Part shown: piece by piece, positions 1-64,000 of the stretch
Layout of the letters: each line of letters opens with the position of its first letter
Numbering within the stretch: the stretch's first letter is position 1
Assembly (NCBI RefSeq): GCF_035920445.1
Contig: NZ_CP109162.1
Location: forward strand, 1,054,001-1,118,000
Length of the DNA stretch: 64,000 bases
Source: Nocardia sp. NBC_01730
GTDB taxonomy: Bacteria > Actinomycetota > Actinomycetes > Mycobacteriales > Mycobacteriaceae
Direction of reading: 5' to 3'
Program-made: the position numbers and the translations under genes
The notes under the pieces: model-generated
What the model was told of the DNA's origin: nothing
Database searches by the model: none
The model's input: only the letters and a program-made list of their open reading frames with translations

Positions 1-297
1 AGATGCACGGTCTGCGGCCTTGACTCGGCGTAGCCACTCGCGGGCCTGGGCGATTTCCTCGGGTGTGTGCGCGTTGATCTTCTCGTCCAGTTCGGCGATG
101 GTCTGCGTGCGCAGGGCATCGTCGAAGTAGGCCGGGGGCAGCAGGCCCGACTGGAGAAGTGCGGCCGGGACCACGGCGGCGATCTCCTTGCCCGCGCGGG
201 TCACGATGATGGGCCGACCGGATTCAGCCACGTCGTTGATGACCTGGCCGAGCTGGTCACGTAGCTCGGTGAGCGGGACGCTGCGGTAGTCGGTCAT
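1..297 (-). CDS. Phd/YefM-family antitoxin (partial)
   Basis: Antitoxin of a type II toxin-antitoxin pair; in this family it binds its toxin and represses its own promoter. It reads leftward from ATG 297 through 99 codons and leaves the window without a stop, so its C-terminus and any toxin gene are not visible. The N-terminus has the Phd/YefM pattern (LTELRDQLGQVI, then RPIIVTRAGKEIAAVVP), and the tail is the usual acidic helical toxin-binding part (ELDEKINAHTPEE). Identity as antitoxin is fairly sure; the partner toxin (Fic/Doc, RelE or PIN) cannot be told. Confidence 0.8.
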   Translation of the reverse strand, partial: MTDYRSVPLTELRDQLGQVINDVAESGRPIIVTRAGKEIAAVVPAALLQSGLLPPAYFDDALRTQTIAELDEKINAHTPEEIAQAREWLRRVKAADRAS

Positions 298-605
298 ATC
301 TTCGACTGTACATCGGACTGTACAAACGAGGCAGGGTGACCTTGGCTGGCTATGCTCTGGCTCCATGCGGTAGCTGGCACTGCCCTCATCGACCCAGGCG
401 AACCCAACGCCTGGCATTGCAGCCAGAAGTTCGCCGTCGCCAGACAGCTGAACGACGCCGGTTCCGTTCCACGAGGGGACACGGGCGATGGTGCCGGCGG
501 CGCGGGTACGCGCAAGCCCGCCCGCCGGTCGGCGGTGTAATCGGCTTCGGCGACATCGACCGGACCGCTCACACTGGCTCGGACACCCTGGACCAGGCCG
601 TGTTG
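298..605. other. no supported gene
   Basis: Apart from the repeat at 304-324 I see no gene with family support here. A leftward frame around 330-480 looks somewhat protein-like but has no recognisable domain or start. Confidence 0.4.
304..324. promoter_or_regulatory. direct repeat in antitoxin promoter
   Basis: Two exact copies of GACTGTACA, 12 bases apart and separated by TCG, lie just upstream of the antitoxin start at 297. Each contains the palindrome TGTACA. Position and spacing fit an operator for autoregulation by the antitoxin; that role is inferred. Confidence 0.45.
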
Positions 606-1028
606 CTCGACGTTCAAGACGCGTTTCTGCGGTGGCACAACACCGAACCTGGCTCGGTCGAGATGCCGTCGGCGTGGTTGGTCAAGGTCGTGACGAACCT
701 TTGCCTCAACCGGCTCGATTCCGCACGCAGTCGCCGAGAGCGATACGTCGGGACGCGGTTGCCCGAGCCGGTGCTGACGCCGGACAGCGCGTTGGGGCCG
801 CTGGAGACGGTCGAGCAACGCGACACGGTGTCGTTTGCCTTCCTCGTGCTTGCCGAGCGGCTCACCCCGAGCGAACGAGCGGTGTTGGTGCTGCGCGAGG
901 CGTTCGGCTACAGCCATCGTGAGGTGGCCGAGTTGGTTGAGCTGTCGGGGATAGTGGCCAACCCGGACAAGCTCCGCTTCCTCGGCGACCAAGCGGCCTG
1001 GTTGTCACATTCACCGGAGGGTATCTGA
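606..1028 (+). pseudogene. ECF41-type sigma factor remnant
   Basis: Remnant of an extracytoplasmic-function sigma factor of the SigJ/ECF41 type. From about 612 the frame shows the end of region 2 (VQDAFLRW, then MPSAWLVKVVTNLCLNRLDS) and a complete region 4 (ERLTPSERAVLVLREAFG, then YSHREVAELVELS). The first part of region 2 is missing: the upstream frame is unrelated Arg-rich sequence. At about 951 the protein jumps from region 4 to IVANPDKLRFL, which in ECF41 proteins lies at the far end of the C-terminal SnoaL-like domain, so that domain is deleted. The next gene is an epimerase-type oxidoreductase, the known genomic partner class of ECF41 factors. Probably inactive. Confidence 0.7.
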
Positions 1029-1072
1029 TTTTAGTGGTAAAAGACGAAGTCTCGAGCCAGGAGGAGCAGGGA

Positions 1073-1843
1073 ATGACCACAACAGTTCTGGTCACCGGCG
1101 GTACCGGACGGCTCGGACGCACCCTCGTGCCGCAGCTGGCCGACGCCGGCCACGGGGTGCGCGTGCTGACTCGCAGCAAGCGCGAGCCGGCCGCGTGGGC
1201 GTGGGCGGTCGGTGATCTGCACACCGGCCGCGGAATCGCCGAGGCGGTCACCGGCGCACAGGTGATCATCCATCTGGCCACGACCAGCGGGCGGGGTGAT
1301 GTGGCCGCGATGCGCACCCTGCTCGAAGCGGCGGCGCCCGGGAGACCACACCTGGTGTACATGTCGATCGTCGGAATCGAGGACGTCGCACTCGGCTACT
1401 ATCGCGCGAAGCTGGCCTGCGAGCGACTGATCGAGGAGTCCGGGTTGCCGTGGACGATCCAGCGCACGACGCAGTTCCACGACCTGATCACTGCGATATG
1501 CGACACCCAGCGCGGGCTGCCGGTGACGATGATGCCGTCCAAAGTGAGCTTCCAGCCGATTGACGTTACCGACGTCGCCGATCGGCTCGTCGGCATCGCC
1601 GCGGCGTCGGCCGCGGGACGGGTGCCTGAGCTCGGCGGACCAGAGGTGCGTGACGCGGCCGAACTGGCCCGCACCTACCTCCGGGTGATCGGACGCCGCC
1701 GCGCGGTGTGGTCGATTCCCCTGCCGGGCAGGGCGATGCGAGACTTCCGTGCGGGCAACCATCTCGCCCGGGAGCACGCGGTCGGACGGACCACGTTCGA
1801 TGAGTTCGTCGCCAGAATCGCGCGCGAGCGGAGCAGCCGATAA
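1073..1843 (+). CDS. NAD(P)-binding NmrA/SDR-like oxidoreductase
   Basis: A 256-residue atypical short-chain dehydrogenase/epimerase. The dinucleotide-binding loop TGGTGRLG is at residues 8-15, and a YYRAK sequence matches the Tyr-x3-Lys pair. The start is ATG 1073, preceded by AGGAGGAGCAGGGA; a GTG at 1034 also opens the frame but has no such site. It lies 45 bases after the ECF41 sigma remnant. In intact ECF41 loci the sigma factor controls a neighbouring carboxymuconolactone decarboxylase, oxidoreductase or epimerase, so this gene was probably its target and may now lack a specific sigma factor. The substrate is unknown. Confidence 0.75.
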   Translation: MTTTVLVTGGTGRLGRTLVPQLADAGHGVRVLTRSKREPAAWAWAVGDLHTGRGIAEAVTGAQVIIHLATTSGRGDVAAMRTLLEAAAPGRPHLVYMSIVGIEDVALGYYRAKLACERLIEESGLPWTIQRTTQFHDLITAICDTQRGLPVTMMPSKVSFQPIDVTDVADRLVGIAAASAAGRVPELGGPEVRDAAELARTYLRVIGRRRAVWSIPLPGRAMRDFRAGNHLAREHAVGRTTFDEFVARIARERSSR

Positions 1844-1948
1844 GTCGGTGGCTGCGCGCCGGTATCGGACTTCTCGCCGCGAGCCAAGTCGTCGGCACCT
1901 GGGCGTCGCTCTTCCCCGTGAGCTTCTTCTCGCTCGAAGTTGTCCGGC

Positions 1949-2317
1949 CTACAACGAGCACAGCTTGTAGCAAGCATCCGCAGCGGTGTAGTACGACTGT
2001 GGTGCGACAACGCCCACGTCATCCCCCGTCATTCGCCGGTTCACGTCCATCGCATTCGCGTACGCATCGCGGGCCGCCTGTGCCGCCTGCTCCACCTGCC
2101 ACAGCCCGTCGAGCAACTCACGCGCCGCGGCCATCCAGTCCCTATGCTCCTCGGCGTAGGCCGCCGCTGCTTCACCCGTCCATCGCCCGCCGTGCACCAA
2201 GCCCTGCACGCGGCGCTCCAACTGATCGAGATGATCGGCGAAGAACTCCTTGAAGCCACGGGCGCGGGCGGTCACCTGGTCGATGTGATCGAGGTCGAAC
2301 TCGAACTCCGCGGACAT
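1949..2317 (-). CDS. WXG100-like ESX secretion target
   Basis: A 122-residue helical-hairpin protein of the WXG100/ESX type, expected to leave through a type VII secretion system. It has a central W-x-G turn (RWTGEA, Trp46-Gly48) between two long helices. No signal peptide is present, as usual for the family. It starts at ATG 2317, four bases after the end of the broken partner gene at 2322-2634, the normal two-gene arrangement. No secretion-apparatus gene is nearby, so it depends on an ESX system elsewhere. The C-terminal extension (SYYTAADACYKLCSL) with two cysteines is unusual for WXG100 proteins. Confidence 0.75.
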   Translation of the reverse strand: MSAEFEFDLDHIDQVTARARGFKEFFADHLDQLERRVQGLVHGGRWTGEAAAAYAEEHRDWMAAARELLDGLWQVEQAAQAARDAYANAMDVNRRMTGDDVGVVAPQSYYTAADACYKLCSL

Positions 2318-2321
2318 GCCG

Positions 2322-2634
2322 TCAGTCCAACTGCAGCGAGCTGACCGACGACGCGTTCGCGTCATCCCGATCCTGAAACGCCGACGAGGTGACACCAAGC
2401 TTCGCCGCCAGGTCGGTGAGCACGTCCCACGCATTCAGCGCGCCGTCCTGCATGTCGTCCCAACCAGCGCGGTACGCCCCGGCGGCACTGCTTCCGGGTA
2501 CCGAACAGCGCCTGAACTTCCCGGTCCAACGACACCGAGCCCGACCTCAGCTGCTCGGCGACGCCATAGGCGAACCTGCCCACCGCCCTCACTTACTCTG
2601 GCACCACATGCAGCGGTGTGTCGTTTGTCGTCAT
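2322..2634 (-). pseudogene. WXG100 partner, two lesions
   Basis: Second member of the ESX pair, upstream of the intact gene. From ATG 2634 (good site GGGAGGCC) the frame reads MTTNDTPLHVVPE and hits TAA, then continues in the same frame as RAVGRFAYGVAEQL through DREVQALFGT. Near 2490 the frame slips: the rest of the family sequence (SSAAGAYRAGWDDMQDGA up to SSVSSLQLD) is in another frame, consistent with loss of two bases. A GTG right after the TAA could restart translation but not repair the slip. Probably dead unless the assembly has two errors. Confidence 0.75.
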
Positions 2635-2666
2635 GGCCTCCCCCTCCCGGCGGATCCGCCCCACCG

Positions 2667-3818
2667 GTGCGAGGACTGCTCGACCGGGTCCAGATCGACC
2701 ACACCCCTGCGGACCTGATCGTCGTCGACGATTTTCACCGGCTGCCGATCGGGCGCCCGTATGTGACCGCGGCGATCGACGAGGCCACCCGGTGCGTCCC
2801 CGGAATGGTGATCACCTTGGAAGCACCGTCGGCGACCTCGGTCGGACTGTGCTTGGCGCACATGGCGATCGACAAACGTCCGTGGCTGGAGCGCCTCGAG
2901 GTGGAGGCGTTGTGGCCGATGAGCGGCAAACCCGCCCAGTTGTATGTGGACAACGCCTCGGAGTTCAAGAGCGAAGCCCTGCGCCGCGGCTGCGAGCAGC
3001 ACGGCATCGACATCGACTACCGGCCGCCGGGGCGGCCGCACTTCGGCGGGGTGGTCGAGCGGCTGATCGGCACCATGATGACGATGCTGCACGAGCTGCC
3101 CGGCACCACCTTCTCCAACACGCGTGAGCGCGGCCTCTACGACAGCGGCGCGAAAGCCGTTCTCACCCTGGGCGAATTGCAGCGGTGGATGGCCTTGTCG
3201 GTGGCCTGCTACCACGGGCAACCACACGAAGGCCTGGGTGGGCGCACCCCGGCCGGGGTGTGGGCGGAGCGGGCCGCCGCCCAGGGCACACCGCGAACGG
3301 TGACAAATGAGACGGCGTTCCTGATCGACTTCCTTCCGGTGATCCGCCGGAGCTTGACCCGCACCGGGTTCACTGTCGATCACGTGCAGTACTACGCCGA
3401 TGTGCTGCGTCCGTTGATCGCCTGCCGTGAGCACCTGGGCCGGTTCGTGTTGCGGCGCGATCCGCGCGATATCTCCCGGATCTGGGCCCTGCACCCCGAG
3501 ACCGGCGACTACCTGGAAGTGCCGTATCGCACGTGGTCGCGACCGGCGATCAGCGTCTGGGAACACAGTGCCGCGATGGCGCGGCTGCGCGAGCAGGGCC
3601 GCGCCGAGATCGACGAGAACGCCCTGTTCTCGATGGTCGAGCAGATGCGCCGCATCACCGATACCGCGACCGCGACCAGCCGCAAGGCCCGACGCAACAC
3701 CGAGCGCCGCACCAAGGTTCGGGCGCGCGGCCCCGCCCCGCCCGACCCACCACCGACACCGCCGGCTACCGCCGCGCCGGCGGCCGCCCAGCCGTTCGAG
3801 GTGATTGAGCAATGGTGA
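2667..3818 (+). pseudogene. tniA: TniA-like DDE transposase, 5'-truncated
   Basis: Catalytic subunit of a Tn402/Tn5053-type (Mu/Tn7-like) transposon. The core starts abruptly at LLDRVQIDHTPADLIVVDD: first Asp in QIDH, second in LYVDNASEF, Glu in FGGVVERLIG, followed by the Mu-type C-terminal domain and a basic Pro-rich tail. The N-terminal DNA-binding region of roughly 200 residues usual for TniA is absent; upstream of about 2660 the frame is antisense to the WXG100 pseudogene. GTG 2667 is the nearest in-frame start. It overlaps tniB by seven bases. The transposon therefore lost its left end and much of tniA here. Confidence 0.75.
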
Positions 3819-4722
3819 TCGGCGAGCCGGTCGATCTGGCGCATCTGCATCCCTCGGCGCATCGGGTCGCGATGCTCCCGGCCGCGGAGCGGGTGCGTCA
3901 TGTGCGCGCGGACCGCTGGATCGGCTACACCCGCGCCACCGACGCCCTCGGCCAGCTCGAGCAGCTGCTGGCGATGCCGTCCAAACAGCGGATGCCGAAC
4001 CTGCTGCTGATCGGGCCGACGAACAACGGCAAGTCGATGATCATCGAGAAGTTCCGCCGCGACCATCCACCGATCTCCCACACCGACCGCGAGGAGATCC
4101 CGGTGCTGGCGGTGCAGATGCCGTCCGAACCCAGCGTGCTCCGCTTCTACGTAGCCCTGCTATCGGCCCTCGGCGCGCCGGTGCGGCCCCGGGCCCGCCG
4201 GCTGGCCGATCTCGAAGAGCTCGTATTGCGGCTGTGCCGGGCGTGCGGGGTGCGGATGCTGGTGATCGACGAGCTGCACAACGTGCTCGGCGGACGCAGC
4301 AACGTGCAGCGCGAATTTTTGAACCTGCTGCGGTTTCTGGGCAACAGCCTGCGCATCCCGCTGGTCGGGGTCGGCATCGTGACGCCTACCTGGCGATCCG
4401 CTCCGACGACCAGCTCGAGAACCGGTTCGCCCCACTGGCGCTGCCGCGCTGGGAACCCGGGGACGAAGCGTGCACGCTGCTGGCCAGCTTCGCGGCCGCG
4501 TTCCCGCTGCGGCGCCCCTCGCCGATCGCGAGCCAGGAGATGGCGAGCTATCTGCTGACCAGGTGCGAGGGCACGATCGGGGAACTGTCCACGCTGCTCG
4601 CCGATGCCGCGGTCGCGGCGATCGAGACCGGAGAGGAAGCGATCAACCAGCGCACTCTGCTGCTGGCCGGATATGCGGGCCCGACCGAGCGCCGGCGGAC
4701 CTTCGAACGCGAACTCACATGA
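3812..4722 (+). pseudogene. tniB: TniB-like AAA ATPase, frameshifted
   Basis: ATP-dependent target-selection partner of TniA. The first frame (from ATG 3812) carries Walker A GPTNNGKS at residues 68-75 and Walker B LVIDELHN near residue 150. At about 4377 the sequence PLVGVGIV runs into unrelated residues, while the true continuation (DAYLAIRSDDQLENRFAPL to the end) is one frame over. One missing base restores a protein of about 303 residues, the normal TniB length. The stop overlaps the tniQ start (ATGA at 4719-4722). Either a recent one-base deletion or a sequencing error. Confidence 0.75.
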
Positions 4723-6083
4723 ACGCCCCACCACGGTGGCCGCTGCACCCGGCGCCCGGTGAGCTGGAGTCGCTCTCGTCGTGGCTGGCGCGCATCGCCG
4801 GCCTGTACGGGCTGCCGGTGCGGGAGCTGCTGGGCCCGAATCTCGGTGTGATCGCCGAGATTCCGGACTATCTCGACGAGGACCCACCACCAGCGCTGTT
4901 GCCCGCGGTCGCGCACGCCAGCGGTGTGCCGCTCGCGCGGTTGAAGGCGATGACACTTCCCGGGTGGGTGCCGTGGCTGTTCGACAGCTTCCCGATGCCC
5001 GAGTCCGACGGTGAGGAAACCTTCTACACCTACGTGCGCCAGCACTCGGTGCTGCTCGCCCCCGGTGAAGCCACCCGATTCGAGGTGACCCGGCGCCGCG
5101 CTTGGCGCGGCCCGTGGATCCCCGAAACCCGAATGACCCGGTCGTGCCCGCTGTGCACCGCAGAGCCCGAACCGCGGCGCGCCTGGGTGTGGGACCTGCC
5201 GTTGACTGTCGGCTGCACCATCCACCGGCGACGGCTGCTCTCGCGGGAGGAACTGCTCGGAGTGCAGCTGGCCGGATCCGATGTCGTCGGAGCCCCATTG
5301 CCCGAACCCCTTGCCACGCTGGAGAACTACACCCACCAGGCCCTGACCACCGGTGCGGTCGCGCTACCGGGCAGGCGCATCCACGCCGGGGTGTGGTTTC
5401 GACTGCTGCGCACCCTGCTCGACGAACTGAGCCTGTCCTCGGCCGCCCTGCGCAAAGGGTCTGCCCGCACCCTCGCCCAGGTATGGGAGACCGCCGAGCT
5501 GACTCCGCGCGCCGGAATGAGCATATGGCAGCCTTACGAACGGTTGCCGTGGTCACGCCAGGAAGACCTGCTCACCGCGGCCGCCGTCGCCCTGGACCTG
5601 GCCGCGCACCGGCGCCTGCGCCCGGGAGGAACCCTCGCAGCGCTACTGATCCCGCCGGCATCCGGGCAGGTCTACCCCGGCGACGAACCGCGCCGGGCCC
5701 GCGCCCGGTGGCCCGAGATCAAGCATCTGCGCCGTCCTGCCGAGTTCCGTGAGCTGATCGCCGAGCTTGAGCGCGCGGTGCGCGCCGACCCCAACACCGC
5801 CCGCCAGGTGCTGGGCTTCCTGGTCCACCACGATCCGAGCCCGGCCAACCTCGACCGTGAGCGAAAGATGCTGATCCGAACCTCGGGAATACCACCGGAT
5901 TTCGTGCGGACCCGCGCCGAGACCGAAGCCTTGCTGGCCTTGCACGGGTACGAACCCGACGAGATCGCTCGCGTGCTCACCGAATTCGCCCAGCAGGCCG
6001 CACTAAGTGGGCCCCACGGCCCGGCCGCGGATCTATTCATTCCCGAGGATCTGGTGCAGCTACGCGCCCGGCTGGAGCAGTGA
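4719..6083 (+). CDS. tniQ: TniQ-family transposition protein
   Basis: A 454-residue TniQ/TnsD-like protein that helps choose the target site in Tn402/Tn5053-type transposition. It starts at ATG 4719, overlapping tniB by four bases. The N-terminus ESLSSWLARIAGLYG is the typical TniQ opening. A zinc-ribbon-like stretch follows: CPLCTAEPEPRRAWVWDL, then VGCTIHRRRLL with Cys and His ligands (around residues 145-180). Its 3' end overlaps the convergent resolvase by 24 bases. Unlike tniA and tniB this gene looks intact. Confidence 0.85.
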   Translation: MNAPPRWPLHPAPGELESLSSWLARIAGLYGLPVRELLGPNLGVIAEIPDYLDEDPPPALLPAVAHASGVPLARLKAMTLPGWVPWLFDSFPMPESDGEETFYTYVRQHSVLLAPGEATRFEVTRRRAWRGPWIPETRMTRSCPLCTAEPEPRRAWVWDLPLTVGCTIHRRRLLSREELLGVQLAGSDVVGAPLPEPLATLENYTHQALTTGAVALPGRRIHAGVWFRLLRTLLDELSLSSAALRKGSARTLAQVWETAELTPRAGMSIWQPYERLPWSRQEDLLTAAAVALDLAAHRRLRPGGTLAALLIPPASGQVYPGDEPRRARARWPEIKHLRRPAEFRELIAELERAVRADPNTARQVLGFLVHHDPSPANLDRERKMLIRTSGIPPDFVRTRAETEALLALHGYEPDEIARVLTEFAQQAALSGPHGPAADLFIPEDLVQLRARLEQ

Positions 6084-6680
6084 ATCCTCGGCACGCGGCC
6101 CGGATCGGGGGCGGCCGCCGATGCTGGCGGGATCGAGGTGGCCGTAGAGGGTGCCGCGTCTGACGCCGAGGATCTCGGCGATCTGGGCGACGGTGTGGCG
6201 GCCCTCGTCGTAGAGGCGCTGGGCCTGCTCGATCTGGTGGCTGGTGAGTTTCGGCCGGCGACCGCCCTTGCGCCCGCGGGACCGGGCGGCTTCGAGACCG
6301 TCGCGAGTGTTGGCCACGATCAACTCACGCTGCAACTCCGCGAGCACGCTGAGCATGCCGAACATCGCGCGGCCCTCGGCGGTGTCGGTGTCGATGCCCT
6401 GCTCCACGACCCGCAGGCCGATGCCGCGCTCGCGCAGGTCGGCTCCGAGGGTGATCAGGTGCAGCACCGAGCGGCCGAGCCGGTCCAGCCGTGTGATCAC
6501 GATGGTGTCGCCAGTGCGGGCGAGCGCGAGTACCAGGTCGAGCTTCGGCCGTGAGGATTTCGCGCCGGAGGCAGTGTCGATGTGGATGTTGGTTTCCTCC
6601 ACCCCGGCGCGGCGCAGCGCGTCGATCTGGTGGGCGGGATTCTGGTCGGCGGTCGAGACCCGCCCGTAGCCAATCAACAT
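6060..6680 (-). CDS. Serine resolvase/invertase (TniR-like)
   Basis: A 206-residue small serine recombinase that resolves cointegrates. The catalytic Ser9 is in GYGRVSTADQ; the conserved ITRLDRLGRS motif and Arg-rich E-helix follow, and the C-terminus has a helix-turn-helix (VAQIAEILGVRRGTLYGHL). ATG 6680 was chosen because family proteins begin right before the GYGR strand. It is convergent with tniQ, the tniABQR order. A res site should lie upstream (6681-6840), where the 36-bp palindrome is also found. Confidence 0.9.
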   Translation of the reverse strand: MLIGYGRVSTADQNPAHQIDALRRAGVEETNIHIDTASGAKSSRPKLDLVLALARTGDTIVITRLDRLGRSVLHLITLGADLRERGIGLRVVEQGIDTDTAEGRAMFGMLSVLAELQRELIVANTRDGLEAARSRGRKGGRRPKLTSHQIEQAQRLYDEGRHTVAQIAEILGVRRGTLYGHLDPASIGGRPRSGPRAEDSLLQPGA

Positions 6681-6773
6681 GATGTCGAAAATAGCCGAAT
6701 TACATGGTTTTTCGACGTTGATTTCCGGCACGGGTTTCCAACACTCATGTTCTGGCGATTCCCCGACCGGTTG

Positions 6774-6809
6774 CCGGTTGTCGGCAAACGATCGTTTGCC
6801 GACAACCGG
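6774..6809. repeat. 36-bp perfect palindrome
   Basis: The sequence around 6791/6792 is a perfect inverted repeat of 18 bases per arm without a loop (arm CCGGTTGTCGGCAAACGA). It lies between the resolvase start and the stop of the alpha/beta hydrolase, 14 bases beyond the palindrome. It contains TGTCGG and CCGACA, which resemble TGT...ACA transposon ends. It could be two abutting transposon ends, a res-type recombination site, or a terminator, though it lacks a T run. Confidence 0.7.
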
Positions 6810-6823
6810 TTCGGGTTCGATCT

Positions 6824-7639
6824 TCAACGCGGCTTACGGTCGAGCTCGGCGACCACGCGGACCGCCTCGGCGACAGTTCGGAAGTCCTTGCGCAGGATGC
6901 TGCCGTGGTTGCTGGGGACCTTCGCGTGGATCTCGATGTTCGGGTTGCGTTCGACGACCTTGTCCAGGCTGGCTCGGATGCGTTCCTGCTGGTCGCCCTT
7001 GCTGCCGAGCGAGGACCCCGAAGCATTCACGTAGCGGGTCGGGACGCTGATGTTGTCCATCACCGGGCCCAGCACACGCTCGCGGGCGATCTCGCCGGCC
7101 TCGATGTTGCTGTCGGCCATCTGCTCGGCGGTCATCCGCGCGCCCCGACCCGTCGCGCGCATCAGCGGCATCAACCAGCCCAGTCGCCGCCACAGTTTCC
7201 GCATGCCCTCGATATCGACCTCGTCGATCCAGTCGTGCGGTTGGGCGCCCTCGACCAGAACCGCGCCCACGGTCCGGTCGGGGTTGCGGCTGGCCCAGTG
7301 CGCCGCAACGAAGGCCCCGTAGGACCAGCCGATCACCAGCGCCCGCTGCACACCTCTGGCCGCGAGCACGGTGTCGAGGTCGGCGACGTTGGTTTCGAAC
7401 GAGTAGTCCGCCGAGGTCCCCGACTTGCCGCGGGCCCGCATGTCGTAGGTGATGTGGCGCCAGCCCGGCCCCAGCTCGGTGATGACATGCCGCCAGTACT
7501 TCTGGGTGGCGACGTGGCCGTTGACATAGAGCACCGGGATGCCGGGACCGCCGGTGTCGGTCACGGCCAACGCCGTGTCATCGACCGGCACCATCCCAGT
7601 CCAGGTCGAATCGGTCGAGGCAACGCTGTTGGTCCGCAT
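6824..7639 (-). CDS. Alpha/beta-fold hydrolase
   Basis: A 271-residue alpha/beta hydrolase. The nucleophile elbow is GWSYG with Ser106, an HG-type oxyanion region lies at VNGHVATQKYW, and the catalytic His is probably in PSNHGSIL near the C-terminus. ATG 7639 is chosen for AGGAG eight bases upstream; an earlier start at 7708 adds unlikely sequence. It diverges from the regulator at 7873, with inverted repeats between. No signal peptide. Substrate unknown; esterase, haloperoxidase-like and lactonase activities share this fold. Confidence 0.85.
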   Translation of the reverse strand: MRTNSVASTDSTWTGMVPVDDTALAVTDTGGPGIPVLYVNGHVATQKYWRHVITELGPGWRHITYDMRARGKSGTSADYSFETNVADLDTVLAARGVQRALVIGWSYGAFVAAHWASRNPDRTVGAVLVEGAQPHDWIDEVDIEGMRKLWRRLGWLMPLMRATGRGARMTAEQMADSNIEAGEIARERVLGPVMDNISVPTRYVNASGSSLGSKGDQQERIRASLDKVVERNPNIEIHAKVPSNHGSILRKDFRTVAEAVRVVAELDRKPR

Positions 7640-7685
7640 GTGTTTTCTCCTGGTTTTGCTGGGTGAATCGCTCTTTCCTGACACT

Positions 7686-7706
7686 GGAAACGCTACGTAG
7701 CTTTCC
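7686..7706. promoter_or_regulatory. near-palindrome upstream of hydrolase
   Basis: GGAAA, a C, the palindrome GCTACGTAGC and TTTCC form a 21-base near-perfect inverted repeat about 50 bases upstream of the hydrolase start. It is a candidate operator for the divergent regulator; function inferred. Confidence 0.45.
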
Positions 7707-7769
7707 AATACTGAGCAATCAATGCGGCAGCGCTAGTTCGCCATAAGCACAGCTAGATACACACATATT

Positions 7770-7819
7770 GTTGCGATAGCTATGAAGATAACGCAACGAC
7801 AGGCGGTGGTTTCGTTGCG
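7770..7819. promoter_or_regulatory. GTTGCG repeats in divergent promoter
   Basis: GTTGCG at 7770-7775, its inverse CGCAAC at 7792-7797 and another GTTGCG at 7814-7819 occur in the AT-richer gap between hydrolase and regulator. Such clustered half-sites suit binding by the neighbouring MarR-like protein. Inferred. Confidence 0.35.
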
Positions 7820-7872
7820 ATGAGTAAGCCCGAGTCACTACAGTGGCGGCATCACGAACGAAGGAGACCGTC

Positions 7873-8613
7873 ATGTCGGGAGGCAGGCTCACCCAGGCCG
7901 AACGCAGACAGATCGCCCTGGGACTGGCCGACAACCTCCCCTACGCGGCGATCGCCCGGCGTCTGGATCGTCCGACCTCGACGATCACGCGGGAGGTAAT
8001 GCGAAACGGCGGCCCCGCGTCCTACCGTTCCGACCTCGCCCAACGCGCCACCGAACGCCGCGCCCTACGGCGCGCACAGCCCGGGCCGCGGGAGCGGCCA
8101 TCCCCAGCACCCGGCCGCGGACGCGATGCCGAATCCGTCCGCGACTACGAGGAAACGTTCACCACCATGCTCATGCAACAGGGCATGCCCAGAACGACAG
8201 CCCGGGTGCTGACCTGTCTTTTCACCGCGGACACCGGCAGTCTCACCGCACCCGAAGTCGTCGGGCGACTCCAGATCAGCCCGCCGTCGGTCTCCAAGGC
8301 GATCAAATTCCTCGAACTCCAGGGCCTGGTCCGCCGCGAAACCGATGAACGCCGCCGCGTGCGCTACATCGTCGACGACAACGTCTGGTATCAGGCGACG
8401 ATCGACAGCGCCCGCGGCATGGCCGAGGTCGCCGAGATCACCCGCCAAGGCGTCGAGATCTTCGGCCACGGCACCCCGACCGCCACCCGTCTGGCGAACA
8501 TGGCCCGCTTCAGCGACTTCATCAGCGAAAGTATCCTGCGAGCCGCGGCGCAGAGCCGCGAGATCCTCCACCCGAATACCGCGACGAGTTCGAAGGCTAC
8601 GGAGACGCGGTAG
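7873..8613 (+). CDS. MarR-like regulator with IS30-type HTH
   Basis: A 246-residue DNA-binding protein with two different helix-turn-helix regions. Residues about 5-45 (RLTQAERRQIALGL, AAIARRLDRPTSTITREV) match the IS30-transposase-type HTH. Residues about 95-190 form a MarR/GbsR winged helix (LTAPEVVGRLQISPPSVSKA, then IKFLELQGLVRRETDERRR). ATG 7873 follows AAGGAGACCGTC. It diverges from the alpha/beta hydrolase and probably controls it. The combination is found in actinomycete regulators, but its ligand is unknown. Confidence 0.75.
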   Translation: MSGGRLTQAERRQIALGLADNLPYAAIARRLDRPTSTITREVMRNGGPASYRSDLAQRATERRALRRAQPGPRERPSPAPGRGRDAESVRDYEETFTTMLMQQGMPRTTARVLTCLFTADTGSLTAPEVVGRLQISPPSVSKAIKFLELQGLVRRETDERRRVRYIVDDNVWYQATIDSARGMAEVAEITRQGVEIFGHGTPTATRLANMARFSDFISESILRAAAQSREILHPNTATSSKATETR

Positions 8614-8699
8614 TCGGACGAACCTGAGTTTGGGCGTGAAGGCGGCTACTCACTTGTCTCCCTCATCTGAAAATCGTTGATCGCCCGCCCGCGCTGAAA

Positions 8700-8737
8700 A
8701 GGACTCCGAACATCGCAGAAGAGGACTTCGAACATCG
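8700..8737. repeat. tandem 16-bp direct repeat
   Basis: AGGACTCCGAACATCG (8700-8715) and AGGACTTCGAACATCG (8722-8737) differ at one base and have a 22-base period. They sit at the broken end of the IS3 remnant. Possibly a junction duplication. Confidence 0.5.
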
Positions 8738-8741
8738 ACAC

Positions 8742-9129
8742 TCGTCGACGGCTGCGTCGATCACTTCTCGTGCTTGTTCTCGAAATCCGCGCTGCTGGAC
8801 AGCATTTCCAGCAGCTCGTGTGCTTTTCCCAGCACGGCGAGGGCCTTGTCCTTGCACGCCAACTCTTCCCGAGTGCGCGCGAGCTCGGCTTCCAACTTCT
8901 CCGCCCGTTTATCGGATTCGGTTTTCGTCGGCTTCGGCCCGGTCGGCCTAGCGGACAACGCATTCAACGCGCCCGCGTCCCGGGCACGGCGCCACTCGAT
9001 CACATGCGAGTGATACATCCCCTCCCGGCGCAGCAACGCACCCCGAGCTCCCGGCTCGGTCAACAGCTCGTATTCGGCCACGACCGCCAGCTTGTACTCC
9101 GGCGTAAACGACCGCCGCTTCGGCCGGCC
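8742..9129 (-). pseudogene. IS3-family orfA remnant
   Basis: OrfA of an IS3-family element: the HTH half (GGRPKRRSFTPEYKLAVVAEY, truncated at its first residues), then the coiled-coil leucine-rich half (RAEKLEAELARTREELACKD), stop at 8761. Only about eight codons of orfB remain after it (VIDAAVDE), then the sequence breaks off at about 8742. The N-terminal start is lost at 9129/9130, where a fragment of a kinase gene is joined. Not functional. Confidence 0.8.
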
Positions 9130-9221
9130 ACCTGCGCGACAGCGGCATCGCCGAAGTCGTGTCCGCGGTGGTGGCATCAGCGATGAGCCGCGACCCCCGC
9201 GAACGGCCGTCCGCGGCGGAG
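9130..9221 (+). pseudogene. 92-bp copy of the PknK-like kinase gene
   Basis: These 92 bases are identical to the reverse complement of 28855-28946, inside the kinase-regulator gene at 26410-29682. In frame they read LRDSGIAEVVSAVVASAMS and RDPRERPSAAE, the end of the kinase domain. Both edges are sharp: IS3 orfA on one side, unrelated sequence on the other. A gene shard moved by illegitimate recombination or copied from elsewhere. Confidence 0.9.
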
Positions 9222-9275
9222 GATTCAGTCAAGACTCTGGGCGACAATGGCTGGTTTGTGTCCGGAGTTCTGCGG

Positions 9276-9362
9276 CTACTGACACCTGGCCGGCTGCGCG
9301 ATCGCGGCCGCCGTCCCGGCGAGGCCGCCGCCGACGACCAGGACTTTGTGTACGGCAGTCAC
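9276..9362 (-). pseudogene. Flavoprotein 5' fragment
   Basis: A GTG at 9362 with AAAGGAG upstream starts TAVHKVLVVGGGLAGTAAAIA, a Rossmann FAD-binding N-terminus (GGGLAG). After about 22 residues the similarity ends and a TAG follows at 9276. It is the first part of an FAD-dependent oxidoreductase gene with the rest lost. Confidence 0.6.
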
Positions 9363-9374
9363 TGGGACTCCTTT

Positions 9375-9451
9375 GTCGGGGTCGGTGGGGTCGTCGATGA
9401 CCGCCACCGTACAACCGAGGCTGTCCAGGACTCGCTGCTGCGCTTCGCTGA
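9375..9451 (-). repeat. 77-bp copy of monooxygenase 3' region
   Basis: The reverse complement matches 15904-15980, in the C-terminal part of the FAD monooxygenase at 14586-16166, with one mismatch (TGT for TGC). It encodes SEAQQRVLDSLGCTVAV and IDDPTDPD, then runs into the flavoprotein start. Upstream in the same frame (RSAVHSIRPVDTNGRVV) it may be more of a related monooxygenase. Confidence 0.9.
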
Positions 9452-9511
9452 CCACGCGCCCGTTGGTGTCGACCGGGCGGATGCTGTGCACCGCCGAGCG
9501 CTGCGGTGGTA

Positions 9512-10616
9512 TTGAACCGAAACTATTGGGTTTCCTCCAGGGTCGTGTAGCGGACGTGCGGCGCGCGGAAGTAGCCGCGGACGGTGTCGGGCTGGCGTTG
9601 GCGGCGATGCAGGAACCGGCGGGTTTCCCGGGCGAGGTCGTCGGTGGAGCGGGCGCGGGCGGCGTGGACGTGCCGTTCGACGTCGGCATTGAGGATCTCG
9701 TCTGGGTTGAGTTCGGGGCTGTAGCCAGGCATCAGGTGCAACTGGACGCGGTGGGCGTTTTCGGCCAGCCACGCAGTCACGGCCTTGCTGCGGTGCACCG
9801 GGTGTCGGTCGGCGATCACATGGACCTTGCATCCGGCTTGACGGGCCAGCCGATCCAGGAACGTAATGAAGACCTTCGCTGTGAACCGGCCGGTGAACAC
9901 CGAAAACCACAGTGCGCCACGAAAAGCGATGGCAGACATGATATTCACACGCAGGCGCTTGCTGTTGACCCGCACCAGCGGAGTGCTGCCCCTCGGTGCC
10001 CAGGACCGGCCGGGTGGAGCGGTGTCGCTGCGCAACCCGCACTGATCAGTCCACGCCACCACAGCGTTCTCGCCGCGGGCGCGTGCGACGATGGCGGGAT
10101 ACTCGACCTCCAGCCACTCGGCCACCTTCTCCGATTTCTGCCGGTAGGCCCGCCGCGCCGGGCGTTGCGGAGTGAACCCGTGGCGGCGCAGCCACTTGCC
10201 CACGCCCTGCTCGGTCATGACGACGCCGACGACCATGCGGATCAGCTCGGCGACCAGGACACGGGTCCACAACGGACCGCCGATCAACAACTCCTCAGGG
10301 GTGTAGTCGGCCATCGCGGTGAACAGCACCGCGCGGTCCTCGGCACTGATCGCCTCGCCCCGCCCGGTACGCGACTTGACCGGAGCGGCAAGCGATTCCC
10401 GCCCGCCAGCCTGGTACTTACGCCACCAGGTCCCCACCGACCGCTGCGAGACCCCGAACATCTCGGCAGCCTCGCGGTAGCCGCTCACCCGTCCCGACTC
10501 CAGCGCGGCCACCACCCGCAGCCGCACCACCTCCTGCGCAGCAGGCGACAACCGCCGCAGGTCCACATCACTCACACACGCTCAACGAACAAGGCAACGA
10601 AGAAGTTTCGGTTCAA
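9512..10616 (-). mobile_element. IS630-family insertion sequence
   Basis: A complete element of about 1.1 kb bounded by perfect 13-bp inverted repeats, TTGAACCGAAACT at 9512-9524 and its complement at 10604-10616. TA-containing dinucleotides flank both ends, as expected for the TA-targeting IS630/Tc1 superfamily. The transposase fills it, its stop codon overlapping the left repeat. It sits between monooxygenase fragments and an integrase-tail remnant. Confidence 0.85.
9523..10575 (-). CDS. IS630-family transposase
   Basis: A 350-residue transposase of IS9512-10616. N-terminal HTH (GYREAAEMFGVSQRSVGTWW), a winged-helix part (GVGKWLRRHGFTPQRP), then the DDE catalytic core: VVAWTDQCGLR, VHVIADRHPVHRS and YSPELNPDEILNADVER. 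Starts at GTG 10575. The frame is intact and the terminal repeats are perfect, so this is the element in the window most likely to be active. Confidence 0.95.
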   Translation of the reverse strand: MSDVDLRRLSPAAQEVVRLRVVAALESGRVSGYREAAEMFGVSQRSVGTWWRKYQAGGRESLAAPVKSRTGRGEAISAEDRAVLFTAMADYTPEELLIGGPLWTRVLVAELIRMVVGVVMTEQGVGKWLRRHGFTPQRPARRAYRQKSEKVAEWLEVEYPAIVARARGENAVVAWTDQCGLRSDTAPPGRSWAPRGSTPLVRVNSKRLRVNIMSAIAFRGALWFSVFTGRFTAKVFITFLDRLARQAGCKVHVIADRHPVHRSKAVTAWLAENAHRVQLHLMPGYSPELNPDEILNADVERHVHAARARSTDDLARETRRFLHRRQRQPDTVRGYFRAPHVRYTTLEETQ

Positions 10617-10750
10617 ATACTTGACACTCGAAGAAGATATTCTTTCCCGCCTGCGTCGTGCCCGAGAGGAGGGTTGGCGAGGCGAGATCGAGGGTCTCGA
10701 ACTGCCCCTCACATTCCTTCGAGGCAAACGAGCCCAGACGCAGCGGAGAC
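10617..10750 (+). pseudogene. Integrase C-terminal tail remnant
   Basis: One frame reads EDILSRLRRAREEGWRGEIEG then LELPLTFLRGKRAQTQR, a charged helical tail resembling the end of actinobacterial site-specific recombinases (usual pattern ...EGWLGEIEGIDLTL...). No catalytic part is present; the IS630 lies directly upstream. A remnant only. Confidence 0.45.
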
Positions 10751-10919
10751 TTCTTCGACGGTCGGGCAGGTCGAGATCGGGATGCCGTCACCACCGCCGC
10801 GCCACTGAGTTGGAGGTCTCGGAGTCACCTCGGCCGAAGTCGGACAGGACTCGTCCCACGTGAAGCCACTGGAATCGACGCCTGCACGCGATAGGTGGGC
10901 GGTGCCGCCGACGCGACTT

Positions 10920-11606
10920 CTAGATCTTCAGCAATCCGTGGTGCTGTTCCACAGCTTTGATGGTGCGTTCGATGTCGCCGGCGATGATGGATTCGACAAG
11001 TTCGCTGTGGATGGCTACCCGGTGTTGGTAGTAGCCGGCGTCATCGGTGGGAGTTTCGGCGTCGGCGTGTGCCGACAGATCCTTGATGCAGGCTGTCATG
11101 CTCAGGTAGACCGCGCGGGCCATGTGGTTGGTGGTGATCTCGGCGATGCGTTCGTGTAGTTGCCAGTTGGCGCGCATGAACGCGTCGACGTCGGAGGTCG
11201 ACTGCTTGAGCTTGGAGAGCAAGGTGCGCAAGGCGACGATGTCGTCGGCGTCGCGGTGACGTGCCGCGTCGGTGTCGACGAGGAGTTCGAGGGCGTCGCG
11301 CACGGCGATGGCGTCGGCGACAGTAGTCGGTTGCTCGCGGACGGTCAGTAGGGTGTGTCGCAGACGAACGACGGGGCTCAGGTTGGCCACGAACAGTCCG
11401 CCGCCGCGCCCGGGCCGGATTTCGATGTTGCCCCGGTCGGCAAGCAGGCGAACCGCTTCGCTGACGGTGGAGCGCGCGAAGCCGGTCTGTTCGCGCAGTT
11501 CATCCATGGTGCCGACCCAGTCGCCCGCGCTGAGGCCACGATCGATGATCATCTGGGCGATGTTCGCCGCAAGTGCTTCTGCTCGTGTCTGTACCCCGTT
11601 AACCAC
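10920..11606 (-). CDS. GntR-family regulator (FadR/FCD type)
   Basis: A 228-residue repressor: winged helix at residues about 8-75 (ELREQTGFARSTVSEAVRLL) and an FCD all-helical ligand domain at about 95-220 (VRDALELLVDTDAARH, NWQLHERIAEITTNHMA). FCD members usually bind organic acids through a metal held by Asp and His residues. It starts at GTG 11606 and diverges from the amidohydrolase unit. The 15-bp inverted repeat found before both units of the following cluster is its likely operator. Confidence 0.9.
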   Translation of the reverse strand: MVNGVQTRAEALAANIAQMIIDRGLSAGDWVGTMDELREQTGFARSTVSEAVRLLADRGNIEIRPGRGGGLFVANLSPVVRLRHTLLTVREQPTTVADAIAVRDALELLVDTDAARHRDADDIVALRTLLSKLKQSTSDVDAFMRANWQLHERIAEITTNHMARAVYLSMTACIKDLSAHADAETPTDDAGYYQHRVAIHSELVESIIAGDIERTIKAVEQHHGLLKI

Positions 11607-11664
11607 TCGGGTAATTTACCAGAGATCGACATGATTCTGCAGTATTCGGACATTTAAACCTGAA

Positions 11665-11679
11665 AACCATCAAAAGGTT
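11665..11679. promoter_or_regulatory. AACC-N7-GGTT operator, unit 1
   Basis: AACCATCAAAAGGTT lies 67 bases before the amidohydrolase start, between it and the divergent gntR gene, followed by CGGATGTTATA. The same layout, AACC-N7-GGTT then CGGAGGTTTTA, precedes the monooxygenase unit. Likely a GntR-type operator over the promoter. Confidence 0.6.
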
Positions 11680-11746
11680 CGGATGTTATAGAGTGCGAGG
11701 GTGGCTCCGGTCACACAATCATGGATCTCGAATCGAGGAGGCAACG

Positions 11747-13120
11747 ATGTCACGAGTGGTGGTCAAAGGCGGAACGGTTGTCACCATGGAGCCGGGGCAG
11801 TCGCCGCAACGGGCGGATGTGCTGATCGAGGACGACAAGATCGTGGCGATCGAGCCTTCCATCACGGCCGATGCTGCGCTGATCGACGCCACCAACTGCG
11901 TCGTGGCACCAGGCCTTGTGGACACGCACCGGCATGTGTGGCAAGCGGGCCTTCGTGGTGTGACCGCCGACATGGTGTTGAAGGACTACTTCCGTAGCGT
12001 CCGTTTTCAGGCGTCGCCGGTCTATCGCCCCGAGGACATCGAGGTGGGCAATCTCGCCGGGATGCTCGAGGCGATCGACGCGGGGGTCACCAGCGTTCTG
12101 GACTTCTCCCATTCGATTTCCTCGCCCGATCACGCCGAGGCTGCCATCGACGGAACGATCGGCTCCGGGGGGCGCAGTCAGTTCGCTCTCGGATTCAATG
12201 ATGTTGTAGGCCAGCACAAGTCGCTCGACACAGCCCAGGGCCGCCTGCAACTGGCCGAATCTCTGCGGAAGGGCAGGCTGGCGGCGGACGACGCTCTGGT
12301 GACGCTGGGTATCGCGCTGTCGGATCTGCCGGAGGTCGGACTCGAGCGCATCCGCGCCGAGTTGGAGGGAGCGAGGAGGCTGGGATTGCGTAGCACCACC
12401 AACGCGCTGGCGATTCTCTTCAACGATCCCGTCGACGACATCGAGGTTCTGGACGGAGCGGGTTTGCTCGGTCCTGACATCGTCTGGGTGCACCTGAACT
12501 ACGCATCGGCAGAGCAGTTCCGTCGTGTCGTGGAGACCGGTGGTTCCGTGTCGACCTGCCCGGAAGCGGAAATGGCCATGGGTATAGGCCGTCCCGCAAC
12601 CGAGCGCGTGCTCGCCGCTGGCGGGCGCTGCACCCTGGGGTGTGACGTCACTACCTCGGTGTCGGGCAGTTTGTTGCAGCAGGCACGAACCGCGATGCAG
12701 GTCGGACGGCTGTTGGACGCCGACGAGCGTATGGCCACCGGCAAGGCGCCGTTGTCGGTTCCGCCGTCGTGCGAAACCATGCTGAAAGCGGCAACGATCT
12801 GGGGTGCGGAGGCGTTGGGGCAGTCGCATCGGATCGGTAGTCTGCGTCCTGGGAAGCAAGCCGACCTGATCGTCGTGCGAACCGACGCGGTGAACACCGC
12901 ACCGATGATCGATCCCTATGCGACGCTGATCACCCAGGCGCAACCGTCCAACATCGACACAGTCGTGATCGCGGGCGAGGTCCGCAAGTCCGGCGGCCGC
13001 CTGCGCGCGGACTGGTCGGCGGTGCAGAAGCGCTTGGAGCAGTCGAAAGAGCACGTGGCGCGTGCGGTCGCCGAACGCGGCGGGTTGCTGCCCCAGCCCG
13101 CGCTGGACCTGCCCTGGTGA
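11747..13120 (+). CDS. Amidohydrolase (chlorohydrolase/deaminase group)
   Basis: A 457-residue metal-dependent amidohydrolase of the TrzA/AtzA/guanine-deaminase group. Metal-binding HxH is DTHRHVW (His61, His63), a further His site is WVHLNYAS, and LGCDVTTS holds the Asp. The C-terminus GSLRPGKQADLIVV is the usual end of the composite beta domain. ATG 11747 follows GAGGAGGCAACG. First gene of unit 1, with cupin and cyclase-family hydrolase behind it. It probably removes an amine or hydrolyses a cyclic amide; substrate unknown. Confidence 0.85.
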   Translation: MSRVVVKGGTVVTMEPGQSPQRADVLIEDDKIVAIEPSITADAALIDATNCVVAPGLVDTHRHVWQAGLRGVTADMVLKDYFRSVRFQASPVYRPEDIEVGNLAGMLEAIDAGVTSVLDFSHSISSPDHAEAAIDGTIGSGGRSQFALGFNDVVGQHKSLDTAQGRLQLAESLRKGRLAADDALVTLGIALSDLPEVGLERIRAELEGARRLGLRSTTNALAILFNDPVDDIEVLDGAGLLGPDIVWVHLNYASAEQFRRVVETGGSVSTCPEAEMAMGIGRPATERVLAAGGRCTLGCDVTTSVSGSLLQQARTAMQVGRLLDADERMATGKAPLSVPPSCETMLKAATIWGAEALGQSHRIGSLRPGKQADLIVVRTDAVNTAPMIDPYATLITQAQPSNIDTVVIAGEVRKSGGRLRADWSAVQKRLEQSKEHVARAVAERGGLLPQPALDLPW

Positions 13121-13157
13121 TATCACCCGCTCATATCCGGATTCGGAGGAACCCCTC

Positions 13158-13532
13158 ATGCATCTGATTCGCGCGGCCCAGGCCGTCCCGTACCAGGCCC
13201 CCGGGCACGCCGGTGTCGACTCACGCCGCCTACAGGGGCGTGAGGCCGGTGGCCCGGACCGGGCATCGGTGTCGATCTCGACCTACCCCCCAGGGTCGGC
13301 GGTGGAGCCGTTGCCGACTGCGACGGACACGATCTACGTCGTGCTGACGGGTGAGCTCGAACTCAACGGCCATCTCGGCGATTCGGCGCTGACACTGGCC
13401 GAGCACGATTCGGTGTTCCTGCCTCGCGGCGAAGTCCGGTCCCTACGCAATCGGGCCGCCGAGAACGCCACGTTGCTCGTAGTCCTGCTGGCAGCAGTCG
13501 GAGGTGACGATGAGCAGCCTGCCCACCTATGA
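13158..13532 (+). CDS. Small cupin-domain protein
   Basis: A 124-residue single cupin (residues about 40-110: YPPGSAVEPLPTATDTIYVV, then HDSVFLPRGEVRSLRN). It lacks the classical two-His motif 1, so metal binding is uncertain. ATG 13158 after GGAGGA. Its end overlaps the following cyclase gene by 23 bases, so the two are translationally coupled. It may be an isomerase, a lyase or an accessory protein. Confidence 0.75.
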   Translation: MHLIRAAQAVPYQAPGHAGVDSRRLQGREAGGPDRASVSISTYPPGSAVEPLPTATDTIYVVLTGELELNGHLGDSALTLAEHDSVFLPRGEVRSLRNRAAENATLLVVLLAAVGGDDEQPAHL

Positions 13533-14463
13533 CGAATTGCCCGCGGCGCCCGACGGCGGCCGCAGCGGATGGGGCCTGTTCGGCGCCGATGACGAACTCG
13601 GCCTGATCAACCTGTTGACCCCACAGCGAGTGGCAGCCGCCGCGGCGTTGGTGCGCCGTGGAGCCCGGTTCCCGTTGGACGCGCCGTGGGGGATGTTCGA
13701 CCCGCCACTGAACAGTGCCCGTGGCAACCCCCGCCACCACGTGATCGCCCAGCCCGGCGGAATCGGGTTCGACGACGTGTGGGACAACGTCTATCCCCAG
13801 GCGGGCAGTCAGTGGGACTCGTTGGCGCACATCGGCTACAGCCGACAGTCGTACTACAACGGCGCGACCTCCGACGGGGTGCGTGCGGGCCGCAACGGGA
13901 TCGACAAATGGGCCGCGCGTGGCATCGCGGGACGCGGCATCGTCCTGGACATGCCTGCCGCCATGGCGGCACTCGGGCGCCCCTACGACCCGGGTGACAC
14001 GGTGGAATTCGGTCCCGAGGAATTGGAAGCCGCCCGCGAACTGGCGGCGGTCGAGTACCTGCCGGCCGACATCCTCGTGCTGCACACCGGTTTCGCGAAG
14101 TGGTACACCGGGCAGTCATTCGACACCCGCAAACAACTGCCGCGGCAACTGCGCGCGCCGGGATTGGCGCACAGCGAAGAGGTGTGTCGATACCTGTGGA
14201 ACACCCACGCTGCCGCGATCGCCTCCGACACCTTCGCGGTAGAGGCATGGCCCGCCGACACCAGCCCGGCCGCGGCACCGTTCGGGTTCATCCACCAGAT
14301 GCTCATCGGTAGTTTCGGTATGGCGCTGGGCGAGTTGTGGTGGCTCGACGACCTGGCCCGTGATTGTGCGGTGACCGGAGTCTACGAGGGCATGCTCGTC
14401 AGCGCTCCCAGTCCGGCGCCCGGCGGCATCGCCTCGGCGCCGAACGCCGTTTTCCTCAAATAA
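13510..14463 (+). CDS. Cyclase-family metal hydrolase
   Basis: A 317-residue member of the cyclase family (PF04199; relatives are kynurenine formamidase and isatin hydrolase). The metal site appears as SQWDSLAHIGY in place of the classical HxGTHxDxPxH, a variant common in larger members. GRGIVLDMPAA and DILVLHTGFAKWY are further family blocks. ATG 13510 preceded by GGAGGTGACG is preferred over GTG 13504. Last gene of unit 1. A truncated homologue lies at 33825. It likely opens a lactam, lactone or amide ring. Confidence 0.85.
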   Translation: MSSLPTYDELPAAPDGGRSGWGLFGADDELGLINLLTPQRVAAAAALVRRGARFPLDAPWGMFDPPLNSARGNPRHHVIAQPGGIGFDDVWDNVYPQAGSQWDSLAHIGYSRQSYYNGATSDGVRAGRNGIDKWAARGIAGRGIVLDMPAAMAALGRPYDPGDTVEFGPEELEAARELAAVEYLPADILVLHTGFAKWYTGQSFDTRKQLPRQLRAPGLAHSEEVCRYLWNTHAAAIASDTFAVEAWPADTSPAAAPFGFIHQMLIGSFGMALGELWWLDDLARDCAVTGVYEGMLVSAPSPAPGGIASAPNAVFLK

Positions 14464-14511
14464 GTGAACTGAACCGCTTGACACGTCCTTTGTGACACGC
14501 AACACTCATAA

Positions 14512-14526
14512 AACCGCTTAAAGGTT
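14512..14526. promoter_or_regulatory. AACC-N7-GGTT operator, unit 2
   Basis: AACCGCTTAAAGGTT, followed by CGGAGGTTTTA, lies 60 bases before the monooxygenase. It repeats the layout at 11665-11679. A second AACCGCTT half lies at 14472-14479. Likely site for the GntR regulator. Confidence 0.6.
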
Positions 14527-14585
14527 CGGAGGTTTTATGAATACTCTGGCCAACGGCAGCGGGACAACCGTGAGAAGGAGTGAAA

Positions 14586-16166
14586 GTGTCTGACCTTTAC
14601 GACGTCGTGGTCGTGGGCTACGGACCTTCGGGTGAGGTTGCCGCGTCGACTCTGGGTGGCCAGGGGCACCGGGTCGCGGTTTTCGAGCGGCACGAAGCGG
14701 TGTACCCGCTGCCTCGGATGGTGACCTTCGACGGCGAAGCGTGTCGCACTGTGCAGGCGACGGGCACCGATGTCAACAGGGCACTGTCGACATCGGTGGT
14801 CCTGGACGCGTGCCTGTTCGGTGACGCCGACGCCGACCCGTTGTTGACCGTGGACTGGACCGGCGAACAGTGTGGTTTCCCCGCCCACAATTCGATCTTC
14901 CAGCCCGATGTCGAGTCGACGCTGCGTGAGCGCGTCGACGCGATGGACACCGTCGATGTGTTCCGCGGGACCGAGGTGGTCGGGCTGGTCAATCACGACG
15001 ATCACGTCGAGGTGACCGTGCGGCCCAAGGGCTCGCACGAGGACCGGAACGCCTGGGTGGTGCGGGCGAAGTACGTGATCGGCGCCGATGGCACCAACAG
15101 TTTCGTGCGACAGGCCGCGGGTATCGAAATGACCGACTTCGGCATGCACGAGCGTTGGCTGAACTTCGACATGAACAAGAAGAAGCCGCTGCCCGAGCAG
15201 TTCGACAAGCTGATCATGATCATGGATCCCGCGCGCCCGCATATGTACATGCCGCTCGGCACCGATCGGCAGCGCTTCGAGATGCGCGTGGCCGACGACG
15301 AAACCGATGACCAGATGCACGACCCCGAGGTCGCTTGGGAGTTCCTGCGTTCCCGTCACGGTTTGGGGGAGGAACACTTCTCGATCTGCCGCCAGGTTGT
15401 CTACCACTACTACACGAAGGTGGCCAAGCGGTGGCGTGCCGGTCGGGTGTTCATCGCCGGAGACGCGGCACACACCATGACCCCCTACATGGGCCAGGGC
15501 GGTTGTTCGGCGATCCGCGACGGCCGCAACCTGGCATGGAAGCTGCACCTGGTTCTCAACGGGGTCGCCGAGGATCGGCTGCTCGATGAATACCAGATCG
15601 AACGCGAACCGCATGTCACAGAACTGGTGGTCACCAGCCACAAGCTCGCCGAGATCGTCAACATGGTCGACGAAGCCGAGGCCGCCGAGCGCAACTACGC
15701 GATGCGCAACAACCTCACCCCGCCGTTGCCGCCGTTCCCGAAACTGGCAAACGGGGTACTGCATCGCGAACCCGACGACACGGTGGCCACCATCACCGGC
15801 AGCCTTGCACCGCAAGGCCGGATTCGCCGCCACGGCTCACGGGCACGCGGCGACGATCTGCTCGGGCACGGTTTCCAATTGATCAGCCGCCGTTCCCCCC
15901 AGCTCAGCGAAGCGCAGCAGCGAGTCCTGGACAGCCTCGGTTGCACGGTGGCGGTCATCGACGACCCCACCGACCCCGACGCGATCGAAGACATCGACGG
16001 CGTCTATCGGGCATTCCTGGATGCCGCGGGCACCGACGCCTACATCATGCGCCCGGATTGGTACATCTTCGGCGTCGCCGCCGACGGCGCGATCGGTGAA
16101 CTCGTCGACGAACTCGCCGCGCGCCTGCACCTGTCCTCGATCACCGAGACCGCCCCCGCCGCATGA
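14586..16166 (+). CDS. MhpA-like FAD aromatic monooxygenase
   Basis: A 526-residue class A flavoprotein hydroxylase resembling 3-(3-hydroxyphenyl)propionate hydroxylase. Features in order: GYGPSG at 11-16, the R/K-rich substrate domain, GADGTNS, and the FAD ribityl motif AGDAAHTMTPYMGQGG, then a thioredoxin-like C-terminus. GTG 14586 has AAGGAG five bases upstream. A 77-base piece of its 3' end (15904-15980) also occurs at 9375-9451. First gene of unit 2; it probably adds hydroxyl to a phenolic or heteroaromatic ring. Soluble, NAD(P)H-dependent by family. Confidence 0.88.
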   Translation: MSDLYDVVVVGYGPSGEVAASTLGGQGHRVAVFERHEAVYPLPRMVTFDGEACRTVQATGTDVNRALSTSVVLDACLFGDADADPLLTVDWTGEQCGFPAHNSIFQPDVESTLRERVDAMDTVDVFRGTEVVGLVNHDDHVEVTVRPKGSHEDRNAWVVRAKYVIGADGTNSFVRQAAGIEMTDFGMHERWLNFDMNKKKPLPEQFDKLIMIMDPARPHMYMPLGTDRQRFEMRVADDETDDQMHDPEVAWEFLRSRHGLGEEHFSICRQVVYHYYTKVAKRWRAGRVFIAGDAAHTMTPYMGQGGCSAIRDGRNLAWKLHLVLNGVAEDRLLDEYQIEREPHVTELVVTSHKLAEIVNMVDEAEAAERNYAMRNNLTPPLPPFPKLANGVLHREPDDTVATITGSLAPQGRIRRHGSRARGDDLLGHGFQLISRRSPQLSEAQQRVLDSLGCTVAVIDDPTDPDAIEDIDGVYRAFLDAAGTDAYIMRPDWYIFGVAADGAIGELVDELAARLHLSSITETAPAA

Positions 16167-16218
16167 CCGGCCACGACACCGAACATCGTGTATCCCGCGC
16201 CCGCGTGAAAGGCTCACA

Positions 16219-17043
16219 GTGACAACCGTTCGTATCACGACCGACCTGGAGTTCGCCCGAGTCGACGATGTCTGCCTGACTCTCGACATCTACCGCCCGA
16301 CCTCGCAGACGAAGGCGGTTCCTGTCGTGCTGTACCTGCACGGCGGAGGCTGGCAGGTCGGTGACAAGACAGACGGCGCCAAGGAGCGGCTGACCGCCCT
16401 GGCCGAACGGGGGATCGCGATCGCCTCGGCCAACTACCGATTCGTCGGCCAAGGACTGTTCCCGGCTCAGATCCATGACACCAAAGCAGCGGTGCGTTGG
16501 CTGCGGGCCAACGGCGCCACCCACGGCCTGGCCACCGATCGCATCGGAATCTGGGGTGCCTCGGCCGGTGCGGTGCTGGCCAGCCTGACCGCGCTGACTG
16601 CGGGTGACAGCGATTTCGAAGGCACGGTCGGTGACCATCCGGAGCAATCCAGTGCCGTCGACGTCGCCGTGCACTGGTTCGGTCAAACCGACCTGCTCGC
16701 CAACAGTGCGCGCAGTTGGCTCGAACGTGACTTGCTCAAACCACCGTTCGAAGCTCCGCTGTTCGGCGTGGACGATCTGACCACGGTCCGCGAAGAAGCC
16801 CGAGCCGCGAGCCCGCTGACGCGTGTGCACGCAGACGCCCCGCCGTTCCTGATCGCCCACGGCGACCGGGATCGGATTACTCCCGCTTCCGAGAGTGTCG
16901 CGTTGCACGACGCGTTGGTGCGCGCCGGAGCCGAGTCGACGTTGCTGATGCTCGGCGGTGCGGGCCACGAAGGCCCCGAATTCGACCGGCCCGACCACCT
17001 CTCGCTCACCGCCGCGTTCCTCGCCGCGCACCTACACACGTAA
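16219..17043 (+). CDS. Alpha/beta hydrolase (esterase type)
   Basis: A 274-residue esterase of the hormone-sensitive-lipase/BD-FAE group: oxyanion motif HGGGW at 41-45, nucleophile GASAG with Ser115, Asp in AHGDRDRITP, His in GGAGHEGPE. GTG 16219 with AAAGG upstream. It sits between the hydroxylase and the FAH-family hydrolase, so it could cleave an ester or lactone intermediate. No signal peptide. Confidence 0.85.
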   Translation: MTTVRITTDLEFARVDDVCLTLDIYRPTSQTKAVPVVLYLHGGGWQVGDKTDGAKERLTALAERGIAIASANYRFVGQGLFPAQIHDTKAAVRWLRANGATHGLATDRIGIWGASAGAVLASLTALTAGDSDFEGTVGDHPEQSSAVDVAVHWFGQTDLLANSARSWLERDLLKPPFEAPLFGVDDLTTVREEARAASPLTRVHADAPPFLIAHGDRDRITPASESVALHDALVRAGAESTLLMLGGAGHEGPEFDRPDHLSLTAAFLAAHLHT

Positions 17044-17053
17044 GGACCGGTCC

Positions 17054-17905
17054 ATGCGACTCATCGGAATGCGCACCCCCGGCGATACCACCACCTACAT
17101 CGGGCGGCTCGACGGCGACGATCACGTCCTTCCCGTGACCGACGTCGCCACCTTCTGGTCCGATACCGAATCCTGGATCGCCAAAGCGACCGAACTGACC
17201 GACGGCCGGCGCCGCCTGGACTCGGTCGAACAGCGTCCTGCGGTCCCCGACTCCGCACGGGTGATCTGCATCGGATTGAACTACAAGGCACACGCGGCCG
17301 AAGGCTCGTTCCAGGTCCCGCAATTCCCCACCCTGTTCGGTAGGTGGACCTCGTCGCTGACCGTCAGCGGAACCTCGGCGCCGGTTCCGGCGGGCGAAGC
17401 GGGTCTGGACTGGGAGGGGGAGGTCGCCGCCTACGTCGGCGCATCGCTATGCGAGACCGACCCCGACACCGCGCGCGCCGCGGTCCTGGGGTATTCGACC
17501 TTCAACGATCTCACCGCGCGCAAAGCCCAGAAACTCACGGCGCAATGGACATTGGGTAAGAACGGCGATCGCAGCGGCCCGATGGGGCCGATAGTCACCG
17601 TTGACGAGGTCGGGGACCTGCGCGACGGACTCGGCGTGCGGACCCGCGTCAACGGGACTCTGGTCCAAGACGGCAACACCCGCGACATGATCTTCGACAT
17701 CGGGCACGTTCTCGCGTTGATCAGCGAGACCTTCACCCTCAATCCCGGCGATGTCATCGCCACCGGCACACCGGAAGGTGTCGGCTACGTACGCAACCCT
17801 CCGTGGCTGTTGCAGCCCGGTGACGTCGTGGAAGTCGAGATCGATCGACTGGGGATCCTGACGACCCCGATCGTCGACGCCGCCGCGCGCCGCGGCGACT
17901 ACTGA
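17054..17905 (+). CDS. FAH-family hydrolase
   Basis: A 283-residue fumarylacetoacetate-hydrolase-fold protein. The metal-binding ExE is LDWEGEVA (Glu121, Glu123), with FNDLTARKAQ and the C-terminal block GDVIATGTPEGVGY. Members cleave C-C bonds of 1,3-diketo acids, hydrate dienoates or decarboxylate oxaloacetate. It follows the esterase by ten bases. Probably a ring-fission product hydrolase in this pathway. Confidence 0.88.
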   Translation: MRLIGMRTPGDTTTYIGRLDGDDHVLPVTDVATFWSDTESWIAKATELTDGRRRLDSVEQRPAVPDSARVICIGLNYKAHAAEGSFQVPQFPTLFGRWTSSLTVSGTSAPVPAGEAGLDWEGEVAAYVGASLCETDPDTARAAVLGYSTFNDLTARKAQKLTAQWTLGKNGDRSGPMGPIVTVDEVGDLRDGLGVRTRVNGTLVQDGNTRDMIFDIGHVLALISETFTLNPGDVIATGTPEGVGYVRNPPWLLQPGDVVEVEIDRLGILTTPIVDAAARRGDY

Positions 17906-17952
17906 CCGAATCCGGCGCGGGCACACACCCGCCTGAACGAACGGAGATTCTC

Positions 17953-19458
17953 GTGGTCGACGACCATGTGCCAACCATCGCCCATTGGGTCGACGGCAAA
18001 CCCTATTCCGGAACTGCCACCGCCACCGCACCGGTCACCGACCCGGCCACCGGTGCGGTCACCGGCCGCGTCGCTCTGGCGAGTACGCAGGACACCCGCA
18101 CGGTCATCGAGGCCGCGGCCGCGGCCTTCCCTGCGTGGCGCGACACCTCGCTGTCACGGCGAACCGAGATCCTGTTCCGATTCCGCGAACTGCTCAACCA
18201 GCGCAAACCGGAATTAGCGCGGATCATCACCGGTGAACACGGAAAAGTCGTCTCCGACGCACTCGGCGAAGTCAGCCGGGGCCAAGAGGTCGTCGAATTC
18301 GCTTGTGGCATAGCGCATCTGCTGCGCGGTGGAATGACCGAGAACGCGTCGACCAATGTCGATGTCGCCTCGATCCGCCAGCCTCTCGGGCCGGTCGCGA
18401 TCATCAGCCCGTTCAACTTTCCCGCGATGGTGCCGATGTGGTTCTTCCCGATCGCCATCGCCGCGGGAAACACCGTCGTGCTCAAGCCCTCGGAAAAGGA
18501 CCCCTCCGCGGCACTGTGGATGGCTCGATTGTGGTCGGAGGCGGGCCTGCCCGATGGCGTGTTCAACGTCGTCAACGGCGACAAGACCGCCGTCGACGAA
18601 CTGCTGACCAATCCGTCGGTGAAGGCCGTATCGTTCGTCGGCTCCACTCCCATTGCCGAATACGTCTATCGCACCGCCACCGCGGCCGGTAAACGCGTGC
18701 AGGCGCTGGGCGGGGCCAAGAACCACGCGATCGTCCTGCCCGACGCCGATCTGGATCTGGCCGCCGACGCCGCGGTCAACGCCGCTTTCGGTTCCGCGGG
18801 CGAACGATGCATGGCCATCTCCGCCCTCGTCGCGGTCGGCGGCATCGGCGACGAACTCGTCGCCAAGATCGAAGAACGGAGCCGAACCCTGCGGATCGGC
18901 GCCGGCGTCCGAGACAACGACATGGGCCCGCTGATCACCGCTGCCCACCGCGACAAGGTCGCCTCCTACATCGACGCGGGCGAGCACAGCGGAGCAGCGG
19001 TCGTGCTCGACGGCCGCTCGGTCGAGGCCGACGGGGGAGCCGACGGGTTCTGGCTCGGACCGACAATCCTCGATCACGTGACGCCGGACATGAGCGTCTA
19101 CACCGACGAGATCTTCGGCCCGGTGCTCTCGGTCCTGCGCGTGAACAGCTACGACGAGGCATTGGAACTGGTCAACGCCAGCCCCTACGGCAACGGCACC
19201 GCGATCTTCACCAACGACGGCGGCGCGGCGCGGCGCTTCCAGAACGAAGTCGAGGTCGGAATGGTCGGCATCAACGTGCCGATCCCGGTGCCGGTGGCCT
19301 ACTACAGCTTCGGTGGTTGGAAGAACTCGCTGTTCGGTGATTCGCACGCCCACGGCGCCGAAGGCGTCGGGTTCTTCACCCGCGGCAAAGTCGTGACCAC
19401 CCGCTGGTTGAACCCGTCCCACGGCGGACTCAACCTCGGATTCCCGCAAACCAGCTGA
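17953..19458 (+). CDS. mmsA: MmsA-type CoA-acylating semialdehyde dehydrogenase
   Basis: A 501-residue aldehyde dehydrogenase of the methylmalonate/malonate-semialdehyde group, which forms acyl-CoA with NAD and CoA. Catalytic Cys286 is in SAGERCMAIS, and the usual general-base Glu is replaced (ALGGAKNHAIV), the hallmark of the CoA-acylating branch. SPFNFPAMVPMWFFP is the MmsA signature. GTG 17953. In this operon it implies a (methyl)malonate-semialdehyde-like intermediate giving acetyl- or propionyl-CoA. Confidence 0.92.
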   Translation: MVDDHVPTIAHWVDGKPYSGTATATAPVTDPATGAVTGRVALASTQDTRTVIEAAAAAFPAWRDTSLSRRTEILFRFRELLNQRKPELARIITGEHGKVVSDALGEVSRGQEVVEFACGIAHLLRGGMTENASTNVDVASIRQPLGPVAIISPFNFPAMVPMWFFPIAIAAGNTVVLKPSEKDPSAALWMARLWSEAGLPDGVFNVVNGDKTAVDELLTNPSVKAVSFVGSTPIAEYVYRTATAAGKRVQALGGAKNHAIVLPDADLDLAADAAVNAAFGSAGERCMAISALVAVGGIGDELVAKIEERSRTLRIGAGVRDNDMGPLITAAHRDKVASYIDAGEHSGAAVVLDGRSVEADGGADGFWLGPTILDHVTPDMSVYTDEIFGPVLSVLRVNSYDEALELVNASPYGNGTAIFTNDGGAARRFQNEVEVGMVGINVPIPVPVAYYSFGGWKNSLFGDSHAHGAEGVGFFTRGKVVTTRWLNPSHGGLNLGFPQTS

Positions 19459-19528
19459 CAACTATTCGCTCATACCGCCGTCTGTCGCCGCGACACCGCG
19501 GCGCAGGCACGGAAGGATCGATAACCCG

Positions 19529-21064
19529 ATGTCCAATCACGTGTCGGTGCGCTCACCGGTCCAGACGCTGCTGTCGGAACTCTTCGACAGCGCCACCCTG
19601 AGGACCTGGCACACCGCACTCGCCCCGGTCGACCCCGGCCCCGAATACGCAAGGCGGCTGGCGGACGCACGCGCCAAGACCGGCCTGGACGAGTCGATCG
19701 TGGCCGGTGAAGCGCAGTTGCACGGCCACCGCCTGGCAGTCCTGGCCTGCGAGTTCGAATTCCTGGCCGGTTCGATCGGCGTCGCCGCCGCCGAGCGGCT
19801 CGTGACCACGATCGAACGGGCCACGCGCGAGCGCCTTCCACTGCTCGCGGTCACCGCCTCCGGCGGCACGCGAATGCAGGAAGGGGCACTGGCATTCGTT
19901 CAGATGGTCAAGATCGCGGCAGCCATCTCCGACCACAAACGAGCAGGACTTCCCTTCCTGGTCTATCTGCGTCACCCGAGCACCGGAGGGGTCTACGCCT
20001 CCTGGGCGTCGATGGGGCACCTCACCTTCGCCGAACCCGACGCCCTCATCGGATTCCTGGGACCGCGCGTCGTGCGCGCACTGACCGGAGCGTCGCTGCC
20101 CGACCACGTCCAACGGGCGGAGAATCTGCGCGACCACGGACTGATCGACGCGGTCCTCACCCCGAGTGAACTACCGAGCATGCTGAGCAGGATTCTCGAT
20201 CTACACGACCGCCCGATCGAGGAAATCACCGCGACACCGCCGGCGGTCGATACCCCGGCACGGCCCCAGCGTCCCGATAGTTGGCAATCGGTGCTCACCT
20301 CACGCAAGCCCGACCGGCTCAGCGCACGGCAACTGTTACACACGGCGACGACCTCGGCCGTGATGTTGAACGGCAGTGCCGAAGGCGATGCCGCTGACCA
20401 GATCACGACGATGATCGCCCGAGTGGGCGGCCTCGGTTGCGTTCTGATCGGCTACACCGAGCATCCCGAGATCACATCCGGGATCAGCGTCTCGGATATC
20501 CGCACCGCCCGGCGCGCGATCAGGGTGGCCCAGGACTTCGCACTGCCCGTGGTGACGATCATCGACACCTCGGGGGCGCAACTGAGCGCGGACGCCGAAG
20601 AGCACGGGATCGCCGGTCAGATCGCTCGGTGCATGACCGAACTGGTCACCCTCACCACAGCGACGGTCTCGGTCCTGCTCGGCCGCGGCACCGGCGGCGC
20701 CGCACTCGCGTTGCTACCCGCCGACCGTGTGATCGCCACCGAATACGCGTGGCTGAGCCCCCTGGCTCCGGAAGGAGCGAGCATGCTCGTCCACCACGAT
20801 CTCGACCACGCTCCTCAGGCGGCAGCCGAACTCGGCATCGATTCGTCGGTGCTGGCAGAGCACGGAATAGTCGACATCATCGTCGGCGCAGGCCACGGTT
20901 CGACCGAGTCCCTGTCAGCGGCGCTGCGCGCGGCGATCGAAAGCCAACTGCACGAGTTGCACCGCCAGACCGCCACCGATCGCTACACCGAGCGGCGACG
21001 GCGCTACCGCATGCTCGGCCTGCGCCCCACCCCATCCCTCTCCTCTCCGCAGAACAGGAGCTGA
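19529..21064 (+). CDS. Fused AccD/AccA-like carboxyltransferase
   Basis: A 511-residue carboxyltransferase with an AccD-like half (SGGTRMQEGALAFVQMVKI, GGVYASWASMGHLTFAEPDA) and an AccA-like half (GRGTGGAALALLPADRVI, WLSPLAPEGAS). Its family moves CO2 between carboxybiotin and acyl-CoA. No intact biotin carboxylase or biotin carrier is in the operon; the pyruvate-carboxylase scrap at 24172 cannot serve. It may work with subunits encoded elsewhere or act as a biotin-dependent or -independent decarboxylase of malonyl-type thioesters. The N-terminal zinc Cys cluster of housekeeping AccD is not seen. Confidence 0.82.
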   Translation: MSNHVSVRSPVQTLLSELFDSATLRTWHTALAPVDPGPEYARRLADARAKTGLDESIVAGEAQLHGHRLAVLACEFEFLAGSIGVAAAERLVTTIERATRERLPLLAVTASGGTRMQEGALAFVQMVKIAAAISDHKRAGLPFLVYLRHPSTGGVYASWASMGHLTFAEPDALIGFLGPRVVRALTGASLPDHVQRAENLRDHGLIDAVLTPSELPSMLSRILDLHDRPIEEITATPPAVDTPARPQRPDSWQSVLTSRKPDRLSARQLLHTATTSAVMLNGSAEGDAADQITTMIARVGGLGCVLIGYTEHPEITSGISVSDIRTARRAIRVAQDFALPVVTIIDTSGAQLSADAEEHGIAGQIARCMTELVTLTTATVSVLLGRGTGGAALALLPADRVIATEYAWLSPLAPEGASMLVHHDLDHAPQAAAELGIDSSVLAEHGIVDIIVGAGHGSTESLSAALRAAIESQLHELHRQTATDRYTERRRRYRMLGLRPTPSLSSPQNRS

Positions 21065-21068
21065 CACG

Positions 21069-22199
21069 ATGCCCGCAATGTACGAGGCTCCACAGACCGC
21101 GACCACCATGCTGGTCACCGCCATGGGCTTGATCGACACCTTCGACCCCACCCAGCGCGGGGCAGCGATCATCGAGGACTTCAACGATCCTCGGCGTCTC
21201 GAGTGGGACATCATCCCGCGACCCGACCGCACCGGCGTACCGCTGCACATGCTCGATCGCCACCAGCGCGTACTGGTGTGGGATCTGATCCGGCAGGCAC
21301 TGCCGCAGCGCACCTTCACCAAGGTCCTGGCCATCCCGCAGCTCGAACATGTTCTGCGCGACTACGAACACGACTTCCTCGGCCCGGCACTGCAAACCTG
21401 GCGCTCCTCGGAGTCCTACTATCTGACCTTCTTCGGCCACCCCGGTTTCGAGGACACCTGGACGCTGAGATTCCTGGGCCACCACGTCTGCCTCAACATC
21501 ACAGTCGTCGAACAACGTTGGATCTCGGCGACCCCATGCGCGCTGGGCCAGCAACCCACCGAATACAGCGGAGTACTGCACCCCCTCGCAGACGACGAAG
21601 GACTCGGCTTCGAACTCCTGGCCACCCTCGACGACGACCAGCGAAACCGAGCGGTCATCCACGCCATAGCTCCCGCGGACTTCGTCACCCGCCAGGTGCC
21701 CAAAATCGGCGCCTACGAATACCCCGACCGCTACGACCTCGGCATGCCCGACTACGTCATCACCGACCCCGACCGTGCCGCACTGAAATTCGTCAAGGAT
21801 CACCCATCCGGCATCGCCGGAACCGACCTGGACGAATCCCAACAACACATCCTGTGGCGACTGGTCGACTGCTACCTGGAACGGCTCCCGAACGAGACCG
21901 CAGAACAACAACGAAAACTGTTGCGCGACCACGGCATCGGCGAGGTCCACTTCGCATGGGCCGGTGAGCAGACCCGCGGTCGACCGCACTACTTCCGCGT
22001 ACAGACCCGCCACCACCTGATCGAAGCGGTGAACTCCGTCGCCGGCGGCAACCACCTGCACACCGTCCTGCGCGACTTCGACAACGACCTCGCCGCAGGC
22101 ATCCTCGACGGCCACGCCGATGCCGATTCGCAGTGGGGCACAGCGCATCTTGCCAGCCGCACAGTGTCCAGTGCCGAACTCGACCCCGGATTGGGTTAG
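21069..22199 (+). CDS. DUF3500-family protein
   Basis: A 376-residue soluble protein of unknown function. Family-typical blocks are LRFLGHHVCLNITVVEQRW, SATPCALGQQPTEYSGVLHP and GFELLATLDDDQRNRAVIH, with conserved His and Arg residues that suggest an enzyme. ATG 21069 lies five bases after the carboxyltransferase stop, so it is firmly in the operon. No signal peptide or membrane helix. Its place between a carboxyltransferase and an acyl-CoA ligase suggests a catabolic step, but I cannot name a reaction. Confidence 0.8.
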   Translation: MPAMYEAPQTATTMLVTAMGLIDTFDPTQRGAAIIEDFNDPRRLEWDIIPRPDRTGVPLHMLDRHQRVLVWDLIRQALPQRTFTKVLAIPQLEHVLRDYEHDFLGPALQTWRSSESYYLTFFGHPGFEDTWTLRFLGHHVCLNITVVEQRWISATPCALGQQPTEYSGVLHPLADDEGLGFELLATLDDDQRNRAVIHAIAPADFVTRQVPKIGAYEYPDRYDLGMPDYVITDPDRAALKFVKDHPSGIAGTDLDESQQHILWRLVDCYLERLPNETAEQQRKLLRDHGIGEVHFAWAGEQTRGRPHYFRVQTRHHLIEAVNSVAGGNHLHTVLRDFDNDLAAGILDGHADADSQWGTAHLASRTVSSAELDPGLG

Positions 22200-22283
22200 C
22201 CCGACACCGAATGGACCCCGCAGCACGAGCCACCCGTCACTGTCGTCGCCGGATCGCCTCCGGCCCAACCGTCAGGAACAGAA

Positions 22284-23693
22284 ATGCCCCGACCACTGCT
22301 GACGTCGCTCTACCGCGACGACCGCACCGATCGCCCCATCGTGACGGTCGGTGAACAGTCGATGCACAAAGAAGATCTGCTCCTCGCGGGCGCCGCGGTG
22401 GCCGATCGGATCGCAGGCGCAAAGATCGTCGCGATCGACGCCACCGCCGGAATCGACACCGTCATCGCCGTGGTGGGCTGCCTGCTCGCGGGAGTCACCG
22501 CGGTACCGGTGCCCTCCGACTCCGGAATCGCCGAACGACGCCACATCCTCGCCGACTCCCGCGCCGAACTGTGGATCGGTCCCCGCCACGACGACCTCAC
22601 CATCGTGTCCCTGACCGTGGACAGTAACGCCCGGTCCTCGGCCACCTACCCCGAACCCGACCCGAACCTACCGGCCTTGATCATCTACACCTCCGGAACC
22701 ACCGGATCCCCGAAAGGTGTCGTTGTCTCGCGCCGTGCCATCGCCGCCTGCCTGGACTCGGTAGCGCAGGCATGGCAGTGGAACGCTGAAGACACGCTCG
22801 TACAAGGGCTTCCGCTGTTCCACATCCACGGACTGATCCTGGGCGTCCTCGGCGCACTGCGCATCGGTTCCCCGCTGGTGCACACCGTGCGTCCCGACCC
22901 GAAGCGATACGCCGCGGCCGCGGGAACGCTGTACTTCGCAGTACCCACAGTGTGGTCGCGGGTATGTGCCGACCCGGTCTCGGCGAGGATACTGGCCGGT
23001 GCCCGGCTGCTGGTGTCGGGCAGCGCCCCGCTGCCGATCCAGGTCTTCGAGGGACTGCGCGAACTTACCGGCATCGCGCCGATCGAACGGTACGGGATGA
23101 CCGAAACACTGATCACCGTGAGCACGCGATACGACGGGGAACGCCGACCAGGATGGGTCGGGCTGCCCCTCGACGGAGTCCGAACCCGGCTCCGCACCGA
23201 AGCCGGCGAGTTGGCACCACACGACGGAAAGACACTGGGGCAACTCGAGATCAGCGCACCGACACTGTTCGACGGCTACCTCGACCAACCCGACAAGACC
23301 GCCGAGGTCACCACCGGCGACGGATGGTTCAGCACCGGCGACATCGCCGTGATCGATGCCGAGGGCTTCCACCGCATCGTCGGACGCGAATCGGTGGACA
23401 TGATCAAGTCCGGCGGATACCGCATCGGCGCGGGCGAGGTCGAGCAAGCGCTACTTGAACACCCCGCGGTCGTGGAAGCCGCCGTCATCGGCGTGCACGA
23501 CGCCGACCTAGGACAACGCATCATCGCCTACGTCGTCGGTGACACCGTCGACCAGCCCGAACTCATCGACTTCGTCGCGACGAATCTGTCGATCCACAAA
23601 CGTCCCAGGGAAATTCGCGTCGTCGACCACCTGCCGAAGAACGCGATGGGCAAGATCCAGAAGAAGATATTGGCGCAGCAGCACCACACCTGA
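22284..23693 (+). CDS. Malonyl-CoA-synthetase-like acyl-CoA ligase
   Basis: A 469-residue AMP-forming ligase. A3 motif IIYTSGTTGSPKG, A5 IERYGMTETL, A7 WFSTGDIAVI, A8 GRESVDMIKSGGYRIGAGEVE, and catalytic Lys in KNAMGKIQKK. The short N-terminal domain and the GGYRIGAGEVE block are typical of MatB-type ligases, which activate malonate or methylmalonate. ATG 22284. With MmsA and the carboxyltransferase it points to a dicarboxylate-CoA end to the pathway. Confidence 0.85.
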   Translation: MPRPLLTSLYRDDRTDRPIVTVGEQSMHKEDLLLAGAAVADRIAGAKIVAIDATAGIDTVIAVVGCLLAGVTAVPVPSDSGIAERRHILADSRAELWIGPRHDDLTIVSLTVDSNARSSATYPEPDPNLPALIIYTSGTTGSPKGVVVSRRAIAACLDSVAQAWQWNAEDTLVQGLPLFHIHGLILGVLGALRIGSPLVHTVRPDPKRYAAAAGTLYFAVPTVWSRVCADPVSARILAGARLLVSGSAPLPIQVFEGLRELTGIAPIERYGMTETLITVSTRYDGERRPGWVGLPLDGVRTRLRTEAGELAPHDGKTLGQLEISAPTLFDGYLDQPDKTAEVTTGDGWFSTGDIAVIDAEGFHRIVGRESVDMIKSGGYRIGAGEVEQALLEHPAVVEAAVIGVHDADLGQRIIAYVVGDTVDQPELIDFVATNLSIHKRPREIRVVDHLPKNAMGKIQKKILAQQHHT

Positions 23694-23747
23694 ACATTGC
23701 CGATGGCCACCCGTCGGCGGTATCGACCACAACATTGTGGGTGAACC

Positions 23748-23942
23748 ATGAAGGCCCAGAACGATACTCGGCACATACAGATCTGGTACGGCGTCCCGAC
23801 GCTCGACTTTCAGGCGTGCACAGACCAAGTCCGCAGCGTAGCCGACGCGTTGCGGTGCAGCATGCCGGACTCGGTCGTGACGATCGATGATGCCGTTCGG
23901 GCCGGAATGCCGTACCTGCCGTGCGCGCGACTATGGGCCTGA
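23748..23942 (+). CDS. Small hypothetical protein
   Basis: A 64-codon frame starting ATG 23748 after GTGAACC, ending DAVRAGMPYLPCARLWA. I do not recognise it. CCACAACATTGTGG at 23727-23740 (6-bp arms around CA) lies just upstream and could be a short operator or the tail of the operon terminator. It may be a real small gene or the head of a decayed one; the next 250 bases hold none. Confidence 0.35.
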   Translation: MKAQNDTRHIQIWYGVPTLDFQACTDQVRSVADALRCSMPDSVVTIDDAVRAGMPYLPCARLWA

Positions 23943-24171
23943 CCGCGATCGACTGATTCGAGGCGACCGCACGTTCAGTGGCCGTCGCGGGCCCGTTCAT
24001 CGAGTATCTGTCGCCGACGGCGTTGTCTCATCAGCGTGGATACCACGGCGGCGATCCTGGCCGGGGTCGTCCGATTCCGTTGCAGCATCGAACGGTTCGC
24101 ACGTTGGTGTGACCGTATTTCCGTTACCGGCGCGATGACCGTGCCCCGATTCGACAAGGTCGACCGACGAA

Positions 24172-24405
24172 TGTTCTCGAAAGCCTTGGTTGCCAATCGC
24201 GGCGAGATCGCCATCCGCGCCTTCCGCGCAGCAGTCCCGTTCGTCAGGGTTTCGTCCGCCGCGGCGTGTGCGCGCGAAAGCATCACCTTCATCGGACCTC
24301 GCGGCCCCGTTCGCGGGCGTGGTCACCCTGTCGGTCTCCGAAGGCGACGCGATCAGCGCGGGCGACACCATCGCCACCATCGAGGCCATGAATATGGAAG
24401 CCGCG
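24172..24405 (+). pseudogene. pyc: Collapsed pyruvate carboxylase gene
   Basis: ATG 24172 begins MFSKALVANRGEIAIRAFRAA, the exact N-terminal pattern of pyruvate carboxylase. After a few residues it reads ACARESITFIGP, a block normally about 80-100 residues into the biotin carboxylase domain. At about 24297 the frame changes and the sequence is APFAGVVTLSVSEGDAISAG then DTIATIEAMNMEAA, the biotinyl domain at the far C-terminus. About 1000 codons are missing between. The biotin-accepting Lys of the MKM motif is Asn. The gene is dead. Confidence 0.85.
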
Positions 24406-24568
24406 CAGGAAGTCGAGAAGAGGCGAAAGTGTAGTGGCCCCGTCGATGAATTCGTTTGTAGTGGTGCAAGTTTCCCCTGCACACAGGTCGGCCGAATTCT
24501 TGACGAGTAGACGGCAATTGGCCACAGATCACGCGGTAATGTCGGCACCATGACCAGCGGTGATGCAT

Positions 24569-24775
24569 TTAGAGAGCACATGGGTAACTCCATGTACTCG
24601 CATCGAACCAGCGTGCGATGAGTGTGGTTGTCAAGAGTTGGCAGTGTTGGGTGTCGTTGGTTCCGTGAGCCTCTGAGCTGCGGATACGTAGACGGGCGTT
24701 GTTGTACCAGTCGTACCATTCCATCAGCGCGTACTCGACCTCGGATAGTGTCTTGAACGGGCCGTGTCGGCGCAC
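24569..24775 (-). pseudogene. IS3 orfB C-terminal scrap
   Basis: The first 26 residues of a 68-codon frame (GPFKTLSEVEYALMEWYDWY, then NNARLR) match the end of the integrase core of IS3-family OrfB proteins; the rest is unrelated. A truncated transposase piece next to the complete IS3 at 25068. Confidence 0.7.
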
Positions 24776-25067
24776 GACCGAAGGGATCGGTTTGGATCGC
24801 GCTGTTTTCTATGTCGCCGACGATGGTGTGGTGGAGCGCTCGACCACGTCACCAGGCAACTCTTCCGGATCCTGACTTCAGCTCACCCAAAGCCCAGTCC
24901 GGCTTGACAAATATCGAAGCATCCCGGCGAGTCCGGAGATGATGTCTCCCGACACTCCGATAACGGGGATTCAGTCGGAGATACCGGTCTTTCCGTTCGC
25001 GCAACGCGGCCCACTGCCATTCGGCGTTGTCCTGACCAGTCCCCGATAAGGCGACCACCCGGCATTG
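24776..25067. other. no supported gene
   Basis: Spacer between two IS3 pieces. A leftward frame at 24849-25058 is open for 69 codons, but nothing in it is recognisable. Confidence 0.4.
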
Positions 25068-25091
25068 GAGTCCGGGTTGTTTCGTCCGGAT

Positions 25092-25958
25092 TCAGTTGAT
25101 GCTGCAGGCCACGGGGTGGTGGGTGTGGCTGCAGCGGGCAGCGTACTCGGCAGGGGTCAGATAGCCCAGCGCCGAATGCCGATGCCGTCGGTTGTGTTCG
25201 TCCTTGAAGTCGCCGATCACGACGCGGGCCTCGAGCAGGCTCGTCCAGTGGTTGCGGTTGAGGCACTCGCTGCGTAACCGCCGGTTGAACGATTCGATAT
25301 GGCCGTTGTTCCACGGCGTGCCGGGCGGGATATAGACGATCCCTACCCGGTCGGCGCAGAACTGTTGCAGCGCATGGGAAATCATTTCAGGACCGTTGTC
25401 CATACGCAGCACCTTCGGTGGCCCAGCGCGCGCGGTGAACACCTCCTGCAACTCGGCCACCAGCCGCTCGGCGGTGATCGAGCGCTCCACCAGGTGAAGC
25501 AGCGATTCACGGGTGTGCTCGTCGATCATCGAAGCGATCTTCACCGCGCGCCCATCCGTGGTGGAGTCGAACTGAAAGTCCAACGCCCACACCACCTTCG
25601 GTGCATCCGCATCAACCAGCGGCGTAGTCGAGCACCCCGCCCGCTTGCGTGGCGAGTGCGCCCGCACCTGCAAGCCTTCCTCCCGCCAGAGCCGGTGCAC
25701 CCTCTTCTTGTTCACCTGCGAGCCCTCATCGAACCGCAGCGCCGCCCACGCACGCCGGAACCCGTGCCCTTGATGTTTCGTGGCATAGGAACGCAGCCAG
25801 ACCCGCAACCCGACATCCGGATCGGCGGGGGTCTGCGCAGCTGGCAGCTGCCGATACGTGGACCGATGCAGCCCAACCACCTTGCACGCGAACCGTTCCG
25901 ACATGCCCATCACCTGTTTGAGCATGTCAACAGCCCGCCGCTTGCTGGCCGGGCCTAA
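25092..25958 (-). CDS. IS3 transposase OrfB
   Basis: Catalytic part of the IS3 transposase. From ATG 25925 (LKQVMGMSERFACKVVGL) it has the HTH_21 region, then the rve core: VWALDFQFDS, VLRMDNGPEM, and GHIESFNRRLRSECLNR with the Glu. The frame opens already at 25958, and orfA can reach it by a -1 slip on AAAATTTT just before the orfA stop, giving the OrfAB fusion typical of IS3. Intact. Confidence 0.93.
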   Translation of the reverse strand, partial: LGPASKRRAVDMLKQVMGMSERFACKVVGLHRSTYRQLPAAQTPADPDVGLRVWLRSYATKHQGHGFRRAWAALRFDEGSQVNKKRVHRLWREEGLQVRAHSPRKRAGCSTTPLVDADAPKVVWALDFQFDSTTDGRAVKIASMIDEHTRESLLHLVERSITAERLVAELQEVFTARAGPPKVLRMDNGPEMISHALQQFCADRVGIVYIPPGTPWNNGHIESFNRRLRSECLNRNHWTSLLEARVVIGDFKDEHNRRHRHSALGYLTPAEYAARCSHTHHPVACSIN

Positions 25959-26236
25959 AATTTTCCCCTCGCGATCTCCCGCAGCGCGTCCTTCTCCAGC
26001 TCCGCGTCCGCCAGCAGCCGCTTCAACCTCGCGTTCTGCTCACGCAGTTCCTTGAGCTCCTTCGCGGCATCGGTGTCCACCCCGCCGTACTGGCGGCGCC
26101 AGTTATACAACGTCGCCGCCGACACTCCCAGATCAGCAGCGATCTGCTCACCCGTCTGCCCAGCGGCAGCGAGCTCGTCGGCACGGCGCAGCTTCCGCAC
26201 GATGTCCTCCGCGGAATGCCGCTTACGTCCTGCCAT
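25955..26236 (-). CDS. IS3 transposase OrfA
   Basis: A 93-residue DNA-binding OrfA: HTH (GEQIAADLGVSAATLYNWRR) and a leucine-zipper helix (LKELREQNARLKRLLADAE). ATG 26236. It ends ARGKF-stop, over the AAAATTTT slip site leading to orfB. Confidence 0.92.
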   Translation of the reverse strand: MAGRKRHSAEDIVRKLRRADELAAAGQTGEQIAADLGVSAATLYNWRRQYGGVDTDAAKELKELREQNARLKRLLADAELEKDALREIARGKF

Positions 26237-26409
26237 GTCCCTCAGTGTCCCTTCCAGCCCTCACCAGGGCCAACGGGACTCTAATACCGAGTGGTCTCAT
26301 TCATTGGGAACGGGCCAGTCCCACAGGCAGTTTCACATTTATGGACCGACACAGCCACCGTGCTTCCAAAACCGCAGCCCAGTATTCGAAAATCGGGCCT
26401 CCGTCAAGT

Positions 26410-29400
26410 CTATTGTTCGGGCTTTTCCGCGATCCAGGCGACGATCTGGGTGCGGGAGGTGAATCCGAGTTTGGTGAGGATGTGTTCTACGTGGCCTTGG
26501 GCGGTGCGTTGGGATATCACGAGTTTTGCGGCGATCTGCTTGTTGGTGAGGCCTTGGGCGATGAGGTCGGCGACCTGCGACTCACGCTTGGTCAATGCCG
26601 CGGACGGGCCCGGCGCGTGCGTTGTGTCGGTGAGTTGCTCTTCGAGTGCGTAGGCGACCGCGGCGTCCACCGCCATCGCCTGCCCCCGCCGGAAGGCCGT
26701 ATCGAATCCGCGTGCGCCGAGGCTGGAGCGCGCCATCCGGACACATTCTTCGTGACAACGCAATCGGTCCGGGAAGACACCCACAGCAGTACCGGTCGAG
26801 CGCCATAGCTCCGCAGCGGTTCCCATCAGAACGGCCGCGCGTTCGGTGTTATCGGTGTCGACGGTCCAGGCCAGCGCCTCGAGACTCAACACGGCGACGA
26901 CTGGGCTATATACCCGTCTGTTGACTCGGAGCGCATTCTTCAGCAGCTCGATTGCGCGGTGCCGCTCACCTTGCCGCCATGCGGCAATCCCCATATAGCA
27001 CAGCACGAGAGACCGGAAGAACGATTCGCCGCACGTTTCAGTGATGGAAAGTACTTGCCGGTGATACTCGATCGCCTTGGCTGGATCACCGCCTAGTTCG
27101 TGCGCCACCCCGAGCAAGGTCAAAGCACTAACATGCAGCCATCCTTCCTGATTCGACTTGAAAACCTCGACGGCACGGTCGAGGGAGGCGGACGCGTGAG
27201 CGAACTCACCACTGAAGATCGCCAGGGTGCCATCGGCGGCGGTGACGAGCGCGTTACTCATTGGGGTCGGAGCCTGTTCGGCGAGCACGCGCCCCTGCGC
27301 CAGCAGGGCGGTCGCCGACTGAAGATCGCTCTGGACCGCCGCCATGACGGTGCCGGCATGAATCGCTTTGATGCGGGCGGGTATCGATTGTGCTCGAGGG
27401 TGGGCGAGGACGCGGTCGATCCAGCGTCGTCCTTCGCCGTACAGGCCTCGGAAGGTCCAGTACACGAATAGTGCTGTTGCGGTGCGCAGTCCCGCTTCGG
27501 CCGCGTCCTCGGTGTCCTCGGATAGGCAGTATTCCAGCGCGTCGCGCAGGTTCGGCTGGTCGCGCTCGAGCCTTGCGATCCAGTAGGGCTGCCGGTCGCT
27601 GATCCCCTCGGCCTCCGCGTCCAGCACGAGTTGCTGATACCAGTCACGGTGACGCCGCCGCAGCTGCGGGTATTCGCCGGCCGCGTGCAGTTTCTGCCTG
27701 CCGTAGTCGCGGACCGTCTCGAGTAGCCGGAACCGCACGGCTGTATCGGATTCCTGTCGGATCAGGATCGACTTGTCCACCAGCGAGGCCAGCGCATCGA
27801 GCGGGCTGTCCGGTGACAGGTCGGTACCGCATATCTGTTCGGCGGCTTCGAGTTCGAAGCTGCCGGCGAACACCGACAGCCGGGCCCAGAGCCGCTGTTC
27901 GACTGGGGTGCACAAATCGTGGCTCCAGTCGATACACCACCGCAGTGTCTGCTGCCGCGTCGGCGCGTCGCGGCTGCTTCGGGTCAGCAACGCGTACCGA
28001 TCGGTGAGCCGCGCCAGAATCTGCTCGGGCGACATCATCCGCATCCGCGCCGCCGCTAACTCGATCGCCAGCGGCAACCCATCCAGCCGGGCGCAGATGC
28101 GGGCCACGGCGGCCTTGTTGTCCTGCGACAGTACGAAGCCTGGCAGCACCGCCGCGGCGCGGTCGGCAAACAAGGTCACCGCGTCGTACTTGGGCAGCCC
28201 CCGCATGGAGGGCTCGCGGTCGGAATCGGGCACAGGAAGCGGCGACACCCGCAGCACCGCCTCCCCAGCGATATCCAGCGGCTCGCGACTGGTGACCAGG
28301 ATCTGCAGATCAGGACAGGTCCGCAACCACGTCTCGACCAGCCTCGCTACGGCCGCCACCACCTGCTCGCAGTTGTCCAACACCAGCAGCGACTCCCGCG
28401 AGGACAGGAACTCGACCAGAACCTCCTGCAACGGTCGCGCTGACTCGTCGCGCAAACCCACGGTGGCCGCCACCACATCGACCAGCAGCGACGGGTCCGA
28501 CACATCGGCCAACTCGACCAACCACACCCGCTCAGCCAAGCCGCGCATCGTCGCCGCGACCCGCAACCCGAGCCGGGTCTTTCCGACCCCTCCGATGCCG
28601 GTCAACGTCACCAACCGTGATGAGGCCAGCAGATTCTTCACCTCCGACACCTCGGTGCGGCGATCGACAAAGCTGGTCAACTCCAACGGCAGAGCGCCGC
28701 CGCCACCGCGAACGACCACCCGCGCCGACGGCGGGCGCCACCCTCGCGGGGGTGGCTTCCGGTCTGGGTGCTCCGGGACCGGTTCGGCATGCAACGCCAT
28801 CTCATCGACCTGGAAGCCGAGGCGGCGTTGCACCTGCCGGATCGCTTCCCCCAGCTCCGCCGCGGACGGCCGTTCGCGGGGGTCGCGGCTCATCGCTGAT
28901 GCCACCACCGCGGACACGACTTCGGCGATGCCGCTGTCGCGCAGGTCCGGCACCGGTTGGGTGGTGATCCGCAAGAACTGGGTCACCACGTTCTCCCCGC
29001 TGCGCCGTTCGAAGGCGGCATGCCCGGTCAGGGCGCAGAACAGGGTGGCACCCAGCCCGTAGACATCCGCGGCCGCGGTGGGAACCTCGCCCTCGAGTAC
29101 CTCCGGTGCCGTGAACGCCGGGGATCCGGTCAGGGTGCCCGCGGCCGTCTGGAACCCGCCCGTGATGCGCGCGATCCCGAAGTCGGTCAACGCCGGCTCG
29201 CCGTAATCGGTGAGCAGAATGTTTCCCGGCTTCACATCCCGATGCACGATGCCACGGCGATGCGCGCTCTCCAGCGCACCGGCGATCTTCACCCCGACCC
29301 ACAACACGGCCTCCGCCGGCAGGCGCCCCTGCTCCCGGATCCGGGCATCCAGGGAATCCAACGGGTGGTACGGCATCACCAGATAGGGCTGGCCGCTCGC

Positions 29401-29682
29401 GGTGGCACCCGCCTGCAGCACCGTGACGATGTTCGGATGCCCGGTCAGCCGGCCCATCGCCCGCTGCTCTCGAAGAAACCGGGCCTGATTTTCCTCGTCC
29501 AGCTCGGCGGTCAACACCTTCACCGCCACCGTCCGGTCCAGCGCGACCTGCGTGCAGCGATACACGACACCGAAACCCCCGCGCCCGATCTCCACGGCGT
29601 CCTCGAACCCGGCCACGTCCAGCTCCGTCGTAACCGGCGTGATCACATCACGCTGGGTCCGAAGCGGATCGGTATCAGCCAC
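26410..29682 (-). CDS. PknK-like kinase/STAND ATPase/LuxR regulator
   Basis: A 1090-residue multidomain regulator. Residues about 25-285 are a Ser/Thr protein kinase (IGRGGFGVVYR, HRDVKPGN, DFGIAR). About 345-620 is an NB-ARC/AfsR-type ATPase (GIGGVGKTR, LLVLDNCEQ, VTSREPL). About 640-970 are TPR-like helical repeats. 1025-1088 is a LuxR HTH (LTKRESQVADLIAQGLTNKQ, then IAAKLVISQRTAQGHVEHIL). In mycobacteria PknK links phosphorylation to transcription control. Cytoplasmic, no membrane segment. It stands alone between IS3 and IS1380. A 92-base copy of its kinase part is at 9130-9221. Target genes unknown. Confidence 0.93.
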   Translation of the reverse strand: MADTDPLRTQRDVITPVTTELDVAGFEDAVEIGRGGFGVVYRCTQVALDRTVAVKVLTAELDEENQARFLREQRAMGRLTGHPNIVTVLQAGATASGQPYLVMPYHPLDSLDARIREQGRLPAEAVLWVGVKIAGALESAHRRGIVHRDVKPGNILLTDYGEPALTDFGIARITGGFQTAAGTLTGSPAFTAPEVLEGEVPTAAADVYGLGATLFCALTGHAAFERRSGENVVTQFLRITTQPVPDLRDSGIAEVVSAVVASAMSRDPRERPSAAELGEAIRQVQRRLGFQVDEMALHAEPVPEHPDRKPPPRGWRPPSARVVVRGGGGALPLELTSFVDRRTEVSEVKNLLASSRLVTLTGIGGVGKTRLGLRVAATMRGLAERVWLVELADVSDPSLLVDVVAATVGLRDESARPLQEVLVEFLSSRESLLVLDNCEQVVAAVARLVETWLRTCPDLQILVTSREPLDIAGEAVLRVSPLPVPDSDREPSMRGLPKYDAVTLFADRAAAVLPGFVLSQDNKAAVARICARLDGLPLAIELAAARMRMMSPEQILARLTDRYALLTRSSRDAPTRQQTLRWCIDWSHDLCTPVEQRLWARLSVFAGSFELEAAEQICGTDLSPDSPLDALASLVDKSILIRQESDTAVRFRLLETVRDYGRQKLHAAGEYPQLRRRHRDWYQQLVLDAEAEGISDRQPYWIARLERDQPNLRDALEYCLSEDTEDAAEAGLRTATALFVYWTFRGLYGEGRRWIDRVLAHPRAQSIPARIKAIHAGTVMAAVQSDLQSATALLAQGRVLAEQAPTPMSNALVTAADGTLAIFSGEFAHASASLDRAVEVFKSNQEGWLHVSALTLLGVAHELGGDPAKAIEYHRQVLSITETCGESFFRSLVLCYMGIAAWRQGERHRAIELLKNALRVNRRVYSPVVAVLSLEALAWTVDTDNTERAAVLMGTAAELWRSTGTAVGVFPDRLRCHEECVRMARSSLGARGFDTAFRRGQAMAVDAAVAYALEEQLTDTTHAPGPSAALTKRESQVADLIAQGLTNKQIAAKLVISQRTAQGHVEHILTKLGFTSRTQIVAWIAEKPEQ

Positions 29683-29856
29683 GTGCTAACCGCCAACCAT
29701 TCCCCAATACCAGGCCATATACGCTCACCTCTCGACAATGCTCAGTGTATCGCCGAAGAACGTGCACGGCGGCCGTCCGCGCATCCCCGCTAGCCCATGG
29801 CTAGCCCAGATATTTCGTGCGGCTGAGATGCTGGTCTGATCGGGTTCGGGTTGGTG

Positions 29857-29881
29857 TTTTGCGGCCGTTCCGGCCGCAAAA
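29857..29881. terminator. bidirectional terminator-like hairpin
   Basis: TTTTGCGGCC and GGCCGCAAAA form a perfect 10-bp stem around GTTCC, with T and A runs at the two feet, so it can end transcription from either side. It lies between the kinase upstream region and the IS1380 3' end. Confidence 0.6.
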
Positions 29882-29977
29882 TGGTGTGACGGTGTGGCCC
29901 GTTCAGCGGGTTGGCTGCCGGGTTCCAGGGGCCCGGGAGTGGTTGCCCTTTCGGTCTTCGGGGTGGGTTTACGCTGG

Positions 29978-31359
29978 TCAGCCTGGTTGCAGGCGGGCCA
30001 GGGCGGTGAGGATCAGGTCGGTGTGAGGCCAGTGGGCGGAGAATCGGAGGTAGGTTCTGCGGGCGTGGCGTGCGATGCGGGCCGCGGCGGAGAACAGGCG
30101 CATGCGCAGCCGTTTGGGTTCCCAGCGGCGCGCTTCGTGATCAGCAAGCGCGAGCATCTGCATCCAGGCGGTGAGTTCTGTTGCCAGGCAGACGATCTCG
30201 ATCCAGATCCGATTCTGGTCGAAGCCTTGCAGCGGCAGGTTGGTCAGCCCGGTGTCCTTCGCGGTGCGGATGCGGTCTTCACAGCGGGCGCGGCGGCGGT
30301 GGCGCAGCTCCAGGTCCGGGAGCTGACCGGTGCGGGCGTTGGTGGTGAACGCGGTCAACCGCAGACCGTCGCGGTCGGTGGACCGCAGTTGCGCGCCGGG
30401 GTGCGGGCGCTCTTTGCGCACGATGACCCGCATGCCGGGCGGCCAGTCGGTGAGATCGATCAGGCCGGTCAGCTCGGCCACCCACGCGCCGTCACGGACT
30501 TTGCCGTCGGCGTCGTATGCCTCGGCCCAGGCATCTATGGGGATGAGATCGACTGCGGCGGCGGTGGTTTCGGTGAGCGAGAAGCCAACCGAGTACTGCA
30601 GATGCCGGGCAGTGAGGTAGTCGAGGAATTCGTGGGTGCCGCCGCCGGAGTCGGTGCGCACCAGCACTTTCCGGCCGACTCGGTAGCCGGGCTGCCATGG
30701 CAGCTGCTGCAGAGCCGCAGCCAGCACTTGCTTGTGGTCGGCCGCGGTGTTGCTGCCGGCGTTTCCTGGTCGCAGATCCGTGATCAGCGGTTCACCGGTG
30801 CCGGACGGGCCATAGTCGGCCCACGAACCGAGCGGATGATGACCGAAGCTCTTCTTGAACGTCGGTGCAGCGTGTTCTTTCTCGGAGTGGGCGATCGCCA
30901 GGGTCGCGTCCAGGTCGATGATCAGTGGATGCTCAGCGTCGATCCCGTGATCGGGAGCGCGGTCACCGGCACGATCCCACGCCGCGGCGCGGGCGGACGC
31001 TCGCGCGGATCTGATGGCCGCCAATGCTTCGGCGCTTCGACGGCCAGCCTGGCGATCGCGCGCGACACGGTCGGATCCGATGCCACCAGCCCGGACACGC
31101 CCGGCTCGGCACGCAGCATGCCGATATCGGCCAGGCAATCACCGCCGAGTGCGACCGCGACCGCCAGATCCAGCACAACCTTGCCCGGATCGTGCACCGA
31201 CCCCGGCTTGCGCCACGGCGCCAACGCTTGCGACAAACCGCTGGTCAACCCAACCATTTCGGCGGTGCGCAGCAGCAATACCGCTCCCGCCTGCGACACG
31301 ACATGCGAACCCGACCCGTCCGCGGCCAGCCGCGGATACAGCGACGTAGACTTCCCCAC
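29978..31359 (-). pseudogene. IS1380-family transposase, frameshifted
   Basis: DDE transposase split over two frames. The first (GTG 31359) has the N-terminal region up to SRAIARLAVEAPK; the second continues ALAAIRSARASARAAAW and the catalytic core: LIIDLDATLAIAHSEK, VLVRTDSGGGTHEFLDYL, RCEDRIRTAKDTGL. One missing base near 31026 explains the break. Apart from that the gene is full length, about 460 codons. Element ends were not identified. Confidence 0.85.
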
Positions 31360-31360
31360 C

Positions 31361-31434
31361 GAAAGGGTGCTCCTCGAATCTGTGCGAATTCCGACTTCAG
31401 CAATCAGAATTCTCCCAGTTCAGAGCACCCTTTC
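31361..31434. repeat. 12-bp inverted repeat upstream of IS1380 gene
   Basis: GAAAGGGTGCTC at 31361-31372 and its perfect complement GAGCACCCTTTC at 31423-31434, 50 bases apart, directly upstream of the transposase start. It may belong to the IS right end or control transposase expression. Confidence 0.5.
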
Positions 31435-31675
31435 TTCTTCGCGACACGCGATACTCAGTCACCTCCGATGAAAGCCCCGGGTTAATGGCCTGGCGATGCA
31501 GGCAGACCTTGAATCCCGCCCGGCGAGGAGCATTTCTGTCGGCACCCAATGGCGATACGCATCGATGCCGTCATCACCGGAGATGTGGCACGAGTCGCGC
31601 CTCGGCAGAGCAGCATCGAGGACTGCTGCGTTGAATGGACGCTGCTGCGATGTCGTCGACTGTCCGTGCCGGGCT
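31435..31675. other. no supported gene
   Basis: Spacer between IS1380 and the FAH-family gene. Several open frames pass through it, none with a recognisable protein. Confidence 0.4.
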
Positions 31676-32650
31676 CTACCGACTCTGGTGGTCGGTATCG
31701 AGGATCCGGTGTCGCGGCCACGGCTGGATGTCGTGCGGCTTCGGCCCTGCGACGATGCGGTTACGGGTCTCGCCCAACAATTCGACTGTGGTGACCACCT
31801 CGTCGCCGGGCTGTAGCGGTGGGTGGAAATCTGCTCCGTGGCGGCCCCACAGTTCGGCGAGACAGCCGCCCTGGCAGGTGCCCGAACCGAGCAGATCACC
31901 CGGTCGGATCCAGGTGCCGCGCGAGGCGTAGGCCGCCAGCGCCGGGAAGCTCCATGCCATGTTGTCCAGGGAATCCTCGCCGAGTAGTTCGCCATTGACG
32001 AAAACCTGCATGCGCAGGTTGTAAGACGGGCCGGACTGGCGGTCGAGTAGTTCGTCGGCGGTGACGAACAAGCTGCCAAGCGCGGTCGCGGTGTCCTTGC
32101 CCTTGGCCGGGCCCAGCCGCAACCGCATCTCGTGGAACTGCACGTCGCGAGCGGAGAAGTCGTTGAGGATCACGAACCCGGCAATGTGGTCTCGGGCCTC
32201 CTCGACGGACAAATCCCGTCCAGCGCGGCCGACCACTGCGGCTACTTCGAGCTCGTAATCGAATCGCGAGCAGTTCGGCGGGATCGGCACCTGGTCGTAC
32301 GGCCCCACCACGGCATAGGGATTGGAGAAGTAGAAGGTCGGAATCTCCCAGAACTCCGGCGGGATTCCGGCCGCCGGATCGGTCGTCTTCACAATGCCCG
32401 CAGTGTGCTCAGGGAAGGTGGAGAAGTCCCGGATCGTCGGCGGTGCCAGCGGTGCCAGCAACTGGGCGGCGGTCAGCGCCGTCACCGAAGTCCTTGTGTG
32501 CAGGGCCTTTTCAGCCAGATCGGTCAACAGACCAGCCTCGGCGAGCAGGTGCGGTAAGTGTCGGTCGGTCGGTAGGTCGACCAACACCTGAGCATCGTCG
32601 AGGACGGCCAACTGCGGACCGTTCGCAGTCCGGTGCCGGGCGAATCTCAT
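31676..32650 (-). CDS. FAH-family hydrolase
   Basis: A 324-residue fumarylacetoacetate-hydrolase-family protein: FDYELEVAAVVG (metal Glu pair), ILNDFSARDVQFHEM, and GDLLGSGTCQGGCLAEL near the end. ATG 32650 with AAAGGAGC upstream. It lies downstream of a LysR gene in the same direction, and a truncated cyclase gene diverges from that LysR; together they may be a damaged small catabolic locus. The exact bond cleaved is unknown. Confidence 0.88.
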   Translation of the reverse strand: MRFARHRTANGPQLAVLDDAQVLVDLPTDRHLPHLLAEAGLLTDLAEKALHTRTSVTALTAAQLLAPLAPPTIRDFSTFPEHTAGIVKTTDPAAGIPPEFWEIPTFYFSNPYAVVGPYDQVPIPPNCSRFDYELEVAAVVGRAGRDLSVEEARDHIAGFVILNDFSARDVQFHEMRLRLGPAKGKDTATALGSLFVTADELLDRQSGPSYNLRMQVFVNGELLGEDSLDNMAWSFPALAAYASRGTWIRPGDLLGSGTCQGGCLAELWGRHGADFHPPLQPGDEVVTTVELLGETRNRIVAGPKPHDIQPWPRHRILDTDHQSR

Positions 32651-32808
32651 GTCGAGCTCCTTTGTCGGGTCCGTCACCATGCCGTCGAGTAACGATCGGC
32701 CTAGCGCAGTCGCCGGAGAGACATCTCGTCGGCGCACGCGGAACTCACTGTGACGGCGGCATCACGATCTAGGAAATCAATACTTCGTATCTGCGGAATC
32801 CACATGAT

Positions 32809-33720
32809 TTATGTCCTGAGCCCGGCTGCCGCGCGGTCGACGACATCACGCAGGTAGCGGTGTTCGGGATCGTCGTCGTGGATCGGATGCCACCACATCG
32901 CCTCCAGCAGCGGACCGGCCGCAAACGGGCACGGCAGCGAACGCACCCCTAAGTCCTGCGGAATCGTTTCGGCGAGCAGCCGTTGAAACAGTGCAACCCG
33001 CTTTGTCCCGGCGATGAGAACCGGCACCGTCAGGAAGGTTTCGGTGACGACCTGCACGTGCGGCTCGATGCCGAGCATGCGCATCTGCCGCGCCGCCGGT
33101 GTCGAGGCGGTCGTCCCGTGATAGGTGAGCACCCAGGGCATGGTCTGCAGTTGCCCAACCGTCAGTTCCGCGCCCACGTCGTCGTTGTCGGCGGACACGA
33201 GACAGACCCACTCGTCGGAGTAGACGTCGCGATACGACAACCCCTCCAGGAATCCGTGTGGCATCAGCAGCAGATCGGTGTTGACCAACACTTGGTCGAC
33301 CATGTCGATCTGCCGCGGCGTGTTGGCGGTCAGCCGCAGCCGGCAGCCGGGCGCCTCCGCGGCAAGCAGCGCCGCGATCTGTGCGCCGAGGACGACGATG
33401 CTGTAATCGCTGACGACCATCGAAAACTCTCGGGTCGCTGCGGCCGGGTCGAAGACGGGATCAGCTGCGAAGACCCGTTCGACCCCGGACAGGGCAACCC
33501 GAACGCGCTCCGCGAGCTGTGCCGCGAGCGGCGTGAGCCGATATTGGTTGCCGACCCGGGTGAGCAGTTCGTCGTGGAAGTGCCTGCGCAATCGTGCCAG
33601 CTGGGCTGAGACTGCGGGCTGACTCAGCCCGACCTGGTCTGCTGCCCGGGTGACGCTGCGTTGCTGCAACAACGCATCCAAGGTCACCAGCAGGTTCAGG
33701 TCCAGCCGCGCGAGATTCAC
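32809..33720 (-). CDS. LysR-family regulator
   Basis: A 303-residue LysR protein: winged HTH at 1-65 (LNLLVTLDALLQQRSVTRAA, QVGLSQPAVSAQL) and a periplasmic-binding-like sensor domain (about 90-300). GTG 33720. It diverges from the truncated cyclase at 33825 and is followed by the FAH-family gene. The sensor resembles NodD/NahR-type LysR proteins, which often sense aromatics. Confidence 0.9.
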   Translation of the reverse strand: MNLARLDLNLLVTLDALLQQRSVTRAADQVGLSQPAVSAQLARLRRHFHDELLTRVGNQYRLTPLAAQLAERVRVALSGVERVFAADPVFDPAAATREFSMVVSDYSIVVLGAQIAALLAAEAPGCRLRLTANTPRQIDMVDQVLVNTDLLLMPHGFLEGLSYRDVYSDEWVCLVSADNDDVGAELTVGQLQTMPWVLTYHGTTASTPAARQMRMLGIEPHVQVVTETFLTVPVLIAGTKRVALFQRLLAETIPQDLGVRSLPCPFAAGPLLEAMWWHPIHDDDPEHRYLRDVVDRAAAGLRT

Positions 33721-33824
33721 CGGTCCAGCATATCCAAGGCATTTATATCGGGCATCATCAATTTCGTCTTCCCTGATGGCGGCGGACTGGTCGAGAGTGG
33801 TTTACGTCTCAAGGAGGAGCTGAC

Positions 33825-34181
33825 GTGACCCACCGATCCTCGTCTCCGTTGTCGTTGGACCGATCCGATCCCGAAGGCGCTATCGCAGCGGCCGCAGAGC
33901 GTTGCTCGAATTGGGGTAGATGGGGTGCCGACGACGTGCTCGGCACCCTGAACTTTTTGGATGAGAACAAGCGCCGCGAAGGCGCCGCCCTCGTCCGCCG
34001 CGGAGCCAGCTTCTCGCTGGCCCAGCGGTTCGACGCCGACGGTCCGCAGAAAGGCTGGCGGCGGCGCACCAATCCGGTGCACACGATGCTCGATACCGGC
34101 CTGGACGACGGCAGCGCCGAACCGTTGCACTGGCGGGCGGCCGTTGCCGCCACGCCCGTGCCGGTGTCGCTCTCACCATGA
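33825..34181 (+). pseudogene. Cyclase-family hydrolase, 3'-truncated
   Basis: GTG 33825 with a very strong site AAGGAGGAGCTGAC. The first about 105 residues match the N-terminus of cyclase-family hydrolases (WGADDVLGTLNFLDENKRR, ALVRRGASFSLA), as in the intact gene at 13510. The similarity ends near 34140 and the frame stops at 34181, before the metal-binding part. Inactivated, apparently by the insertion that brought the integrase at 34252. Confidence 0.75.
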
Positions 34182-34251
34182 CCGATCACCTCATCACCCA
34201 CCTCCGCGAACGGCCACCAGGTTTCGGCGTATGAATATCCCGCGGCTGCCG

Positions 34252-35139
34252 CTACCGATGGTCGTTGGAGTACCGGAATGTGGGGATAGAGCGATACCGG
34301 GCCAGATAGACGAACGTCCGCGGATCGGCCGGAATGTCTTGGCCTGCACGGGTTCCCTTGGATATCACCCAGATCCGCATCCCGGCCCAGTCGATGTCGT
34401 GGGATCCGATGCCCAGCAGCTCGTTGGCCCGGGCCGCGCTCGACACGTAGAACAGCAGCAGTGCCCGGTCCCGGTCGTTGCGCATCGCATCGAACAACTC
34501 CTCCCACCGGTTGTCCGGGATCGACCGCGACGCAGTCGCGGGCACCCGCTGTCGCAAACGAGCCCGCCGCACTACCGGTTTCGGCTCCGACGGGCTCAGG
34601 TGGCGCAACGCCTGGCGGCGCTGAGCCGACTCTGGCACCGGGTTGAGGACCGGACCGCGCCCGAAGCTGCCGTGATAGGCATATAACCCCCAAATCACCG
34701 ACAAGCAATGGTTGATCGTGCGCGGCGCGTATCCCGCCTTCAACAGCCGTTTACCCGTCCGGGCGTTCACCGTCCCCGCCGCCGGAGCCCCGGCCCGCCG
34801 CCGCCGCCGCTGCGGATTCGGCGCATTCCGCAGCCACCCCACCAACAGCGCCACCTCCGCTTCAGTCGCGCGGTTCCAGCTCACCTCCAACATCCACAGC
34901 AACCGGAACCAGCGCAGCAGGTCGTAGGCGTAGCTCTTGCACATCAACGGGCTCACATCGCTTAACGCCAGATCCTGTAGATACGCCACCACCGGCTCCA
35001 CCGGCTCCACCGGCCGCTGCAAGGCGTCCACCACCACAAACGGCGGAAGCTTCCCCGGCCCGGCGACCACCGCACCGACCCGGGGAAGCTCCACCAACCC
35101 ACCGATCACAGACCTACGGAGATCGCCATCTGCTGCCAC
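34252..35139 (-). pseudogene. Tyrosine integrase, C-terminally truncated
   Basis: A 295-codon phage-type integrase. The N-terminal SAM-like DNA-binding domain (LSDVSPLMCKSYAYDLLRWF) and the first catalytic Arg (YVSSAARANELLGI) are present, then the Lys strand (WVISKGTRAGQDIP). After YLARYRSIPTFRYSNDHR it stops: the HxxR and the Tyr nucleophile are missing. GTG 35139. Cannot recombine on its own. Confidence 0.8.
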
Positions 35140-35602
35140 ACCAACTCCTTCGTTGCCGCAAGGGATTTGGTGCAGTCAACAGAATGGACCCTTCGATGAT
35201 GACGGGCCACAGCCACGCTTCTGCCTGGGGTACTCCAGCGGTGATCGCCAGGGACCGGAGCGCGGTGAACGACAGCCAGAATGCGCCGGTGGCGATGAGG
35301 ACGGTCATCGCGGTCGCGACCCACCTGGTGGCGCGGGTCGCGGTGTGCGCACGCGCGAGGACCGTTACCCCGTGGACTGCGGCCAGCAGCGCCAAGGGCG
35401 GGATCACCGCGACCGCGGCGGCCACGACCGGCAGGGCGGTGTCATGCAGGAGGGCTTGGGTGGCGTTGCCGGTGATACTGACGGTGGCGGCTGTAGCGAG
35501 CACGGTCCAGAAGAAGCCGTGCGCACGCGATTTCGGTGTGACCGCCCCGGGATCCGACGTCCGCACGGTGTCCGTGGACGAGGTGAGAGCGAGGTCGGTC
35601 AT
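35114..35602 (-). pseudogene. DUF2637 membrane protein, truncated
   Basis: From ATG 35602 (overlapping the recombinase stop by ATGA) an N-terminal DUF2637 protein with four hydrophobic segments (FFWTVLATAATVSITGNATQ, VVAAAVAVIPPLALLAAVHG, WVATAMTVLIATGAFWLSF, EAWLWPVIIEGSILL). Such proteins occur on actinomycete plasmids and integrative elements. After SILL the sequence changes at about 35180 and the frame ends inside the integrase start, so the C-terminal half is lost. Confidence 0.65.
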
Positions 35603-36681
35603 GAGCGGGTTCCTCCAGTGGCGGGCTGGGCGGCGTGCGGACGGTCCGTCCGGTCGTGGCGGTAGGCGGGGGCGAGTGGATGGGATTCGCCGGTGAGTAC
35701 AGCGAGTGCTGCGGCGATCTCGTGCAGGTGGGCTTTGACGTAGGTGGCGGTGACTCCGGCGTTCTTGCCGCGGTGTCCGGCGTATGCGCGGGCGACGGCG
35801 TAGCTGAAGGTGCGTTCCACCCAGGTGAGGGTGGTGTGGCGCAGCCAATGCATGCTGACGCCCTGGGCGGCGACCCACGGCAGTTCCTCCCCGACGCGAG
35901 CCCAGATGTGGTCGTAGCGGCGGGAAGTGATGGGTTTGCCATTGCGGTAGCGCAGCAACTGTTCCGAGCGTGGGCTCTCGCGTTCGGCCGCGTGTTCCAG
36001 TAAGCCGCGCATCAGGGTCGGTGACACCGGTTGCCACCGGTCGCTGCCATCCTTCTCCCGTAGGAAGATCAGGCACTGGTCGGGGTCGAGATCGTGCGGA
36101 CGCAGGGCGAGGGAACCGCTACGGCGGCAGGCGGTTTCGATGTGCAGGCGCAGGACCAGCGCGTCGAGGTCGGGGTCGTCGCCGGTGGTCGCGGCGGTGG
36201 TCCAGATCTCGGCCAGCTGATTCGACGGGATGGCGTAGCGGTGTGATGGGCGGCGCGTCGGGCGGGCGATCCGGCGGGCGGGGTTGTCGACGGGCCGGAT
36301 CCAGCCCGAGTCCTCGGCGAAGCGGTAGACACACCGCAGGGCGCTGACGAAGTTCTCGGCGGCGCCGGTGCCGCCGCGCGAGGCCCGGTTGGTGCGGGCC
36401 TCGGCCTGGATGCGGCGGGCCATGTCCTCGAACTCGGCCTTCTCCGGTTCGTCCAGACGCCGCTCGGCCCAGTGGGTGAGCAGATGGGTGAAATGAGTGT
36501 CGTAGGTGCGCAGCGTGCCCGGCGACAGCCGTGCCCGCACCTTCGGAATGACCTCGGCGAAGGTCGGCACCGTGGTGCCGGGGTGGACGAGATCGGCGGG
36601 AGAGATCCCCATCTGGGTCAGCAGCAACCGTGCTGCGGCGAGGGTGTCGGCCGTTACGGGCGAGTGGCTGGAGGTCGTCAT
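35599..36681 (-). CDS. Tyrosine recombinase (integrase)
   Basis: A 360-residue site-specific tyrosine recombinase with all catalytic parts: ETACRRSGSLALRP, HWLRHTTLTW (HxxR), GHRGKN and VTATYVKAH with the nucleophilic Tyr. ATG 36681 overlaps the stop of the AbrB-like gene by one base. It forms a tight operon with the AbrB-like and DUF2637 genes, typical of an integrative mobile element. Confidence 0.9.
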   Translation of the reverse strand: MTTSSHSPVTADTLAAARLLLTQMGISPADLVHPGTTVPTFAEVIPKVRARLSPGTLRTYDTHFTHLLTHWAERRLDEPEKAEFEDMARRIQAEARTNRASRGGTGAAENFVSALRCVYRFAEDSGWIRPVDNPARRIARPTRRPSHRYAIPSNQLAEIWTTAATTGDDPDLDALVLRLHIETACRRSGSLALRPHDLDPDQCLIFLREKDGSDRWQPVSPTLMRGLLEHAAERESPRSEQLLRYRNGKPITSRRYDHIWARVGEELPWVAAQGVSMHWLRHTTLTWVERTFSYAVARAYAGHRGKNAGVTATYVKAHLHEIAAALAVLTGESHPLAPAYRHDRTDRPHAAQPATGGTRS

Positions 36682-37112
36682 CAGTGGGCCTCGCTCACCA
36701 ACGCGAGACTCGGCGAGCACAGTTCGTCGAGCACGGCCGGTGGGTGGATCAGCAGCTGATGGTTGGTGTGGTGCGCGATCAACAGTGCGCGGTCACCGAT
36801 GTCGAGCCCGACCCGACGGCGCAGCCTGTAGGGGATGCGAAAGTAGCCGCCCTCGGCGAACACGACGTTTGCGTCGGGTGCGGGGCGGGCCAGCAAAGCA
36901 CCGGCATCGAGACAGGTCAACTCGAGTCGGATTCCGGGCTGCCAGTCGAGGGCGGTGAAGACGGTGCGGTCGACGATTCGTCCTCCGGAGCCGACGGTGC
37001 ACAGCCCGTACTGGATGTGCCCGTTTCGGGGACGGACCGAGTGGTTCGTGACCTGTGGTCCTGAAGCGAGTTCCTGCAACCGCGACTGTGGCGGGATGAC
37101 CGGCGCGATCAC
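36681..37112 (-). CDS. SpoVT/AbrB-like DNA-binding protein
   Basis: A 143-residue protein opening with GTG 37112. RIVDRTVFTALDWQPGIRLEL and GYFRIPYRLRRRVGLDIGDR resemble swapped-hairpin AbrB/MazE folds, here duplicated. First gene of the recombinase operon; it may control it. Assignment moderate. Confidence 0.6.
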   Translation of the reverse strand: MIAPVIPPQSRLQELASGPQVTNHSVRPRNGHIQYGLCTVGSGGRIVDRTVFTALDWQPGIRLELTCLDAGALLARPAPDANVVFAEGGYFRIPYRLRRRVGLDIGDRALLIAHHTNHQLLIHPPAVLDELCSPSLALVSEAH

Positions 37113-38094
37113 TGCGGATCGCTTCCGTCAGCAAACATCCGGGAGACGGCAGAAGTGACGGGAAGTGGCAGACGTGCCACCAATCGGCGCAGGTCAGAAG
37201 GTGAAATCACAGCTCAGGCTCCTGTAATAAAGGGCCCTCGCGCACACTGCACGAATATCTGTCACGAATGACGGGAATCTGTGCGCGAGAGGGGACACCC
37301 GCAACCGTTTCGTGGCTTCTGTGATGGTTTTGCGTGTTTGAGTGCCTCGGTCTGTGTGCTGGTCAACCCTGGTAATCCGCTGGTCAAGTGGCGCAGCTGC
37401 CGCCACCCGGTGCTTCATCGGGTTGGTGAGCTGTCACTTCGGGGTCGGACGCAGCTCTGTCAGTCTCCGGGCAGGGCCGTGCGGGTGTGTTCGCCGGGCT
37501 GAGGGCGAAGGCGCTTGGGCTGTTTTCATCCATCCCGACGGGTGTAGAGGGAGGCACGGTGTTGCGATGGCCGACTGCGCAGCCCGTCGTTCGGGTAGTC
37601 TGAAAGGCGGGAGAATCAGCGGACAGGTCGTCAGGAGCCTGACATGCCCACGTCTCGTCCGCGACACATTTCCAGTGCATCATGCACGCTGGTCGGTCAT
37701 CTCTCATCCGCCAGTGCGAATCGCGAAAGCGGTGGGCACAGTCTCGGGTTGCGGGTGCCGCCAGGTCACGGGGACCAGCGGACACCAAATGATCTCCCGA
37801 GCGCCGCTGTCGTCACCCGAGTTGTCTGCAGCGGATTGCGCCGTGGAAGACCAGGCGTGCATGTGGTCGTCCACGGCATCAAAGCTTTCGCGGTCAACGA
37901 GGCGGCGAATTGCCATAAGCGGGACACATCCCGTATTCGACTTCGGCTTCGAGCATTCATTCGCAACACCGCCCGACTGTTCACTGATGATCGATTAGCG
38001 CTACGCGCCCGTCCGGAAACCGGCACGACTGTGGCGGTCCGGTCCGCTGTGCCGGCAGATGTAGCACGGCTCTTCCGATCTGGCACTCGACATC
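37113..38094. other. 980 bp without a supported gene
   Basis: Between two recombinase loci. The most protein-like frame is leftward 37704-37916 (70 codons, AIRRLVDRESFDAVDDHMH, PLVPVTWRHPQPETVPTAFA), which I do not recognise. Longer overlapping frames have shadow-like composition. It may carry attachment or transfer sequences of the neighbouring integrative elements. Confidence 0.4.
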
Positions 38095-38397
38095 TTGAGT
38101 GCCCAGCAATCATGGCTGGCAAAGCGCTTCGACGCGTGGGCGCTGATTGTGTGCGCTAGCTCCAGCGACCGCCGCGTTAACCATGGCAGCGGTGGGCCTG
38201 GCATCATCAAAATTGCTTGCCCCGAGAATCCGCCGGAGCTGAATGACATCGCAGCGAGGGCGCTGCTCGAGTTGCTGCTCCGACATGCCCGTGAACACCC
38301 CATCGAGAGGGAGGACAATGCCCAGCGAGTCCAACGAGTGGGCCGTGCTCGACGAACTGTTGGGACTCGTCCCCGAAACCGTCGAAAGCGCCGCTGA
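38095..38397 (+). CDS. Small hypothetical protein before recombinase
   Basis: A 100-codon frame with a TTG start: SAQQSWLAKRFDAWALIVCA, PGIIKIACPENPPELNDIAA and RALLELLLRHAREH look like a genuine small helical protein. Its end overlaps the recombinase start (ATG 38318). Unrecognised; possibly a recombination directionality factor or accessory protein of the serine recombinase. Confidence 0.4.
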   Translation: MSAQQSWLAKRFDAWALIVCASSSDRRVNHGSGGPGIIKIACPENPPELNDIAARALLELLLRHAREHPIEREDNAQRVQRVGRARRTVGTRPRNRRKRR

Positions 38398-40125
38398 TCA
38401 ACAGTTCGCGTTCTACGGGCGCTGCTCGACCGAGGACAATCAAGATCCGGAGAGCTCGTATCGGTGGCAGCGGGGCAACGCGGAAAAGTTCGTGTCCGAA
38501 GCGTCCATCGTCGCCGACTACTTCGACATCGGCCAATCGCGGTCGGTGCCATGGCACCGCCGCCGGGAAGCCGCGCGGCTACTTGCGGATCTGAAGAATC
38601 CCGCACGAGGGTGGACGGCGATCGTTGTCGGTGAGGGGACTCGGTGCTGGTTCGGTAACCAGTTCAGTTTGGTTGCGCCGCGCCTGCAGGCGCATGGGGT
38701 GGAGGTGTGGGTGCCGGAACTCGGCGGGCGCTTCGACCCGCGCAATGTCACGCACTCGATGATGGTGAGCATGCTCGGCGGGCTGAGTGAGTCCGAACGC
38801 CAGCATGTTCAGCAACGCACCCGCGCCAGTATGGACGCTCAAGTCCTCAACGAAGGCCGACACCAAGGCGGTCACCCGCCCTACGGGTACATCGTGGTCG
38901 ACGGTCCGCCGCACCCGAACCCCAACCGCGCCTCCGACGGATTGAAGCTGCGGATCCCTTCCCTCGACGTGAGCACCGCGCCGGTGGTGCAACGGATCTT
39001 TCGTGACTACCTCGCTGGCCGCGGAGATAAGGCGATCGCCATCGCTCTGAACCGGGAGGGGGTGCCGTGTCCGTCAGCGCATCGACCGGAGCAGAACAGG
39101 CATCGCGCCAAGGACGGTTGGCAGGCCGGAACGGTTGCCGCGATTCTCCAGAATCCCCGCTACACCGGCTACGCTGTGTTCGGACGATGGACCAAGCACG
39201 AAGAACTTCTCGATCCCGACGACGCTGCCGCCGGTAACGTCACCCGGTTCCGGCGCTCGCCCACCCACCGCATCATTCGCTCGAAGAACCCCGCGCATCC
39301 GGCCATCATTTCGGTAGAGATCTTCACCCAGGCTCAACTGCTGCGGCGCCAGCGGGCGGGCGGCGGCAACCGCACACGCGCCAAGCTCGAACGCAACAGA
39401 GCATCCAGCGGTCTGCGTCCGTATCTACTGAGCGGCCTCGTGCGCTGCGCGGGTTGTAGTCGAAAGATGCAGGCGGAGTTGGTTCGTGACGCCGTGTACT
39501 ACCGATGCCGCGCCAAGACCATCGCCCCCGCAGTCCGGTCCTGCAAGACCACCCCCGGACAGTGAACCTGCGCGAAGACGTTGTCGTCGGACCGATCGAC
39601 AGGTGGCTGGCGAGCCTGTTCGATCACGAACACCGCGAGAAGGCCATCGCGGCTCTCGTGGCGGCCCAAGACACCAATGACACCGACACCCGTCGGCAAA
39701 CGCTTCGGCAACGGATCACGGACGCTGAGGCCAGACTCGCGCGTCACCTCGCCGCCATCGAGGCCGGAGTCGATCCGCAAGCCCTCGTCACGGCCATGAA
39801 CACGGCACAGGCAGACAAAGCGGCAGCTCAGGCCGAGCTGAAGAGCCTGCCCAAGATCAATCGGCTCACCAACACCGAGCTCCGAAAGTTGATCGAATCC
39901 CTTGGCGACATCCGCGCGGTACTCACTGCGGGAGACCCGGCCGATAAAACCCGGTTGTACCGAGCCCTGGCCTTAGAAGTGTGCTACCAGCACCAACAGC
40001 AACTCGCAATCGTTGGTACCACCCCCTGTGGGGTTAGCACTGGTGTCCGGAGGGGGTATCGACCAGTACGCCAACCTCCTGCAACATCGAAAACTGCTGT
40101 TCATCGGCGCATAGCTGTGGTGTGA
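38318..40125 (+). pseudogene. Large serine recombinase, frameshifted
   Basis: A large serine integrase. ATG 38318 after GAGAGGGAGGACA. Resolvase domain with Ser37 (FYGRCSTEDNQDP), recombinase domain (GHPPYGYIVVDGPPH, AAILQNPRYTGYAVFGRW), and zinc ribbon (LVRCAGCSRKM, YYRCRAK). At about 39549 the frame breaks: the first stops at 39565, and the coiled-coil tail (NLREDVVVGPIDRWLASLF, RITDAEARLARHLAAIEAG) continues in the next frame to 40125. One base missing. If real, the protein loses the coiled coil needed for integration control. Confidence 0.85.
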
Positions 40126-40208
40126 CGGTTCTGGTCCGGTTGCTGCGGCCGTCGGGCAGGGCTTCGTGCCGGAGGCATCCCTCACCGGTGGAGTCGGACA
40201 GATTGTCG

Positions 40209-40868
40209 ATGGCGGCGAGTAGGCTCTCGGCCATGCGGGCCGACGCCGTACGAAATCATCGAAGAATTCTGGACGCCGCCGCGCAGTTGCTCGCCGAGCG
40301 TGGTCTCGAGGTCACTCTCGACGACATAGCCGCCGCGGCGGATATCGGGGTGGGAACGGTCTACCGGCGCTACCCGAACAAGCATGCGTTGGTCATCGAA
40401 CTGTTCGTAGCGCAGCTCGACGAGCTCATCGACACGGCCGAGGCGGCGGTCCTCGATCCGAATCCGTGGCACGGATTGACCCGATTCTTGGAACTGACCT
40501 GTGAAATGGTGGCGGGAAACCGCGGTTTCGCCACGATTATGACCGAATTGCAGGACGGCGCAACACTTTTCGAGGAGCATCGGGGCAGGCTGCTACCGGC
40601 CGTGGAGGCACTGCTGCGGCGAGGCAAAACGGCCGGATCGGTACGGCCAGAGGTGGAGTTGGCCGACGTCCTCGCCGTCATCGGGATGGTGCACGCGATG
40701 ACGGTGTGGACCGGCCCGGTCGATCCGGACAACTGGCGGCGATATCTGATCTTCCTGCTCAATGGAATACGGACTGCGACCGAACCCGAACTGCCGCTGA
40801 CCACACCGGCGCTGACCGAGGAACAGATGAATGAGGCCCGAGTCGCGCTGGTGCGGCGGCGGAAATAG
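40209..40868 (+). CDS. TetR-family regulator
   Basis: A 219-residue TetR repressor: HTH at about 15-60 (NHRRILDAAAQLLAERGLEV, DIAAAADIGVGTVYRRYPNK) and a helical ligand domain. ATG 40209 is chosen; ATG 40233 is an equally possible start. Convergent with the MarR gene at 40925. Target unknown. Confidence 0.88.
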   Translation: MAASRLSAMRADAVRNHRRILDAAAQLLAERGLEVTLDDIAAAADIGVGTVYRRYPNKHALVIELFVAQLDELIDTAEAAVLDPNPWHGLTRFLELTCEMVAGNRGFATIMTELQDGATLFEEHRGRLLPAVEALLRRGKTAGSVRPEVELADVLAVIGMVHAMTVWTGPVDPDNWRRYLIFLLNGIRTATEPELPLTTPALTEEQMNEARVALVRRRK

Positions 40869-40924
40869 TCGCGCAATCCGCACTCGCACGGGCAAGCCCG
40901 CCGACCGTTCAGGGTGGCTCCGGT

Positions 40925-41464
40925 TCAGCTGCGGCGCTTCTCGGCCACCTCGGTCATGCCGTGCATGAGCTTCTCCAATAGGCCGATGAAGATCGTCTGC
41001 TCCGGTTTGGTCAGGGTTCCGGCCCAGGCGCTTTCGCGCCGATTGTGCTCGCGGAAGGCGTCGGCGATGGCGTCGAGGCCGCGATCGGTCAGTGTGATCT
41101 GCACCGCCCGCCGATCGTGCTCAGCCTTTTCCCGGGTCACCAGGCCGTCGCGTTCCAGGGTGTTGACCAGTGCCGACACCGTGGCCCGGCTGTTGCCGGA
41201 AAGTTCGGCCACGCGCTTGGCCTCCGTGGGACCGGCCAGCCACAGCACGAAGAGGATGCGGAAGCCAGGCCAGCTCCAGCCGCGTGGCCGGTGCACCGAG
41301 GATTCCAGGTCGTAGACCAGTGCGCTGGTCACCCGGTGCAGCGTCAGTACCATCCGCATCGCCGTCGGGTCGACCTGGGGGAGTTCCCGATTGGCCTTGT
41401 CCACCGCGTAGTCGACGAAGGTCAGGTAGTCGAGGTTGCTGGGGGATTCCGGAGCCGTGGTCAT
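40925..41464 (-). CDS. MarR-family regulator
   Basis: A 179-residue MarR protein: winged helix (AKRVAELSGNSRATVSALVN, TLERDGLVTREKAEHDRR) inside the usual dimer helices. ATG 41464. It diverges from the MBL gene that opens the homogentisate cluster; palindromes at 41555-41576 and 44219-44238 are likely operators. MarR proteins of this context usually release DNA on binding an aromatic acid. Confidence 0.9.
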   Translation of the reverse strand: MTTAPESPSNLDYLTFVDYAVDKANRELPQVDPTAMRMVLTLHRVTSALVYDLESSVHRPRGWSWPGFRILFVLWLAGPTEAKRVAELSGNSRATVSALVNTLERDGLVTREKAEHDRRAVQITLTDRGLDAIADAFREHNRRESAWAGTLTKPEQTIFIGLLEKLMHGMTEVAEKRRS

Positions 41465-41554
41465 GAGCACAGGGTAATGACGTCTCCCCGGTGCGCGTGG
41501 TGTGACGGGGAGGAGGTCTTGCCATTGGTGCGGTTAGGGCTACACTCGACCCAA

Positions 41555-41576
41555 ATTAATCAAACCATTTACTAAT
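41555..41576. promoter_or_regulatory. imperfect palindrome before MBL gene
   Basis: ATTAATCAAAC and CATTTACTAAT form an imperfect 22-base palindrome (7 of 11 pairs), ten bases before the MBL start. AT-rich and MarR-like; inferred operator. Confidence 0.4.
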
Positions 41577-41585
41577 GGAGAGCTG

Positions 41586-42548
41586 ATGACCACGAAGGCT
41601 TTCGCCTCGTCGGCGGATCTCGGCGAGAAGGTGCAGACGCTCGAGGTGCTCGCCGACGGTGTGTACGCGCTGACCGCCGAGGGTGACCCCAATATCGGCG
41701 CAATCGAGGGCGAGGATTTCGTCGTCTGCTTCGAGGCACTGGCCACGCCGGTCGCGGCGCGGCAATGGCTGGCGAAGCTGCGCGAGCACACCGACAAGCC
41801 GGTCAAATACCTGATCCTGTCGCACTACCACGCGGTGCGCACACTCGGCGCCAGCGCCTACGACGCGGAAGTGGTCATCGCGCACGACAACACGCGCAAG
41901 CTCATCGCCGAACGCGGACAACAGGATTGGGATTCCGAGTATGGGCGTATGCCGCGGCTTTTCAAGGAGCCCGACACCATTCCCGGACTGGCCTGGCCCA
42001 CTCAGACCTTCTCCGACGCGGTCACCATCGACCTCGGTGGCAACCGCGGCGACCTACAGCTGAAGTTCCTGGGCCGCGGGCACACCGAGGGCGACATCGT
42101 GGCCTGGCTGCCCCAGCACAAGATCCTGTTCACCGGGGACCTGGTCGAGGCCGAGGCCGCACTGTACACCGGCGACGCCTTCCATCGAGAATGGGCCACC
42201 GGCACCCTCGACGCCGTCAAAGCCCTGAGCGCCGAACTGCTCATCGGTGGCCGCGGCGCGGTGGCCCGGGGGCGCGATGCGTGCGACGCCGCGATCGAGC
42301 AGACCCGGCACTTCCTGCGGGTCATGCTGACCGAGGTGGGAACGGTGCACCAGCGTGGCGGAACCCTGAAGGAGGCGTTCCAGGCCACGCACGTGGCGCT
42401 GTTCGACCGCTACGGGCGTTGGCCGATTTTCGAACACTGCCTGCCGTTCGATGTCTCCCGCGTGTGGGACGAATTGTCCGGTATCGAGCGGCCGGTCATC
42501 TGGACCGCCGAACGTGACCGTGAAGTCTGGAATCAGCTGCAGAACTGA
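41586..42548 (+). CDS. MBL-fold metallo-hydrolase
   Basis: A 320-residue metallo-beta-lactamase-fold protein. The usual HxHxDH is HYHAVR here, while GRGHTEGD and FTGDLVE keep the later His and Asp ligands. The degenerate motif is shared by a subgroup of this family, so the metal site may hold one ion or the role may differ. ATG 41586. The next gene follows by ten bases. Possibly a hydrolase or lactonase for a pathway intermediate. Confidence 0.8.
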   Translation: MTTKAFASSADLGEKVQTLEVLADGVYALTAEGDPNIGAIEGEDFVVCFEALATPVAARQWLAKLREHTDKPVKYLILSHYHAVRTLGASAYDAEVVIAHDNTRKLIAERGQQDWDSEYGRMPRLFKEPDTIPGLAWPTQTFSDAVTIDLGGNRGDLQLKFLGRGHTEGDIVAWLPQHKILFTGDLVEAEAALYTGDAFHREWATGTLDAVKALSAELLIGGRGAVARGRDACDAAIEQTRHFLRVMLTEVGTVHQRGGTLKEAFQATHVALFDRYGRWPIFEHCLPFDVSRVWDELSGIERPVIWTAERDREVWNQLQN

Positions 42549-42558
42549 GGAATTCGGC

Positions 42559-44172
42559 ATGACAACCGATAAGACGGTCGCCGTCATCGGCAATGGGCCG
42601 GTCGGTCAGACGACCGCGCTGCTGCTGGCCCGCTGGGGTATCCCCGTGATCGTGCTGGACGCCCGGCCACAGCGCGACGAAATCGGCTCCAAGGCCATCT
42701 GTCAGCAGCGTGACGTGCTCGATGTGTGGGAATCCGTCGGCGCTGGACGCCGGATCGCGCAGGAGGGCGTTACCTGGACCACGGCCCGCACCTTCTACCG
42801 TAATCGCGAACTGTTCTCCTATGACCTGCCGGACTACGGCAAGTCGGCGTTCCCGGCGTTCGTCAACATTTCGCAGACCCGCACCGAGCAGATCCTCGAC
42901 GAAACCATCGCGGCGTCCGAACTGATCGACGTGCGCTGGGGCCATACCGTCACCGGAATCGCGCAGGACGACAACGGTGTCCGCCTGCGCTGCGTCACTC
43001 CGGCGGGGGAGACGGCCGCCACCGCTGCGTACGCCGTCGCGTGCGGCGGCCCGCGCAGCGATGACCTGCGCGGGGAGCTCGGCATCGACTTCGGCGGTGA
43101 ATCCTTCGATGATCGGTTCCTGATCTGCGATATCCGGGCCGATCTGCCGGACTGGGCCACCGAACGCCGCTTCTACTTCGACCCGGAGTGGAATCCCGGC
43201 CGGCAGGTGCTCATTCATCCCTGCCCGGACTCGACGTTCCGCATCGACTGGCAGGTGCCCGGCGACTACGACCTCGACGCGGAGCGAGCCAGCGGCGCGC
43301 TGGACGCGCGGATTCGCCGGATCATCGGCGACACGGACTACGAGATCGTATGGAACTCGGTGTACCGCTTCCACTCTCGCGTCGTCGACCGCATGCGCGT
43401 GGGCCGGGTACTGCTGGCCGGCGACTGCGCCCACCTGGTGTCGCCCTTCGGCGCGCGTGGATTGAACTCCGGCGTCGCGGACGCCGAGAACGCCGCGTGG
43501 AAGCTGGCTTTCGTGCTCAACGGCTGGGCGCCGGCGGAACTGCTGGAGAGCTACCACGTCGAGAGACACGCGGCCGCTCTGGAGAATATCGAGGTCACCA
43601 CCGACACTATGAACTTCCTGGTGCCGCGCGATGACCAGCAGCGCCGGGTACGCCGCGACACCCTCGAACGCGCAGCGGTGGATCCCGCTACCAGTGCGGC
43701 GGTCGACTCTGGTCGGCTGTCCGAGCCGTTCTGGTATGTCGATTCGCCGCTGACCACCCCGGATCCCGGCCGTCCCTTCCATGGTCGGCCGCCCCGCGGC
43801 ACCGTCGCTCCCACTGCCCCGGGCATCATCGCGCCCGACGCGCCGGTCACCCTGCCCGATGGCGGGCACGGACGGCTACGGGAGTTCGCTCGCGACGGGT
43901 TGCTGCTGCTGGCCGGACCGGGTGTGGATGTGCAGACGCTGGCGCGGTGCGCGACCACCGCCACACCCGCGCCGATCCGGGTGCTGGAGATCGCGGCGAT
44001 CGACCGCGAAGGGACACTTACTGCCGCGCTGCGATCCGAACCCGGTGAAGTCTGGCTGGTGCGACCCGACGCCTATATTGCCGCGGCACTGGTCGAACCG
44101 ACTGTCGAAGAACTGACCAGTGCGATCCGGCGGGCCGGCGGTGCGCCGGCCGAGGTCGCCGTGGTGGCCTGA
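42559..44172 (+). CDS. FAD-dependent aromatic monooxygenase
   Basis: A 537-residue class A flavoprotein hydroxylase: GNGPVG near residue 11, CGGPRSDD in place of the usual GADG, AGDCAHLVSPFGARGLNSG, then a thioredoxin-like C-terminal domain. It precedes hmgA, so it may hydroxylate an aromatic acid to homogentisate (for example 3-hydroxyphenylacetate 6-hydroxylation) or form a related hydroquinone. The substrate is inferred only from position. Confidence 0.85.
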   Translation: MTTDKTVAVIGNGPVGQTTALLLARWGIPVIVLDARPQRDEIGSKAICQQRDVLDVWESVGAGRRIAQEGVTWTTARTFYRNRELFSYDLPDYGKSAFPAFVNISQTRTEQILDETIAASELIDVRWGHTVTGIAQDDNGVRLRCVTPAGETAATAAYAVACGGPRSDDLRGELGIDFGGESFDDRFLICDIRADLPDWATERRFYFDPEWNPGRQVLIHPCPDSTFRIDWQVPGDYDLDAERASGALDARIRRIIGDTDYEIVWNSVYRFHSRVVDRMRVGRVLLAGDCAHLVSPFGARGLNSGVADAENAAWKLAFVLNGWAPAELLESYHVERHAAALENIEVTTDTMNFLVPRDDQQRRVRRDTLERAAVDPATSAAVDSGRLSEPFWYVDSPLTTPDPGRPFHGRPPRGTVAPTAPGIIAPDAPVTLPDGGHGRLREFARDGLLLLAGPGVDVQTLARCATTATPAPIRVLEIAAIDREGTLTAALRSEPGEVWLVRPDAYIAAALVEPTVEELTSAIRRAGGAPAEVAVVA

Positions 44173-44218
44173 CAGCGCGGCCTTCGAGGGCTTCGTTTCA
44201 GCATGGCCGACCACCTAA

Positions 44219-44238
44219 ATAGTCAATGCTTTGACTAT
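44219..44238. promoter_or_regulatory. perfect inverted repeat before hmgA
   Basis: ATAGTCAA-TGCT-TTGACTAT, 8-bp perfect arms with 4-base spacer, 17 bases before the hmgA start. AT-rich in a GC-rich region. A classic MarR-type operator; the MarR gene at 40925 is the likely partner. Confidence 0.65.
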
Positions 44239-44254
44239 AATCGAGGAGTTTGAC

Positions 44255-45448
44255 ATGGTGTACTACCGCCAGGTAGGACAGATCCCACCCAAACGACACA
44301 CCCAGTTCCGCACCGGCGGCGGTGCGCTGTACTACGAGGAGTTGGTAGGGGAGGAGGGCTTCTCCAGTGATTCGTCGCTGCTGTACCACCGGCATATCCC
44401 CTCGGCGATCCGGGAAGCGGCGACATGGGAGCCCGGAGACCTTTCGCTGAGTCCCAACCATCCGCTCATCCCGCGGCATTTGCTGTTGCCCGCGCTGTTT
44501 GCGGGTGAGGAGTGGAAGTCGATCGACGTGGTGACGGGTCGTCGACTGGTACTCGGCAACGACGACGTCCGTATCTCCTATGTCGTCGCCGGTACGGAAT
44601 CACCGTTGTACCGCAACGCCATCGGCGACGAGTGTGTGTACGTCGAGTCGGGCGCGGGCCTCGTGGAGACCGTGTTCGGAGCGCTGCCGGTGCGGGAAGG
44701 CGACTACGTCGTCCTGCCCCGGGCGGCCACGCACCGATGGCTACCGGAAACTGGAAACCCGCTGCGCGCCTACGTGATCGAGGCAAACAGTCATATCGCG
44801 CCGCCCAAGCGGTACCTGTCGCGCTTCGGCCAGCTACTCGAACACGCCCCGTACTGCGAACGAGATCTGCACGGCCCCGCCGAGCCGCTGCTGTCGGAGA
44901 AGACCGACGTCGAAGTCCTCGTCAAACACCGGGGACCCAACGGGATCACCGGTACGCGCTATCTGGTGCCGCACCACCCGTTCGACGTTGTCGGCTGGGA
45001 CGGCTGCCTCTACCCGTATACCTTCAATATCTCCGACTTCGAGCCGATCACCGGCCGGGTGCACCAGCCGCCGCCGGTGCATCAGGTGTTCGAGGGGGAC
45101 AAATTCGTCATCTGCAACTTCGTGCCGCGCAAGGTGGACTACCACCCGCTATCGGTGCCGGTGCCGTACTACCACTCGAATGTCGACTCCGACGAAGTGA
45201 TGTTCTATTGCGGCGGCGACTACGAGGCGCGCAAGGGCACCGGAATCGGGCAGGGATCAATATCGCTACACCCGGGCGGGCACGCGCACGGCCCACAGCC
45301 CGGAGCGGTCGAGCGCAGCCTGGGTAAGGAATTCTTCGACGAGCTCGCCGTCATGGTCGACACCTTCCGGCCGCTGCAGCTCGGCGAGGGCGCAATGGCC
45401 TGCGATGACGGCGTCTACGTCGGCAGCTGGTCGCGGGCGAACTCATGA
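44255..45448 (+). CDS. hmgA: Homogentisate 1,2-dioxygenase
   Basis: A 397-residue non-heme iron cupin that opens homogentisate to maleylacetoacetate. Family blocks: VYYRQVGQIPPKRHTQFR at the start, YYHSNVDSDEVMFYCGGDY with the Fe-binding His and acidic ligand, and SLHPGGHAHGPQPG with the last His. ATG 44255 after CGAGGAG. Stop overlaps the next start by ATGA. No maleylacetoacetate isomerase gene is seen between hmgA and fahA; actinomycetes may use a thiol-dependent isomerase elsewhere. Confidence 0.93.
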   Translation: MVYYRQVGQIPPKRHTQFRTGGGALYYEELVGEEGFSSDSSLLYHRHIPSAIREAATWEPGDLSLSPNHPLIPRHLLLPALFAGEEWKSIDVVTGRRLVLGNDDVRISYVVAGTESPLYRNAIGDECVYVESGAGLVETVFGALPVREGDYVVLPRAATHRWLPETGNPLRAYVIEANSHIAPPKRYLSRFGQLLEHAPYCERDLHGPAEPLLSEKTDVEVLVKHRGPNGITGTRYLVPHHPFDVVGWDGCLYPYTFNISDFEPITGRVHQPPPVHQVFEGDKFVICNFVPRKVDYHPLSVPVPYYHSNVDSDEVMFYCGGDYEARKGTGIGQGSISLHPGGHAHGPQPGAVERSLGKEFFDELAVMVDTFRPLQLGEGAMACDDGVYVGSWSRANS

Positions 45449-46278
45449 CCGGACTGCTGGGCGGCCTGGTCGACGATGCCGGACTGTTCCCGCCGACCGC
45501 ATTGAGCATGCCCGAAGCGGTCGCGCGGCACAGGGCCGACAGCCTCGCGGCCAATCCGGTACTGACGCACCGATTCCTGTGCCCGGCGAGCCGTATCGGC
45601 GAACTGCGCGCCCAACTCGAAATCGGCGACCGCATTCGCGTCGGCCTAATCGCGGACAAAGGCATGTCCGGACTGGCCACCGTGCTGTCGGACATAGCAG
45701 CCGACCCGGCTTTCGATTTGGCGCTGATCGAGTTCCCACTCGCCGCGGCGAACGCACCGGTGGCGGAGGCGGTCGCCCAGCTGCCGGACCGCGTGCCGAT
45801 TTTCGTCGAGCCCGCGGCCTACTCCGACATCGCCGACCTCGCCCCCGAACTGGCACGGCTCGGCGTCGGCCTGAAGCTCCGTTGCGGCGGCATTCGGCCG
45901 GAATTGTTCCCCTCGGCGCCCGCACTGGCGGAGGCACTGGTCGCCGCTGCTGGAGCGGGCGTTCCCGTGAAAGCCACCGCCGGTTTGCATCACGCGGTTC
46001 GTTACACCGATGAGCGGACCGGATTCACCCACCACGGATTCCTGAATCTGGTGCTCGCCGCCGCGGCCGCCGCCGGGGGCACGGACGCAGGAGCGATCGA
46101 GGCCACCTTGCTGACCGACGACTCCCTGCGGTTGGTGCGCACGGCCACCACCCTGGATGCCGCGGCCATCACGGCCACACGCAGCCTGCTCACCAGCTAC
46201 GGATCGTGCAGCACGACCATCCCGGTGGCCGAGGCCCAGGCCTTCGGACTTATTGACACGGAAAGGGTTTCACAATGA
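45445..46278 (+). CDS. Unknown protein between hmgA and fahA
   Basis: A 277-residue soluble protein locked into the operon by ATGA overlaps on both sides. It is Ala-rich with alternating strands and helices, and blocks such as PIFVEPAAYSDIADLAPELA, LGVGLKLRCGGIRPELFPSA and KATAGLHHAVRYTDERTGFT suggest a TIM-barrel-like fold. I do not recognise its function. In this position it may supply the missing maleylacetoacetate isomerisation or an accessory step. Confidence 0.75.
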   Translation: MTGLLGGLVDDAGLFPPTALSMPEAVARHRADSLAANPVLTHRFLCPASRIGELRAQLEIGDRIRVGLIADKGMSGLATVLSDIAADPAFDLALIEFPLAAANAPVAEAVAQLPDRVPIFVEPAAYSDIADLAPELARLGVGLKLRCGGIRPELFPSAPALAEALVAAAGAGVPVKATAGLHHAVRYTDERTGFTHHGFLNLVLAAAAAAGGTDAGAIEATLLTDDSLRLVRTATTLDAAAITATRSLLTSYGSCSTTIPVAEAQAFGLIDTERVSQ

Positions 46279-47480
46279 CCACCACCTGGGCGCCGGTACC
46301 CGAGGGCTCCGGCTTCGGAATCGACAACCTGCCCTACGGAGTCTTCTCGCCATCGGGCGAAGTTGCCCGCGTCGGAGTCCGGATCGGCGATCATGTGCTC
46401 GATCTACGGGCGGCTCTGGGCGACCAGGTATTCGAAAGCGCTTCGTTGAACGACTTCATGGCTTGTGGGCGGGAATTCTGGACAGCGACCCGCCGTCGGA
46501 TCATCGACTTGCTCACCGACCCGATGCAACGAGACCGCGCGGCCGAGATATTGCATCCGGTGGACCAGGTCGGACTGCACCTACCGATAGAGGTAGCCGA
46601 TTACGTCGATTTCTATGCCAGCGAGCACCATGCCACCAACCTGGGCACCATGTTTCGCCCGGATTCGGCTGCGCTGCTGCCGAATTGGAAGCATCTACCG
46701 GTCGGCTACCACGGCCGGGCGGGCACGGTCATCGCCTCCGGCGTTTCGGTGATTCGTCCCCGGGGGCAGCGCAAGGCTCCGTCGGATCCGGTGCCGATGT
46801 TCGGGCCGTCGGCGCGCCTCGATATCGAAGTCGAGGTCGGCTATGTGGTCGGCGCACCGAGCAAACTGGGAAAGCCGGTGTCCACCGAGGATTTCGCCGA
46901 CCATGTCTTCGGTGTGTGCCTGGTCAACGACTGGTCGGCCCGCGATATCCAAGCCTGGGAATACGTACCGCTCGGGCCGTTCCTTGGCAAGTCGTTCGCC
47001 ACCTCGATCTCGCCATGGATCGTTCCGTTGGAAGCACTGGCCGCCGCGCGGGTACCGACGCCGCCACAGGATCCGAAACCGTTGCCGTATCTCGCGGAGT
47101 CGGAGCCATGGGGACTGGATCTACGGCTGGAATTCGCGCTGAACGGGCACACGGTGTCTCGGCCGCCGTACGCGCAGATGTATTGGTCTCCGGCGCAGAT
47201 GCTCGCGCACATGACGGTCAACGGTGCGAGCCTGCGTACGGGTGATCTGTTCGCTTCGGGCACGGTGTCCGGACCGGCTGTGGATCAGCGCGGTTCGCTG
47301 ATCGAACTCACCTGGAACGGAACCGAGCCGGTGCGCCTGCCCGATGGCGGCACCCGTACCTTCCTGGAAGATGGCGATATCGTGACGCTGCGCGGATCTG
47401 CCCCCGGTCCTTCCGGTGCGCTGATCAGCCTCGGCGAGGTCACCGCCCGCATTCAACCGCCGGAAGCGGCGGGTTCCTGA
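46275..47480 (+). CDS. fahA: Fumarylacetoacetase
   Basis: A 401-residue fumarylacetoacetase giving fumarate and acetoacetate. N-terminal SH3-like part, then DYVDFYASEHHATNLGTMF, the metal/substrate motif of true FAH; DIEVEVGYVVG (Glu pair), VNDWSARDIQAWEY and GTVSGP. Full length for the family. ATG 46275 overlaps the previous gene by four bases. Last gene of the homogentisate operon; a hairpin follows. Confidence 0.95.
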   Translation: MTTTWAPVPEGSGFGIDNLPYGVFSPSGEVARVGVRIGDHVLDLRAALGDQVFESASLNDFMACGREFWTATRRRIIDLLTDPMQRDRAAEILHPVDQVGLHLPIEVADYVDFYASEHHATNLGTMFRPDSAALLPNWKHLPVGYHGRAGTVIASGVSVIRPRGQRKAPSDPVPMFGPSARLDIEVEVGYVVGAPSKLGKPVSTEDFADHVFGVCLVNDWSARDIQAWEYVPLGPFLGKSFATSISPWIVPLEALAAARVPTPPQDPKPLPYLAESEPWGLDLRLEFALNGHTVSRPPYAQMYWSPAQMLAHMTVNGASLRTGDLFASGTVSGPAVDQRGSLIELTWNGTEPVRLPDGGTRTFLEDGDIVTLRGSAPGPSGALISLGEVTARIQPPEAAGS

Positions 47481-47496
47481 CGCATTGTTCTGTGCG

Positions 47497-47534
47497 GCGG
47501 CGGGTACCGCGAGTCAGTCCGTAGTACCCGCCGC
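47497..47534. terminator. hairpin between fahA and tetR
   Basis: GCGGCGGGTAC and GTACCCGCCGC form a perfect 11-bp stem around a 16-base loop. It sits between convergent fahA and the TetR gene, whose stop codon is in the loop. Likely bidirectional terminator. Confidence 0.6.
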
Positions 47535-48110
47535 TGATGCCGCGAGTCCACGGATAGCCTGGTCGACGAGCCGCTCCGCAAGCGAATCGTCCAGCGGGCC
47601 GGTACCGAAGAGCAAGTGAAAGTAGATCGGCGCGTAGATCATCTCGGCCGCATCGCCCGGTTCGATGTCGGAACGGAACACGCCCTCGTCGACCCCTCGG
47701 CGAATCAGCTTGTCCACCGCGGCGTATCGGTCGTTCCAGAACCGGGTCTTGAAATCGGCGAGGGTCGCCGGGTCGTACTGTCCCTCGGCAATGATCTGGG
47801 CGATCAGCCGCCCTTGCGGTCCGGCGTACCGCGCGACCAGTGACTTCACATGGGTTTCGAGGGCCTTGCGGACCGGAAGATCATCCGGGATGCGGACCTG
47901 TGGCAGATGCCCCTCCATGAAGGCGTCTATGACCACGGCGGCCTTGTTGGGCCACCACCGGTAGATGGTCGCCTTGCTGACCTTCGCCCGCTTGGCGATC
48001 ATCTCGATGGTCAGCTTCTGGACGGTGGTCGCCCGTCTCCGATCCCGGACCAGTAGGTCCATGGTTGCGTCCAGGATCGCCTGTCGACTCGATTCGCTTC
48101 GTACAGCCAC
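47514..48110 (-). CDS. TetR-family regulator of cluster C
   Basis: A 198-residue TetR repressor: HTH (IEMIAKRAKVSKATIYRWWP) followed by a TetR_C-type ligand domain. GTG 48110. It diverges from the FAH-family gene at 48214. Palindromes with ACGAAACG or ATACGATACG at its own promoter and three promoters further right suggest it controls all of cluster C. Confidence 0.9.
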   Translation of the reverse strand: MAVRSESSRQAILDATMDLLVRDRRRATTVQKLTIEMIAKRAKVSKATIYRWWPNKAAVVIDAFMEGHLPQVRIPDDLPVRKALETHVKSLVARYAGPQGRLIAQIIAEGQYDPATLADFKTRFWNDRYAAVDKLIRRGVDEGVFRSDIEPGDAAEMIYAPIYFHLLFGTGPLDDSLAERLVDQAIRGLAASAAGTTD

Positions 48111-48167
48111 AAGTGGATGTTATCCCGAATCCATTGTCAAACACGGTATTGGCATGGTTCTATGTTC

Positions 48168-48190
48168 CGTATACGATACGAAACGTTTCG
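48168..48190. promoter_or_regulatory. double palindrome, TetR/FAH promoter
   Basis: CGTATACG (48168-48175) and CGAAACGTTTCG (48179-48190) are adjoining palindromes in the divergent promoter. ATACGATACG (48171-48180) recurs in reverse orientation at 55796-55805. Likely TetR operator. Confidence 0.6.
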
Positions 48191-48213
48191 GATGACATAG
48201 AGGGTGGTTAGCA

Positions 48214-49233
48214 ATGAAGCTCAGCCGAATCTCCCGTTCGACGCCGGACGGTGACCAAACCAGACTCGTAGCGGTCGAACCCGACCGGGATCGAGTGGTG
48301 GATCTGGCCCAGGCGTACCGCATCGGCCGTCAGCGCGGGTCGGCGTCCAGCGCGGCCGCGCAGAGGCTAGCGGCTGCGTACTTCCCGTCGAGCATGGCCG
48401 CCGCGATCGCGGCCGGTCCGGTATTCCTCGAGGCCGCGCATTGGGCGGTGGATCAGGCGGGTGACGATGCGTCGCTGCCGATCGGTGAGGTCGACTGGCA
48501 GCCCGCTGTCGATCCGCCGGTGATCCGCGACGGTCTGACCTTCCCGCTGCATATGAAGCAGTTCCACGAAAAGGTCGGCGGTGGTCTGCCGAACCCGCAG
48601 CTGTTCAAGACCCCCGGCTACTTCAAGGGGTCCACCGGCGTGGTCTACGGGCACGACCAGGAGGTGCCGTACCCGGGCTACTCCGAATTCGTCGATTACG
48701 AACTCGAAATCGGGTTGATCGTCGGGGGCTGCGGCAGCAACCTCACGCCCGACGAGGCGCAGGCCAAGCTGTTCGGTCTCACCATCTTCAACGACTTCAG
48801 CGCCCGCGATGTGCAGGGTTCCGAAATGGGTATGGGTATGGGACCGCAGAAGTGCAAGGACTTCGCCTACGGCATCGGCCCGTGGATCACGACGATCGAT
48901 GAGATCCAGGACTTCGACGCCATCACCGGCTCCGTCCGCGTCAATGGCGAGGAGTGGACCAGCACCAAGGCCGAAGGCATGATCTACACCCCCGCCGAAA
49001 TGCTGGCATATGTCTCTATCGGCGACAACCTGCAGCCGGGCGATCTCATCGGCTCGGGCACGCTGCCCAATGGCTCCGGCCTCGAAATCGACAAGAAGCT
49101 GCGGCCGGGCGATATCGTCGAACTCGAGATCAGCGGTGTCGGTGTCCTGCGCAACCGCCTGAGTGCCGAACCCGCGACAGCGCCGTGGTGGCCGGAGCCG
49201 CGTCCGTATCCCTTCGGTGCGGCCACAGTCTGA
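48214..49233 (+). CDS. FAH-family hydrolase
   Basis: A 339-residue FAH-fold protein: FVDYELEIGLIVGG (Glu pair), IFNDFSARDVQGSEM, GDLIGSGTLPNGSGLE. Close to the group that includes the gene at 31676 in arrangement. First gene of the operon with cupin, acetoacetyl-CoA synthetase and a second FAH-family gene. Probably hydrolyses a ring-cleavage product. Confidence 0.88.
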   Translation: MKLSRISRSTPDGDQTRLVAVEPDRDRVVDLAQAYRIGRQRGSASSAAAQRLAAAYFPSSMAAAIAAGPVFLEAAHWAVDQAGDDASLPIGEVDWQPAVDPPVIRDGLTFPLHMKQFHEKVGGGLPNPQLFKTPGYFKGSTGVVYGHDQEVPYPGYSEFVDYELEIGLIVGGCGSNLTPDEAQAKLFGLTIFNDFSARDVQGSEMGMGMGPQKCKDFAYGIGPWITTIDEIQDFDAITGSVRVNGEEWTSTKAEGMIYTPAEMLAYVSIGDNLQPGDLIGSGTLPNGSGLEIDKKLRPGDIVELEISGVGVLRNRLSAEPATAPWWPEPRPYPFGAATV

Positions 49234-49247
49234 GAGGAAACGCCCCA

Positions 49248-49823
49248 ATGAGTGAGAACACTGCGATTCCGCCCGTTCGTCGGATCGTGACGGGTCACGA
49301 CGAGAACGGCCGATCGATCATTGTGAGTGTCGGCGATTGCCCGAATGTCTTTGTATCCGAGGATATTCCGGGCTTCGGTGCGAGTGTCGCCTGGCTCACC
49401 GAGCCCGGCGATATCTCCAATGCCGGCAACGAGGATACGGCCACCGCCGATACGCAGGTGCCCATGTACCCCAAGGTCGGTGGCAGCATCTTCCGGATCG
49501 CTACCTTCCCGCCGGATGCCGCCTACAGCGACCAGGCGGCGCAGACGATGTTCAGTGAGTTCGGCGGCGAGCACGCCCGCGCTGCGTCGGAGAAGGATTC
49601 GCGGCACTTCTGGTTCCATCGCACCGACTCCCTCGACTACGGCATCGTGCTCGACGGTGAGGTCTGGCTGATGACCGACGAGGGTGAGTGCTTGATGAAA
49701 CCCGGCGACGTTGTCGTCCAGCGTGGCACCAGCCATTCGTGGTCCAACCGCAGCGACAAGCCGTGCCGGATGGCGTTCATCCTGCTCGGTTCGCTGCCGC
49801 TGTTCGACGAGGCGCGGCCGTGA
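49248..49823 (+). CDS. Cupin-domain protein
   Basis: A 191-residue protein with a C-terminal cupin (LDYGIVLDGEVWLMTDEGEC, GDVVVQRGTSHSWSNRSDKP), the form seen in small cupins beside FAH-family genes. HSW and Glu residues could hold a metal. ATG 49248; its stop overlaps the ligase start (GTGA). Likely an isomerase or decarboxylase of a pathway intermediate. Confidence 0.82.
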   Translation: MSENTAIPPVRRIVTGHDENGRSIIVSVGDCPNVFVSEDIPGFGASVAWLTEPGDISNAGNEDTATADTQVPMYPKVGGSIFRIATFPPDAAYSDQAAQTMFSEFGGEHARAASEKDSRHFWFHRTDSLDYGIVLDGEVWLMTDEGECLMKPGDVVVQRGTSHSWSNRSDKPCRMAFILLGSLPLFDEARP

Positions 49824-51766
49824 CCAGTGATGTGGTGTGGCGGCCCAGCTCGGAGCGTGTGGCCGCCGCGGAGGTGACCCGCTTCCGGGCGGGTTTGCCC
49901 CCCGAACTCCGGGATGCCGAGTACCTGGATCTGTGGCGCTGGTCGACCGAACATCCGGACCGGTTCTGGCTGGCCATGGCCGACTTCGAGGATGTCCGGC
50001 TGGGCGGCGCACCGACCGGTCCGGTCGCTCCGGACGAAATGATCGGTGGCGCTTGGTTTCCGGGCCGCACCGTCAACTACGCCGAGCACATGCTGCGCAA
50101 GGCCCCCGAGACTGCGCTGATAATTGTGGACGACGACAACCGGTCGCATGCCGTGTCGCGCGCCGAGCTGCACCGGCAGGTCGCGGCCCTGGCCGCGGCG
50201 CTGCGGTCGATGGGCGTGCTGCCCGGTGACCGGGTGGCCGCGGTACTGCCCAACCGATCCGAGGCCGTGGTCGCGCTGCTCGCGTGTGCGGCGGTCGGTG
50301 CCATCTGGTCGGTGTGTTCGCCGGAATTCGGCACCAGTGCAATCGTCTCCCGCTTCGCTCAACTGAGCCCGCGGGTACTCATCGCCGCGGACGGCTACCG
50401 GCACGGTGGGCGCGAGCACGAGCGAGCCGCCGAAATGACCGAGGTGGCAGCCGAATTGCCGGATCTCGAGCACGTGATCTGGGTGGATGAACTGCGTCCG
50501 GGGCAACGGCCCGCCTTCGATGTTCCGGTGCGAACCTGGGCTGCCGTCACCGACGCAGACATCGAACTTCAATGTACCGATGTGCCGTTCGAGCATCCGC
50601 TGTGGGTGCTGTTCTCTTCCGGCACAACGGGAATCCCCAAGGGCATCGTGCACGGCCACGGCGGTGTGCTGTTGGAGCATCTGAAGATGCTGCGCATCCA
50701 CAGCGATGTGCGGGCGGGCGATCACTATATGAACGTCGCCAGCACGGCCTGGGTGGTCTGGAACATGCTGGTCTCCGGCCTGGGCGTCGGCGCGACGGTG
50801 GTGCTGCTCGACGGTAGCCCGGTCCGGCCCGAACTGGGCCGCGTCTGGCAGGTCGCGGCCGAACACGACGTCGACGTCATGGGACTCAGCGCTGGCTATA
50901 TCCACGCCTGCCTGAAGGCGGGCGTGCAGCCACCCCAAAGCCGGTTGCGCACGCTCCAGGTGACCGGATCACCGCTGTCGGAAGCCGGATTCGATTGGGT
51001 CTACGAGCATTTCGACGATATGTGGCTGTCATCGATGAGCGGTGGCACCGACATCTGTTCCATCTTCGTCGGCGGCGTCCCGGAACTGCCGGTTCGCAAG
51101 CCGCGACTACAGGCACCGGCGCTCGGTGTCGCGGTCGCCGCATGGGACGCTGACGGTAATCCAGTGGCGGGGGAGCAGGGCGAACTGGTCGTCACCAAGC
51201 CGATGCCGTCCATGCCGCTGCGATTCTGGAACGACCCGGACAACAGGCGTTGCCTGGCCAGCTACTTCGAGATGTTCCCCGGCATCTGGCGGCACGGCGA
51301 TTTCATCGAATTCGACGCTGACGGCAGTTCGGTGATCCACGGGCGTTCGGATTCGACATTGAACCGCCAGGGCATCCGGATCGGATCGGCGGAGATCTAC
51401 CGTGTCGTCGAGGATTTCCCCGAGGTGCGGGAATCCCTGATCGTGGGAGCCGAACTCGGCGCTGACGACTACGACATGGTGTTGTTCGTGGTGGCGATCG
51501 ACGGTGTGGATCACGAGGCACTGCGGCCTCGGATCGCGGAAGCGCTGCGTACCTTGCTGTCGCCGCGGCATGTACCCGACGACATCGTGTTCATGCGCGC
51601 CATCCCGCACACGCGGACCGGGAAGAAGCTGGAGGTCCCCGTCAAGCGCATGCTCCAGGGCGCGGCCCTGACGGATGTCGTGGACCTGGGCGCGGTGGAC
51701 GACAGCGGCTTGCTGCGGGAATACGAGGACTTCGCACGCCGGCGACACACTCTGGAGACAGTATGA
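49820..51766 (+). CDS. Acetoacetyl-CoA synthetase
   Basis: A 648-residue AMP-forming ligase of the acetoacetate-CoA type. N-terminal WRPSSERVAAAEVTRFRA and RTVNYAEHML, then A3 LFSSGTTGIPKGI, SGGTDICSIFVGG, GRSDSTLNRQGIRIGSAEIY and C-terminal HTRTGKKLEVPVKR. It could activate the acetoacetate released by FahA of the adjoining cluster, sending it to thiolase. GTG 49820. Confidence 0.9.
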   Translation: MTSDVVWRPSSERVAAAEVTRFRAGLPPELRDAEYLDLWRWSTEHPDRFWLAMADFEDVRLGGAPTGPVAPDEMIGGAWFPGRTVNYAEHMLRKAPETALIIVDDDNRSHAVSRAELHRQVAALAAALRSMGVLPGDRVAAVLPNRSEAVVALLACAAVGAIWSVCSPEFGTSAIVSRFAQLSPRVLIAADGYRHGGREHERAAEMTEVAAELPDLEHVIWVDELRPGQRPAFDVPVRTWAAVTDADIELQCTDVPFEHPLWVLFSSGTTGIPKGIVHGHGGVLLEHLKMLRIHSDVRAGDHYMNVASTAWVVWNMLVSGLGVGATVVLLDGSPVRPELGRVWQVAAEHDVDVMGLSAGYIHACLKAGVQPPQSRLRTLQVTGSPLSEAGFDWVYEHFDDMWLSSMSGGTDICSIFVGGVPELPVRKPRLQAPALGVAVAAWDADGNPVAGEQGELVVTKPMPSMPLRFWNDPDNRRCLASYFEMFPGIWRHGDFIEFDADGSSVIHGRSDSTLNRQGIRIGSAEIYRVVEDFPEVRESLIVGAELGADDYDMVLFVVAIDGVDHEALRPRIAEALRTLLSPRHVPDDIVFMRAIPHTRTGKKLEVPVKRMLQGAALTDVVDLGAVDDSGLLREYEDFARRRHTLETV

Positions 51767-52734
51767 GCAACGATGTCAGCTTTCACATCGGCACCTTCGC
51801 AGACGGAGACCAGCCGCCGTATCCGGGAATCGTCGTGGCCGGGCGCGTGTACGACACCCGCACAGTCCTGCCACATACGTCGACGGCGGCGATGCTTCGC
51901 GACTGGGAGCCCGTCCTGCGATCCTTGCAGGACTTCGCGAACACGGTGACCGGCGACGGCCGTCCGGTGGAGGAATTGCGCGTGCTCGCGCCGGTGCAAC
52001 AGCCGGGGCAGATCTTCGCGGCGGGCGCCAACTACCGCGAGCACATCATCCAGATCACGGTCGCCCACCGCATCGGAACCCCCGGCGCGTCCGAGGCAGA
52101 ACTGCGTGAGCAGGCAGCCCGGGAGACCGACGAGCGGGCCGCCCATGGCGACCCTTATGTCTGGGTCGGCGTGCCGACAGCCATCAGTGGTGCCTATGAC
52201 GACGTGATTCTGCCGTCCGTGGGCGAAAACCACGACTGGGAACTGGAACTCGGCGTGATCATCGGATGCCGGACTCGCGATGTCGGCGTGGCCGAGGCCA
52301 TCGACTCGGTCGCCGGATACACCATCTGCAACGACCTGACCACGCGGAGTCTGGTGCCCCGCAGCGATATTCCGATGATGGGCACCGATTGGATGCGGGC
52401 GAAGAACGCGCCCACCTTCTATCCGACCGGGCCGTATCTCACCCCGGCGAAATTCGTGTCGGACCCGCTCGATCTGGAGATCACCCTGCACCTCAACGGC
52501 GACCTGATGCAGAAGAGCTCGACGAGCGACATGCTGTTCGGCCCCGCGCAGCTGATCTCCTATATCTCCCGCTACACCACGCTCGAGCCGGGCGACATGG
52601 TCATCACCGGTTCACCCGCGGGCAACGGCTCACACCATGGGCGGTTCCTGCGCGCGGGGGACGTGATGGAGGCCGAGATCACCGGCCTCGGAAAGCAGCG
52701 CACCGTCTGCCGATCTGCCTCCACCCAGGGCTGA
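51763..52734 (+). CDS. FAH-family hydrolase
   Basis: A 323-residue FAH-fold protein of the longer 2-hydroxyhepta-diene-dioate isomerase-like group: HDWELELGVIIGC, TICNDLTTRSLVPR, GDMVITGSPAGNGSHHGRF. Overlaps the ligase by ATGA. A strong terminator follows at 52749. Likely acts on a meta-cleavage product with the dioxygenase at 53282. Confidence 0.88.
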   Translation: MSNDVSFHIGTFADGDQPPYPGIVVAGRVYDTRTVLPHTSTAAMLRDWEPVLRSLQDFANTVTGDGRPVEELRVLAPVQQPGQIFAAGANYREHIIQITVAHRIGTPGASEAELREQAARETDERAAHGDPYVWVGVPTAISGAYDDVILPSVGENHDWELELGVIIGCRTRDVGVAEAIDSVAGYTICNDLTTRSLVPRSDIPMMGTDWMRAKNAPTFYPTGPYLTPAKFVSDPLDLEITLHLNGDLMQKSSTSDMLFGPAQLISYISRYTTLEPGDMVITGSPAGNGSHHGRFLRAGDVMEAEITGLGKQRTVCRSASTQG

Positions 52735-52748
52735 TCGGGGGCGAGCGC

Positions 52749-52791
52749 ACCGAGGGCCCGACCGCAGTACCACCGCGGTCGGGCCCTCGGT
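52749..52791. terminator. strong hairpin terminator
   Basis: A perfect 17-bp stem (arm ACCGAGGGCCCGACCGC) with a 9-base loop, 15 bases after the FAH gene stop. The GC-rich stem without a long T run is typical of actinomycete terminators. Confidence 0.85.
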
Positions 52792-52867
52792 CGATGCCGC
52801 CGGGGCATCCAGTGCTCGGCCCCCGGCGGCACCGAAGCTTCCAATGCGGCAACTGAAGAAGATTTGG

Positions 52868-52990
52868 TCAGACGGTGCTGCCGCCGTCGCCGAGCAGCGT
52901 GCTGCCCGTCATGAAGGCGCCGACAGATCCGATGCGCAGGAGAGGACGACGCGGGCGATGTCGTCGGGAATACCGGGCGGCCACAGACCC
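52868..52990 (-). pseudogene. SDR C-terminal scrap
   Basis: Leftward reading gives GIPDDIARVVLSCASDLSA, then after a one-base slip FMTGSTLLGDGGSTV and stop. This is the end of a classical short-chain dehydrogenase. Nothing of the Rossmann or catalytic part is present. Confidence 0.75.
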
Positions 52991-53069
52991 CACACATCCC
53001 GCGCGCCGAGTTCTTTATCGACGCGAGCGCATCCGCACGCGCTTCAGCAGCAGTGCGCTACCCACGTCG

Positions 53070-53267
53070 ATGGACAGCGCGGACCTATCGGCGGACGAGA
53101 GGGCTACCCTGACGCTCGCGGTGATGGATGGCCTGCGCATCCAATCCCTGCTCGATCCGTCTGGGGAAACCCTCGGGCTGCTCGAGGTGATCATGAAACT
53201 TGTTGTAACGCCTTGGGATCCGAAAAGGGCGGGGGCAGCTGGAAATTCGCTGCCTCCCGCCCGCTGA
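53070..53267 (+). pseudogene. TetR regulator C-terminal scrap
   Basis: The frame reads SADERATLTLAVMDGLRIQS then LLDPSGETLGLLEVIMKLVV, the ligand-domain end of a TetR protein. No HTH upstream; the sequence joins the SDR scrap in the opposite direction. Remnant. Confidence 0.6.
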
Positions 53268-53281
53268 CCGGGCCCGATATC

Positions 53282-54220
53282 TCACATGGGCGGTGCGACG
53301 AACTGGCCCTTGTCGGGGTCGTTGAACATCTGCTTGCTGATCCACTCGTCCGCGGTCTCCGCGATCCCCCACATATCGGAGGTTGCCGGATCGGAGACGT
53401 CGTAGATGCTGGGGTGCCAGGTGTCCTCGTCGATGGTGGCGAGCTCGGTGGTGTACTCCATAGTGTTGCCGTTGGGGTCGTGGAAGTACGTGAAGGTGTT
53501 GTCACCGGCGCGGTGCCGGCCGGGGCCCCAGATCTTGGGGATCCCGGCGCGCATGAGACGGCCGCTGCCGTACAGGTATTCGTCCAGGCCTCGCAATTCG
53601 AACGAGACATGATTCAGCGCGGTGTGCGGACCGCGGGAGATCGCGATGCTGTGGTGCTGGTCGCTGCAGCGCAAGAACCAGAACAGCCCGCCCATCCGGG
53701 GATGGGTATTCGTGTCGGACAGCCGGAAGTTCAGATGCTTCTCGTACCACGCCGTCATCTTCTCCGGCTCGGGCGAATTGAACACCACGTGCGACAGGCG
53801 CACCGGAATGTCTTCCTTCTCCTCGATCTTGCGATGCTTGCGGGTCTCCACATCCGACGACACCTCGATGGTGCGGCCCTCGAGGTCGAAGAACCGGAAA
53901 CCGTAACCGCCACCGGGGGTTTGGAGGATATCCGGCTCATTGATCAGCTGCACGCCCTCGCTGCCGAGACGGGCGGCGAGTCCATCGACGGTCGCGCGGT
54001 CGGCCGCGCCGAGCGAGATCAGGTCGAGCCGCTTCTCCGCAGCCTTCCGGACGCGCACGTTGTACTGCTCGGGTGAGCCTTCCGCGGCGAAGTAGCTCAC
54101 GTCGCGCTCGTCGCCGGTGGTGGCCAAACCCCAGTGCTTGGCATAGAACTCGACTTGTTTGTCGTAGTCGGGCACGGCGATATCGACGTGACGCAGATGG
54201 GTGATCGGACTGAACGACAT
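53282..54220 (-). CDS. Extradiol (VOC-fold) ring-cleavage dioxygenase
   Basis: A 312-residue two-module vicinal-oxygen-chelate protein resembling catechol 2,3-dioxygenases. Module 1 starts ITHLRHVDIAVPDYDKQVEF; module 2 VRLSHVVFNSPEPEKMTAWY, with possible Fe ligands in LNHVSFEL (His) and NTMEYTTEL (Glu). ATG 54220 with GAAGGAGGAAG upstream. Follows the hydroxylase gene in the same direction, so hydroxylation and meta-cleavage are coupled. Confidence 0.9.
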   Translation of the reverse strand: MSFSPITHLRHVDIAVPDYDKQVEFYAKHWGLATTGDERDVSYFAAEGSPEQYNVRVRKAAEKRLDLISLGAADRATVDGLAARLGSEGVQLINEPDILQTPGGGYGFRFFDLEGRTIEVSSDVETRKHRKIEEKEDIPVRLSHVVFNSPEPEKMTAWYEKHLNFRLSDTNTHPRMGGLFWFLRCSDQHHSIAISRGPHTALNHVSFELRGLDEYLYGSGRLMRAGIPKIWGPGRHRAGDNTFTYFHDPNGNTMEYTTELATIDEDTWHPSIYDVSDPATSDMWGIAETADEWISKQMFNDPDKGQFVAPPM

Positions 54221-54258
54221 TCTTCCTCCTTCGAAATTCAATCTGCCGGTGCCGGCTT

Positions 54259-55776
54259 CTACGCCACTACGGGTGCGGCGGGTGTCGGCGGTGCGGCGGT
54301 GAGCGCGGGGATCATGGTGAGCAACTCCGCTAGTCGCGTCGCGGTATCGGCGGCGCCGAGTACATACCGGTCCGGCCGCACCACGACGGCGTGCGAGTCG
54401 ACCGCGGTGAGAAGCTCGCGGACCTGTTCAGGGTTGGTCAGAATGACAATCCCGGGATTGGCCTCGACCTCGATTCGCCGGTCCTCGGGGAGCCCAGCGA
54501 ATAACTCGGCAGTGGTCGCCAGCAGGAAGCGCGCACCAACGATGTCGTCGAGGCGAGTCCCGTCCGCCAGCATGGGCTGGCTCGAGAGATGTCCTGCGTT
54601 CGGATCGTCAGGACCCGCATGCAATCCCGGTCCGAGCGCCGGGAGGGGTGGATACACGTCCTGAGGGTGGCTGCGGATGTGCGCGTCGCGACCCGCGGCC
54701 GTTGCCGGATCGGTCGTCTGGACGAGATGGGCCATGGTGGCCGCCTTCTCCACCCAGTAGCGGGCATGCGGTAGCCGTTCGCTCTGGTAGGTATCGAGCA
54801 GGGTCGGCGCGGCGGTGCCGCGGGCCACCGCTTTCAGCTTCCACACCAGATTGGCGACGTCGCGCATACCGGCGCAGAGACCTTGGCCGAACAGCGGTGG
54901 CGCCTGGTGCGCGGCGTCGCCCGCGAGGAAGACGTTCCCGACGCGCCACTGCTCCGCGACGCGAGCCCGGAATGTGTAGATGGCGATCCGGTCGGGTTCG
55001 AAGTTGGTGACCGACAGGACGCCCCGGCTGATGCGATCGATGGCCGAACGGGTCACGATCTCGGCGGGGTCGTCGCCGGGCATGACCTTGAATTCCATCC
55101 GTACGCGGTCGCCGGGCAACCGGACCCACAGTCCGGGCCGGGAATGGTGTCCGAGGAATGCCATCGTGCCGGGCAGGCCCGGGCCGCCGTGCAGCAGACC
55201 GTCGACGACCAGCCACGGGTCGTCGGAACCGAGCTTCTCGGTCTCGACGCCTAGTTGTCGCCGCACCGGCGAATTGGCGCCGTCACACGCGATCATCCAG
55301 CGGGCGGTAATGAATTCCGTCGCACCATCGGCATTCTCGACCCGGCATCGGACAGCGTCGGAGTCCTGCGTGAAATCGAGGAGCGTGCGCCCCGAACACA
55401 GTCGTACATTCGGGTGTCGTTCGAGTTCCTCGCGCAGCAGCGCCTCCATATCCGGCTGATGGAACATCAAATCGTCATGCCATGCCTGAGTGCCGAATTG
55501 ACCGGTGGGCAGCTCGAAGAGGATCTCGCCCGCCTCGTTCTCCATGCGGAATTCGGTCATCGGCTCGCAGATCGCGGACGCCCGCTCGCCGATACCCAAT
55601 GCCTGCAGTGTTCGGAGTGTTTCGCCGTCGAAATGCACGGCGCGGGCATGGGGCCAGGTGGAGGCCTCGCGTTCAATTCCGATCGCGGAGATTCCCGCGC
55701 GTCCCAGTAGGGCGAGAGCGGTTGCCCCTACCGGTCCGCAACCGATGACAGCTACTTCGTAGTCGTACGACACCAT
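54259..55776 (-). CDS. MhpA-like FAD hydroxylase
   Basis: A 505-residue class A flavoprotein hydroxylase of the 3-(3-hydroxyphenyl)propionate type: GCGPVG near residue 12, ARAVHFDGETLRTLQALG, CDGANSPVRRQLGV, AGDAAHQAPPLFGQGLCAG, and a thioredoxin-like end. ATG 55776 after AAGGGAGTG. With the extradiol dioxygenase behind it, it probably makes the catechol that is then cleaved. Its promoter carries the ATACGATACG element. Confidence 0.9.
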   Translation of the reverse strand: MVSYDYEVAVIGCGPVGATALALLGRAGISAIGIEREASTWPHARAVHFDGETLRTLQALGIGERASAICEPMTEFRMENEAGEILFELPTGQFGTQAWHDDLMFHQPDMEALLREELERHPNVRLCSGRTLLDFTQDSDAVRCRVENADGATEFITARWMIACDGANSPVRRQLGVETEKLGSDDPWLVVDGLLHGGPGLPGTMAFLGHHSRPGLWVRLPGDRVRMEFKVMPGDDPAEIVTRSAIDRISRGVLSVTNFEPDRIAIYTFRARVAEQWRVGNVFLAGDAAHQAPPLFGQGLCAGMRDVANLVWKLKAVARGTAAPTLLDTYQSERLPHARYWVEKAATMAHLVQTTDPATAAGRDAHIRSHPQDVYPPLPALGPGLHAGPDDPNAGHLSSQPMLADGTRLDDIVGARFLLATTAELFAGLPEDRRIEVEANPGIVILTNPEQVRELLTAVDSHAVVVRPDRYVLGAADTATRLAELLTMIPALTAAPPTPAAPVVA

Positions 55777-55793
55777 CACTCCCTTGTGTACTA

Positions 55794-55812
55794 AACGTAT
55801 CGTATCGAATCG
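55794..55812. promoter_or_regulatory. TetR-type element before hydroxylase
   Basis: AACGTATCGTATCGAATCG; on the minus strand it holds ATACGATACG, identical to the element at 48171-48180. It lies 18 bases upstream of the hydroxylase start. Confidence 0.55.
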
Positions 55813-55881
55813 ACTGTACGTCGGTGCGGCGTGGATCACAATCCCTCTGGTCGACGAGATTTCGTGCGGGTCCTCGGGTTG

Positions 55882-56319
55882 CTACTCCGGGCGGCTTTCG
55901 CCGAGCAGGCTGCCGCGTGCTCGGAATTCGGCGATCACCTCGTCGGCACATCGAATGGTCACATCGCAAACCATCGTCCGTCCCGAGCGGGAGCGGACGA
56001 TCGCCTCGGCGGTCAAGACGTCACCGAGATATGCCGGGCGAAGGAACTGGATATCGGCGGCGGCGGTCACCGCGGCGGGACCGAAACTATTTGCGGCACA
56101 GGCGAACGCGGTATCGGCCAGGGTGAAAACCAGCCCCCCGTGCAAGATGTTGTGGCCGTTGACCATGTTCGGCCGAACCGGCATACGTGCCGATGCGCGA
56201 CCTTGTCGGGCGGACAGCATTTCGATGCCGAGCGTTCGTGATACCTGGTCGGTGGCCAGGAGTTGGCGTACTGCGTCGACGACACGGTCCTCGTCGGCCC
56301 CGTCGACGGCGGTGGTCAC
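55882..56319 (-). CDS. PaaI-type hotdog thioesterase
   Basis: A 145-residue hotdog-fold thioesterase: NGHNILHGGLVFTLADTAFA with the catalytic HGG and acidic residue, then QFLRPAYLGDVLTAEAIV. GTG 56319 overlaps the preceding gene (GTGA). Such enzymes rescue CoA from dead-end phenylacyl-CoA or pathway thioesters. Confidence 0.9.
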   Translation of the reverse strand: MTTAVDGADEDRVVDAVRQLLATDQVSRTLGIEMLSARQGRASARMPVRPNMVNGHNILHGGLVFTLADTAFACAANSFGPAAVTAAADIQFLRPAYLGDVLTAEAIVRSRSGRTMVCDVTIRCADEVIAEFRARGSLLGESRPE

Positions 56320-57182
56320 GGGGATACCGCCGAGGTCAGGGGAGCGGGCTCGAAAAGCTCGTCGACCACGGGTGCGCCGGGAGGCACCATCGCCAACTGG
56401 GTGCGAATCGCGTAGAGGCGGCGCAACCCGGCGGCCGCGGGTGTGAGCGAGTCCGGGGCGGACCGCAGGCTCGCGCGGGCCGAGAGTTCGGTGTACCCGC
56501 CCCGAATCAGCAGGTCGACCGCATGCGCGGGCTCGGCTGTGGCGAGCCAGTGCCGAGCCCGGTCCAGGCAGGCCAGATAGGTGCTGATCGCCTCGGCGGA
56601 TGCCAGCCCGGCCGGTCCGGCCACCAGGCCTTGCCCTGGGTAGTCGGGCAGTTCGTCGCCGATGGCGAGCAGTACCGGCAAGCCCTGCCCGCGGGCCAGC
56701 TCGTCCAGGGGTGGTCCGAGCAGGGTTGCCGCGATAGCGCCGGCGAGCAAGGCAGCGTAGCGCTCGCGCACCCCGCCCACAGGGGTCAGGGTGTAGTCGT
56801 CGGAGGTGAGTCCGTGCGAGCGCAGTAGGTGCCGCAGGACGATGGCGAACCCGTTGTCGACCGCGTCCACCCCCAGCTCGGCCCCGCGCAGAGCCGTGAT
56901 CGTGTCGAAACCCTTGCGCCCCAAAAGATGCAGCGGGGTGGTTCGCTCCACCTGCGCGAGCAGCCGGATCGAGGCTCCGGTGGCATTCCAGACGATCAGG
57001 TTGTCGATGGCCGTCACGGCCAGGTCGCAGTCTCCGGCGACGAGTTGGGCGCGCTGCTGGTCCGAGGATCGGGTGAGCGTGGTCTCGACCTCGACTCCCG
57101 CTTCGGCGAGGAAGCCGCGTTGGTCGGCTACGACATACAGCGGCGGGGGGACGAACACCGATTGGCGCAGTCGAACGGTCAT
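56316..57182 (-). CDS. NMT1/THI5-like substrate-binding-fold protein
   Basis: A 288-residue periplasmic-binding-fold protein (RQSVFVPPPLYVVADQRGFL, EAGVEVETTL, GDCDLAVTAIDNLIVWN). It lacks a signal peptide or lipobox and no ABC permease or ATPase gene is nearby, so it is probably cytoplasmic. It is fused by GTGA overlap to the thioesterase gene. It may bind or convert a pathway compound, as THI5-like proteins do. ATG 57182; operator-like sequence at 57226. Confidence 0.75.
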   Translation of the reverse strand: MTVRLRQSVFVPPPLYVVADQRGFLAEAGVEVETTLTRSSDQQRAQLVAGDCDLAVTAIDNLIVWNATGASIRLLAQVERTTPLHLLGRKGFDTITALRGAELGVDAVDNGFAIVLRHLLRSHGLTSDDYTLTPVGGVRERYAALLAGAIAATLLGPPLDELARGQGLPVLLAIGDELPDYPGQGLVAGPAGLASAEAISTYLACLDRARHWLATAEPAHAVDLLIRGGYTELSARASLRSAPDSLTPAAAGLRRLYAIRTQLAMVPPGAPVVDELFEPAPLTSAVSP

Positions 57183-57225
57183 GGCTGTGTCTACCTTTCC
57201 TGGATCCCCGATTGGCGGAATCGCG

Positions 57226-57241
57226 CGTACGAAACGGTACG
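57226..57241. promoter_or_regulatory. TetR-type element (CGTAC-GAAACG-GTACG)
   Basis: CGTAC GAAACG GTACG, 5-bp arms, 44 bases upstream of the substrate-binding-fold gene. Shares TACGAAACG with the element at 48177. Confidence 0.5.
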
Positions 57242-57282
57242 TCTAGTACACAATTGCTCACTGTAGATGACGGTTCTCAGCC

Positions 57283-57310
57283 GGGCCCCCCTTCGCCGAT
57301 TGGGGGGCCC
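57283..57310. other. GC hairpin between divergent genes
   Basis: GGGCCCCCC and GGGGGGCCC pair in a 9-bp stem around TTCGCCGATT. It lies between divergent promoters where a terminator is not expected; it may insulate the two. Confidence 0.45.
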
Positions 57311-57367
57311 CGGGAAATTTCCGCGATTCGCCCATTTCTTCCATCTGCTCTACATATCGTATGCAAC

Positions 57368-57382
57368 GAAACGGATCGTTTC
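57368..57382. promoter_or_regulatory. TetR-type element (GAAACG-GAT-CGTTTC)
   Basis: GAAACGGATCGTTTC, perfect 6-bp arms, 31 bases before the ferredoxin start and preceded by CGTATGCAAC. Fourth member of the ACGAAACG set. Confidence 0.55.
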
Positions 57383-57412
57383 TGTTAGTGCATCCGTGAT
57401 CAGGAGGAGAAC

Positions 57413-57604
57413 ATGAGGATCAGCGCAGACCTCTCTCGTTGCGAAGGCCACGGACTCTGTGTGGAAGCGGCGCCCGAGGTGTTCGACCTGGACGACGACG
57501 CCGTCGTGGTCGTCACCCGAGCGGTCGTACCGCCGGAGTTCGTCCGCAAAGCCGAGTCCGCGGCCCGGCTGTGCCCGGTCGCCGCCCTGCACCTCGAGGC
57601 CTAG
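57413..57604 (+). CDS. [3Fe-4S] ferredoxin
   Basis: A 63-residue ferredoxin of the P450-partner type: CEGHGLC (Cys10, Cys16; the middle Cys of the 4Fe type is replaced, hence 3Fe-4S) and LCPVAAL. ATG 57413 after AGGAGGAGAAC. It precedes a P450 gene by 31 bases, the usual electron-donor pairing. Confidence 0.93.
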   Translation: MRISADLSRCEGHGLCVEAAPEVFDLDDDAVVVVTRAVVPPEFVRKAESAARLCPVAALHLEA

Positions 57605-57635
57605 CCGAAGTCGGCCTGTACCAAAGGATCTGCAC

Positions 57636-58818
57636 ATGCCCGTTCCCACGTCCGTTCTCGTTCCGCGGTCCGATATCGACCTGTTTTCCGATGAGGTGAT
57701 GGCCGCTCCCTACGAGGTCTACCGCGAGCTGCGCGATGCGGGTCCGATTGTGTATCTCAATCGGATCGATGCGTACGCGATACCTCGGTACGAGCAGGCT
57801 CGCGAAGTACTCGGGGACTGGAAGTCGTTCTCCTCATCCGATGTCGCGTTCAACGAGGCCGCCAAGAAGTTCATCAGCGATCGCGGCGTCATTCGCGCCG
57901 ATCCGCCCTGGCACGATCAGATGCGCGGAGTGCTGGCCGAGCGGCTGGCACCGCGTGCCGTGCGCGCCCTGCGACCCGAAATCGCGTACCGTGCCGAGGA
58001 ACTCGTCGATCGACTGGTCGATCAGGGCTCATTCGACGCGGTCGCCGAGCTCGCCCACCGCTTCCCCGTCGACATCGTCGGTGATCTCATCGGGCTACCA
58101 CGAGAGGGGCGTGCGGATCTGCTGCCGCTACTCGACGCGAACTTCAATACCTTCGGCCCCGATAACGACCGCACCCGTGCGGCGCTCCCTGCACTGGACG
58201 CGTTGACCGAATATGTGACGGTCACCGCGACCCGCGACGCGCTGGCCGAGGGCAGTATGGGCCGCGCGGTCTACGAGGCAGCCGACGCGGGATGGATCCC
58301 AGCTGAAGCCGCGCCCTTCGTTGTATTGGCCTATGTCGCCGCGGGTATGGATACGACGGTGCACGCGCTCGGTCATGCCGTGTGGTTGTTCGCCGAGAAC
58401 CCCGACCAGTGGCAGGCGCTGCGCGCCGATCCGACGCTGGTTCCGCAGGCGCTGCGCGAGGTGGTGCGCTGTGAATCTCCGGCGCAACTGTTCGGGCGCA
58501 CCGCGCGAACGGATGTCACCCTCGGGGGCGTCGACCTGTCGGCAGGGTCGCGCCTGGCGGTCCTGTACGACTCGGCCAATCGGGACGAGCGCAAATGGGC
58601 CGATGCCGATCGATTCGATATCACCCGTGCGAACACCGACCATCTCGGCTTCGGCTACGGGCTGCGCGGGCCAGGCGCTGGCGACGATTGAGGGCGAGGC
58701 GGTCCTGAACGCGTTGCTGCACAAGGTCAGTCACATCCACGCCGACGCTCCGGTTCGTCACTACAACAATGTGTTGCGCAGCTTGGCATCTCTGCCGGTC
58801 ACTGTGACGACCGGCTGA
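57636..58818 (+). pseudogene. Cytochrome P450, broken in the heme loop
   Basis: A P450 of normal length (about 395 codons) with I-helix AYVAAGMDTTVHALG and ExxR (LREVVR). At the heme loop it reads HLGFGYG and then LRGPGAGDD-stop (58691). The Cys block CAGQALATIEGEAVL follows in another frame to 58818. Compared with the expected FGYGLHGCAGQALA, eight bases are missing. The in-frame protein has no heme-binding cysteine, so it should be inactive unless this is a sequencing error. ATG 57636 after AAAGGATCTGCAC. Confidence 0.88.
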
Positions 58819-58901
58819 TCTGACCGGCTCCCGGTCGAACATTCATCCGCACCCGGGCGTGCGACGGGGCGCTGGGCTGGACCACAAACCGTGCGTATTG
58901 G

Positions 58902-58937
58902 TATCGAAGTCCGGCACGGATGTACCGGACTTCGATA
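58902..58937. terminator. hairpin between convergent genes
   Basis: TATCGAAGTCCGG and CCGGACTTCGATA make a perfect 13-bp stem with a 10-base loop, between the convergent P450 and ferredoxin reductase genes. A smaller GACCGG-CTC-CCGGTC hairpin is at 58822-58836. Probably bidirectional termination. Confidence 0.8.
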
Positions 58938-58946
58938 TCACTGTCG

Positions 58947-60125
58947 TCAGTGAGCGGCTTCCCGGAGCGAATCAGTGTTCCGACGTCGCCACTGCGTGAA
59001 CTCGCGCGGCATGCTCCAGCCCAGCACCGCGGTGACGGCGTCGGCGCTGCGTTGCACTGCCACAAATCTCCGGTTGTCGACCGCCCCCTCGACAATGTCA
59101 ACCGAGAGGTCCGGCTGGAGTCGGCCGACCATTTGGATCCGGTGGCCGAACTGCTCGGACCAGAAGTACGGTGCGTCGAGATGTGGGGCACCCGGCGCTA
59201 CACCCGTGAGGTGAGCAAGCAACGCTCGCGCCGCGGTGGCCGCCATGCCGGACGCCGACGTCCAATGCTCCACCCGGATCTGCCGGTCGCCGCGCTGGAA
59301 CCGCGCCACGTCGCCAGCAGCCACGATGCCCGCCACATTCGTCCGGCCCCAGGCATCGGTCAGCACACCGTTGTCGCAGAGCACGCCGGATCCCGCGAGC
59401 CACTCCGTATTGGGAATCGCGCCGATGCCGACCAGGACCAGGTCGGCCGGTAGTCGCGTGCCATCGTCCAGTACGACGGCCGAGACCCGCTGAGCGCCAT
59501 CGAATTCGGAGACTGTGTGGCCGGTGCGAAGCTCGACGTTGTGGTCGTTTATCGTCCGGCGGAGCAGATCGGACGCCACTCGGCCCAGGTGCGCCTGGAA
59601 CGGCTGTCTCGCGGCTTCCACAATGGTCACCTGTTTGCCGAGAGCGGCCGCCGTGGAGGCGACTTCGGCGCCGATGAAACCGGCGCCCACGATTACAACC
59701 CGCTGCGCGGACTCGAGTGATTGTCGAAGCGCGACGGCATCGTCGAGAGTGCGCAGGACGCGAATTCCGGTTAGCCTGTCGCCCTTGGGAATTCGCCGGG
59801 CACGGGCTCCGGTGGCGAGGACAATTCCATCGGTGGCCAGGGCCTCCCCGTCACCGATGGTCACCTGCCCCGGCCGCAGGCGTGTTGCCCCCGACCCCAA
59901 TACCCAGCGTGCGTCGAGGTAGTCGTGAGAGGCGCTGTCCGCCAACGCGATATCGGCGATCTCGACCTTACCGAGCAGGAAGTCCTTGGACAGGGGTGGG
60001 CGATCGTAAGGCAGGTGGGGCTCGTCCCCGATGATGGTCAACTCACCGTCGAATCCCTCCGCGCGCAGGGTTTCGGCGGCCCGGAGGCCCGCCAGCGATG
60101 CGCCGACCACGGCGATGTGGGTCAT
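58947..60125 (-). CDS. Ferredoxin reductase (FAD, NAD(P)H)
   Basis: A 392-residue BphA4-type oxidoreductase: FAD site VVGASLAGLRAAETL, PYDRPPLSKDFLLG, NAD site VIVGAGFIGAEVAS, and GIVAAGDVARFQ. ATG 60125 overlaps the Rieske gene stop (ATGA). It would feed electrons to the Rieske protein and on to the P450 of the same operon. Confidence 0.93.
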   Translation of the reverse strand: MTHIAVVGASLAGLRAAETLRAEGFDGELTIIGDEPHLPYDRPPLSKDFLLGKVEIADIALADSASHDYLDARWVLGSGATRLRPGQVTIGDGEALATDGIVLATGARARRIPKGDRLTGIRVLRTLDDAVALRQSLESAQRVVIVGAGFIGAEVASTAAALGKQVTIVEAARQPFQAHLGRVASDLLRRTINDHNVELRTGHTVSEFDGAQRVSAVVLDDGTRLPADLVLVGIGAIPNTEWLAGSGVLCDNGVLTDAWGRTNVAGIVAAGDVARFQRGDRQIRVEHWTSASGMAATAARALLAHLTGVAPGAPHLDAPYFWSEQFGHRIQMVGRLQPDLSVDIVEGAVDNRRFVAVQRSADAVTAVLGWSMPREFTQWRRRNTDSLREAAH

Positions 60126-60457
60126 GATCGCGCCTCCACGAGGAAGACTTGGCCATTCTCGACCACCACCGGGAACGTGGCGATCGGTGTACGGGCAGGG
60201 GGTACATCGGGCGACCCGGTCGCGAGATCGAAACGTGATTCGTGCAGCGGACACTCGACGCAGCCGTGCTCGATCCAGCCGTCGGACAGCGAGGCGGTCT
60301 GATGGCTGCAGGTATCGGCGATACAGAAGATCTCGCCATCCGAGTCGGCTACCGCGAGGGGGATGTCGATCCCCGGCACATCGGTGACGCGGATGATGCC
60401 GTTCACGGGGACGTCCGCACGATCGCACAGTTTGAATCGAATCATGTTGTCGCTCAT
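60122..60457 (-). CDS. Rieske-type [2Fe-2S] ferredoxin
   Basis: A 111-residue Rieske ferredoxin: cluster ligands Cys50-x-His52 (DTCSHQ) and Cys69-x2-His72 (ECPLHE). ATG 60457 overlaps the P450 stop by one base. Rieske ferredoxins normally serve ring-hydroxylating oxygenases; here the only oxygenase in the operon is a P450. Confidence 0.93.
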   Translation of the reverse strand: MSDNMIRFKLCDRADVPVNGIIRVTDVPGIDIPLAVADSDGEIFCIADTCSHQTASLSDGWIEHGCVECPLHESRFDLATGSPDVPPARTPIATFPVVVENGQVFLVEARS

Positions 60458-61635
60458 TACTTCTCCGTTTGGTCGAACAGCACCGGCACGGATGCCGGAC
60501 CCCGGAACTGCCAGCCGATGAACCGTGGTTCGGCGGCCGGCCGAATACCGGGCAGGTCGAGGATCAAGGGGACGGCGGCGCGCATCATCGCGCGCACCAG
60601 GTGGCTGCCGAGGCAGAAGTGCGCGCCTACGGAGAAGCCGAGGTGATCCTCGAGTGCCGGGCGGTCGATGTCGAACTTCTCCGGATCGGCGAACTTCCGC
60701 TCGTCGTAGTCAGCGGACATGGCCAGCACCAGAACGGTGTCGCCGGCCTTCAAATCCGCTGCGGGACCGGAGAAGTCCTGGATCAGAATGCGCGGGTAAC
60801 TGCCGACCGGTGTCAGCCACCGCACGGATTCGTCAATGGCGCGTTCGAATGCCGCACTGTCCTCGCGAACCCGCTGGCGCGTCTCGGGGTGGGTCATCAG
60901 CAACCACGGCAGGGTAGCGATCGCGTCACGGGCGTCATTGAAACCGCCGGCGATCATGAGCTGGATATTGGCCGCGATCTCCTCGAGCGACAGCGGCTCG
61001 TCCGGGCTGGCGTGGACCATGGCCGAGACCACCGTAGCGTCGGGCTCGCGGCCAACACGTTCGATGGCCAGCCGGACCGCTTCGGTGTTCTCGGCGCGCG
61101 CGTTCTCGACGACCTTCCACACATCGGGGTCGTCGGTGTTGTTGATGAATCCGCCGATGTAGGCGTCGGACCAGCGATGGATGTCCTCGGATGTGGCGTC
61201 GAGGAGGCCAAGCACCTCCCGCAGGCAGGCCCCGGTGAAGCCATTGGCGAAATCGGCCGCCAGATCGGCCTGGTCGCGACCGCGAAGTGGCTCGAGGTAC
61301 TGCCGGGCGAGGTCGTCGATGACCTCGGGCCAGGCGCGTTGGATCGAGCGGCGCTTGAGCGGCTCGTCGCCGGAGCCACGGAGGCGTCGGTGGAGGTCTC
61401 CTTCACTGCGGATCATGGTCTGCCCGAGGGTGCGAGTGAGCAGCGCGCCCGGAATCTCGGTGGAGAAGATCTCCGAATGTGAGTCCACGAAGACGACGTC
61501 ATCGAAACGGCTGACCAGCCACATTTTCATGGTTTCGGACCAGGTCCAGCGTTCGGACTCGCGCAGGGTGGCGAAGGTGGGAAAGGGGTCGACCGTCATG
61601 GCGTCGAGGTCGAGAGCGATTTGCGGTGTCGGCAC
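60457..61635 (-). CDS. Cytochrome P450
   Basis: A 392-residue P450, intact: ExxR at 269-272 (ESVR), heme motif FSVGAHFCLG with Cys341. The I-helix reads AGGFNDARDA (229-238), without the usual acid-Thr pair used in oxygen activation. GTG 61635 is preferred because AGGAGGAATTC precedes it. Operon partners are a Rieske ferredoxin and a reductase; a LysR gene diverges. Substrate probably an aromatic acid or ether, by context. Confidence 0.92.
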   Translation of the reverse strand: MPTPQIALDLDAMTVDPFPTFATLRESERWTWSETMKMWLVSRFDDVVFVDSHSEIFSTEIPGALLTRTLGQTMIRSEGDLHRRLRGSGDEPLKRRSIQRAWPEVIDDLARQYLEPLRGRDQADLAADFANGFTGACLREVLGLLDATSEDIHRWSDAYIGGFINNTDDPDVWKVVENARAENTEAVRLAIERVGREPDATVVSAMVHASPDEPLSLEEIAANIQLMIAGGFNDARDAIATLPWLLMTHPETRQRVREDSAAFERAIDESVRWLTPVGSYPRILIQDFSGPAADLKAGDTVLVLAMSADYDERKFADPEKFDIDRPALEDHLGFSVGAHFCLGSHLVRAMMRAAVPLILDLPGIRPAAEPRFIGWQFRGPASVPVLFDQTEK

Positions 61636-61734
61636 CGAATTCCTCCTCATCGAGCGTGTTGCACCTCATGAGTGTGATCCGCGCCATCTTCTATGAAAAG
61701 CACATATATCGGGCATTTGACCTAAGTTATTCTT

Positions 61735-62661
61735 ATGAAGTCGCTCGACGTCACCTTGCGCCAACTCGAATTCTTCGTGGCCACCGTCGAACGCGGAACA
61801 TTGAGCGCGGCGGCTGCGGAGTTCCACGTTTCGCAGACCGCCGTGTCATTGGCCATCAGTCAGCTCGAGAAAGCGCTCGGCGTTCAGGTTCTGGTCCGCC
61901 GACCCGCCAAAGCGCCCGCGCTCACGGCCGCGGGACGGCAGTTGCTCGTCGATGCCAGGCAGGTGCTGGGCCATGCGGGTGAGCTCGAAAGCGCCGTGCG
62001 CACCATCGGAGGGGATATCTCGGGTCGGCTCGCCGTCGGCTGCTTTCCGACGATCACCCCGTTCGTGATGGGCAGAATTCTCGAGGAGGCGCCGGTCCGC
62101 TATCCGGAACTGGAGATCGACCTCGTCGAGGACACCGTCGAAGGCCTGCAGCAGCGGCTCGCCGACGGACTGTGCGATCTGGCGATCATGTACGACATCG
62201 GCTTGGGCAGCGATGTCATGACCCAGCCGTTGTATTCGTGCGCCCCCTACGCGGTGCTGTCGGCCGGACATCGATTCGCCGCGCGGCGCACCGTCGCGCT
62301 GTCCGAACTGATAGACGAGCCGATGGTGATGATCGATATGCCGCCCAGCCTGGAGTTCTTCACCGGCCGGATCGCCGAGGTCGGCTTTACGCCTGATATC
62401 CGCTACCGGACCAGAAGCGTCGAGACCGTGCGCACTTTCGTCGGCCGCGGTATGGGCTGGGCGGTGCTGCTGCACCGGCCCGGGACCGAGCGCAGCTACG
62501 ACGGCAGTGCGGTCGCGTCGGTCGATCTCGAGGGAATGGGCCCGCCGGTCGAAGTTCTACTCGTCATGAACTCCACTGCGCGAATGACCCGGCGCGCGCG
62601 GGCCTTCGCGGACATGGCTCGTGAACTGCTGCGCACCGGCCCGGTACCTGCCCGAATATGA
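61735..62661 (+). CDS. LysR-family regulator
   Basis: A 308-residue LysR protein: HTH (LSAAAAEFHVSQTAVSLAIS) and a sensor domain of the CynR/OxyR-like class (SGRLAVGCFPTITPFVMGRI). ATG 61735. It diverges from the P450 operon over 99 bases and is its probable activator. Confidence 0.92.
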   Translation: MKSLDVTLRQLEFFVATVERGTLSAAAAEFHVSQTAVSLAISQLEKALGVQVLVRRPAKAPALTAAGRQLLVDARQVLGHAGELESAVRTIGGDISGRLAVGCFPTITPFVMGRILEEAPVRYPELEIDLVEDTVEGLQQRLADGLCDLAIMYDIGLGSDVMTQPLYSCAPYAVLSAGHRFAARRTVALSELIDEPMVMIDMPPSLEFFTGRIAEVGFTPDIRYRTRSVETVRTFVGRGMGWAVLLHRPGTERSYDGSAVASVDLEGMGPPVEVLLVMNSTARMTRRARAFADMARELLRTGPVPARI

Positions 62662-62663
62662 GT

Positions 62664-62686
62664 CACGGCGGCCGACGCTCGCCGTG
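62664..62686. terminator. hairpin between LysR and fdhD
   Basis: CACGGCG and CGCCGTG, a perfect 7-bp stem with a 9-base loop, just after the LysR stop and before convergent fdhD. Confidence 0.6.
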
Positions 62687-62712
62687 GCATCGGACTTTGC
62701 GCCGGTAATGAA

Positions 62713-63546
62713 TTACAAGGCTGCGGCGATCGGGCGCAGGGCTATGCGATGCACATCGGTATAGATATTCATGGTGTCGCCGCGCAGGAAGCCGACGAGC
62801 GTGAGCCCGGCCTCGACGGCCAGATCCACCGCCAGTGAGCTGGGGGCCGAGACCGCGCCCAGCATGGGAATACCCGCCATCACGGCCTTTTGTACCAGCT
62901 CGAACGAGGCGCGGCTACTCACGATGAGAACGAGATCCGCTGTGGGAATAAGGTTTTCGCGCACGGCCCAGCCGATCACCTTGTCCACCGCGTTGTGTCG
63001 CCCGACATCCTCCCTGACCACCAGGGCCGTGCCGTCGGCGGTGAACAGGCCGGCGGCGTGCAATCCGCCGGTCGCGGCGAAAACCTGCTGCTGGGAGCGC
63101 AATTCGTCGGGCGATGTGGACAGCACGTGTATGTCGATCGTGAAATCGCCGTATCCGGGCCGGAATCGGCTTCGGATCCGGACGTCGTCGACCGTGGTCT
63201 TGCCGCACAGTCCGCAGGCGCTGTTGGTGATAGACCGGCGCTTCGGCAGCGGTCGCGTCCGACGTAGCTGGATATCGAGGACGTTGTAGGTGTTCTGCCC
63301 GTCGGCATCGGTTCCGGCGCAATATCGCGCGGAGACGATGTCGTCGACGGATTGGATGATGTTCTCGCTGTACAGGAATCCGTGGACCAGGTCGATGTCG
63401 TTGCCCGGGGTTCGCATGGTGACGTTCAGTGACTCGCCACCGATGCGCATTTCCAGGGGTTCTTCGACCGCCAAGGTATCGGGGCGACGGATTTCGCCGG
63501 TCGCGGTCACCCGCACCATTCTGCGGCGTGCGGTCACCCTGCTCAT
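62713..63546 (-). CDS. fdhD: FdhD sulfurtransferase
   Basis: A 277-residue FdhD protein, which passes sulfur to the molybdenum cofactor of formate dehydrogenase. The catalytic CxxC is ACGLCG (Cys111, Cys114); further family blocks are TGGLHAAGLF, REDVGRHNAVDKVIG and SSRASFELVQKA. ATG 63546 overlaps the formate dehydrogenase stop (ATGA). Confidence 0.95.
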   Translation of the reverse strand: MSRVTARRRMVRVTATGEIRRPDTLAVEEPLEMRIGGESLNVTMRTPGNDIDLVHGFLYSENIIQSVDDIVSARYCAGTDADGQNTYNVLDIQLRRTRPLPKRRSITNSACGLCGKTTVDDVRIRSRFRPGYGDFTIDIHVLSTSPDELRSQQQVFAATGGLHAAGLFTADGTALVVREDVGRHNAVDKVIGWAVRENLIPTADLVLIVSSRASFELVQKAVMAGIPMLGAVSAPSSLAVDLAVEAGLTLVGFLRGDTMNIYTDVHRIALRPIAAAL

Positions 63547-64000
63547 GGCTGCGCTCCAGCCGGGAACGATGCTGGTTCCAGGCGGATCGTGACAGCCTTC
63601 GAGACCGGCGTGTTGGAGCGTTCGGCGACGTGGTCGAGCGGAACGAGCGGGTTGGTTTCGGGGTAGTAGGCGGCGACATTGCCGCGTGGCGTGGAATAGG
63701 GGACCAGCCGGAAACCGGTAACCCGGCGTTCGATGCCGTCGGTCCACTCCGACACCAGGTCCACCAGGTCGTCCTCGGTGAAACCGAGGGCGGCGATATC
63801 GTCGGGATGCACAAGAACGACCTTGCGCCCGTTGTGGATTCCGCGGTACCGGTCGTCGAGTCCGTAGATGGTGGTGTTGTACTGGTCGTGGCTGCGCAGG
63901 GTTTGCAGGATGAGCCGGCCCTGCGGGACCGGAAGCCAGTGCAGATCGTTGACCGCGAAATTGGCTTTGCCGGTGGCGGTGTGGAATTCGCGGGCGTCGC
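63543..64000 (-). CDS. FdhF-type molybdoprotein, C-terminal part
   Basis: Partial gene entering from the right edge. The visible end has the molybdopterin-dinucleotide-binding domain of formate-dehydrogenase-like oxidoreductases: REFHTATGKANFAVND, RSHDQYNTTIYGLDDRYRG, VLVHPDDIAALGFTEDDLV, and the NVAAYYPETNPLVPLDH block typical of the YdeP/FdhF-like alpha subunit. Coupled to fdhD. Start and N-terminal iron-sulfur region are outside the window. Confidence 0.88.
   Translation of the reverse strand, partial: DAREFHTATGKANFAVNDLHWLPVPQGRLILQTLRSHDQYNTTIYGLDDRYRGIHNGRKVVLVHPDDIAALGFTEDDLVDLVSEWTDGIERRVTGFRLVPYSTPRGNVAAYYPETNPLVPLDHVAERSNTPVSKAVTIRLEPASFPAGAQP

Follow-up and report, generated by a model that had tools for sequence, protein, structure and literature searches.

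A DUF3500-FAH-hydroxylase gene cluster in Nocardia as a probable bacterial counterpart of the fungal tetrahydroxybenzene pathway

In Aspergillus, a central pathway for 1,2,3,5-tetrahydroxybenzene (THB) was reportedly described by Martins et al. in 2024, with clustered genes for an FAD monooxygenase, an FAH-like protein, and a DUF3500 protein. The DUF3500 member is said to be AN10530, accompanied by a short conserved protein lacking any known domain, and the fungal pathway reportedly acts on THB, passes through 5-hydroxydienelactone, and supports growth on gallate or 2,4,6-trihydroxybenzoate. Fungal work proposes DUF3500 as the ring-cleavage enzyme for THB (PMC12388069, PMC13094099), and a 2026 paper terms the pathway apparently restricted to fungi.

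We analyzed a 64,000-nucleotide stretch of the Nocardia sp. NBC_01730 genome (the window), in which an earlier note had described ten enzyme genes in two co-directed units behind one GntR regulator. All genes named there were identified at their positions by profile matches. Ten genes lie on the + strand with spacing of -23 to 116 bp, although the count of ten enzymes needs qualifying, as the small cupin protein (13158-13532) is a putative enzyme at most. The features are as follows.

10920..11606, - strand: GntR/FCD regulator, divergent from the cluster (PF07729 and PF00392, above cut-off)
11673..11690, + strand: operator-like element, copy 1, AAAGGTTCGGATGTTATA, upstream of the amidohydrolase
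11747..13120, + strand: amidohydrolase, PRK08204 subfamily (profile match; HxH motif present)
13158..13532, + strand: small cupin protein, 124 aa (PF07883)
13510..14463, + strand: cyclase-family (kynurenine-formamidase-like) hydrolase (PF04199)
14506..14540, no strand assigned: operator-like element, copy 2, upstream of the hydroxylase (18-bp core 14520-14537; perfect 10-bp inverted repeat TCATAAAACC/GGTTTTATGA)
14580..16166, + strand: MhpA-like FAD aromatic hydroxylase (monooxygenase), PRK06183 subfamily (490.6 bits, cut-off 390; PF01494)
about 16216..17043, start codon provisional, + strand: alpha/beta hydrolase, BD-FAE (PF20434, 180 bits)
17054..17905, + strand: FAH-family hydrolase of the DUF3500-linked subfamily (profile and FAH tree)
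17956..19458, + strand: MmsA, CoA-acylating (methyl)malonate-semialdehyde dehydrogenase (TIGR01722, 689.9 bits, cut-off 448.5)
19529..21064, + strand: fused AccD-AccA carboxyltransferase (PF01039 and PF03255)
21069..22199, + strand: DUF3500 protein, proposed ring-opening enzyme (PF12006, 226.5 bits, cut-off 27.2; tree; model)
22284..23693, + strand: MatB-like malonyl-CoA ligase (PRK07787, 713.9 bits, cut-off 575)

Transposase genes flank the cluster on both sides (9526-10575 and 25095-25925), with gene fragments close by.

We searched for DUF3500 loci in other genomes and fetched 80 regions among the matches listed, taking in almost every one of the strongest and a manual selection of the weaker ones. 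These gave 114 open frames and, after leaving off 4 repeat fetches (L079, L081, L082, and L083, repeating L032, L033, L035, and L036) and 2 fragments (L089 and L043), a tree of 108 rows; L037 and L038 in this sample are identical copies within one genome. The DUF3500 and FAH trees are quick trees with SH-aLRT support only and long-branch warnings. On the sampled DUF3500 tree, an FAH gene was identified within 5 kb of DUF3500 in 15 of 15 rows of the window clade and 36 of 36 rows of a second clade, clade A, but in only 4 of the 57 other rows, and the FAH-presence label changes 5 times against a shuffled mean of 36.3. The Nocardia genome holds 14 FAH genes in 8.68 Mb, so a chance FAH neighbor would be expected at an estimated 2 in 100 loci or thereabouts. 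An FAD hydroxylase lies within 5 kb of DUF3500 in 14 of 15 window-clade and 34 of 36 clade-A rows. In the reverse test across 397 genomes, 40 of 47 matches of this FAH subfamily, counting the window's own match, were within 5 kb of a DUF3500 gene; of the 7 beyond that distance, 5 (G026, G012, G080, G233:C211, and G304:C138) had no DUF3500 near, and 2 had one at 10.8 kb (G118:C125) and 12.7 kb (G101). The subfamily occurs in 43 of the 397 genomes sampled from the order, about one in nine, and window-type DUF3500 is patchy: any match at E <= 1e-20 turned up in 15 of the 401 genomes searched for the family and in 12 of 396 for the phylum. The DUF3500-FAH-hydroxylase core is co-conserved far above chance.

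The FAHs adjoining both DUF3500 clades form a single clade of 50 rows plus Paraburkholderia L045, with the L087 FAH as sole exception. This clade excludes the 11 own-genome paralogs used, in a tree with only 12 FAHs not beside DUF3500, and FAHs beside DUF3500 in L044, L048, L159, and L087 fall outside it. Because these FAHs form one clade, the same ring-cleavage product is suggested for both DUF3500 clades; clades without FAH set the two apart on the DUF3500 tree, which leaves the common FAH as the main ground for a shared function. MmsA, the fused carboxyltransferase, the amidohydrolase, and the cyclase-family gene are less strongly co-conserved, and the last 2 are absent from most DUF3500-FAH loci. 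The concern raised in the earlier note, that the genes might not be co-conserved elsewhere, falls away for the core and stands in part for MmsA, the amidohydrolase, and the cyclase-family gene; in Nonomuraea these 3 sit in a module of their own. The carboxyltransferase was observed near DUF3500 only in the window and in 1 Nonomuraea locus; in 2 other assemblies, close relatives of DUF3500, the carboxyltransferase, and the cyclase lie on contigs of equal length, and so probably together on one contig in each. Relatives of the small cupin (31-62% identity) occur near a monooxygenase, FAH, or ligase at other DUF3500 loci, and a cupin protein of 124 aa is seen again at some of the window-clade loci.

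The 18-bp element AAAGGTTCGGAKGTTWTA has exactly 2 copies in the window (11673-11690 and 14520-14537) against a shuffle mean of 0.00, and in the form AAAGGTTCGRRKGTT, the whole 8.68-Mb genome has only the 2 cluster sites. With one element upstream of each unit, the two-unit layout is supported. With up to 1 mismatch, the element was identified upstream of the hydroxylase in Gordonia and upstream of DUF3500 in 2 further genomes (G305 and G553), but the operator scan placed it in only 7 of 55 FAH-linked loci, and in 0 of 52 loci without FAH. GntR relatives (48-56% identity) lie near FAH or DUF3500 at other loci, and many of the 55 FAH-linked loci have no GntR within 5 kb. The GntR protein, which probably binds the element, and the element itself form a candidate regulator-operator pair, and the ten genes are apparently one regulon under this GntR.

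In Nonomuraea gerenzanensis, the 2 halves of the cluster lie 4.7 Mb apart, and both carry the element (with one mismatch at one of the sites), which suggests a single regulon. One half (L199) resembles the window in encoding GntR, amidohydrolase, cyclase, hydroxylase, alpha/beta hydrolase, and MmsA in the same order at 63-80% identity (amidohydrolase 75%, cyclase-family hydrolase 80.5%), with the element upstream of the hydroxylase. Unlike in the window, MmsA is followed there by a family III CoA-transferase, and no cupin, FAH, DUF3500, carboxyltransferase, or ligase match was found in the 31 kb read. At the DUF3500 locus, the fused carboxyltransferase directly follows FAH. That the hydroxylase module stands without DUF3500 or FAH beside it counts against the explanation that we consider best.

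According to that explanation, which we hold to be probable by a modest measure, the cluster is one regulon for the aerobic breakdown of a polyhydroxylated benzene and corresponds in bacteria to the fungal THB pathway. The substrate and steps that we infer are these. The amidohydrolase, cyclase-family enzyme, and alpha/beta hydrolase may trim or open precursors, the weakest part of the scheme, and the MhpA-like enzyme would hydroxylate a phloroglucinol-type ring to THB. Ring opening of THB by DUF3500 would fall between vicinal hydroxyls and give 2,4-dihydroxymuconate, which is 2,4-dioxoadipate (malonylpyruvate) in its enol form; the route may pass through a lactone, perhaps a substrate of the small cupin. 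FAH would then split 2,4-dioxoadipate into pyruvate and malonate, the MatB-type ligase would convert malonate to malonyl-CoA, the fused carboxyltransferase would decarboxylate malonyl-CoA to acetyl-CoA, and MmsA would remove malonate semialdehyde as a side product. In the core chemistry itself MmsA plays no part, a point against the scheme.

Several features of the proteins bear on these steps. In the alignment, DUF3500 residues H138, H139, H329, H331, R335, and D340 are each conserved in 44 or more of the 45 rows. The window FAH keeps H80/E83 and E121, E123, and D152, whose roles we take to be those in FAHD1, and its solved relatives include the 2,4-diketo-acid hydrolase 8gsr. MmsA has the catalytic Cys motif GERC from residue 282. 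Context supports the earlier reading of a single GntR-controlled catabolic system that includes a hydroxylase, a putative ring-opening step, and an FAH hydrolase, and likewise its malonyl-CoA end, the best solved match of the ligase being malonyl-CoA ligase 3nyq (422 bits; 4fuq, 217 bits). The ligase scores below the PRK07514 malonyl-CoA synthase cut-off (313 vs 558 bits), the profile that it passes, PRK07787, being named acyl-CoA synthetase; it is near DUF3500 in few loci, with a relative of 67% identity beside DUF3500 in 3 loci of 2 Gordonia genomes. Both CT halves are present in the carboxyltransferase, which misses the accD equivalog cut-off (194.6 vs 317.45 bits, the match beginning at profile position 63), has no CxxC (Zn-ribbon) motif and 3 Cys in total, and scores below the malonate decarboxylase MdcD/MdcE cut-offs (TIGR03133, 43 vs 278 bits; TIGR03134, 23 vs 237 bits). 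More tentatively, and as a possibility somewhat short of probable, we propose a central ring-cleavage pathway in bacteria, carried by the window and its relatives, in which DUF3500 would be a new ring-opening class for a polyhydroxylated benzene, FAH a malonylpyruvate hydrolase, and, in the window, the malonate exit a MatB-type ligase with a biotin-free fused AccD-AccA malonyl-CoA decarboxylase, all in one GntR regulon.

The alternative that survives best, although we judge it rather unlikely, keeps the same regulon and makes DUF3500 a dehydratase, hydratase, or lyase, the ring being opened by the flavoprotein, the small cupin, or an enzyme encoded elsewhere. The one DUF3500 with a solved structure, 9x86 (Amc20/ApmL), carries the title of a dehydratase; by sequence, however, it is nearer to the non-FAH DUF3500 clades than to the window, scoring 202 bits with L108 and 183 bits with L104, compared with 90 bits with the window and 72 with clade-A L093. 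The cupin could itself be an oxygenase, but it is near 0 of 36 clade-A DUF3500s, and, cupin fold aside, the ten genes match no ring-opening oxygenase family. The fungal work also proposes ring cleavage by DUF3500 (PMC12388069, PMC13094099).

An improbable second alternative, with chemistry derived in this analysis, would open a hydroxyquinol-type ring beside its hydroxyls to 2,4,6-trioxohexanoate, from which FAH would yield pyruvate and malonate semialdehyde and MmsA acetyl-CoA. MmsA does directly follow FAH in the window, and a Rhodococcus opacus plasmid stretch carries a class III extradiol dioxygenase with MmsA (50%) and FAH (50% identity), but the malonyl-CoA ligase and carboxyltransferase would be left without a role. 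Further, no MmsA match at E 1e-10 was identified in other window-clade loci except a 115-residue match of 37% in L089, the locus with a broken DUF3500, and the Nonomuraea MmsA accompanies the hydroxylase module, not FAH.

Less probable again is an N-heterocycle or N-acylated ring, which the amidohydrolase would deaminate, the flavoprotein hydroxylate and open in the manner of known N-heterocycle flavoprotein oxygenases, and the cyclase-family enzyme hydrolyze at the amide. The N-containing substrate of the earlier note was not borne out, being favored only by the families of the amidohydrolase, whose profile matches are mostly deaminases and chlorohydrolases, and of the cyclase-type hydrolase. 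Nonomuraea does keep these 2 genes with the hydroxylase, alpha/beta hydrolase, and MmsA; against this, both are missing at most DUF3500-FAH loci, the ten genes include no dedicated amino-group enzyme, and the hydroxylase exceeds the hydroxyphenylpropionate-hydroxylase subfamily cut-off. Chance assembly of unrelated genes between insertion sequences, which the transposase genes and nearby fragments might suggest, is highly improbable given the tight gaps, the recurrence of the core across many genomes, the close relatives on contigs of equal length in 2 other assemblies, and an element with 2 copies here and none elsewhere in the genome, and it is refuted for the core by the DUF3500 tree, the reverse FAH test, and the genome-wide element count.

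If the THB-type reading is correct, the pathway would be common in actinobacteria, and genetic work could start readily from the Rhodococcus and Gordonia orthologs of DUF3500 and FAH and from the candidate regulator-operator pair. It would give a function to DUF3500, whose only solved member bears another name, and add a new ring-opening enzyme class relevant to how tannins and the syringyl units of lignin are degraded. The presence of malonate-handling genes in an aromatic catabolic cluster would also be explained.

Compared with known systems, the cluster shares with the Mhp (3-(3-hydroxyphenyl)propionate) pathway a PRK06183-subfamily hydroxylase and an FAH-fold enzyme downstream, whereas its ten genes match no known extradiol dioxygenase family in profile searches. 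It resembles MatB malonate use in its ligase, with 3nyq as best solved match, and differs in having a fused AccD-AccA, a putative decarboxylase, where malonyl-CoA decarboxylase would be expected. Amc20/ApmL differs in belonging to biosynthesis of the antibiotic amipurimycin, in being called a dehydratase, and in lying nearer the FAH-less clades. The earlier note knew of no named pathway with this gene set; our limited literature search likewise found none in bacteria, but the combination of DUF3500, FAH, and monooxygenase matches the described fungal THB pathway, so this kind of system is already known, in fungi. By gene content, the window too clusters these 3 genes; it differs in being bacterial and in adding GntR, a MatB-type ligase, a fused carboxyltransferase, MmsA, an amidohydrolase, and a cyclase-family hydrolase.

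The cluster is a row of ten + strand genes encoding an amidohydrolase, a small cupin, a cyclase-family hydrolase, an MhpA-like FAD hydroxylase, an alpha/beta hydrolase, a FAH, MmsA, a fused AccD-AccA, DUF3500, and a MatB-like ligase. The arrangement described in the earlier note, ten genes in two co-directed units behind one GntR regulator, was borne out, with the regulator divergent and intergenic gaps of at most 116 bp. The regulator and the two copies of an 18-bp operator-like element are as follows.

10920-11606, divergent from the ten-gene row: GntR/FCD regulator
11673-11690: element copy 1, before the amidohydrolase gene
14520-14537: element copy 2, before the hydroxylase gene

The element, AAAGGTTCGGAKGTTWTA, has two copies in the 64-kb window against a shuffled mean of 0.00, and copy 2 overlaps a perfect 10-bp inverted repeat. 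A search of the whole genome (a single contig of 8,676,891 bases) with AAAGGTTCGRRKGTT returned these two cluster sites only, and the reversed reading of the pattern did not occur in the genome. Because the element precedes both units noticed in the earlier note and has no other genomic sites, their common control is most likely, and we infer that the GntR protein binds the element as a putative operator. A scan for sigma-70 type promoters gave no signal above chance.

Transposase genes border the cluster on both sides. A short stretch at 9276-9689 (-), adjoining the transposase gene at 9526-10575, is 67% identical to the cluster FAD hydroxylase over 39 residues and is perhaps the relic of a second copy. 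A fragment at 24036-24431 (+) matches the N-terminal part of biotin carboxylase (PF00289, 26.7 bits). In our reading, the stretch downstream resembles the end of a biotinyl domain whose lysine codon has changed, so this is probably what remains of a pyruvate carboxylase gene that has lost the greater part of its length. The FAH gene at 31679-32737 (-) has a second genomic copy (G000:C1:8351224-8351841 of the same genome), 100% identical over 282 compared columns, which suggests a recent duplication. The window also holds a second catabolic block (44231-52731), with these genes.

44231-45445: weak homogentisate-dioxygenase match
46275-47477: fumarylacetoacetase, both domains
48214-49230: further FAH gene
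49688-51763: AMP-dependent ligase
51763-52731: further FAH gene

PF12006 was present in 146 of 397 genomes of the order. Neighbourhoods were fetched, DUF3500 frames were located, and 5 kb on either side was scanned with profiles built in this analysis. On a tree of 108 DUF3500s, the window's clade had FAH alongside in 15/15 cases and an FAD hydroxylase in 14/15, and a distant second FAH-linked clade, clade A, had them in 36/36 and 34/36, against FAH in 4/57 of the remainder. On this tree the FAH label can be explained by 5 changes, where shuffled labels averaged 36.3 (0/500 shuffles as low), a contrast inflated by near-copies. Since the window's 8.68-Mb genome has only 14 FAH genes, we estimate a chance FAH neighbour at about 2 in 100 per locus. 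At one locus (L111), two neighbouring DUF3500 frames are separated by a ligase-like gene (28%), and FAH is absent from the 5 kb on either side. On three alphaproteobacterial plasmids (L041, L046, and L049), DUF3500 without FAH is followed by a hypothetical gene of ~180 residues, with PadR- or TetR-type regulators close by in L041 and L049.

The FAHs flanking both DUF3500 clades form one clade (support 99; 50 rows plus Paraburkholderia L045) that leaves out all 11 own-genome paralogs used; the FAH of locus L087 is the exception, falling outside. At three loci with window-clade DUF3500s (L085, L086, and L182), the FAH groups with those of clade A. With the window FAH as query, 47 matches at E <= 1e-60 were found in 43 of 397 genomes, the window's own counted, and 40 of the 47 lay within 5 kb of DUF3500. 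All 50 subfamily rows kept H80 and E83, which by FAHD1 we take to be the hydrolase dyad, E121, E123, and D152, presumably metal ligands by the same comparison, and K169. Among the subfamily's relatives of solved structure is L-2,4-diketo-3-deoxyrhamnonate hydrolase, an enzyme that cleaves a 2,4-diketo acid. The FAH common to both DUF3500 lineages suggests that both yield the same kind of ring-cleavage product.

Nonomuraea gerenzanensis carries the modules at two loci. The first (L199) keeps the window's succession of GntR, amidohydrolase, cyclase, hydroxylase, alpha/beta hydrolase, and MmsA, with identities of 63-80%, and a family III CoA-transferase comes after MmsA; FAH and DUF3500 had no match in the 31 kb read. 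The second (L200), 4.7 Mb away on the same replicon, has a DUF3500 ~80% identical to those of clade A, with GntR 56%, FAH 57%, and fused AccD-AccA 45% identical to the window's. Neighbourhood co-occurrence with DUF3500, which the earlier note had made its check, held here for AccD-AccA, immediately behind FAH, and failed for MmsA and the amidohydrolase. The element, scanned at these loci, occurs before the L199 hydroxylase (14941, 0 mismatches) and between GntR and FAH in L200 (9632, 1 mismatch). Sites with <= 1 mismatch were found at 7/55 FAH-linked DUF3500 loci against 0/52 without FAH: before the hydroxylase in Gordonia (L035, L037, and L038), before DUF3500 (L085 and L086), between GntR and FAH (L152), and, in the window, before the amidohydrolase and the hydroxylase. 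The window thus unites in cis modules that Nonomuraea seems to co-regulate in trans. Close relatives of DUF3500 (91% and 83%), AccD-AccA (83% and 60%), and cyclase (91% and 85%) occur in two other assemblies, in one (Nocardia sp. A7) on a 763,578-bp contig and in the other on one of 14,191 bp; the equal contig sizes suggest that the three share a contig in each assembly.

In the fungal cluster that Martins et al. 2024 reportedly describe, DUF3500 is accompanied by a monooxygenase, an FAH-like gene, and a short protein. According to PMC12388069, the DUF3500 protein AN10530 of Aspergillus nidulans, a putative dioxygenase, has been proposed to convert 1,2,3,5-tetrahydroxybenzene to 5-hydroxydienelactone. 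By our derivation, opening the ring between C1 and C2 would give 2,4-dihydroxymuconate, the enol of 2,4-dioxoadipate, which FAH, acting as an acylpyruvase, would split into pyruvate and malonate. Malonate would pass to the malonyl-CoA-ligase-like enzyme and the carboxyltransferase would then act on malonyl-CoA, which would account for both enzymes in the cluster. The top solved match of the ligase is 3nyq; a relative (67%) adjoins DUF3500 in Gordonia, and a second ligase elsewhere in the window's genome is 64% identical.

MmsA fits this pathway less well than the ligase and carboxyltransferase, and belongs with the amidohydrolase/hydroxylase module, as in L199. One stretch of a Rhodococcus opacus plasmid (pRho-VOC14-C342, L201) combines MmsA, FAH, and an amidohydrolase with an extradiol dioxygenase of class III, and the joint presence of this dioxygenase, MmsA, and FAH points to a possible sister pathway ending in malonate semialdehyde. 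The small cupin lies <= 5 kb from DUF3500 in 7/15 window-clade rows against 0/36 clade-A rows, and may act on a lactone or may be an oxygenase itself. The cluster, whose core was found repeatedly across actinobacteria, is a real, coherent catabolic regulon, and is probably a bacterial counterpart of the fungal ring-cleavage pathway, with putative catalysis and substrate, to which a malonate branch is added.
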